DNA from: a virus | Virus record (IMG/VR): IMGVR_UViG_3300044624_004040 | Span: 1-35,176 of that record | DNA length: 35,176 nucleotides | Direction: 5' to 3' (one strand) | In this document: piece by piece, positions 1 through 35,176 of the stretch | Layout: each line of letters opens with the position of its first letter | How positions within the stretch are numbered: the first letter of the stretch is position 1 | The notes under the pieces: model-generated | What the model was told of the DNA's origin: nothing | Database searches by the model: none | What the model saw: only the letters and a program-made list of their open reading frames with translations | Made by a program: the position numbers and the translations under genes

Positions 1-60
1 CGCGAAGTAGAGGGTCGAGCGGCAAATAATTATATGGAGGCACAACGCTTCCACGTTTAA
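1..60 (+). CDS. 3' end of an upstream gene (partial, tentative)
   Basis: Frame 1 is open from the window edge to a TAA at 58-60 and gives 19 residues ending in MEAQRFHV. The other two forward frames close within the first 30 bases. The stop lies 17 bp before the next start codon, a spacing typical of this operon. Nothing can be said about function. The open frame is short enough to be chance. Confidence 0.3.
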   Translation, partial: REVEGRAANNYMEAQRFHV

Positions 61-77
61 CAACGCAGGAGTTTGCC

Positions 78-884
78 ATGCATCAGTCCCCATCCATGTC
101 GTTTCTGATCCACGAGTCAGCCGACGAATACCACGCGAAAGCGAAGCACTATCTATCGAGCCATCAGTTGGCCGACTTTCGCAAGTGCCCTCAGCTCTAC
201 TACCGCAAGAAGTACCAACGTCACACCCAAGAAGAATCGCCGGCCTATTTGGTCGGACGTGCCGCCCACGTCCTAATCCTCGAAGGCCTCGACCGATTCC
301 GCGAAGACTTCGCTGTCGGCGGTCCCATCAATAAGAAAACCGGTCTGCCATTCGGGCCAGCCACCAAGGCCTGGACTCAGTGGGCCGAGACGGTCGGCAA
401 ACCTGTGCTGTCCGATTCGCAGTTCGAAACGATCGAGCGGATGAATGAATCGGTCGCAATGCACGAGGCGGCTGTTGATTTGCTGCAATACGGGATCGCC
501 GAAGCGGTCGTGCGGGCCGAGTACTGCGGATTCCCCTGCCAGATCCGTATCGACTGGCTGGATCCAGCCCCGAGCATCGTGGACCTGAAAACCTGCGATG
601 ACTTGACCTGGTTCGAGGCCGACTCGCGGCGCTACGGGTACGCCCACCAATTGGCCTTCTACCGAGCCGTGCTTAAGAAAGCCCTGGGGATCTATGTTCC
701 CGTCCATCTGATCGCCGTGGAGAAGAAAGAACCCTACCGCTGCGGTGTTTGGCAACTCTCGAGCGAGGTTTTGAACCTCGCCCAAAAGGAAAACGAGCAG
801 GCGATCGATCGCTTGCATGCTTGTACCGCGAACGATTCGTGGCCCACGGGCTACGAAGAGACTCGCGTCTTCGATTTTCTCTGA
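78..884 (+). CDS. PD-(D/E)XK nuclease (RecE/RecB/Cas4-like, phage recombination type)
   Basis: Predicted 268-residue DNA exonuclease or end-processing nuclease. The core motifs of the QxxxY group of PD-(D/E)XK enzymes are visible: the motif-I-like GRAAHVLILEG with His64, then Asp159 (RIDW), the metal-binding DLK at 169-171 (VDLKT), and Q191xxxY195 (QLAFY). In phages such proteins (RecE/exonuclease VIII-like or DUF3799-like) pair with annealing proteins, and here a Sak4-like ATPase and a DUF669 protein follow at once. An AGGAG at 67-71 sits 6 bp before the ATG at 78; Met7 is a weaker alternative start. It is the first complete gene of the rightward operon. The fold call is firm. Exonuclease polarity and the exact family are inference. 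Confidence 0.85.
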   Translation: MHQSPSMSFLIHESADEYHAKAKHYLSSHQLADFRKCPQLYYRKKYQRHTQEESPAYLVGRAAHVLILEGLDRFREDFAVGGPINKKTGLPFGPATKAWTQWAETVGKPVLSDSQFETIERMNESVAMHEAAVDLLQYGIAEAVVRAEYCGFPCQIRIDWLDPAPSIVDLKTCDDLTWFEADSRRYGYAHQLAFYRAVLKKALGIYVPVHLIAVEKKEPYRCGVWQLSSEVLNLAQKENEQAIDRLHACTANDSWPTGYEETRVFDFL

Positions 885-890
885 TCCAGC

Positions 891-980
891 GCAGTAGGCA
901 GGTGGGATGGCGTGACGCTCCCGGCCACGAATGGCAAACGGAGAGAGCGTCGGGACTCCCTGTGCCCACCTGCTTACTGC
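891..980. repeat. Long palindromic element between nuclease and ATPase genes
   Basis: The 142-bp gap (885-1026) is dominated by an inverted repeat. The outer arms are GCAGTAGGCAGGTGGG (891-906) and CCCACCTGCTTACTGC (965-980), which pair at 15 of 16 positions, with a G-T wobble at the other. An inner stem pairs GACGCTC (914-920) with GAGCGTC (945-951). A T-rich stretch (981-1001) follows. It could be an attenuator or terminator, an mRNA-processing hairpin, or a REP-like repeat inserted in the operon. No gene is supported here. Confidence 0.75.
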
Positions 981-1026
981 CTTTGTTTTACCCAGTTTTT
1001 TGTTCGTTCTTGTAAGGAAAATGCAC

Positions 1027-1839
1027 ATGAGTTTGTTACAGCAAGTGCAGCGTGGGAAAGCCCACCTGCCACCACGAATCTTGGTCTACGGTACCGAAGG
1101 GGTCGGCAAGAGTAGCCTCGCAGCCACCACCCCCAAACCGATTTTCATCCAGACCGAGGATGGCCTGGGAGAGATCGACTGCGATCGCTTCCCACTGGCC
1201 AAGTCCCTCGAAGATGTCGTCGCTGCCCTGACCGAGCTTGAAACCCAGCAGCACGATTACCAAACCGTGGCGATCGATTCGCTCGATTGGCTCGAGCGAT
1301 TGATCTGGGATGCCATCTGCCGACGCGAATCGGCCACGACGATCGAAAAGGTCGGAGGTGGGTACGGCAAAGGTTACACCCTCGCTTTGGATTACTGGCG
1401 CAAGCTCATCGACAAACTCGGCAACCTCCATCGCGATCGCGGGATGATGATCTTTCTGATCGCTCACGCGAAGGTCGAGAAATTCGAGGATCCCGAAGCA
1501 CCCGCCTACGACCGCTACTCGCCTCGTCTGCACAAGCATGCCAGCGCCATCATCACCGAATGGTGCGATGCAGTGCTCTTTGCCACCAAGCGATTTACTA
1601 CCCGCACCGAAGAGAGTGGCTTTGGTCGCCAGAGAGCGATCGCAGCACCCGTGGGTGCTGCCGGTGGCGAACGCATCTTGAAAACGGTCGGTGGTCCCTC
1701 ATGCGTGGCCAAGAACCGGTACCGGCTCAAACCTGAAATTCCATTGGCTTGGGATGCGATTGTTGGCGGCATCCTCGGCTCACCTAACGAACTGTCCAAC
1801 CCTGTTTCTGTTCCAGAAGGAGTAACGAACCTTGGCTAA
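1027..1839 (+). CDS. P-loop ATPase, AAA_24 / Sak4-like phage recombination ATPase
   Basis: A 270-residue RecA-fold NTPase. Walker A is GTEGVGKSS at residues 22-30. A Walker B-like strand TVAIDS follows, with Asp84. The early FIQTEDG segment is typical of the phage AAA_24/Sak4 family, whose members are short RecA/RAD51-related proteins that work in single-strand annealing. The start was chosen at ATG 1027: AAGGA (1014-1018) lies 8 bp upstream, whereas ATG 1021 would leave only 2 bp, and an extension to 931 would translate the palindrome. The end overlaps the next gene by 8 bp, so translation is probably coupled. Its place between a nuclease and a DUF669 protein supports recombination. The exact substrate is inference. 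Confidence 0.85.
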   Translation: MSLLQQVQRGKAHLPPRILVYGTEGVGKSSLAATTPKPIFIQTEDGLGEIDCDRFPLAKSLEDVVAALTELETQQHDYQTVAIDSLDWLERLIWDAICRRESATTIEKVGGGYGKGYTLALDYWRKLIDKLGNLHRDRGMMIFLIAHAKVEKFEDPEAPAYDRYSPRLHKHASAIITEWCDAVLFATKRFTTRTEESGFGRQRAIAAPVGAAGGERILKTVGGPSCVAKNRYRLKPEIPLAWDAIVGGILGSPNELSNPVSVPEGVTNLG

Positions 1840-2290
1840 TCTCAACAACTTCAATGCGAACCAAGTCGAACCGTCGTCGGATTTTGAACCGATCCCAGCC
1901 GGCAAGTACCTGGCGATCATCACCGAGTCGGAACTCAAGCCGACGAAGTCCGGATCGGGGAGCTATTTGCAGCTCACGTTCCAGATCCTCGAGGGGGAAT
2001 ACAAAGGTCGATTCCTTTGGTCCCGACTGAACCTTCACAACGCGAATGCGACTGCGGTGCAGATCGCGCAAGCGGAACTCTCGGCCATCTGCCGTGCCGT
2101 TGGGGTGCTCACCCCTGGCGACTCGGTCGAGCTGCATAACTTGCCGTTGGTGATCAACGTCAAGTGTCGTAGGCGCGAGGATTCGGGGGACATCACCAAC
2201 GAGATCAAGGGTTACGCGAAACCTGCGGCGGCTACGGCACAGCCACAGCAAGCGAGCCACACGACTCCACCATGGAGACGTCCCTCGTGA
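1832..2290 (+). CDS. DUF669 family protein (phage single-strand DNA binding/annealing-associated)
   Basis: A 152-residue protein with the DUF669 layout: an N-terminal SSDFEPIPAGKYLAII strand followed by SYLQLTFQILEGEYKGR and the NLHNAN segment, then a middle AELSAICRAVGV and a flexible Ala/Gln/Pro-rich tail ending PPWRRPS. DUF669 genes sit next to Sak4-type ATPases in many phages and are thought to act with them on single-stranded DNA. The start is a TTG at 1832, preceded by AAGGAG (1817-1822) at 9 bp, and it overlaps the ATPase stop. The basic tail differs from the acidic tip of classical SSB. Family confidence is high; biochemical role is inferred from family context. Confidence 0.82.
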   Translation: MANLNNFNANQVEPSSDFEPIPAGKYLAIITESELKPTKSGSGSYLQLTFQILEGEYKGRFLWSRLNLHNANATAVQIAQAELSAICRAVGVLTPGDSVELHNLPLVINVKCRRREDSGDITNEIKGYAKPAAATAQPQQASHTTPPWRRPS

Positions 2291-2640
2291 TCGAACTTGA
2301 ACTGCCGTACCCGCCGTCAGTGAACCACTACTGGCGGCGGGTGGGAGCACGGACGCTCATCAGCCGCGGGGGTCGACTCTTCCGTCAACAGGTTGTGTCG
2401 ATCCTCGCGGCGCGCGGCGTTCGCCCCATCGATGGTGACTTAGAAGTCTTCATCGAACTGTATCCACCCGACCGTCGTCGCCGAGACGTGGATAACACTC
2501 AAAAAGCATTGCTCGATGCACTTGGGCAAGGCGGTGCCTATCACGACGACAGCCAAATCATCCACCTAGACACCTGGAAACGCGAACCGATCCCTGGAGG
2601 CATGGTTTTTGTACGCATCTCGAAATGTATGGAAGAGTGA
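2287..2640 (+). CDS. rusA: RusA-family Holliday junction resolvase
   Basis: Endonuclease that resolves branched recombination intermediates. The N-terminal LPYPPSVNHYW is the RusA signature, and the acidic metal-binding set is present as RRDVDN followed by YHDDSQ. Counted from ATG 2272 these are D72, D74 and D92/D93, close to D70, D72 and D91 of E. coli RusA. I prefer the GTG at 2287 (117 residues): it overlaps the DUF669 stop as GTGA, has GGAG (2274-2277) 9 bp upstream, and begins at the usual family position. ATG 2272 would add five residues and lacks a good ribosome binding site. It completes a nuclease-annealing-resolution set with the three preceding genes. Confidence 0.9.
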   Translation: MIELELPYPPSVNHYWRRVGARTLISRGGRLFRQQVVSILAARGVRPIDGDLEVFIELYPPDRRRRDVDNTQKALLDALGQGGAYHDDSQIIHLDTWKREPIPGGMVFVRISKCMEE

Positions 2641-2642
2641 TC

Positions 2643-2861
2643 ATGGCAGAGAGTTTGGACCAAAGAACCTGTGGCGATTGTGGAGTCATCGTCACGAATC
2701 GTAGAGATGAGTGTCCTGAGTGTGGCAAGTCGCTTCTGGTAACACGCAAACGGAAAAAGGATCGGCCTCGGCTAGCCCCCGATGACGACCCAGTTGACGT
2801 GTACGACCGCTCGTTTGAGACGCGGCTTGAAATGGGCTTTTCAATGTTGGAATGGGAGTGA
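2643..2861 (+). CDS. Small zinc-ribbon protein
   Basis: A 72-residue protein with one treble-clef/zinc-ribbon-like site: CGDCG near residue 10 and CPECG about 15 residues later. A basic stretch (RKRKKDRPR) and an acidic, charged C-terminal half follow. GGAAGAG (2631-2637) lies 5 bp before ATG 2643; an upstream ATG at 2625 falls inside the resolvase gene and is less likely. It ends 4 bp before the helicase start, so the two are probably co-translated. It may be a DNA-binding or protein-docking accessory of the helicase, which has its own zinc ribbon. No specific family is recognised. Confidence 0.7.
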   Translation: MAESLDQRTCGDCGVIVTNRRDECPECGKSLLVTRKRKKDRPRLAPDDDPVDVYDRSFETRLEMGFSMLEWE

Positions 2862-2865
2862 TCCG

Positions 2866-4530
2866 ATGCAACTACGTCCCTACCAACAAGCCGCGGTCAA
2901 CGCGGTCTACAACCATCTGCGTGATCGTGATGACAATCCCTGTGTGGTCATTCCAACCGCAGGGGGGAAAACTCCATGCATGGCAACGATCTGCAAAGAT
3001 GCGGTCACGCGATGGCAAGGTCGAGTCCTCGTTTTGGCCCATGTCAAAGAACTCCTGCAGCAGACAGCCGACAAGCTAACCGCAGTCTGCCCCGAGGTGG
3101 ACTTCGGTATCTACTCGGCAGGTCTGAAACGTCGCGATACAAACAATGCCGTCATCATCGCTGGGATCCAATCGGTGTATAAGCGTGCCTGCGAACTCGA
3201 TCGATTCGATCTGATCATTATCGATGAATCCCATTTGATCCCACCCGATGGCGAGGGGATGTATCAACAATTCCTCACGGATGCCAAGAAGGTCAATCCC
3301 CATCTGCGCATCATTGGGTTCACGGCCACCCCGTTTCGACTCAAGGACGGACCGATCTGTGCGCCGGAAAATATCCTTAACACGATCTGTTACGAAGTCG
3401 GGATCAAGGAGTTGATTCGCGACGGTTTCCTGTGTCCGCTGGTTTCCAAGTCTGGCAAAGACCAAATCGACTTCGGTTCTCTGCACGTTCGTGCGGGCGA
3501 ATTCGTCGCCGACCAGGTCGAAGCCCTCATGGACAGCGAGGCCCTTGTTGAGTCCGTGTGTCGCGAGATCGTCGAGCAAACAGCCGACCGAAACGCCGTG
3601 CTGATTTTCTCGAGCGGCGTTCGACATGGCAACCACATCGTCGATACCCTTCGAGACCAACACGGCATCGAATGCGGATTCGTTACTGGCGAAACCTCCT
3701 CGGAGGATCGAGACCGATTGCTCCAGCAGTTCCGCAGCGGGAGTCTCAAATACTTGTGCAACGTCAACGTGCTAACCACCGGCTTCGATGCACCCAACAT
3801 TGACTGTGTGGCCTTGGTACGACCGACGACATCGCCGGGACTTTTCTATCAGGCTGTGGGGCGCGGCTTCAGACTTCACCCGAGCAAACAGAACTGTTTA
3901 GTCCTCGACTTTGGTGGCAATGTTTTAAGGCACGGACCGGTTGATTGCCTGCGGATCAAACCTGCAGGAAGCCAATCGACAGGAGAAGCACCTGCGAAGC
4001 AATGTCCCAAATGCAATGCACTCATCGCGATGGGATACGCGAATTGCCCAGAGTGCGGTTTTACCTTCCCACCACCTGAAAAGCAGAACCACGAAGCCCA
4101 AGCGACCCAAGCACCAATCCTATCTGGCCAAGTCACCAACACGCGCTACGAAGTCACTGACACACACTACTACAGCCACCTCAAGCGTGGGGCCGCCGAT
4201 GACGCACCGCGATCGATGCGAGTCGATTACATGGTCGGCTGGCGATCCCACAAATCCGAGTGGATCTGCTTTGAACACTCCGGCTACGCACGCCAACGTG
4301 CCGTGGCTTGGTGGAAACAGCGATCCCGTGATCCCGTTCCCGAAACCACCGACGAGGCACTCGCGCGAATCGAAGGGGGTGCGATCGCTCAGACCCTCGC
4401 GATCCAAGTGCGCAGCGTCTCGGGGGAGGAATACGAACGGATCATCGACTACGAGCTCGGGCCGTTGCCCGAACCACTCGAACCACAACATTTTTCTAAT
4501 GCATTTACTGACGAGGAGATTCCGTTTTGA
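2866..4530 (+). CDS. SF2 DEAD/DEAH-type helicase with zinc ribbon and SSB-like C-terminal tip
   Basis: A 554-residue superfamily 2 helicase. Motifs in order: Q-motif-like LRPYQQ at the start, motif I PTAGGKT (30-36), motif II DESH (120-123), motif III TATP (153-156), and motif VI QAVGRGFR (329-336). A four-cysteine zinc ribbon follows (C380, C383, C394, C397). The last residues are TDEEIPF, which resemble the acidic DDDIPF tip of bacterial SSB. The start is ATG 2866 with GGAG (2855-2858) 7 bp upstream; longer versions would overlap the zinc-ribbon gene. Phage helicases of this kind often sit beside primase genes and probably remodel forks or recombination intermediates. The stop overlaps the primase start by 3 bp. 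Confidence 0.9.
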   Translation: MQLRPYQQAAVNAVYNHLRDRDDNPCVVIPTAGGKTPCMATICKDAVTRWQGRVLVLAHVKELLQQTADKLTAVCPEVDFGIYSAGLKRRDTNNAVIIAGIQSVYKRACELDRFDLIIIDESHLIPPDGEGMYQQFLTDAKKVNPHLRIIGFTATPFRLKDGPICAPENILNTICYEVGIKELIRDGFLCPLVSKSGKDQIDFGSLHVRAGEFVADQVEALMDSEALVESVCREIVEQTADRNAVLIFSSGVRHGNHIVDTLRDQHGIECGFVTGETSSEDRDRLLQQFRSGSLKYLCNVNVLTTGFDAPNIDCVALVRPTTSPGLFYQAVGRGFRLHPSKQNCLVLDFGGNVLRHGPVDCLRIKPAGSQSTGEAPAKQCPKCNALIAMGYANCPECGFTFPPPEKQNHEAQATQAPILSGQVTNTRYEVTDTHYYSHLKRGAADDAPRSMRVDYMVGWRSHKSEWICFEHSGYARQRAVAWWKQRSRDPVPETTDEALARIEGGAIAQTLAIQVRSVSGEEYERIIDYELGPLPEPLEPQHFSNAFTDEEIPF

Positions 4531-6752
4531 TTACTACATCCAATCCTGCATCATTGCTCCCATCCGCTTTGGCTTATCGCGAGAGTGGTCTTTCTGTCCT
4601 GCCGGCCAAGAGACTAGCGAAACGACCATCCCTTCCAGGATGGAAAAACTTTCAGTTGCGAATCCCGCAAGAGCGGCAGGTCGTCGAATGGTTTTCCAAA
4701 CCCGAAGATGCGATTTGCGTCGTCACTGGCCAAGTCAGTGGCAACCTCGAAATGCTCGACTTCGACCGAGGGGGTGATCGCTTCGAGGCCTGGAAAGAGC
4801 AAATCCCACCCGAGCTATTGTCTCGGCTGGTGATCGAGACTAGCCAGTCTGGAGGCAAGCACGTGATCTATCGCTGCTCGGAGCCGATCAATGGCAACAT
4901 GAAGCTTGCCATGGGATTTCGAGACGGTGCGATGGTCACTTTGATCGAGACTCGTGGCGAAGGGGGACTGTTTCTCTGCGCTCCAACCTTGGGTTACTCG
5001 CTCGAGCAAGGATCACTTACCGAGATTCCTGTGCTAACTCCCCAGGAACGAGAGATGCTCTTGGAGACTGCTTGGTCACTGAACGAATACTTGCCGACGG
5101 CCGACGTTCCTGCGGACTCGCAGTTCGTGCCCGAGAATCGACCAGGGGACGATTTCAACAACCGAGGTGACATCCGAGCCCTGCTCATCAAGTATGGCTG
5201 GACCTTGGTCAAGAAAGCGGAAAACGAACTCTGGCGTCGCCCGGGCAAGGCCAATGGCTGGTCGGCATCCCTGAAGGACAAGTCGTTTTATGTCTTTAGT
5301 GGCAACGCGGCTCCGTTGGAACCGAACCGCGCATACAGTCCGTTTGCGGTTTACGCGTGGCTTGAGTACGGAGGTGACTTTGAAATGGCAGCGCGAGTTC
5401 TACGCCAGCAAGGTTACGGTGGCGATCCGATGGGTGCTACCATCATTCAGCTTCATGAACCCAACGAGTTTGTGACTGAGCCGAGAAGTAAAAACGAACT
5501 TGTCGATCCGGGACCAGTCCCTCTGGAGATGTTGCGCATCCCGGGATTTGTCTCCGAGGTGATGGATCTGTGTTTGGCCACCGCTCCGTACCCGAACCAC
5601 GTGATGGCTTTCTCGGGTGCACTTGCGCTGCAAGCGTTCCTGGCTGGACGCAAGGTTCGAGACCCCGGTGATAATCGGACCAATCTGTATTTGCTCGGCT
5701 TGGCCCATTCGGCTGCCGGCAAAGATTGGCCACGGAAGCTCAACACGCGAATCCTATTCGAGATCGGTGCGGCCGGCTCGCTTGGGGAGCGATTCTCAAG
5801 CGGCGAGGGCATTCAAGACGCGTTGTATCTCTCGCCGAGCATGTTGTTTCAGACGGATGAGATCGATGGGATGCTCCAGTCGATGAGCAAGTCGAAGGAT
5901 GGCCGACATGAAAACCTCATGTCGACATTGCTCACGATGTACTCAACGGCCAATTCGGTGTACCCCATGCGTCGCAAGGCCGGCAAGGAATCACCCGGAG
6001 CGATCGACCAGCCGTGTTTGGTGGTCTTCGGAACCGCGATCCCAAACCACTACTACGAGGCACTCTCCGAGCGAATGCTTACCAACGGGTTTTTCGCTCG
6101 GATGATTATCCTTGAATGTGGTGTGCGAGGAGCCGGCCAGGAAGCGAAAGTCTTGGAAATCCCTGAGCGAGTCGTCGCCACAGCGAAATGGTGGAAGGAC
6201 CTGATGCCTGGACAGGGGAATTTGCAGTCGTGGCATCCAATCCCAACGATTGTTCCACAAACAGCTGAAGCGGTTGATATCCTGGCAGATACTCGAGTCG
6301 CAGCCGAGACCGAGTATCGCAACGCTGAGAGTCAAAACGATGCCGTTGGCACCACGGTATGGGGACGCGTCAACGAGCAGGCAAGGAAACTTGCGCTACT
6401 GTATGCGATCAGCGAAAACCATGCGGATCCCATCATCGGTGCTGCGGCAGCCAATTGGGCGACATCTTTGATGATGCATCAAACGCGTCGTATGTTATTC
6501 ATGGCCGGCAACCACGTGGCCGAGAATCCGTATCATGCCGACTGTCTTCGGTTGATCCGAAAACTGCAATTGGCACCCGATCGGCAGATGTCGCATAGCA
6601 TGTTGCTCAAACGGATGAAGATGAATGCGAAAGCATTTCAGGAGATCATCACGACCTTAGAGCAACAGGGTGACATCGAGCCCGTGAGCGGAACGACCCA
6701 AGGTCGCGCTGGTAGAGGGTATCGATTGGTCAAAGACTGGTCGGACCAATAA
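4527..6752 (+). CDS. Bifunctional Prim-Pol primase/polymerase with DUF3987-like helicase domain
   Basis: A 741-residue replication protein. The N-terminal third is an archaeo-eukaryotic Prim-Pol domain: catalytic DFD at 78-80 (EMLDFD), SGGKH at 108-112, and ETRGEGG at 141-147. The C-terminal half resembles DUF3987 phage helicase-like proteins. It has a P-loop-like AHSAAGKDWPRK with Lys399, a Walker B-like FQTDEID with Asp444/Glu445, and a winged-helix-like end around MLLKRMKMNAKAFQEI. The start is a TTG at 4527; GAGGAG (4513-4518) lies 8 bp upstream and is embedded in the helicase's last codons. It is the last gene of the operon and is followed by a repeat-rich region that may be its origin. 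The domain calls are firm; the P-loop is atypical for a Walker A motif. Confidence 0.87.
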   Translation: MITTSNPASLLPSALAYRESGLSVLPAKRLAKRPSLPGWKNFQLRIPQERQVVEWFSKPEDAICVVTGQVSGNLEMLDFDRGGDRFEAWKEQIPPELLSRLVIETSQSGGKHVIYRCSEPINGNMKLAMGFRDGAMVTLIETRGEGGLFLCAPTLGYSLEQGSLTEIPVLTPQEREMLLETAWSLNEYLPTADVPADSQFVPENRPGDDFNNRGDIRALLIKYGWTLVKKAENELWRRPGKANGWSASLKDKSFYVFSGNAAPLEPNRAYSPFAVYAWLEYGGDFEMAARVLRQQGYGGDPMGATIIQLHEPNEFVTEPRSKNELVDPGPVPLEMLRIPGFVSEVMDLCLATAPYPNHVMAFSGALALQAFLAGRKVRDPGDNRTNLYLLGLAHSAAGKDWPRKLNTRILFEIGAAGSLGERFSSGEGIQDALYLSPSMLFQTDEIDGMLQSMSKSKDGRHENLMSTLLTMYSTANSVYPMRRKAGKESPGAIDQPCLVVFGTAIPNHYYEALSERMLTNGFFARMIILECGVRGAGQEAKVLEIPERVVATAKWWKDLMPGQGNLQSWHPIPTIVPQTAEAVDILADTRVAAETEYRNAESQNDAVGTTVWGRVNEQARKLALLYAISENHADPIIGAAAANWATSLMMHQTRRMLFMAGNHVAENPYHADCLRLIRKLQLAPDRQMSHSMLLKRMKMNAKAFQEIITTLEQQGDIEPVSGTTQGRAGRGYRLVKDWSDQ

Positions 6753-6757
6753 ACCGG

Positions 6758-6943
6758 GGTGAAAGTTCTCCCAGAAATTCTCCCGACGTGGGTGAATCGA
6801 TGTGGAGGTCCAAAAGAACTTTGAGGGGTGAAAGAAGTGAAAGAAGTTTAGAAAAAGCCAATGAAAAGATTGACGAAAACTTCTTTCACCTTTCACCCTA
6901 TCTCATAACTCATATACATAAACACATAATTCTCTCTTTCACC
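6758..6943 (-). repeat. Element A: 186-bp inverted copy of element B
   Basis: Read on the minus strand this segment matches 13902-14090 co-linearly. It has GGTGAAAGAGAGA, a spacer of about 34 nt, an arm of type GTGAAAG-GAAAGAAGTTTT, a loop of exactly 26 nt (6850-6875), the opposing arm AAACTTC...TTTCACC, a gap of 62 nt, and a final TTTCACC. Element B has 36, 26 and 63 nt for the same intervals. On the plus strand the hairpin arms are 6825-6849 and 6876-6897. The spacer (6898-6930) is AT-rich. It may be an origin, a recombination site or a terminator. Confidence 0.72.
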
Positions 6944-7023
6944 TATATCTCACACAATACACACTCGCACGCACGCGTATGCATACGTGAGAGCGCTTGC
7001 GAGACGGGGGTGAAAGGGTGAAT
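6758..7023. repeat. Cluster of GGTGAAW repeats (iteron-like)
   Basis: Eight exact copies of GGTGAAA/T occur in 266 bp. Direct copies are at 6758, 6791, 6827, 7009 and 7017; inverted copies (TTTCACC) are at 6884, 6891 and 6937. A ninth near-copy (AGTGAAA) is at 6836. The AT-rich tract 6899-6960 lies within the cluster. The position, directly after a primase-helicase gene, is where phages and plasmids often keep a replication origin. The repeats are read directly; the origin role is inference. Confidence 0.65.
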
Positions 7024-7455
7024 CGGGGGAATTGGGAGAATCGACGATGCATCGATGGCTACCAAACAAACGATCAAAGCATCGCTACCAACATCACAAC
7101 CACCGCATCAAACCTAACGCAAAATTTGGCCTAATAGACGCGACGCACTTGCGTGATTGCAGTCGAAGGCCAACAATACAACATCTCGCGTGTGTGGGCC
7201 TTTTATGGGCCTCACGCGACGAGTGCCAAACTGGCACTCATGACGACCTCTGGCATGGGTCCTACCCACGATTTTCCAGCGTTTTAGGGGCGTGGGAACG
7301 GTCACCAAGTTAGAGAGAGTTTGTTTTGTGCGTGGGAATCTTTAATTCCTCGCGATCATCCAACCCAGCGACCCAACCAACCGAGCCAAACACACACCCA
7401 AAGACACATCGACAGAACCCTTTCCGTTTCGTTTCTCCCCTGGAAAGGCATGTTC
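7024..7455. other. Non-coding region with two strong hairpins before the methyltransferase
   Basis: No gene is supported here. Two adjacent hairpins are clear. The first pairs TCGCGTG (7186-7192) with CACGCGA (7213-7219), with inner GGCC/GGCC arms around a TTTTATG loop. The second is a perfect 8-bp stem, GAGTGCCA (7221-7228) with TGGCACTC (7232-7239), loop AAC. They are followed by a C- and A-rich, G-poor leader (7350-7435) that runs into the methyltransferase ribosome binding site. The region probably holds the methyltransferase promoter, its operator and/or a small RNA. A palindrome this tight could be a repressor operator. Confidence 0.5.
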
Positions 7456-8829
7456 ATGAAAATCGAACTTTGGTCGCTCGATCGCATTCGTCCGTATCCG
7501 AACAATCCCCGCATCAACGATGACGCTGTCGATGCCGTGGCTGCATCGATCCGTGAGTTTGGTGTTCGCCAAGCGATCGTTGTCGACACCGAAGGGGTAA
7601 TCATCTGCGGGCACACCCGCTTCAAAGCTGCTCAGAAGCTTGGGCTCGACAAGCTCCCCGTCCACGTTGCCAAAGACCTCACTTCTGAGCAGATCAAGGC
7701 ATATCGGATCGCCGACAACAAGACAGCCGAACTGGCCGATTGGAATTACGATCTGCTTCCGATCGAACTGGGGGACCTGCAAACCAACGGCTTCGATCTG
7801 TCTCTCCTTGGTTTCGACGAAGATGAATTGCTCAAGCTCCTCAAGACCGAGGTCGAAGAAGGTCTTACCGATCCTGACGACGTGCCGGCACCACCCGATG
7901 CCGCAGTGACGCAACCTGGTGATCTCTGGATCTTGGGCAACCACCGATTGCTCTGCGGTGACTCATCGAAACCCGAGGATCTCGATCGATTGCTCGGTGG
8001 CAAAACGATCCAATTGGTCAACACAGATCCGCCCTACAACGTGAAGGTGGAACCCCGATCGAACAACGCGATCGCAGCGGGTTTGTCATCGTTTTCCAAC
8101 GACAGCGCCTCGCAGAAACTCAAAGGGGGACAAGGCAACGCGGCATCGTTTGGGGTCGACCACGAGACCGGGAAACCCAAGCATCCACCGACGCACAAGA
8201 AGCTCCGAGCCAAGGATCGCCCCCTGGCCAACGACTTCGTGAGCGACGATGAGTTCGATCGATTGCTCGATGCCTGGTTTGGAAACATCGCTCGGGTGCT
8301 CGACCCAGGTCGTGGTTTCTACATCTGGGGTGGGTATGCCAACTGCGGCAACTATCCCCCGTTCCTCAAGAAGCATGGTCTGTATTTCAGCCAAGCAATC
8401 ATCTGGGACAAGATGCATCCAGTGCTGACCCGCAAAGACTACATGGGCGCGCACGAGTGGTGTTTTTACGGTTGGTTGGAAGGGGCGGCCCACGTGTACC
8501 TCGGGCCCAACAACGCTACCGACCTGTGGCAGATCAAGAAGGTCAATCCGCAGTCGATGGTCCACCTGACTGAGAAGCCCGTCGAGCTTGCGGTCCGCGC
8601 GATGCAGTACTCGTCACGCCCCGGGGAGAACGTCCTCGATCTGTTTGGTGGGAGCGGATCTACCTTGATTGCTGCCGAGCAGACAGGTCGTAATGCGTTC
8701 TTGATGGAACTCGATCCGCTGTATGCCGATGTCATCGTGGATCGATACCAACGGTTCACAGGCAAGCCCGCAGTGCTGGAACGGACGGGCACGTCACCGA
8801 TTCCGATGCGTGCTACGGATGCCAAGTAG
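7456..8829 (+). CDS. ParB-like domain / N6-adenine DNA methyltransferase fusion
   Basis: A 457-residue protein with an N-terminal ParB/sulfiredoxin-like domain, seen as VKPYxxNPR-like RIRPYPNNPR, VVDTEGVIICGHTRFKAA and RIADNKTAELADWN. A beta-class amino-methyltransferase follows. Its catalytic motif IV is DPPYN at 191-195 and its SAM-binding motif I is FGGSGS at 397-402, in the IV-then-I order. DPPY favours N6-adenine over N4-cytosine. Such fusions are common in phages and prophages and modify phage or host DNA, usually without a partner restriction enzyme; none is seen here. The start is ATG 7456 with GGAAAGG (7442-7448) 7 bp upstream; ATG 7450 is too close to it. It converges on the leftward genes with a 2-bp gap. 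Confidence 0.9.
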   Translation: MKIELWSLDRIRPYPNNPRINDDAVDAVAASIREFGVRQAIVVDTEGVIICGHTRFKAAQKLGLDKLPVHVAKDLTSEQIKAYRIADNKTAELADWNYDLLPIELGDLQTNGFDLSLLGFDEDELLKLLKTEVEEGLTDPDDVPAPPDAAVTQPGDLWILGNHRLLCGDSSKPEDLDRLLGGKTIQLVNTDPPYNVKVEPRSNNAIAAGLSSFSNDSASQKLKGGQGNAASFGVDHETGKPKHPPTHKKLRAKDRPLANDFVSDDEFDRLLDAWFGNIARVLDPGRGFYIWGGYANCGNYPPFLKKHGLYFSQAIIWDKMHPVLTRKDYMGAHEWCFYGWLEGAAHVYLGPNNATDLWQIKKVNPQSMVHLTEKPVELAVRAMQYSSRPGENVLDLFGGSGSTLIAAEQTGRNAFLMELDPLYADVIVDRYQRFTGKPAVLERTGTSPIPMRATDAK

Positions 8830-8831
8830 CA

Positions 8832-9152
8832 TCACAGCTTGTGGCACCTCCAATGCCCGTCTTCGAAGACGTAGAGATAGTTCGCATCGCAATCGCGAGC
8901 GAACTTCATAAGCGACCCACGGTCGAGCAGAAGCTTTGGGGGACGTGCCCGAGAAAAACACTCGGGCTCCCCATCGCTCGCATTCAAACATCGCAACTCT
9001 CCCCCGGCGATAAGCGCCGAAACTTTCTCGATGGAGTTATGCCGTTGGTTGAGAATCACCCCAGCATGTTCCGGGTAGCCATCGAAGTGCAGGTAGGCAG
9101 CATGGTAGCTCCCATCGTTGTCTGCATAAGCAATCGTTGCTCGTGTCGCCAT
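8832..9152 (-). CDS. Conserved phage-type hypothetical protein (MATRATIAY family)
   Basis: A 106-residue protein beginning MATRATIAYADNDGSYHAAY and continuing YLHFDGYPEHAG. This start is shared by small phage and plasmid proteins of unknown function. An exact AGGAGG lies 8 bp before the start codon, which makes the start secure. There is no signal peptide or membrane segment, and three of its four cysteines are scattered, without a metal motif. It is the last gene of the leftward unit headed by element R1 and ends 2 bp from the methyltransferase stop. Confidence 0.8.
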   Translation of the reverse strand: MATRATIAYADNDGSYHAAYLHFDGYPEHAGVILNQRHNSIEKVSALIAGGELRCLNASDGEPECFSRARPPKLLLDRGSLMKFARDCDANYLYVFEDGHWRCHKL

Positions 9153-9164
9153 GGTTTGGTCCTC

Positions 9165-9383
9165 CTAGGATTGAATGTTTGCGGTGGTAAGGATCTCAAT
9201 CACATCGTCGGGCATCGAAAGCATCAGTTGCCGACCGTTGTCCCAATCGATTTCGATCTGTGTCCAACCATGGTGTGGGTGGATCGCGCGAACGGTACCA
9301 AGCGATCCTGCGGGAATCGGATCTGGATCTTCGGGCATGTGAATCAATCGGATCCGATCTCCGACTGCGGGTATTGCGGTCAT
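9165..9383 (-). CDS. DUF4314 family protein
   Basis: A 72-residue protein whose whole length matches the DUF4314 pattern: GDRIRLIHMPEDPDPIPAGS near the N-terminus, then GTVRAI, and IEIDWDNGRQLML toward the C-terminus. The fold is probably a small SH3-like beta barrel. The biochemical role is unknown. AAGGAAAG lies about 6 bp before the start. It sits 12 bp upstream of the next leftward gene and 18 bp downstream of the previous one, inside the R1 unit. Confidence 0.82.
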   Translation of the reverse strand: MTAIPAVGDRIRLIHMPEDPDPIPAGSLGTVRAIHPHHGWTQIEIDWDNGRQLMLSMPDDVIEILTTANIQS

Positions 9384-9401
9384 CGTTGGCTTTCCTTGCG
9401 T

Positions 9402-9653
9402 TTAGAGAATCTTGCCAAGCATGCTGTTACGCATCGCGTCGAGTGCTTCGCAGGCGTAGAGGTGTTCGGTCAAAAGCGGGCCGGCCGTCTGTGGTTGCTG
9501 TGCGTCGGCGATCTCCAGCGCGTCGGCCAAGGTGCGAAGACCCTCGATCGCCTTGTAGTAGGCTTCGCGGATCTCTTGGGCTTGGTGTGGATCCATCGTG
9601 CGGAAGGCGTCGCGGAGAATCTTTTCGTTTGCTTTTTTGTCTGCGGTGGTCAT
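9402..9653 (-). CDS. Hypothetical helical protein
   Basis: An 83-residue, mostly helical and charged protein (MTTADKKANEKILRDAF...). It has no recognisable catalytic or metal-binding motif. AAGGAACA lies 5 bp before its ATG, and the gene is spaced normally within the R1 unit. It could be a small regulatory or scaffolding protein; nothing in the sequence decides this. Confidence 0.65.
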   Translation of the reverse strand: MTTADKKANEKILRDAFRTMDPHQAQEIREAYYKAIEGLRTLADALEIADAQQPQTAGPLLTEHLYACEALDAMRNSMLGKIL

Positions 9654-9692
9654 GGTCGTGTTCCTTGTCGTGGTTGTCAGGGTTGTTGGCGG

Positions 9693-9986
9693 CTATTGGT
9701 TCTTGAGCAGGTATTGCAGCAGCTTCTGTTGTTCGTAGAGCTTGTTGAGTTCGGCCTTGGCTTCTTTGGCTTCGCGAAGATCTCCGTCGGCAAAATCCGT
9801 CCAGCTCAGGCTGCAGGGCTCGTCGTTCATCATCGCGGTTGCATCTTCTACGGCTCGTTGGGCTCGCCAAAGCATTTGTTCGGCGGCCTTGGCAACCCGC
9901 TTCTTGGCATCTGGAATCATCCAATCGAGCCGTTGCAGTTGGTTCTGGATCGCGTGGGCGGTTGGGTTGGTGGTCGTGTCGTTCAT
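9693..9986 (-). CDS. Hypothetical coiled-coil protein, first gene of the R1 unit
   Basis: A 97-residue protein, Lys/Glu/Ala-rich, with a C-terminal segment (AKEAKAELNKLYEQQKLL) likely to form a coiled coil. The start was set at the ATG ending at 9986, where GGAG lies 8 bp upstream. The frame stays open to 10136, but that extension translates the repeated upstream element R1 and is not believed. No family is recognised. Confidence 0.65.
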   Translation of the reverse strand: MNDTTTNPTAHAIQNQLQRLDWMIPDAKKRVAKAAEQMLWRAQRAVEDATAMMNDEPCSLSWTDFADGDLREAKEAKAELNKLYEQQKLLQYLLKNQ

Positions 9987-10018
9987 CGTCGCTTCTCCGT
10001 GTTTGCGTTGGGGTTTTT

Positions 10019-10143
10019 GTTTGGCGTTACGACACAGTTCCCATGCTTTGGGAAGAACATCAAGCCGATGTGGAAAGTAATGTTTCGGAATCTGCAAGAA
10101 TGTTTTCGAGCCCCACAAACGCCACCGCTTGGCCACCGTTGCG
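10019..10143 (-). promoter_or_regulatory. R1: copy 1 of the repeated upstream element
   Basis: This lies upstream of the leftward unit 9986-8832. It shares with R3 the exact 12-mer CATCAAGCCGAT (10058-10069) and with R4 the 11-mer ACAAACGCCAC (10115-10125). It shares the GGCGTTA...ACACA block with R2. The ACACA block lies about 45 bp before the start codon. It is probably a promoter plus 5' leader. The rest of the gap to 10232 holds a further GC-rich stretch without a gene. Confidence 0.65.
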
Positions 10144-10232
10144 TCGCATTCCGCGTTGGCATAACTAGGCCATCCGACGACAAAACGCCCACACGTGCCA
10201 AACGTGGGGCGCTGGTTGGAAGTAAGGCACGG

Positions 10233-10472
10233 TTAGCGCCGGAGCCAATTCCGAATCGTCTTGAGTTCAAACCGATCGAAACCCGATACGGCATAGTCCT
10301 GGCCGTTGTGTCCTCGGGCGATCAAACGGTCCCCACGGCGCTCGACGTACTCGACCGTGGTGTCGAGCGATGGGTCGTCCTCGGATTGGACTTGGTACGA
10401 ATAGTCGCGTTCGGGATACGCTCGCTGGCCATCGGCCAAGTCGGTGACCAAATGGATTTGTCCGATGTGCAT
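10233..10472 (-). CDS. Hypothetical protein
   Basis: A 79-residue protein (MHIGQIHLVTDLADGQRAYP...) with an alternating beta-strand pattern and a GHNGQDYAVSGFDRFEL segment. No motif is recognised. The ATG at 10472 begins 1 nt after the previous stop, with GGGGAA nearby. A longer version from ATG 10487 would overlap the previous gene by 14 bp. It is the last gene of the R2 unit. Confidence 0.62.
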   Translation of the reverse strand: MHIGQIHLVTDLADGQRAYPERDYSYQVQSEDDPSLDTTVEYVERRGDRLIARGHNGQDYAVSGFDRFELKTIRNWLRR

Positions 10473-10473
10473 G

Positions 10474-10662
10474 TCAGTTCCCCGCATGGGATTCGTGTTG
10501 GATTGGTAAAGGGGGATCAAGCTCTTCGGCGATCAAGAGAAAGATCTCGGAGAGTTGGTTGGCATCGATCGAATCGACCTTGCCCGTTTGAAAAGCCTCT
10601 TCGAGTCGCAGAGCGACCTTTCGCATCGCGTCTGCGACTCGGTAGTTGGGATCCGAGTTCAC
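10474..10662 (-). CDS. Hypothetical small helical protein
   Basis: A 62-residue protein with a helical middle (AMRKVALRLEEAFQTGK) and a leucine-rich segment near the end. The start is a GTG overlapping the upstream TGA as GTGA, with GAGGTGG a few bases upstream. It is the only gene of the leftward cassette in a different reading frame. Function unknown. Confidence 0.6.
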   Translation of the reverse strand: MNSDPNYRVADAMRKVALRLEEAFQTGKVDSIDANQLSEIFLLIAEELDPPLPIQHESHAGN

Positions 10663-11204
10663 TGGGCCACCTCGGCGTTGGCGCTAGCGGCTACGAATCG
10701 GCCCCGCTCGGTCTTTACGAATCGCGAGGTCTCGCCCTTGGCAAGCTCTCGGAGGATCGCGCTGTAGAGAGTCGCATGGGGTGTCTTGCCACCAGGGCTT
10801 GTCCAGTACCCCTTGCTGGTCATCGCCTCGATCATCTGCTGGACGTTGAGCGGCTCGGTTGCCTCACACAAAACCTTGTGGGCGGCAGCCAAGGCACTCA
10901 TTCGCTTCGGTTGATCTCCGTCGGCCTTCTTAGCGACTCGCTTGGGTTTGATCGGAACTACGTCGGCGGCTGTATCGACCGGTTCTGCGTTGACCGTTTC
11001 GCTTTGCGTTTTCGCAGCCGTCTTGCTTTTGCCAACCTCGCCCTGCAATCGCTGAGCGCTTTTGACGTGGATCTTCTTGCCGGTTGCGAGGTTCGTTGCG
11101 TTCCAACCACCGCTGGCTTTCTCGCTATCGATCTGAACCTCGACCTTCTTGCCGGTGACGTTCGCATAGTACTTGCCACCGATCTTGACCTCTGCCTTCT
11201 TCAT
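10659..11204 (-). CDS. HARE-HTH winged-helix protein
   Basis: A 181-residue, two-part protein. Residues 1-55 form a small beta-rich domain (KIGGKYYANVTGKKVEVQID) followed by a low-complexity linker rich in Ala, Lys and Thr. Residues 102-174 match the HARE-HTH (HB1/ASXL/restriction endonuclease) winged helix: MSALAAAHKVLCEA, then MIEAMTSKGYW, then TLYSAILREL and RGRF. HARE-HTH domains occur in ASXL proteins, RNA polymerase delta subunits and restriction-related proteins, and are thought to bind nucleic acid. The start is at 11204 with GGGAGA 7 bp upstream; an ATG at 11243 has no comparable site. It is a candidate regulator of the cassette. Confidence 0.8.
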   Translation of the reverse strand: MKKAEVKIGGKYYANVTGKKVEVQIDSEKASGGWNATNLATGKKIHVKSAQRLQGEVGKSKTAAKTQSETVNAEPVDTAADVVPIKPKRVAKKADGDQPKRMSALAAAHKVLCEATEPLNVQQMIEAMTSKGYWTSPGGKTPHATLYSAILRELAKGETSRFVKTERGRFVAASANAEVAQ

Positions 11205-11294
11205 TCGCCTGTCTCCCGTATTGGAACCGTGGTTAGCTGCCATCGTCAGGCCGCTCGCACAACCGAGCGACGATCCCGCGTGCGGGATTTCGGC

Positions 11295-11621
11295 TTACGA
11301 TCCCCAAACCAAGTCGGCCAACCCGCATCCGAGGAAATCAACCACCACCTGGATCTCGGTGGTCGCGGCCGGTACGTCCAACCCGCGGTCAAAGTTGAAA
11401 AGCGTCTTCTTGGTCTTGATCTCTTGGATCCAAAGCTTCGAGATCTTGGTGCGTCCGAGTTCGTACTCTTCGCTCTCGGCGTGTTCGGCAAAAACCAAGG
11501 CTTCGAATCGAACCGTATCGTTGATCGTGCCTCGGACCCAAGCGCCACCGCAGGAGGTTCGCTTTTCGATCTTGGTGATCTTCAGGTCGAGGTCTGTTAC
11601 GTCGATCTTGTTGTTGGCCAT
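11295..11621 (-). CDS. Conserved hypothetical protein, first gene of the R2 unit
   Basis: A 108-residue soluble protein with beta-strand-rich segments ISKLWIQEI and FNFDRGLDVP and a C-terminal VVVDFLGCGLADLVW. The pattern recurs in phage-type small proteins, but I cannot name the family with confidence. CGGAGA lies 8 bp before the ATG, in a leader nearly identical to those of the genes starting at 9986, 12071 and 13232. It heads the unit 11621-10233, which also makes the HARE-HTH protein. Confidence 0.7.
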   Translation of the reverse strand: MANNKIDVTDLDLKITKIEKRTSCGGAWVRGTINDTVRFEALVFAEHAESEEYELGRTKISKLWIQEIKTKKTLFNFDRGLDVPAATTEIQVVVDFLGCGLADLVWGS

Positions 11622-11655
11622 CTTTGTTTCTCCGTGTTGGAAAGGGTGGTGCTTC

Positions 11656-11760
11656 GTTTGGCGTTAACACACATGAGCCATGCGGTTTGCAACACAGCAA
11701 GCAGGATTCGCATTCATTTCCAAAAATGTTTTCATGTTTCCCAAACATGCAAAAAAGCCC
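11656..11760 (-). promoter_or_regulatory. R2: copy 2 of the repeated upstream element
   Basis: This lies upstream of the unit 11621-10233. It carries GAGCCATGCGG (11675-11685), identical in R3, and TGCGGTTTG-AACACA, which matches R4 with one mismatch. The GGCGTTA-ACACA block is about 47 bp before the start codon. It lacks a clear CATCAAGCCGAT core and has an AT-rich upstream half with repeated ACATG. It is probably a promoter or leader. Confidence 0.62.
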
Positions 11761-11798
11761 GCCCATTTCTGGGCAAGCTTCGCGAAACATGCACATGT

Positions 11799-12071
11799 TT
11801 AGTTGTTGCCGGCGACGTCCCAAGCTCGCTTGGTTCCGTACCCGAGCTGCTGGCCTTCGACGATGTAGAGAACCGAATCTTCGGTCGCATCGTCGTCATC
11901 ATCCCCATCCTCGTCGTCCTCATCGAAGTCGTTGATCTCGGCCCCCGATGCCAAACCGCAGATGGTGTTTTCGAATGGCCAATTCTGCTGGGTCATCAAG
12001 CGAACCTCAGCGTCACCACCGATCTCGTCGCGGTAGTCTTCGAGGCGTGCAATCAATTCGTCGATCGTCAT
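11799..12071 (-). CDS. Small acidic phage-type protein (MTIDELI family)
   Basis: A 90-residue protein starting MTIDELIARLEDYRDEIGGD, with EVRLMTQQNWPFE in the middle, a run of Asp/Glu (residues about 48-63), and an end VLYIVEGQQLGYGTKRAW. Both conserved segments recur in small phage and planctomycete proteins of unknown function. The long acidic stretch could mimic DNA or dock to a basic partner; this is inference. CGGGAGA lies 7 bp upstream of the start. It appears to be a one-gene unit headed by R3. Confidence 0.78.
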   Translation of the reverse strand: MTIDELIARLEDYRDEIGGDAEVRLMTQQNWPFENTICGLASGAEINDFDEDDEDGDDDDDATEDSVLYIVEGQQLGYGTKRAWDVAGNN

Positions 12072-12102
12072 GTTTGTTTCTCCCGTCTGTTTGAAAATGG
12101 AT

Positions 12103-12225
12103 GTTCAACGAACGTCCCAACACAGGAGCCATGCGGATGGAAAAGCATCAAGCCGATTACCGAAGCATTCAGCGGCAATTGCCGAGATTGTTTTGCATCG
12201 CACCAAACCAACGACGTTCGCACCG
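12103..12225 (-). promoter_or_regulatory. R3: copy 3 of the repeated upstream element
   Basis: This lies upstream of the acidic-protein gene. CATCAAGCCGAT (12146-12157) is identical to R1, and GAGCCATGCGG (12126-12136) is identical to R2. The CACA block is about 48 bp before the start codon. The remaining 12226-12374 has no supportable gene. It contains a GC-rich CCGC...GCGG pairing just after the amidoligase stop that might act as a weak terminator. Confidence 0.65.
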
Positions 12226-12374
12226 GTCGCTATGCATTGCATGCGTGGGGGATTACTAAGCGATATCCGAGAAAGGCGTTTTGTGGGGCACTGTCGCGAC
12301 CGGTTCCCATGAATCGTTCCAGTAATGGACAACACCGCCCAGGGTCGGGCAGCGGGGTCTATGGCTGGTCGGCT

Positions 12375-13232
12375 CTAGGCAGCTTGGTCGTACTTCTTGG
12401 CCATCTCGAGGAGTTTGTTCTTGATCGTCTTCCATTCGCGGTTGGTCTCGCCGGTGATCTCGCCGAAGATCTTGTTGCGAAGCTCACCCTTGTACCAACC
12501 TTTGGTCCAACCCAATCGGTAGAAGAGGCGGTTGAGTTCTGTCTCGCCGAACCCGGCTCCGGGTCGATCCCAGCAGCTCTTGGTTCCATCTTTCTTGGTG
12601 TAGTCCCAATCCGCGCATCGTTTGGTATTCATCGCCAGCTCTGCCAACCCCAGGACCATCATCAGGTATCCGACCACTTTGGTCTTGTTGAGCGTTCCGG
12701 CGAAGGCCCGGAATTCGATTCGGTTCTTGCCTGCTGCAAGGTGCGTAAGGTTCAGCAGGTGGTAGCGATCCGCTTCGCATCGGTTCTTAGCGGCATCCTT
12801 GTCCCCGTATTGTTTGATCCGTTTGGTGTAGACCGTTTGTTCGCGTCGTCGGCTGCCGGTGCTTGCGAAGATCGCTTTCTCATGGTTGCCGACCAGGGAA
12901 ATCAATCTGGCCAAGGCGGCTGCGTCGCCGTTCCATTCGATCGTTATGTGCAGCCCGCAGCTTGCGTTGACCCGTGCTCCGTGTTCGTTGATCTTGTCGA
13001 TCGCGTCTTCGATTTGTTTGAGGCCTTCGTATCCCTTGAGCTTGGGGCTTACGAATTCGCATCCCTTGCGGTTGGGTGCCTCTGGTTTGATGCTCGCGTC
13101 GCGTTCTGCTCGCCATCCGGTGGGGAGCCAAGGTACTTGGTATCCGTGGTGGTATGGTCCGATCGGTGTGGTGTCGCTGTTTGGCAGGGTGGTCTCGAAT
13201 TCGATTCCGAAAGCGATCTCGTTAGCGTTCAT
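12375..13232 (-). CDS. Amidoligase family protein
   Basis: A 285-residue protein with the signature set of the putative amidoligase (COOH-NH2 ligase, glutamine-synthetase-like fold) family. It has FGIEFETTLP at the N-terminus (G9-E13), D45ASIK followed by CEFVSP (58-63), CGLHITIEW (92-100) and NRIEFRAFAGTLN (170-182). These enzymes are predicted to use ATP to form amide bonds, perhaps on peptides, cell wall or small molecules, and are found in phages. The start at 13232 has CGGAGA 7 bp upstream; an upstream ATG at 13301 would translate part of R4. Substrate unknown. The downstream neighbour is the small acidic protein. Confidence 0.85.
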   Translation of the reverse strand: MNANEIAFGIEFETTLPNSDTTPIGPYHHGYQVPWLPTGWRAERDASIKPEAPNRKGCEFVSPKLKGYEGLKQIEDAIDKINEHGARVNASCGLHITIEWNGDAAALARLISLVGNHEKAIFASTGSRRREQTVYTKRIKQYGDKDAAKNRCEADRYHLLNLTHLAAGKNRIEFRAFAGTLNKTKVVGYLMMVLGLAELAMNTKRCADWDYTKKDGTKSCWDRPGAGFGETELNRLFYRLGWTKGWYKGELRNKIFGEITGETNREWKTIKNKLLEMAKKYDQAA

Positions 13233-13282
13233 CTTTGTCTCTCCGTTTGGGTTGGGTGGGTCGGTCGTTTGCAATCGCCATT

Positions 13283-13410
13283 GCGTTTGCGTGTGACACA
13301 TTCAGCCCTGCGGTTTGAAACACATCCAGCCGATAAAGCATGTTTTTCCCAGTCTTTTTGCATGTTTTCCGGTATCCCAACAAACGCCACGGTTGGCGAC
13401 GTGTGGGGTT
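13283..13410 (-). promoter_or_regulatory. R4: copy 4 of the repeated upstream element
   Basis: This lies in the divergent gap between the amidoligase and the rightward gene at 13508. CATCCAGCCGAT (13323-13334) differs from the R1/R3 core at one base, and ACAAACGCCAC (13380-13390) is identical to R1. The GACACA block is about 63 bp before the amidoligase start. The rest of the gap (13411-13507) should hold the rightward promoter; no clear box stands out. Confidence 0.65.
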
Positions 13411-13507
13411 CAAAACGCATGTGCCCAAGGGGCCGAACATCGAAACAAGTCGCGCCGGTGGGGCCCGTGTTGGCCACGGTGCGAAACCTTTATGAAGGGA
13501 GCCTGGC

Positions 13508-13714
13508 ATGAGCAGCGGAAAGAGTCCGATCGACCCGAATCGACTTTCTGTCGAACAAGCGGCAAAACTCCTCTCGGCAGCAGCCAAGATTCGCATTCCT
13601 GAACAGCAGATCGCAGATGACCTTGCCTCCGGTGCGCCCCAAAACAAGGACGGAACGATCAGCCTCGTAGCCTATGCAGCCTGGATGCTCAAGGAGATGT
13701 CTCGTGGCGAGTGA
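13508..13714 (+). CDS. Small phage-type protein
   Basis: A 68-residue protein with helical segments LSVEQAAKLLSAAAKI and LVAYAAWMLKEM and no metal site. GAAGGGAG (13493-13500) lies 7 bp upstream of the ATG. Its end overlaps the next start by 11 bp, so the pair is coupled. Such paired small proteins are familiar in phage-like regions before packaging genes, but no packaging gene follows here. Function unknown. Confidence 0.68.
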   Translation: MSSGKSPIDPNRLSVEQAAKLLSAAAKIRIPEQQIADDLASGAPQNKDGTISLVAYAAWMLKEMSRGE

Positions 13715-14063
13715 TCCAAGGAAGCTCAAACCGAGCGAGCTATGTCGGCTGCTCAACTCAACACCGCTTGGCGAAGTCCTCTCCGATCGACAGCTCCATC
13801 GTCACCGGATGCGAGCTGGTAATCGCATCGGCGATGGCAAGCACGTCGATCTGCTTCGTTACATCGCGTACGCGAACGTGTTTGTGTTACGTGTGTATAT
13901 GGGTGAAAGAGAGAGAGTGTGTATATATAACTATTTTTCTGCGAGCTACCGTGAAAGAAGAAAGAAGTTTTGGCCAACAAATTTGCTGGTTATTCTGAAA
14001 CTTCGTTCTCTTTTTTCACCTCATTTTAGCCGTTTAGCGAGCCCATCTCCGTTCCCCGTTTGA
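13704..14063 (+). CDS. Phage-type DNA-binding-like protein, probably with a disrupted C-terminus
   Basis: A 119-residue frame starting at GTG 13704, with AAGGAG (13690-13695) 8 bp upstream. Residues 1-56 look like a genuine domain: KLKPSELCRLLNSTPLGEVL, then RQLHRHRMRAG and RIGDGKHVDLLRYIAY. The basic RQLHRHR helix and the GDG turn suggest a small helical nucleic-acid-binding protein. From about residue 60 the sequence becomes low complexity (RVYMGERERVC...) because it translates element B. The most likely reading is that insertion or recombination at the repeat replaced the original 3' end. Whether the product is functional is unknown. Confidence 0.55.
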   Translation: MASDPRKLKPSELCRLLNSTPLGEVLSDRQLHRHRMRAGNRIGDGKHVDLLRYIAYANVFVLRVYMGERERVCIYNYFSASYRERRKKFWPTNLLVILKLRSLFSPHFSRLASPSPFPV

Positions 14064-14090
14064 TGGTGGTTTTGAGGGATGCCTTTCACC
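13902..14090 (+). repeat. Element B: 189-bp inverted copy of element A
   Basis: GGTGAAAGAGAGA (13902-13914) is followed by a 36-nt AT-rich spacer. Then come hairpin arms GTGAAAGAAGAAAGAAG (13951-13967, extending to 13971) and AAACTTC...TTTCACC (13998-14020) around a 26-nt loop (13972-13997), a 63-nt gap, and a last TTTCACC (14084-14090). The layout matches element A on the opposite strand. The first part overlaps the tail of the gene at 13704. Confidence 0.72.
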
Positions 14091-14718
14091 TAAAAATCGA
14101 TTCCATCGAGCTTGGACCCAGGTTGGCTCGATGGAACATCTCAGGAAAGGTCTGTCTTCGAAAACCAGTGTCCTGGGTCGTGGGGAATTTGGACGCAGAA
14201 ATCTGTGATGCAAGATCGCGCCTGCTCCCGCCCAGTTTCATTTTGGAACTTGCGGATTTTTGATTGTCGATTCGCGACACGGATTGTTTAATCGCTTAGA
14301 CTATGACGCCATGGTCACCAGCATCACTCCAATCATCCAGCAGTACACACCTCGTGCGCACTCCCGCGTCGGAGACCGGAGTGCGTACGTGACGTTGGAA
14401 CCGGACGCATACCTGGATTCGACCACCTCGGCAACGCAGTTGGCTATGCAAACGCATGCCAGTCCACACGTCGCGATAACAAACGGCACTGACAGTTACC
14501 ATCGCAACCGATGGCAACCCGAGTGTCGTGAAGCCCGAAGTCGGAATTCGGAGCGGCCCTCTACAAGGGACTGCTCCCTTCCATTCCGACTTTGGTGGTA
14601 TGCGATAAACCTTCGCCGCACGATGCGGCGAAATCCCCGTGCAGGACGCATTCACCATGCGTTAACCTTGATATGGCAAATTTCACTTGCCGGTGAACCA
14701 AGACACAAGGAGTAGCCC
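14064..14718 (+). promoter_or_regulatory. Structured leader of the giant surface-protein gene
   Basis: No convincing gene lies here. Hairpins are: CGCACTCC/GGAGTGCG (14357-14364 with 14378-14385); a three-part stem 14540-14590 built of GTCGGAAT/ATTCCGAC, GGAGC/GCTCC and CCCT/AGGG; TTCGCCGCA/TGCGGCGAA with a CGA loop (14612-14632); and ACGCAT/ATGCGT with a TCACC loop (14646-14662). The last three lie within 180 bp of the start codon. They suggest a folded 5' leader or an upstream terminator. AAGGAG (14707-14712) is the ribosome binding site. Confidence 0.55.
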
Positions 14719-17700
14719 ATGCAAGGCCGTAACCATCGAATGGTAGCGAAATCACGCGAGAATCGTCATCGTCGATCGGAATGGCGAAAACTTATTCTGG
14801 AGCCCCTCGAAGATCGAAGGTTACTTGCGACGGTCAGTGTCACAACATTCGCTGATAACAACGACAGCGAAATAGTCTCGGATCCCACCTACAATATTAG
14901 CTGGCTGGCGTTCAACAAGGGGCCTGACGGGCAGGTAAGCCTTCGAGAAGCAATCATAGCCGCGAACAATACATCTGGTCTGGATACAATCAACTTCGCG
15001 ATACCAACGAGCGGTGGCGGGGACGAGGGCGGTGGAATCGGAGTTGGCATCGGAGTTGGTGGAGGCGGGGGAGGATCCGCGACTTGGTCTATCATCATGG
15101 TGGGATCGTCCGGGCTGGGTGCGCTCCCTGTTTTGACGAGCCCAGTAATCATTAATGGATATTCGCAATCGGGCGCATCGGCAAACACGAGCACGACATC
15201 AAGTAATGCAACGATCTTGATTGGGCTTGATGGAACTAGCGCTGGGCTCAGCGCGAGTGGACTGACGTTGGGTAGTGGAAGTAGCGGGAGCTCGATCCGG
15301 GGCCTTGGAATCCAAAAATTTGGAACATCGGGCGTTTTTGTTGGCAGCTCGAGCAACACCATCGCTGGTAACTTCATCGGATTGACGAACGCCGGGACGG
15401 TATCGTCTCCTAACGGTGTCGGCATTAGCGTAATCGGTGGCAGCAGCAACACGATCGGTGGTGTTTCCGCAGCGGACCGAAACCTCGTCTCAGGAAATAC
15501 TGGAGCTGGGATCTCGCTCCAAATATCCTCGAACTCGAACGTGGTCTTAGGCAATTTCATAGGACTAAGTGCATCGGGATTAGTCAGCATCGGGAATTCG
15601 GTAGGTATTTCCATCGAGAATTCGAGTTTCAATACGATTGGAGGAACGATCTTAGCGAGCCAGAACACGATCTCCAGTAATTTGAATGAAGGGATCACGA
15701 TTGCAGGTCCATCAATCGGAAACGCCATTCAAGGAAACGCGATTTACGGTAATGCCAAACTGGGCATCGATCTCATTGCACCAAATGACCCTCCTTCAGG
15801 CGTAACCCCCAATGACGACTTGCTCACATCAGGGAATCCCAACCTATCGATCGACACCCCCGTCATCTCAACGATTTCATTGAACAACGGAATTGCCACA
15901 CTCACCGGCTATGTTGGGGCGACTCAGGCAAGCGGAGCATCGATCTTTGCAAACGCGAGAGTCGAATTCTTCTTGAGCGACAATAGTTCCACGAATGGCA
16001 GTGGAAAACGCTACGTCGGCTTTCTCACAGCAAACGCGTCCGGTGCGTTTGTCGGCAATATCGACTTGAACGACTACATCACGGTTTACGTAGGAACCGA
16101 AACTTTGACTGCTACCGCGACAAACGCTACAGGAAACACTTCGGAGTTCGCGGTCAACAAGCCGATCCTACCCCTATTCGTCGCCGTCGTCGACCAAGCC
16201 ATTGCGACTGAGGCTGGTGGTGTCAACAATGGGACCGCAGGGACGAACCCGACTGGCAATGTACTCACCAACGATACCGGGTCGGGCAACACGGTCATCG
16301 GCGTGGCAGCCGGGCTGGTGAGTAACCCCAACGGTGGGGTCGGCACAACGTTAACCGGTGCCTACGGTTCTATTAATATCGCGTCAAACGGACAGTTTAC
16401 ATACACGGTCAACAACGCTCTTTCGGCCGTACAGGCGTTGCGCAACACATCCACGACCGTATCAGACGTCTTTTCCTACACAGCTCGGAATTCATCGAAT
16501 GCTACGGCGTCATCCCAAATAACCGTCGTCATCCAGGGCGCGAACGATACACCCACGATCATCAGCGACGGCGGAGATTCGCAGACCAACGTCACCACTT
16601 ACGAGTCGACCACCTATGTCACGACCGTGGTGGCAGCAGACGTCGACGCCAATTCTTCGATCACGTACACGATCACTGGGGGTGCCGATGCGATTAAGTT
16701 TGCGATCACCAATACCGGTGTCTTGTCCTTCATTACGGCACCTGACTTCGAAGCGCCGACGGACGTAGGTGCCAACAACATTTACAACCTGAATGTCCAA
16801 GCAAGCGATGGAACACTTACAACAACGCAATCCATCGCCGTCCTGGTTCTCAATGCACTCGAGTCCGTCGGAACCGACACGTATGGTGGGATCTATATCG
16901 ACGATGGAAGCGATGGATTTACTACGACGGGAACCTGGACACAAACAGGAAACGGTTGGCAATCCGATGTTCGGACGGTACCAGCAGCAAGCGGCTCCAC
17001 TGCGACTTGGACATTCACCGTACCGGCAGGTATTTATAATGTCTCTGCGCACTGGCGAACGCAGAACTATGGCGCAACCAACGCCCAATTCAATGTTGCG
17101 GGCACGACGGTGTCGGTGGATCAGAGCGTCGCGCCAAATGATTTCTATTCCTCTGGGATCAACTGGAAACGCCTTGCGAACTTCACATCGACTGGAACCG
17201 CGGTCAATATTACACTCAGTGGGTTGGCCGGATCGGTGGGAAACCTAGTTGCAGACGCAATTCGGCTAGAAGGCGTTACGAGCACTCTGGCACCTGAGTC
17301 AAACGAAACGATATCGACGGCATCCACCATCACGTTTGTTCCTGGAGTTCCAGCATCGGTGGGTAATTACCTCGGGGATGGTTCCAATGGCGAGAAGGAT
17401 GTTGACTTCTACAAAGTAAATCTCGCGGCCAGCCAGAGTATCGATATTCAGGCGGAAGCACTCGCTTCGGAGTTTATCTCAGACCGCAGTACACTTCAGT
17501 CCCGCATTCGCGTTTTCAATGCGACTGGGACGCAGCTCTTTACCGCTGCATCGTCAGGAGGAGTGGATCCATCGGTCTCATTTCAGGCGACGACTGCAGG
17601 TTTCTACTACATCGGGATCTCGTCTGCTGAGAACGCGAGCTACAGCCCAACATCTCTGACCGGCCGAGTGAACAACAGTACTTTTGGGAGTTACCGACTC

Positions 17701-20700
17701 CACGTGCTCGCTCCCCTTGTTCCACCGACCACAACCTATAACCAAACCTACACGGTGGACACCGTTTCCGATGTGGTCAATACGACGACCATGTCCCTGC
17801 GGCGAGCGATCAATAATGCACAGGCTGCAGGCGGTTCCAACCTGATTGTTTTCTCACCAACTATCACTCAACCAGTATTGCTGGACAGCGGATTACCCAG
17901 CATCACCGGCAACATTACGATTCGGGGTGCGGCCTCGGGAGCGTTAACCGTGATCAGCCCGAATCCCAGTGCGTCGTCGAAGCTTCTCTTCACGGTTGCT
18001 TCTACTGGTGTGCTTCGGCTTGAGAATATGGTACTCCAGGGTGCCTACTCAACCACCGCAAACGGCTCGTCTGCCAACGTGAGTGGGCAACTGTGGTTGG
18101 ATCGATCCGAAATCCGTAACAGCCAATCGAATCTCGGTGGAGCGATCTATGCCGGAGGCACTGGCTCCATCGTCATGGTGGACTCAACCATTTCAGATAG
18201 CACGGCGACCCGTGGGGGAGGTATCTATTTGGCGTCCACGAGCGAGCTGACTGCCATCAATAGCACCTTTTCGCAAAATGACGCGAGCCTCACAGGGGAC
18301 GCGATTTCGAACTACGGCACGGGTGCCGTTTCGCTGTTCAGTTCGACGGTGGCAAGAAACGGGCTTCCGTCAACCAACACCTCCGAAACACTCCAAAACC
18401 TAACGTCCGGTCGTTTCGTTCTTCGCAATTCGCTTGTGGTTGACAATCGTTCGATTGCCGACACGTCCGGCACTTTCATTTCCCATGGCTTCAACGTAAT
18501 CGGAAATGCACGATCTGCGGTTGGATTGTTGACGATGAGTTACCTGCGCGACCAAGTCGGAGGGCAAAGCCTGGCGCCCGTCCTGTGGGGAGCGGTAGGC
18601 CAGCTCTCCCATCAAGGCGGCCGCACACGGTCGGTGATGCCCGTTGCAACCAGTCCCGCAATCGATCGGGGAAGCAGTTACGGCAGAAGAACAACCGACC
18701 AACGCGGAGCCGACCGGTTCCTCGACGGTCCCGATCTAGGAAGCTTGTCTGACACGCAAAAGCAAGTAGACATCGGTGCTACCGAGTTCGGTACCTACTT
18801 CGTCAACGTAACGAACGACGCCCTGGACACCTCACCAACCACCACGGATGGAATTGTCGACACGGATCCGACGGCAACCGGTTCCCAGGTGTCGCTGCGC
18901 GCTGCGGTCAAAGAACTGAGTAATCTTGCTGGCTGGACTGGCGTCTTGGAACAGTCCACGCTGAACAAGATGGAAGGTATCGTCCGTTTCGAACCGACCA
19001 TTGCAGAAGTTGTTCTCAGCAACTCAGGAAACAACGAGCAAAACTCGCAAACGGGAGATTTGGACGTCTGGGGAAACATCAGGGTCTTGGGCAACGACAC
19101 GCCGACGGTAATCACTGCGAATTGGATGGTGTCCAATTCACAGACGGGCCCTCAGTACTTTGCTTTGAACGATCGGGCATTTCAAGTTGGACCGAATTCC
19201 ACGTTGACACTTGAAAAGGTAAAGCTCGCAGGCTTCCGAAGTCCCGACGGCACGACTCTTGATGGCGGGAATGGTGGTGCGATTTTCAACGACGGTGGTA
19301 CCGTTACGCTCAAGCAATCGGAGATTTTCTACCCTTATCTCAACTCATCGATATGGAGTGGAAAGAATTCAGCGGTTCGCGGAGGAGCGATCTATACCCA
19401 GAACGGTCGCGTTGAGGTTTTCGGATCCAAGATTTCCTTGAACTCTGCAGTGGATGGCGGTGCCATTTATGTTCAATCCGGAGAATTGCTTGTCGATCAG
19501 CAGTCGACTATTGAGGACAACTCGGCAGTCGGGAGAGGTGGTGCGATCTATGCCAACCCGAGCACGATCACGATCGATGGGCAAAGCATCATCCGCCGTA
19601 ATCTTGCAGACATTGCGGGCGGATCTTTACACCTAAATTCGGGTGTAACGACGACCATTCAAGGCGCGTCGCAGATCGATTCCAACGCTGGTTACTCCCA
19701 AGTACTCGCATCCGGGGTCGCCACCAAAGGACTCGCGATCTACAACCTTGGCACCCTGACCATGCGAGGGAACTCAACGCTCTCGAATCACACAATCTAT
19801 GGAGAAAGTGCCCTGTACAACAATGGAACGGCAACACTCGACAATGTAGTTCTATCCAACAACATCGACACGGCCGGTTCGAGCGTAATCCGGAACGACT
19901 ATGCAGGAAAACTCACGTTCTCTCACAGCACCTACTCGAACAATGGAGGGACGGCCACCAACGCAGGAGGCTTAGTCAATGAAAACGGTTGGGTTCGAAT
20001 CGACGATGTTCAATTCCAAAACAATACCATATCAGCCGCAAACGGCGGGCTCATCACCAATCGCGGCGTGAATGCCGATATGGCAATCAGCAATTCTCGC
20101 TTCGACCATAATCATCCTGGCATCGAACCTGGGGCTCCCGTTCTCTACAACCAGTCGGGAAATCTGAAGCTCGATGGCTCGAGAATCGAATACACGTCGA
20201 ACACGGCAGGATTCTATGCGACCTCGACAGCGATTCGGAACTTGGGAGTGCATGAGTTCATCGAGAAGTCCGAGTTGAGCGTGCTGCCCATCGCTGCGGA
20301 CATTGATCCCAACCAAACCGAGATTTTCGTCCATAGCTATGCGGCCATTGAGTCGCTGCCACTTCCTGTGAGACTATTGATCGGTGATGAGGTTGTCAAA
20401 GTCACCGCCTTGAATCGGTTTCAAACGTCGCTCACCGTCGAACGCACCAAACCGGTCTCGCATCCAAGGACATCCTCTGTCAAGATTTATATCGACCACG
20501 TTCAAAACCGTATCTCGGTGGGAGATCCTGTCAAGTTCGCAAAGTACAACTTGCCCTTCGACATTCTGATCGACAACGAGATCATGACCGTCACGAAGAT
20601 CGAGGGGGCAGTCCTCCATGTGATTCGTGGGCGAAACCTTACCCGTGCATCAGAGCACCAGTACCCATTTCAGGTATGGGCAGTATCGGGTGGGCTGAGC

Positions 20701-23700
20701 GTCACAAACGCCGTCTTCGCGGACAACCACTCAGAAGTATCGCTGTACCCGGGTGGTTCCGAAACGATCTACAATTTCGTGCATCCGCATACACCAACAA
20801 CGATCCTAGAAAGCGCAACCTTTTATAACAATTCACGATTCCCTGCCGAGGTGTACGCGGGTTCGGGTTTCTCAGATCAGACCACGGCGAAGATATTCCA
20901 AAACACAGCCGACGTACGAACATTCCGGACCCGCTACGAATCACTACCAGAGTTCAGTTTCTCCAGAATTCCCTTGGCACCCGAGGCAATGTTGAGCGAC
21001 GGCGCTTGGGTGGATGACTCACCATCAATGACCATCGAGAACTCCATCTTCTCGGGGCAACCCTCGGTCCAATCCAAGCAACCACCCGCAGTCCGAGGAA
21101 GTTTTCAGTCCTTGGGTGGAAATTTGGCCGACGAAGCAGAAGTGAAAACGATACCCACGCGAAATCAGCTATCGACCACGGAGACCAAGGTCCGAATCGA
21201 AACTCCGTCACTCCTATTTCCTCCACTTCCATTTCTAGCGCAAGTGGGACACATCAACGGCAGGAACTGGGACCGTGAATACGTTCTCGTCACTGGCATT
21301 ACCGAAATGCGAGACCCAGTTTCGGGTGACAAAGAAAACATCACCGAACTGACGGTTCAGCGGGGTGTGAACGGTACAACGGTACAGCTACATCCAAGCG
21401 ACTCGCTGTTTGCATGGAGTACCAATGGCTTTTGGAAAGCGACCGATAAGTTCGGGCTACCCGCCTACGAAGCCTTCTCACGAGAACGAGTGTCTCTTAC
21501 ATCATCGATCACCCCCTCGACCAACATCCTGCAGATCGATGATGCCAGTCGATTTCCTCCGGTCCCATTCAACGCGCAAATCGTCGCACCTCCGAGCTAC
21601 AACTCTGACGGCAGTTTGGTCACAACGCCAACCACGGAGAACGTGACGGTGACCCAGGTCAGTGGCTATCAAGTGACCGTGGCTCGACCACCGAGCACCA
21701 CCAATTCATTCGCTTCTGGATCTGCATTGTTTTTCTCGTGGGCGGTGAACACACGAATCGACCCGCGTATCACTCGATATGTGCCGGTAGGATCGTCCGA
21801 ATCGATCGTCATGCCATTGGCAGACAGTCCAGCACTCGACTCAGGGATTACCACTGGGTTTTCTGGCCAGAATTCCGTCATTGATTCTAATTTGGCTGCA
21901 AACCAATACGTCATCAACAAGCGAATCGTCATGTCGGTCGCGACAACATTCGAGTCGACCACGGAAGGTTATGCATTCTTCAATGACACAGAGATCGCCG
22001 TTGCGAGCACTGCGAACCTTCCTACCTTACCATTTGTGGCCAGCGTCGACGGGGAACTCATGGATGTCACCGCCGTCAACACAACCACACGCAAGCTCAC
22101 CGTTGTGCGTGCTCGCTACGACACATCGAACTCCGACATTCGGCCAGGTACGAAGATCGCCTTTGGCAAGGTCCTTTCAAACTCAGGCTCCGACACCCGT
22201 TTCTACTTGGAAGACACAGCGGGGCTTCCGCTTGCGCCCTTCTTCCTGTTGCATGGAACCGAGATCGTTCGTGTAGACAGCATTGACAGCGTTTCGAAGA
22301 CGATCACGGTCTCGCGCGGGATGCTTGGATCGAGTGCGTCATCCCACCCGATACGATCCTTGTTTTCGGGTGGCTTCGAGGGACTTGATTCAGCGAAACT
22401 CCATTTCCAGTACAGTGGTGCGATCGATGTCCAACTGATTGAAGCCGTTGGGATCGCAAAGATCGGCAATGCCATCAACGTAGCCGACACGTCCATATAC
22501 GTTCCGAATCTGCCCTTTCCGTTAGCAGGAATGGTCGGCGGAAAGATTCGCCTCGGAACGGAAGTCATGTATGTCCGTGGCGGCACGCGTCCCGATCCAA
22601 ATGCCGATGGCCACTTCCTTTCCGTTGTGCGCGGATATGAGAACACGGCGCCGGTTGCCGCGGCAAAAGGTACCGTGGCGGAACTGACCGGCTTTCTCTT
22701 CTCAGCCGCAAACTCAGTTCCTGCGACGAATGATCCAGGCTACTTGCGTGTCGCAGACATGATTCTGCCATTTGATGGCATACGTGCAGGAATTGCCACA
22801 GACCCCATTCCGGTCAGTCCGTCGCATGCATCGCGTCTGATTGTCGCAATCAACGACAAGAAGCTGGAGGCCATCGGGAACAACAGCGGATTCGATTTCG
22901 CTGCCGCAGCCAAAGAGCAGACCGTTCTCGATGCCGTTTACGGTACCGATGTGCTCGCGGGCACAGCTACTTCGATCCAGATCAATGTGGAGGATACAAC
23001 TCCACTACCAGCCGTACCGTTCCTGCTTCGCTATGGAGCAGAACGGATGATCGTCACGGCGCTGGATCACGCTAGAAACAATATGACGGTAACGCGTGCA
23101 GCTCAGGGTACGACCCAACAAGTGCAGCCACTCGGGATCGTGCCGGACCGAGGCACATTCGTCACAGTATCCCCAGGTTTCCAGCTTCCTTCGACTGCTC
23201 CTTTCGTAGCTCAATTTGGACGGGAAACGCTTCAGGTTCATGGCATCGATCCCAACCATCGTTTGTTGACCGTCAGTCGCGCTTTGTGGAATGGCACTCC
23301 GTTGGAGCAACGCTCCGGTCAACCCTTCATTTGGGGTAACGATCAACAGTCGCCCGGCTTCAACAGCTCGATGCTGGTTCTGACTGCGAGCATCTCAGCC
23401 GCCGCTACCCAGCTGATTGTCAAGGGCGATGCGACGATCCCGGACCTTTCAACCCTTCAGATCCGAGACGAAAAAATGCTGGCGACGGTTGTCACTCGAA
23501 ATAACGATGGCACGACCCTCGTCAACATCGTGCGTGGAATCCTCGGAACCGTTGCGGCAAGCCACCCTGCTGAATCCAATGCCATCCTGCTTTCGGATAC
23601 CTATGGCGGTTTCAGAAATCTCAATTCAACGATCGACCGCGGCGCCTATGAAGCATCAATCTGGCGAGTGAACACATCGGCGGATCTCCCCGATCTTGCG

Positions 23701-26700
23701 CCTGGGGATGGGCAAGTCACCACCAGTTCGGGGCTCGTCAGCCTTCGAGCTGCAATCATGGAAGCAAATGCTCGCCCTGGTTTTTCGTCGGTTGTTGTTC
23801 CTGCGGGCGACTACTCCCTGACCAGTGAATTGCTCATTTCATCGAACGTTGAGATTCAGGGGATCAATGCAGCCGACACCTATATCCACGCGAACGGATC
23901 TCGGGCCATGCGTGTCTCAAGCTCCGGGCGACTGCGCATTGCGAACATCAAACTATCCGGAGCCGCAGGTTCTGGAGTCGGTGGAGGCGTCTTCGTCGAT
24001 GGCGGAACACTCGTTGTCGATCGCTCTGCATTGACCGGTAGTAGCGCTGCTAACGGTGGTGCGATCTCGAATCTAAACGGGTCTGTGACGATCAATAACT
24101 CGAGCCTGTACGCGAACTCCACCGCGGGGAGTGGTGGGGCCGTGCACTCCATCGGCGGCACCGTCACGGTTTCGGGAAGTACTATCTCCGGAAACACGGC
24201 AACCGTGTCGGCTGGTGCTGTGTATACGAATTCGACGGCGAATTTGACGATCCTCAGCTCCACGATTGCGAACAATTCGGCACCCATCATAGGCGGCGTC
24301 GTCGCGGATGGACTCAACAACCAATTCGGCAATGCACTTGTCGCAAAGAATACCTCTGCGGGACAGCCAGATCTCAAGGGAATATTCAAGTCGCTCGGAA
24401 GCAATCTCATTGGCGCTCCACCGATCGCAGAGCGCAGTCTCGCGTCCGTTATGACAAGTAATCAGTCGTCACTGGCAATCGACGCGGCACCCAGCGTAGT
24501 GCCAGCGCTTCCATTTGTGGTTAAAATCGACGCCGAGTTGCTCCAAGTCACAGCGATTGCTGGCACCACCTGGACGGTACTACGGGGCTACAATGGCTCA
24601 ACCGCTGCTGCCCACGCAGCGAATGCACCGATCCGAATGGACGGATTCTGGATCCTGAATGACCAAACAGGAACCGTAGCATCTCCGATCGACCCCAAGC
24701 TCTCGGCGCTCTCATCGCTCACGTCCACGTCGTTGCCAGTACTGGCTTTGCAGTCAAATAGCCCTGCCATCAATGCCGCCGATGCCGCGCAGGGGAACTA
24801 CCTCCCCAAAGTTCACGTGAATGCGGTCAGTTCTGTCATGCTTGATTTTGATCATCCCGAGTCGCTGCCGCCTACTCCCTTCATGATCATGAGTGCAAGT
24901 GAGATACGAACCATCACCAGCATGAGCGGTAGCCGAGGTGTGCTGAATCAACCGTTTGTGAGTCTCGGACTGTCCACGGACGTTGTCGTACTCACCGATG
25001 GCAGGTACGCGCCACGACTTTTCAACTCCCAAAACACGGGAAGCACGGGGGTCGCATCCTACACGCCGAGCCAATTGACGGGACTGGACATCGGAGCCTA
25101 CGAATTTGTACCCATCGTCACACTTTCAGCCTCTTCCGCAACCTCGGCCACCGAAACCAACGCAGGTACGACCTACTACAGTTTCCTACTTACTCGGAGT
25201 GCTGTAACGACTGGCACCCTGGACGTGGGATACACGGTTGAAGGTATCGGCACCAATCCAGCAGATGCAGAGGACTTCGTCAACAATAAGATCCCGTTCG
25301 GAACCGTGAGTTTTGCATCGGGAGAGCTCACAAAGACGGTTCAGATTGCCGTTAAGGATGACTCCATTCTCGAGTCCACGGAACAGTTCCGCATTCGCCT
25401 TCTGTCTCCGAGCAACGTCTACTTCCCTGTACGGCAAATCGACGCAACGATCGCTCCGGACAGCGACTCTATCTCCTTCACAGTCTCGTATCCAGCAACC
25501 ATCGCTGAGGGAAGGGGTGCGAAGTATGAGGTGACAATGCAAGGGGAAATCGAGGGTGGCATCTGGTTGTTGCACGACGTTGTCCATGGCACCACGAACG
25601 CAGCGGACTTCGCCCCTCAGGACGAGGTGAACGAGTTGATCGGCGCGTCTTTCTTCAACGGCCTGAATGGACAAAAGCGTACCTTTGCGATTTTTTCGAA
25701 CCCTGACACAACCAACGAACCCAACGAAACTTACTCAGTTTCGTTCCAGCACTCGACTCCCGCGTTGAGCGCATACATTACACTCCCCTCGGGCGTGACA
25801 ACATCGATCACGAACGATGACCCGGTGTCGACTCCTGTGGCCAAGGTTGTCGTGGACAGCGTGATCGATCTCGAGAACCAACCCACCCTGCAGTTCAAGG
25901 TCCGAATGGAAGGGACTATCTCGGCGCCCGTTACGGTGCAAGTGGCAACAAATGCGCTGACGGGATCGATCCCGGAAGTCTCTCAGAATTTTGTCTTCAC
26001 GTCGAATACGCAGTCCTTCACCCTTTCCGTGCCGATTACGGACAACAATCTTCCAGGTCCCAACCGGGTGTTTGAAGTCGTGCCGACGCTGATTAGCACG
26101 GGGGGGCAATCCATTGCACTGGCTCCAGCACGTGGAGGAGTACTGGACGACGATACCAACCCAACCCGAATGGCAATTCAGGCGTGCAAGGCTGTCCCGG
26201 GAGCGAAGCCAGGTTTGCTCGATACAAACTCCACACCCTACGCAACGCCAGCGAACAAAGTCTTCCCGCCGAAGATCTCGGTCACCTCGACAACCTACAC
26301 GATAGACAACACATCCTTCCTTCCACAGTACAACAACTACCAGATCGGTACGATGGCGGGATGGACGGAAACACTCGTCCATATCGAAGAGCAACAATGG
26401 CAAGTCGGACTCTCCGGATCCTTGCCCATCAAGAAATGCGGAGAAGAAGACGAAGATAGCCTCCCCCCTATTTCTTCGGAGTTAGCCGACGTCGTCAATG
26501 CCGACTGGGTCGTCCCATTGAGTCAGTCACTGACATTTTCGCCTATTCCAAGCCACGACTACCGACGCGACGAGGACGTGCGATTGGAGGTGCCGGGATC
26601 GCTCAGTTTTGGAACGGCAACGGCCAATACCGACGGAACCATTACCTATGTCCCAAATACGGGGGCAGCACTCAAACCTGAGCTCGACGCCGACGGACAC

Positions 26701-29700
26701 ATTATTCGATTCACCGGGCTAGAGAAGTTTAGCGTCAGCTATGTCGGTATAACCACCGGGAAGAAGTACGAGACTCAGGAAATCAAGCTTGCTGTCACCA
26801 ACAATTTGCCTGCGCTCATTGGACATCAACGGCACCAAGTCGATTCCAACAATCGGATGTATTTGCCTGGAACGATTTATCTCGAAGCCCAAGAAGACTA
26901 CTATAACGAGAAGAGCGTTCGAATTGACCTGCGCGACATCTTTACCGACGATGGAACAGACCTCACCAAGCTGAAGATTGTCGATGTCCGCGATACGCTG
27001 TTTGGCTTGGACACGAGCAATCCCAATGCGACGCCGCCGACGGTCGACCCCTATCCGAATGATATCCGAAAGGAAGTCGGGCAATTCGTACTAGGGTCGA
27101 CAACAACAAAGCGCAATTTGATCGTGACCAAGGTCGATCAGTACTCGATCGACATTCGGAATGAAGTTCGGATCGCTGATATCCAAAGCACCAATGGACA
27201 GTGGACCGCAGGAACCACCTCGCCAACATTGTGGCTTGTCGTTTCCGACGGCTCGACCAAGCGTGAGAAAGAAACAGATTTACAGGGGAATGTTACGTAC
27301 AAGACCGTCGAGCACCGATGGGAAGTGGAGGTGCGGTTTCGAGTTCAGAACTCATACTTGACGAATTCCTTGTGGAGAGCATCAAGTGGTGTTCCGGATT
27401 TTGAAAGCCGACCTTGGATTCGAACCGTCCCCGAGTTGGCGCTTCAGACGCTTCCAGTGAACGCAAATAGCTTCGAAGTCTCAACCTTTACGTCTGCAGA
27501 TGTCCAGTATGGAAACATGAAGTATCTGGGTGGAGATATCGTAGTCGACACGTTCACGGGGGATGTGCAGACGTCGCACTCCATGATTCTCGACAAGTCG
27601 GGCGGCAAAGCAGAGCTCCGCCTCCAGGGACTCATCCATGATTCGAGTTTGGTTCGAGACGGAAACGCCAACGCGCCTATCATCTACGCAGTTGTCGCTC
27701 GGAAGAATAGCCAAACGGCTCTCACCTCGCTATCGGGAAAGCTCAAGCTGTATCGCAATCAAGTCGAGGTCGGTTACCCATTCTCCACAGCGAATGTTGC
27801 CGTTACAGCTCAAAGCGGTGAGAAGTACATCCTCGCGATTCAGCCCCAGTCGCTGCCGAAAGATCCTGGCCTGTATATTTGGGAACTTGAGTTAACGGTC
27901 AACTCGGGTACCACCCCAGTCGTCTACTCGATCAAGGGCGAGATTCCGATCCTGGTCGGCGATCAGTTGGAGGTCGTTAGCGCCACCAATCCCAAAGGAC
28001 TCAACGAAGAGTACGCGAATCCGTTCGGAGCTGGCTGGATGCTCCAGGGGGTACCGAGCTACATCTTTGACGATCGCGGAACGACCGATGTGGAAGACGA
28101 TCGAATCCTCATGCACTTTCCTGGCGAGGGCACAAAGGTCTTTGATGCGAGTCCGGTCACGCTCGCAAACTTCGGATATTCAGGCGAACTGACTCCGATC
28201 CAAGTTGGAGCTAGCGGATTCGGGATCGATTTTCCTGACTACCAAAAGCCACCCTTGGAATTCGGTCGATTCACCGTTTCTGGCGGCGAATACACTTATA
28301 CAACCGCGGATGGAACGCAGTATGTGGCTAAGAAATCGACGATGCACAACAAGCCGTTCCTGCTCATTGATCGCATCGAGCAGCCCGGTGTCAATTTCGT
28401 TCATGCCACCACAGCGGAATCGCAACGCCGTGGTTTATCTTTTGTTTGGAACACGTCCGATTCCCTACCTCATCCGGTCATCACCTTGGCGCGAGCTAGC
28501 GACTCGAGCGACACAACGTTTTTTTATGATGCAGATTACATGATCGATAAGATCGTGATCGGATCGAGAATCTACGATATCACTTTGCAGGAAGTCCCTA
28601 CGGCCGACACGACCATGAATCGTAAGCAACTGGTGAATATCGAGGAAAACAATGCCAGCGCAGGTGGATTTGTAGCCCCGGGTGCCAATCATCAGTTTCA
28701 ATACAATGCTGCCGGTTTATTGACGGCAGACAAATGGCTCGATACTCAGACAAACGTACTTTCTTCGGTCGCTATCGAATACGCCACAGGGCGCCGAATG
28801 GCAAACAAGGTAACGGTCGGCAATCTCGACCCATTTTGGTTGGACAACGCAGGAACGGTCGGGTTCTCGAACACGCGGAATCGTCTTTCGCAACTAGTCA
28901 CCGAACTGAAACAAGTAATCACTAGTATCGACAAGTTCGTTGGCCCCGGCTCCGTGTCCAGCGCTGGGACCTGGCGCAAACTGTATCAATTCAATCAACG
29001 AGCCCAGCACGTAGGTACCGAAGAGCAATTCGCAGGCAACAAGATCAATGAAACCCAATACGTCTATAACGGTTTGGGGTCAGTCCAGTCCGAACGAGAG
29101 TTTGTCCCAGGTGCCAATCAATATCGAACGACATTCTATGTTTACGATTACCAAATCAAGCAGTCGTACAAGCTGGCTGCGAACGACTCGATTGCCGTCG
29201 ACGATGTTACCCCCAAGTACGATCCCACCGACTATCGTGGAAATGTTGTTTATACGTTGAATGCCGGTGGACATACCGTCAATGAATACGAGACCGACAA
29301 CGAGCGTGGCGCATCGGTCGGCGCCTTGGTCGTTTCCAAAGTCAATGCACCAATCGAAGGTTTCGACAAAGGGAAGAACAAGAACCTTCTCGAACAGACT
29401 ACCACAAACTACATCCTCAATGACGATCGCCGAAAAGCAAGTATGTCGATCGATCGATACCTGAATTCGGACTACACGGAGTCATGGAAATACGATGGCA
29501 AGCAGTACTTGCTCTCGCACACGGACACGCTCGGCCTGGAGACCAAATACACATCCTACAACTCGCGAGCCCTTCCGGAAAAGGTGCAGGTTCTGGACGG
29601 AAATGATGTCGTTGAATCGACTTTGACCTATGATCCGGGCACGGGATTTCCGACATCCAAAATCACCAAGGTTGGATCGCAGACTCTTTCGACCGAGCTC

Positions 29701-32700
29701 ACAACGTACGATTTGCGGGGCTTTTTGCGGGAAGAGAAAACCATATCCCCCCAGGGGCCGGTCCTTTCAAGGACCCAGTACGAGTACTTCGCCGACGGCA
29801 AGCTCTTCAAGTCCATTGATGGCAACGGCATCATTACAGAGCATCGTTACAACGCTGCCAGGAATTTGGCTGGAACCAAGGTCGCAGCCGGATTGCAGTA
29901 TTTCAACCGCAACCTCGGCGCCAACACAGGTGTTGGTCAGGACATGGAATACACCTATTACTCGGATGGCAGCCTAAAGCAAACCAAAGACCTCATCAAC
30001 AACAGGGTTCTGAGCGTCAATTACTATCAACACGGCGCCAACTTGGTCTCAAGTTCCGGCAGCTACTTTGGCACCCGTTCTTGGATCACCACACCCAACG
30101 TGGCCGGGGCCATTGACGCGAGCGGCCAACCGACAACGAACCAGGTCGACGTGGTCATGAACGAGACGGATGGACTAGGCCGAGTCCATTTGACCGACAA
30201 CTTGCTGCAAGGTGGCCTACAGAAGTTCACGTACGGCGACATTCGCATCGATCGACCGACCAGAATTGAAAGCTCCCAAGCTGCACACGCTAGCGGCAGT
30301 CAGCAACTCATTACCGAGATCCGCATGGACAATCGCGGAAACGTTCTCTACCAAAAAATTGGGGATGCAGCACCGCAAATCAATTCGTATGACGAGCTGA
30401 ACTTGATGTACCGTTCCGATGTCAAGGCAACCTACGGTCAATCGTTCTACCAAATCACAGGACCGACGGGTTTAGTTCTCCTTTCGACCGAAACACGTCG
30501 CTCGAGCGCGGCTCAACCGGTCACCGCCGTCACCGCCAATCTGTACGACACGCGTGGTCGGCTGGTCATTTCCAAAGATCCCATGTTTGGAATTGAGGAA
30601 GGGGTCGGAATCAGCACGGTTAAGTATTCTTTCGAGAACAACATGCTGCTAACCCTTACCACTGACCGAGTTGGCAATTCCTCCTCCACCAGAACCGATG
30701 CGCTCGGACGGGTCGTCGAATCCATCAGTCCACGCAAAGTCTCGACCACTTATCAATATGACATCATGGGCAACTTGAAGCAGCAAAGCTCTCCTGTTGA
30801 TACCGGTGTGAACCTAACCCAGTCCTGGGAGTACGACCAACTCAATCGACAACGTCAATCGACCTATGCAGGTCGCACTTCGTACACCGATTATTTTGAC
30901 GATTCATTGACCGTCGTCAGTACGGATCACAACGACTTGATCTCAAGGACGAAGACCGATGCACAGGGGCGACTCCTGCAAGTGACGACTCCGAGCCAAT
31001 TGTCTACGTCGGGCACCGCCGCACTCCCCAAGCTGACCACGTATTCATACACATGGAATGAAGCAGGCGACTATCGGATCGAAGAATCTATTGATACGTT
31101 TGCCGTGGCGGGTAGCAATGGACAGAGCCCCAATATGAATCATCCTCAGCTTCAAAAGTGGAAGCGGAAGATCTCAGTAGCGGGTCCCGTCGTTCAATCG
31201 GAAAAGGCATTCGGGACAGGTTCGTATACGGTCGACCGCACCGTCAACCTCGACAAACTTGGGCGTGCAGAATCCTCGACAACCAACCTGCGAACCACCA
31301 CCTCGACTTTCGACGACTCGGAAACAGGGATCGGCATGTCTCTCGGCGTCATTCGAACGGGCGAGGCAAATATTACCAATGCCTTCGACTCGGCTGGTAA
31401 TCGCGTGCAGATGATCAAAGACCAAGAGCGGACCCGAACGGCTTTCGATAGCCTTTCTCGCATCGCCTCGCAGTTCGTTATCTCGGTCAACTCCGTGTCC
31501 GATTCGATCATCCGAACGTACAAAGGCAAAGAAACTAGCAGTATCGACGAATCGCTGGCAACAACTATTCGAACGACCAACGCCTCGACGGGCATATCCA
31601 CGGTGCAGAGCTCCAAACCGTACACACCGGAGCACTCGATTTCGATGAGTTCCGACTACCTAGGGCGAACCAAATCTCGGACAGAGACCGGTCTGGGAAC
31701 CTCGACCTATATCCACGACATCTACAGCAATCTACTCAGCGAAACGGATGCCTTTGGACGGACGCAATCCTGGATTCGCGACGCCTTCGATCGCGTGATC
31801 AGCCACACGAATTTCGCCGGACAAACGACGACCTGGACCTACGACGCTTGGGGAAAAGTCTTGTCGCAAACGGATCCGAACTCCCTGTCGACATCGTACA
31901 CCTACGATGAAAGGAGCCGAGTCCTCAGCGTTACCGATGCCGATGGGGGGGTGACAACCACGGTCTATGACGTCAAGGGCCGGAAAATCTCTCTAACGAC
32001 ACCGAACGGCCAAACGACCTCGTGGACCTACGATATCTACGATCGCGTTCTGACCGAGACCAATGCCCTGACTCAGACCAAAACATTCGGTTACGATGCG
32101 GCGGATCGCAAAACGCTGGTCATCAAGCCCGACGGGAACAAGATCCAGTATACTTATGGGAACGGTTCGAACCCGACCAAGGAAGAATGGTTGGTTGGGA
32201 CCAACGTGATCGAGACCCTCAACTTCCAATACGACGCAGTCGGCAAAATGACCTCGGCCAGTGACTCTGCGACCAGCCTCGAGTTCACCTATACCGATGG
32301 ATTGCTCTCGCGGGAGAAACAAACCCTCGCGCCGAGTATCATCGCCCAGTCGGATTACATCTATGCGGGCGGCCAAGTCCGAGAAGTTGCTCTCAGCCTG
32401 GGAGCTTCCGCCACGTTCGATTCGAAGGTTTCGTATACCTATACCGCCAACGGCCAAGTTGCGACGCTCCAACAAACCGGTCCAATGACCGATACCAAGA
32501 GCATCCGCTACAGCTACGACCAGGCCGGAAACCGGGTCCGCACCGAGCGATTCTCGGATGTTGGGTATGCGGCTCCGGTATTCGAGACCCTCTCCTCCTA
32601 CACCAACGCGCAAAACCAGCTCAAGTCGACCGTGCAGTCGATCAAGCACCAGCGAGCAACGGGCACCGTCCTTGCCAGCTACGACTTCGTCTGGGACGCT

Positions 32701-34395
32701 GGAAATCGGCTAAGTTCGGTAACGTCGTCGGCGGATGGTCTGACCACCTACAGCTACACCCCCACCAACCAGCTCAGCGCGATCGACTATGCCAACGCCC
32801 CTGATCAGAGCTTTACCTATGACCTGAACGGCAACCGGACAGGCTCTGGAAACGTCACTGGCGCGGACAATCGCCTGACATCGAATGCGACGTGGGATTT
32901 CCTCTACGACGCCAACGGGAACATGACCCGTCGGACGCTCAAATCGGACAATTCGTACATCGAGTACACCTATGATCATCGAGACCGATTGACGGACGTT
33001 CGGTACAGAACCTCGGCTGGCACACTGACCAAAAGAGTGCATTTCGGCTACGACGCGCTCAATCGCCGCTATCTGCAAACGGTGGAAAACGGATCAGGCA
33101 CGATTCTCTCGACGGTCTACTACGTTAACCAAGGGTTTCGCAAAGACCACGGCGATGCTGGTGATGAGATCGCGTTGCGGTTGGACGGTACTGGGTCGGT
33201 GATCAGCCGCTACCTGCACGGCTCTTTGGTGGACGAAGTCCTCGCGGAGGAGAACATCGGCTCAGGTGGCGTACGTGACGTATTGTGGGCGATGACGGAC
33301 CATCAAGGCTCGGTGCGCGATCTAGCTCGAGTGACGGCGGGAACGGCGTCGGTGGTCAATCACATCGTCTACGATGCCTTTGGCAAGACTGTCTCGGAAA
33401 CGGATACTGCCATCGCGCACCTGTATGGCTACACGGGTAGGGAACTCGACAAGGAGACAGGCCTCCAATACAACCGCGCACGGTACCTCGACCTAGTCCT
33501 CGCCCGCTTCATCAGCCAAGACCCGAAGAGTTTTGCGGCTGGGGATACGAATCTGTATCGCTACGTAGGCAACCATCCGAGCTATGCGACCGATCCGAGC
33601 GGGTTGGTTGATCCACAGAGTATTGGCGTACTCAATTACACCGAAGAAGAACTTCGGAAGATGGGTATTCCTCAGTCGACAATCGATTACCTACGGAAAC
33701 AGGGATACATGATCAATCCGACAATCGGTGACTTGTATCGCAGGGTAGGTATCCCTACTGATGGAACGCAGCTCTGTGAGGACGGATTCATGGAGTCCTC
33801 TGGAAATACTTGGGTATACGGCACGCGGTACACTGATCCAAACGGCAGGTCATGGTACGAGACAAATGTCTTTGCACGGGACGGCAAGGGTGGATTGGTA
33901 AACATTGGTAGCCAGTACTGGGATGACTATCAATCGATGATGCAAGCACATGAGGACCAGCACATACTGACCTTGGCGGGTGGGATGATTGGAACGGCAG
34001 CAGGGATCGGTGCATCGGCAAACATTGGAGGAAGCCTGAAACTTCCTGGAAGACCGCCATTGAGCGTGCCTGCAATGCCACCTCTTGGTTCATTCGATGA
34101 CATTATCCTTAATCCGCTTTCGCTCTATGGAAAATCAGCAGATGAAGTTGCGGAGATTCTGGGTCCCGGCTGGGCAGCAGGGCCTTATGGTCGAACTGGT
34201 ACTGGCTGGGCGTTCCGCAATGGCGACAAGGTAGTTTACTACCACGAAGGGGGTAAACATGTGGGGCCGTACTGTGGAGTGAGAAGCGGTTTATACAACT
34301 TCAAGGTTGTCGGGCCCGGTTACAAACCATTGCCAGGTGACAAAGCAAGGATAATTCCGTCAGTACCCCCTAAGCCTGTTGGAAACTTGAAGTGA
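14719..34395 (+). CDS. Giant secreted/surface RHS polymorphic-toxin-like protein (6,558 aa)
   Basis: The start is ATG with AAGGAG 6 bp upstream. A basic N-terminus leads to LEPLEDRRLLA (27-37), the planctomycete LEPR-XLL-type sorting motif. Domains in order with rough residues: beta-helix with VSLREAII (about 40-480); VCBS-like (about 489-614); cadherin-like (615-715); golvesin-like carbohydrate-binding (716-854); PPC-like (858-998); beta-helices with SLRRAI or SLRAAV motifs (1010-1850) and SLRAAI (2982-3234). Twelve PF-E-VT-RG-H modules lie between 1854 and 3437. Calx-beta domains span 3464-3811. An RHS/YD shell from about 4434 ends in the RHS core at DPSGL (6292-6296), followed by a variable C-terminal domain. 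It probably acts outside the cell in adhesion and contact-dependent competition. One uninterrupted frame of 19.7 kb; no frameshift is seen. Confidence 0.9.
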   Translation: MQGRNHRMVAKSRENRHRRSEWRKLILEPLEDRRLLATVSVTTFADNNDSEIVSDPTYNISWLAFNKGPDGQVSLREAIIAANNTSGLDTINFAIPTSGGGDEGGGIGVGIGVGGGGGGSATWSIIMVGSSGLGALPVLTSPVIINGYSQSGASANTSTTSSNATILIGLDGTSAGLSASGLTLGSGSSGSSIRGLGIQKFGTSGVFVGSSSNTIAGNFIGLTNAGTVSSPNGVGISVIGGSSNTIGGVSAADRNLVSGNTGAGISLQISSNSNVVLGNFIGLSASGLVSIGNSVGISIENSSFNTIGGTILASQNTISSNLNEGITIAGPSIGNAIQGNAIYGNAKLGIDLIAPNDPPSGVTPNDDLLTSGNPNLSIDTPVISTISLNNGIATLTGYVGATQASGASIFANARVEFFLSDNSSTNGSGKRYVGFLTANASGAFVGNIDLNDYITVYVGTETLTATATNATGNTSEFAVNKPILPLFVAVVDQAIATEAGGVNNGTAGTNPTGNVLTNDTGSGNTVIGVAAGLVSNPNGGVGTTLTGAYGSINIASNGQFTYTVNNALSAVQALRNTSTTVSDVFSYTARNSSNATASSQITVVIQGANDTPTIISDGGDSQTNVTTYESTTYVTTVVAADVDANSSITYTITGGADAIKFAITNTGVLSFITAPDFEAPTDVGANNIYNLNVQASDGTLTTTQSIAVLVLNALESVGTDTYGGIYIDDGSDGFTTTGTWTQTGNGWQSDVRTVPAASGSTATWTFTVPAGIYNVSAHWRTQNYGATNAQFNVAGTTVSVDQSVAPNDFYSSGINWKRLANFTSTGTAVNITLSGLAGSVGNLVADAIRLEGVTSTLAPESNETISTASTITFVPGVPASVGNYLGDGSNGEKDVDFYKVNLAASQSIDIQAEALASEFISDRSTLQSRIRVFNATGTQLFTAASSGGVDPSVSFQATTAGFYYIGISSAENASYSPTSLTGRVNNSTFGSYRLHVLAPLVPPTTTYNQTYTVDTVSDVVNTTTMSLRRAINNAQAAGGSNLIVFSPTITQPVLLDSGLPSITGNITIRGAASGALTVISPNPSASSKLLFTVASTGVLRLENMVLQGAYSTTANGSSANVSGQLWLDRSEIRNSQSNLGGAIYAGGTGSIVMVDSTISDSTATRGGGIYLASTSELTAINSTFSQNDASLTGDAISNYGTGAVSLFSSTVARNGLPSTNTSETLQNLTSGRFVLRNSLVVDNRSIADTSGTFISHGFNVIGNARSAVGLLTMSYLRDQVGGQSLAPVLWGAVGQLSHQGGRTRSVMPVATSPAIDRGSSYGRRTTDQRGADRFLDGPDLGSLSDTQKQVDIGATEFGTYFVNVTNDALDTSPTTTDGIVDTDPTATGSQVSLRAAVKELSNLAGWTGVLEQSTLNKMEGIVRFEPTIAEVVLSNSGNNEQNSQTGDLDVWGNIRVLGNDTPTVITANWMVSNSQTGPQYFALNDRAFQVGPNSTLTLEKVKLAGFRSPDGTTLDGGNGGAIFNDGGTVTLKQSEIFYPYLNSSIWSGKNSAVRGGAIYTQNGRVEVFGSKISLNSAVDGGAIYVQSGELLVDQQSTIEDNSAVGRGGAIYANPSTITIDGQSIIRRNLADIAGGSLHLNSGVTTTIQGASQIDSNAGYSQVLASGVATKGLAIYNLGTLTMRGNSTLSNHTIYGESALYNNGTATLDNVVLSNNIDTAGSSVIRNDYAGKLTFSHSTYSNNGGTATNAGGLVNENGWVRIDDVQFQNNTISAANGGLITNRGVNADMAISNSRFDHNHPGIEPGAPVLYNQSGNLKLDGSRIEYTSNTAGFYATSTAIRNLGVHEFIEKSELSVLPIAADIDPNQTEIFVHSYAAIESLPLPVRLLIGDEVVKVTALNRFQTSLTVERTKPVSHPRTSSVKIYIDHVQNRISVGDPVKFAKYNLPFDILIDNEIMTVTKIEGAVLHVIRGRNLTRASEHQYPFQVWAVSGGLSVTNAVFADNHSEVSLYPGGSETIYNFVHPHTPTTILESATFYNNSRFPAEVYAGSGFSDQTTAKIFQNTADVRTFRTRYESLPEFSFSRIPLAPEAMLSDGAWVDDSPSMTIENSIFSGQPSVQSKQPPAVRGSFQSLGGNLADEAEVKTIPTRNQLSTTETKVRIETPSLLFPPLPFLAQVGHINGRNWDREYVLVTGITEMRDPVSGDKENITELTVQRGVNGTTVQLHPSDSLFAWSTNGFWKATDKFGLPAYEAFSRERVSLTSSITPSTNILQIDDASRFPPVPFNAQIVAPPSYNSDGSLVTTPTTENVTVTQVSGYQVTVARPPSTTNSFASGSALFFSWAVNTRIDPRITRYVPVGSSESIVMPLADSPALDSGITTGFSGQNSVIDSNLAANQYVINKRIVMSVATTFESTTEGYAFFNDTEIAVASTANLPTLPFVASVDGELMDVTAVNTTTRKLTVVRARYDTSNSDIRPGTKIAFGKVLSNSGSDTRFYLEDTAGLPLAPFFLLHGTEIVRVDSIDSVSKTITVSRGMLGSSASSHPIRSLFSGGFEGLDSAKLHFQYSGAIDVQLIEAVGIAKIGNAINVADTSIYVPNLPFPLAGMVGGKIRLGTEVMYVRGGTRPDPNADGHFLSVVRGYENTAPVAAAKGTVAELTGFLFSAANSVPATNDPGYLRVADMILPFDGIRAGIATDPIPVSPSHASRLIVAINDKKLEAIGNNSGFDFAAAAKEQTVLDAVYGTDVLAGTATSIQINVEDTTPLPAVPFLLRYGAERMIVTALDHARNNMTVTRAAQGTTQQVQPLGIVPDRGTFVTVSPGFQLPSTAPFVAQFGRETLQVHGIDPNHRLLTVSRALWNGTPLEQRSGQPFIWGNDQQSPGFNSSMLVLTASISAAATQLIVKGDATIPDLSTLQIRDEKMLATVVTRNNDGTTLVNIVRGILGTVAASHPAESNAILLSDTYGGFRNLNSTIDRGAYEASIWRVNTSADLPDLAPGDGQVTTSSGLVSLRAAIMEANARPGFSSVVVPAGDYSLTSELLISSNVEIQGINAADTYIHANGSRAMRVSSSGRLRIANIKLSGAAGSGVGGGVFVDGGTLVVDRSALTGSSAANGGAISNLNGSVTINNSSLYANSTAGSGGAVHSIGGTVTVSGSTISGNTATVSAGAVYTNSTANLTILSSTIANNSAPIIGGVVADGLNNQFGNALVAKNTSAGQPDLKGIFKSLGSNLIGAPPIAERSLASVMTSNQSSLAIDAAPSVVPALPFVVKIDAELLQVTAIAGTTWTVLRGYNGSTAAAHAANAPIRMDGFWILNDQTGTVASPIDPKLSALSSLTSTSLPVLALQSNSPAINAADAAQGNYLPKVHVNAVSSVMLDFDHPESLPPTPFMIMSASEIRTITSMSGSRGVLNQPFVSLGLSTDVVVLTDGRYAPRLFNSQNTGSTGVASYTPSQLTGLDIGAYEFVPIVTLSASSATSATETNAGTTYYSFLLTRSAVTTGTLDVGYTVEGIGTNPADAEDFVNNKIPFGTVSFASGELTKTVQIAVKDDSILESTEQFRIRLLSPSNVYFPVRQIDATIAPDSDSISFTVSYPATIAEGRGAKYEVTMQGEIEGGIWLLHDVVHGTTNAADFAPQDEVNELIGASFFNGLNGQKRTFAIFSNPDTTNEPNETYSVSFQHSTPALSAYITLPSGVTTSITNDDPVSTPVAKVVVDSVIDLENQPTLQFKVRMEGTISAPVTVQVATNALTGSIPEVSQNFVFTSNTQSFTLSVPITDNNLPGPNRVFEVVPTLISTGGQSIALAPARGGVLDDDTNPTRMAIQACKAVPGAKPGLLDTNSTPYATPANKVFPPKISVTSTTYTIDNTSFLPQYNNYQIGTMAGWTETLVHIEEQQWQVGLSGSLPIKKCGEEDEDSLPPISSELADVVNADWVVPLSQSLTFSPIPSHDYRRDEDVRLEVPGSLSFGTATANTDGTITYVPNTGAALKPELDADGHIIRFTGLEKFSVSYVGITTGKKYETQEIKLAVTNNLPALIGHQRHQVDSNNRMYLPGTIYLEAQEDYYNEKSVRIDLRDIFTDDGTDLTKLKIVDVRDTLFGLDTSNPNATPPTVDPYPNDIRKEVGQFVLGSTTTKRNLIVTKVDQYSIDIRNEVRIADIQSTNGQWTAGTTSPTLWLVVSDGSTKREKETDLQGNVTYKTVEHRWEVEVRFRVQNSYLTNSLWRASSGVPDFESRPWIRTVPELALQTLPVNANSFEVSTFTSADVQYGNMKYLGGDIVVDTFTGDVQTSHSMILDKSGGKAELRLQGLIHDSSLVRDGNANAPIIYAVVARKNSQTALTSLSGKLKLYRNQVEVGYPFSTANVAVTAQSGEKYILAIQPQSLPKDPGLYIWELELTVNSGTTPVVYSIKGEIPILVGDQLEVVSATNPKGLNEEYANPFGAGWMLQGVPSYIFDDRGTTDVEDDRILMHFPGEGTKVFDASPVTLANFGYSGELTPIQVGASGFGIDFPDYQKPPLEFGRFTVSGGEYTYTTADGTQYVAKKSTMHNKPFLLIDRIEQPGVNFVHATTAESQRRGLSFVWNTSDSLPHPVITLARASDSSDTTFFYDADYMIDKIVIGSRIYDITLQEVPTADTTMNRKQLVNIEENNASAGGFVAPGANHQFQYNAAGLLTADKWLDTQTNVLSSVAIEYATGRRMANKVTVGNLDPFWLDNAGTVGFSNTRNRLSQLVTELKQVITSIDKFVGPGSVSSAGTWRKLYQFNQRAQHVGTEEQFAGNKINETQYVYNGLGSVQSEREFVPGANQYRTTFYVYDYQIKQSYKLAANDSIAVDDVTPKYDPTDYRGNVVYTLNAGGHTVNEYETDNERGASVGALVVSKVNAPIEGFDKGKNKNLLEQTTTNYILNDDRRKASMSIDRYLNSDYTESWKYDGKQYLLSHTDTLGLETKYTSYNSRALPEKVQVLDGNDVVESTLTYDPGTGFPTSKITKVGSQTLSTELTTYDLRGFLREEKTISPQGPVLSRTQYEYFADGKLFKSIDGNGIITEHRYNAARNLAGTKVAAGLQYFNRNLGANTGVGQDMEYTYYSDGSLKQTKDLINNRVLSVNYYQHGANLVSSSGSYFGTRSWITTPNVAGAIDASGQPTTNQVDVVMNETDGLGRVHLTDNLLQGGLQKFTYGDIRIDRPTRIESSQAAHASGSQQLITEIRMDNRGNVLYQKIGDAAPQINSYDELNLMYRSDVKATYGQSFYQITGPTGLVLLSTETRRSSAAQPVTAVTANLYDTRGRLVISKDPMFGIEEGVGISTVKYSFENNMLLTLTTDRVGNSSSTRTDALGRVVESISPRKVSTTYQYDIMGNLKQQSSPVDTGVNLTQSWEYDQLNRQRQSTYAGRTSYTDYFDDSLTVVSTDHNDLISRTKTDAQGRLLQVTTPSQLSTSGTAALPKLTTYSYTWNEAGDYRIEESIDTFAVAGSNGQSPNMNHPQLQKWKRKISVAGPVVQSEKAFGTGSYTVDRTVNLDKLGRAESSTTNLRTTTSTFDDSETGIGMSLGVIRTGEANITNAFDSAGNRVQMIKDQERTRTAFDSLSRIASQFVISVNSVSDSIIRTYKGKETSSIDESLATTIRTTNASTGISTVQSSKPYTPEHSISMSSDYLGRTKSRTETGLGTSTYIHDIYSNLLSETDAFGRTQSWIRDAFDRVISHTNFAGQTTTWTYDAWGKVLSQTDPNSLSTSYTYDERSRVLSVTDADGGVTTTVYDVKGRKISLTTPNGQTTSWTYDIYDRVLTETNALTQTKTFGYDAADRKTLVIKPDGNKIQYTYGNGSNPTKEEWLVGTNVIETLNFQYDAVGKMTSASDSATSLEFTYTDGLLSREKQTLAPSIIAQSDYIYAGGQVREVALSLGASATFDSKVSYTYTANGQVATLQQTGPMTDTKSIRYSYDQAGNRVRTERFSDVGYAAPVFETLSSYTNAQNQLKSTVQSIKHQRATGTVLASYDFVWDAGNRLSSVTSSADGLTTYSYTPTNQLSAIDYANAPDQSFTYDLNGNRTGSGNVTGADNRLTSNATWDFLYDANGNMTRRTLKSDNSYIEYTYDHRDRLTDVRYRTSAGTLTKRVHFGYDALNRRYLQTVENGSGTILSTVYYVNQGFRKDHGDAGDEIALRLDGTGSVISRYLHGSLVDEVLAEENIGSGGVRDVLWAMTDHQGSVRDLARVTAGTASVVNHIVYDAFGKTVSETDTAIAHLYGYTGRELDKETGLQYNRARYLDLVLARFISQDPKSFAAGDTNLYRYVGNHPSYATDPSGLVDPQSIGVLNYTEEELRKMGIPQSTIDYLRKQGYMINPTIGDLYRRVGIPTDGTQLCEDGFMESSGNTWVYGTRYTDPNGRSWYETNVFARDGKGGLVNIGSQYWDDYQSMMQAHEDQHILTLAGGMIGTAAGIGASANIGGSLKLPGRPPLSVPAMPPLGSFDDIILNPLSLYGKSADEVAEILGPGWAAGPYGRTGTGWAFRNGDKVVYYHEGGKHVGPYCGVRSGLYNFKVVGPGYKPLPGDKARIIPSVPPKPVGNLK
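20282..25020 (+). repeat. Protein-level repeat: twelve PF-E-VT-RG-H modules
   Basis: Modules of roughly 60-85 residues recur inside the giant protein. The shared pattern is a strand, then LPxxPF, a short loop with an acidic GxE or DxE, M/L-x-VT, a strand, then V-x-RG, GT and a His-rich end. Examples are LPFVASVDGELMDVTAV, PFFLLHGTEIVRVDSI and PFVVKIDAELLQVTAI. Approximate starts: 20282, 20491, 21190, 21480, 21940, 22170, 22440, 22930, 23160, 23380, 24440 and 24830. The last is the most diverged. Similar modules occur in phage tail-type proteins. A fourth beta-helix (23662-24420) interrupts the array. Confidence 0.7.
28018..33606 (+). other. RHS/YD-repeat shell and RHS core of the giant protein
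   Basis: Starts near NPFGAGWMLQG and carries many YD repeats of the type YDxxGRxxxxTxxxG. They are clearest at 31650-32160 (FDRVISHTNFAGQTTTWTYD). The core is ELDKETGLQYNRARYLD, then RFISQDP, then NLYRYVGNHP and DPSGL at 33592-33606. In RHS proteins this segment forms a hollow shell around the C-terminal toxin, which is released by cleavage after the DPxGL motif. Confidence 0.88.
33607..34392 (+). other. Variable C-terminal domain (candidate toxin) of the RHS protein
   Basis: About 262 residues after DPSGL. It starts VDPQSIGVLNYTEEELRKMG and contains HEDQH (residues 6411-6415) followed by a Gly/Ala-rich hydrophobic stretch. It ends in a compact domain with SADEVAEILGPGW, GTGWAFRNGDKVVYYHEGG and PGDKARII. 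Base composition turns visibly more AT-rich than in the RHS core, as is usual for exchangeable toxin tips. I do not recognise the toxin family or activity. Confidence 0.65.
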
Positions 34396-34796
34396 TTAGT
34401 GCGTTGCAGTCCTTGAGAGATGGGTTTCGATGGGGACTTTCGACTAATCTCCGATTGTCGGATGACGAAGTTTTGTACAATCTACTCGAGCAGTTCGATT
34501 TATTCGTTTGTTCAGATCTTCACGAAACTAACATAAAGCCGTTGATTGCGAATGGAACAATCCCAAATCAAATTGCTGAGCGAATTTCGGAATTGCGTGA
34601 AGTATGGTTTGAGTTGCTGAAGTCCGATCGGTCTATCGAGTCGATACGCGGGAAGGACGCACGATGGGCAAAGATATTTCAATTGAGCGATGAGTGTTGG
34701 GTTTACTGCTGCAATCGACTTTCAAGACTTGGTGTCGTCGAGCAAACAGTAGTAGAGATAAACGACACTCGTCCCGAACCTATCGAACACGATTGA
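34392..34796 (+). CDS. Putative immunity protein for the RHS C-terminal toxin
   Basis: A 134-residue, soluble, largely helical protein with a slightly acidic character (for example LRLSDDEVLYNLLEQFD). It starts with a GTG that overlaps the giant gene's TGA by 4 bp, and ends well before the window edge. There is no signal peptide. The position directly after a variable RHS tip, the small size, the coupling and the AT-richer composition are the hallmarks of a cognate immunity gene. No family is recognised, so the role rests on context. Confidence 0.68.
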   Translation: MISALQSLRDGFRWGLSTNLRLSDDEVLYNLLEQFDLFVCSDLHETNIKPLIANGTIPNQIAERISELREVWFELLKSDRSIESIRGKDARWAKIFQLSDECWVYCCNRLSRLGVVEQTVVEINDTRPEPIEHD

Positions 34797-34972
34797 ACTG
34801 AAGCGGAAACGAAAAACAAGGACAGGCATTTGCGTATTGTTTGGTTAGGAAATGCTCTCTTTGCAATGGTAGCTCGCTTGGGGGAAGATAGGCGAACACG
34901 AACCCCCGCACCCTCTGCTGCCAGTCGATTCGCTAGCGTTCAGCGGTCAGGCATGGGATACATTGCATGTTC

Positions 34973-35006
34973 TAGTTCTTCCTTGCTAGTTCTTCCTAGT
35001 TCTTCC
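34973..35006 (+). repeat. Three copies of TAGTTCTTCC
   Basis: Exact 10-mers at 34973-34982, 34987-34996 and 34997-35006; the last two abut. They may reflect slippage. No function is evident. Confidence 0.8.
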
Positions 35007-35018
35007 TGTTTTTGTGTC

Positions 35019-35035
35019 GGCCTTTCAGGCCTTTT
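35019..35035 (+). terminator. Small terminator-like hairpin
   Basis: GGCCT (35019-35023), loop TTC, AGGCC (35027-35031), then TTTTG. The stem is only 5 bp and the U-run 4 nt, so strength is doubtful. It lies about 220 bp after the immunity gene and would suit the end of the giant-gene transcript. Confidence 0.5.
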
Positions 35036-35056
35036 GTGGGGGAGTTGTCTGTTACG

Positions 35057-35134
35057 GGCCGAATTGTGGTCGTATTTTTGGCCGAATTGAGACGGTAGAG
35101 ATTTAGACCTTTTTTCGGTGTGATGGCCGAATTG
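35057..35134 (+). repeat. Three copies of GGCCGAATTG
   Basis: Exact 10-mers at 35057-35066, 35080-35089 and 35125-35134. Spacing between starts is 23 and 45 bp, close to two and four helical turns. They could be protein-binding sites or parts of a larger repeat running past the window end. Confidence 0.75.
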
Positions 35135-35176
35135 TTGCGAATTTTGGAGCGGACCAGTACGATGTCACGGGCGGAG

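Follow-up and report, generated by a model that had tools for sequence, protein, structure and literature searches.

A putative iteron-type origin beside the primase gene of planctomycete-associated phages and its truncated, inverted homologue

We investigated two inverted elements, A and B, in a 35-kb virus record (35,176 nucleotides in all; hereafter, the window), which an earlier note had taken for a matched pair bracketing a methyltransferase and cargo genes. We consider it probable that a temperate tailed planctomycete phage uses A as its replication origin, and that B is what is left of the origin of a second, inverted segment, joined by a rearrangement. Judged by sequence and position, A belongs to the iteron-type origins and lies directly 3' of a Prim-Pol/DUF3987 gene; initiator binding and origin firing are what we infer. 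Among relatives, the iteron word follows the C-terminal winged helix of the primase, not the rest of the protein.

On the plus strand, the left end of the window carries a phage replication module (PD-(D/E)XK exonuclease, AAA ATPase, DUF669, RusA, helicase and the Prim-Pol/DUF3987 primase-helicase), followed in order by A, the ParB_N-methyltransferase, cargo, a small gene, the start of a terminase gene, B and a giant gene (Table 1). The cargo, between the methyltransferase and the small gene, includes minus-strand genes for an amidoligase-like protein and a HARE-HTH protein. The methyltransferase reading frame is open from 7321, and its start is likely at 7456 (many homologues begin at query residues 42-46). 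The giant protein bears the N-terminal motif LEPLEDRRLLA, which we take to be a motif of planctomycete surface proteins. Relatives of the primase-helicase were found in viral and planctomycete contigs, and the MAGs in which relatives occur include some with the name Pirellula and some of other planctomycetes. An intact relative (L016) has the terminase, portal, head protease and tape measure genes of a tailed phage. Contig L013, which reaches further left than the window, has an integrase and an excisionase-like gene before the replication module, beside a DUF1559-type host gene, and thus points to an integrated prophage.

Table 1. Features of the window, with coordinates, strand and basis of assignment.
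Feature	Position	Strand	Basis
Prim-Pol/DUF3987 primase-helicase gene, presumed replication initiator	4527..6752	+	Pfam Prim-Pol E 2.3e-11, DUF3987 E 7.9e-9
C-terminal winged-helix domain (predicted), presumed origin-binding domain	6477..6749	+	AF2, Foldseek, word prediction by domain identity
Element A, putative complete iteron origin	6753..7023	-	Architecture matched in relatives
Hairpin of A, paired inverted iterons around 26-nt loop	6826..6898	-	ssDNA fold
G+C-rich stem-loop region of A, between inner and outer iteron sets	6945..7005	-	Position conserved in relatives
ParB_N and N6/N4 DNA methyltransferase gene, after putative origin A	7456..8829	+	Pfam
Large-terminase gene, first ~55 codons, cut off at B	13704..13867	+	No relative's homology reaches beyond 13867-13869
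Probable rearrangement breakpoint, from terminase homology to origin homology	13865..13872	.	BLAST ends
Element B, best read as truncated origin of second, inverted phage segment	13869..14090	+	66-69% to A and to origins of L010, L092
Hairpin of B, weaker counterpart of the A hairpin	13949..14021	+	-10.6 kcal/mol, z -2.1
Giant 6558-aa YD/Rhs-repeat-like surface protein gene	14719..34395	+	Between B and second, inverted primase C-terminus

Some features of the window and its relatives were recorded in their own right. A search of Rfam returned no RNA family at A or B; the sole match in the window was a type II hammerhead ribozyme in the cargo (11231-11295, minus strand; RF02276, 43.5 bits), immediately 5' of the HARE-HTH gene. 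Minus-strand cargo genes have repeated leaders in common (10016-10065, 11653-11702, 12104-12153, 13304-13370 and neighbours), 50-67 nt long and 60-70% alike with a common RBS-start motif, as if the same control element stood in front of each of them. The segment at 14514-14708, which immediately precedes the giant gene, is a member of a host repeat family; two MAGs contain many copies of this family. Regarding attachment sites, no tRNA was found in the window, and an 11-mer, TAACTATTTTT, common to the integrase-proximal flank (L247, 8554) and B (13928), was rejected as a candidate: about 2.6 chance matches are expected, and no right end matching it was found. Copies of the phage integrase gene's 3' end (L247, 8648-8700) number 5-13 in each Pirellula-like MAG and often follow one another on a contig at intervals of 3-5 kb; those in G024:C156, G022:C13 and G021:C126 suggest arrays of integrase-bearing elements at one kind of site.

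The primase stop codon occupies 6750-6752 and the first iteron of A begins at 6759, which places A immediately 3' of the initiator gene, as in relatives. We found nine GTGAA words in A (6759+, 6792+, 6828+, 6837+, 6889-, 6896-, 6942-, 7010+ and 7018+), and the iteron sets at 6759-6896 and 6942-7018 flank an A+T-rich stretch (6897-6930), in agreement with the consensus of relatives. In those genomes, the primase stop is directly followed by iterons, an A+T-rich stretch, an iteron, a G+C-rich stem-loop and an iteron. A strict scan labelled 68 of the 122 post-primase positions in planctomycete-associated phages, versus 2 of 1,955 windows drawn at random from the same loci. Folded as single-stranded DNA, the hairpin of A reached -17.8 kcal/mol (z -7.4; matched by none of 200 shuffles), and the fold of the G+C-rich stem-loop by itself was weak (z -1.6). 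The iteron words differ among relatives (GTGAAAGA, GTGAAGGA, GTGAA[AT]C, GTGAAAAG, GTGACGG and others), with GTGAAACG being the word type of one relative's origin. No recognisable word was present in the first 450 nt at 33 of 126 loci (about a quarter), some of which have cargo inserted before the origin and others winged helices with no word assigned.

The AF2 model of the primase C-terminal domain (pLDDT 77; H18-32, E37-39, H40-47, H51-64, E67-74, E77-84) and its Foldseek matches, mostly winged-helix DNA-binding proteins, suggest with moderate confidence that the domain has winged-helix topology. A PDB sequence search with this domain gave no significant match, the best being a MarR-type repressor (E 0.048). 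The nearest neighbour by domain predicted the iteron word in 82 of 93 cases and the nearest neighbour by the 300-aa core in 48 of 93, compared with 46% for guessing the commonest word. Likewise, word and core were uncorrelated (-0.03), and a partial Mantel test of word versus domain gave r = 0.30 (p = 0.001); on the protein side, the nearest-neighbour and partial Mantel tests are independent of the wing and word classes. Wing type and word agreed in 24 of 24 and 47 of 47 cases, these classes having been drawn up after inspection, so that the Fisher p for wing versus word is optimistic. On the core tree, all 9 independent, well-supported pairs differing in word also differed in wing type, in the same direction (p = 0.004).

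The earlier view of A and B as homologous inverted elements was borne out: they align over 228 nt at 66% identity (E = 7.6e-16), and an inverted-repeat search returned an A/B pair of 78 nt at 72% and another of 18 nt at 94%. The motif GGTGAAAG occurs eight times in the window versus 1.17 expected by shuffling (0 of 100 shuffles reached eight), always in A or B; in 20 relative contigs, its clusters are single per contig. The near-equal internal intervals were also confirmed (GGTGAAAGAGAGA, 13 and 13; spacer, 34 and 36; 5' arm, 21 and 21; loop, 26 and 26; 3' arm, 23 and 23; CTTTCACC, 8 and 8), and the gap proved nearly equal as described, although it measured 61 versus 62 rather than 62 versus 63. 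The two are not, however, like partners. A extends beyond the right edge first drawn for it, to 7023, taking in the iterons at 7010 and 7018 and the G+C-rich stem-loop at 6945-7023, whereas B is a truncated homologue that has lost the counterpart of 6945-7023: it is without the outer stem and outer iterons and keeps four GTGAA words (13903+, 13951+, 14019- and 14089-) versus the nine of A. The hairpin arms common to both fold strongly in A but weakly in B. Conserved spacing is best explained by shared ancestry as origins, not by paired function. The suggestion of two origins accordingly holds for A and, by ancestry, for B, and the idea that the arms are under selection while the filler diverges suits A-type origins, in which the iterons are conserved and the filler is free.

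The left edge of B coincides with the end of the terminase homology: in BLAST alignments, the terminase side stops at 13867-13869 and the origin side starts at 13865-13872. An intact copy of the gene (L245) matches the phrog_38 terminase (E 2.5e-32) and Pfam GpA_nuclease, and an intact terminase on a related contig of the same MAG as G021:C35 is 92% identical up to 13869. The junction occurs in three contigs only, all of the window's lineage (the window, L013 and MAG contig G021:C35), and in all three it has one orientation relative to its immediate flanks. The last of these (L235/G021:C35) is 99.5-99.98% identical to the window from 11365 on and continues for ~960 nt past the window end. About 640 nt past that end lies a primase C-terminus in minus orientation, 81% identical to that of the window and with the same GR-type wing, a right flank that rests on one third-party MAG whose contig ends inside this second primase copy; a search for viral contigs bridging the copy found none. 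Because an inverted primase C-terminus lies beyond the giant gene, B is best read as the clipped origin of a second, reverse phage segment, parted from its primase and left at a rearrangement breakpoint. Since B stands exactly at the terminase truncation, its inverted pairing with A would be a by-product of the rearrangement, and the mirror-image arrangement is probably accidental. B is presumably inactive; it may retain weak activity, given that four words of the right kind are kept and that the primases of this lineage (the window's and the second copy on L235) have the matching wing. Separately, a repeat of ~77 bp, 96-98% identical and spaced by 1.6-3.4 kb in another planctomycete MAG (L235 497-573; L274 2104, 5521, 7726; L275 6136, 7759), lies where the giant-gene segment gives way to the second primase copy and is a possible cassette or attachment site.

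Contig L013 offers a natural swap. It is 99.2% identical to the window over 7095-16391, B included, but across 6505-7095, which covers the end of the primase gene and A, a single block of unrelated sequence has taken their place; this block has another winged helix (MP.. type) and no GTGAAAG words. By this alignment, the primase C-terminal domain and origin A appear to have moved as one block; B remained unchanged, old word kept, while A was swapped. These observations bear on a reading in which the primase-helicase binds both A and B and the two work jointly in cis, as ori1 and crr do in satellite phage P4. A two-site system of this kind is known from P4, where the initiator binds via its C-terminal winged helix, and it would account for the same word in both elements and for the four words kept in B. 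Nevertheless, a two-site origin should not tolerate a change of primase domain and A alongside an unaltered B, and B is truncated with a decayed hairpin. In addition, a scan of 92 relatives whose word was identified, covering 1.45 Mb of their DNA, detected no further iteron cluster; the four matches listed in that scan are the origin itself, beginning inside the primase gene. We thus regard joint action of A and B as very unlikely.

Less probable again is that A controls the primase operon or the methyltransferase, as an operator or a terminator, with the primase winged helix as an autorepressor. A lies after a stop codon and ahead of the next gene, which fits, and the winged-helix model resembles MarR-type regulators, but the stem of A does not combine G+C richness with a following T run, and the architecture fits PICI origins. 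Moreover, 1.5 to 3.6 kb of cargo parts the primase from the origin in L010 and L171, where the origin still adjoins the methyltransferase. An operator role may exist on top of the origin function. We give little credence to recombination between the inverted primase copies, left of A and right of the giant gene, by which a ~29-kb stretch would flip; if this were true, the initiator's DNA-binding domain and the adjacent origin would be switched, yielding a phase-variable replication module with a giant toxin-like gene. In the MAG with the second primase copy, contigs stop inside the primase at nearly the same residue, as repeats would cause. Least credible of all is the earlier proposal that A and B are ends of one element or recombination sites at which the 7-kb segment flips. 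In its favour, the two are inverted repeats of ~200 bp, between which recombination is conceivable, though it would be weak at 66% identity. Against it, the flipped form was in none of the contigs found, the three junction contigs have one orientation, no dedicated invertase was seen in the window, the broken terminase gene accounts for the edge of B, and the relatives have single copies, an outcome that the earlier note itself had named as telling against such a role.

As a separate observation, contigs end inside the primase gene in L009, L015, L017, L019, L050, L054 and G021:C57 and C35, several of them near residues 630-655; such ends would be expected if the C-terminal part were an exchange hotspot in natural populations.

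Under the preferred reading, with A as an origin and B as a displaced remnant of another, the carrier would be a temperate tailed phage that infects Pirellula-like planctomycetes and resides in the host chromosome as a prophage. Through its C-terminal winged helix, the primase-helicase from the gene just upstream would bind the GTGAAAG iterons of A. With iteron sets on either side of the A+T-rich and hairpin region, the A+T-rich stretch may be melted by the primase-helicase, which would then load and prime, by analogy with PICI origins (PMC6092414) and pRN1 (PMC4234260), and copying would start there. The rearrangement would have joined B to the large-terminase gene after ~55 codons, and the giant gene of ~20 kb would now separate B from its own primase end.

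The A/B pair itself is ordinary wreckage, whereas A opens a large natural data set. In ~90 phage initiators, the winged helix can be read against the iteron word that is its presumed target. The words fall into at least five classes, close relatives have switched between them repeatedly, and a recognition code for winged-helix initiators becomes directly testable. Our literature search turned up little on the replication biology of planctomycete phages.

In PICIs, the origin follows pri-rep on its 3' side and contains an A+T-rich region with an iteron set to either side of it (PMC6092414). The origin described here is like those of PICIs and SaPIs in its position directly 3' of the primase/initiator gene, its two iteron sets and an iteron sequence that varies among members (PMC6092414). 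PICIs, however, are satellites without their own structural genes, whereas the carrier here is a tailed phage: the intact relative L016 has its own portal, head and tail genes, and the window's segment lost its terminase end. The initiator also differs, being an archaeo-eukaryotic-type Prim-Pol with a DUF3987 helicase, and a hairpin and a G+C-rich stem-loop are added. In P4, the primase alpha is of the Toprim type and there are two cis sites (ori1 and crr), whereas here one site per genome is the rule, with one iteron-bearing cluster per relative and a B that did not co-change in L013. The likeness to P4 lies in a fused primase-helicase, whose C-terminal winged helix binds iterons in P4 (its origin-binding domain is cited in PMC4234260); no P4 entry appeared among the best 50 Foldseek matches listed. 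The pRN1 origin lies 3' of its own Prim-Pol-helicase gene (orf904) and has an essential stem-loop, and the same layout is noted for some phages (PMC4234260). By domains and position, our system resembles pRN1 in combining a Prim-Pol-helicase-winged-helix initiator with a stem-loop origin just 3' of the gene, but pRN1 is without iterons, whereas here the iterons co-vary with the winged helix. In PLE satellites, initiator and origin co-swap, and the origin-cutting ICP1 nuclease Odn is thought to be the driver (PMC8263062). As in those satellites, the DNA-binding domain of the initiator and the origin appear to be exchanged jointly while the rest of the genome stays. PLEs have a RepA_N initiator and three ~30-bp semi-palindromic iterons, whereas here many words occur across a large phage group. 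The present case would extend initiator-origin module swapping from cholera-phage satellites to planctomycete phages.
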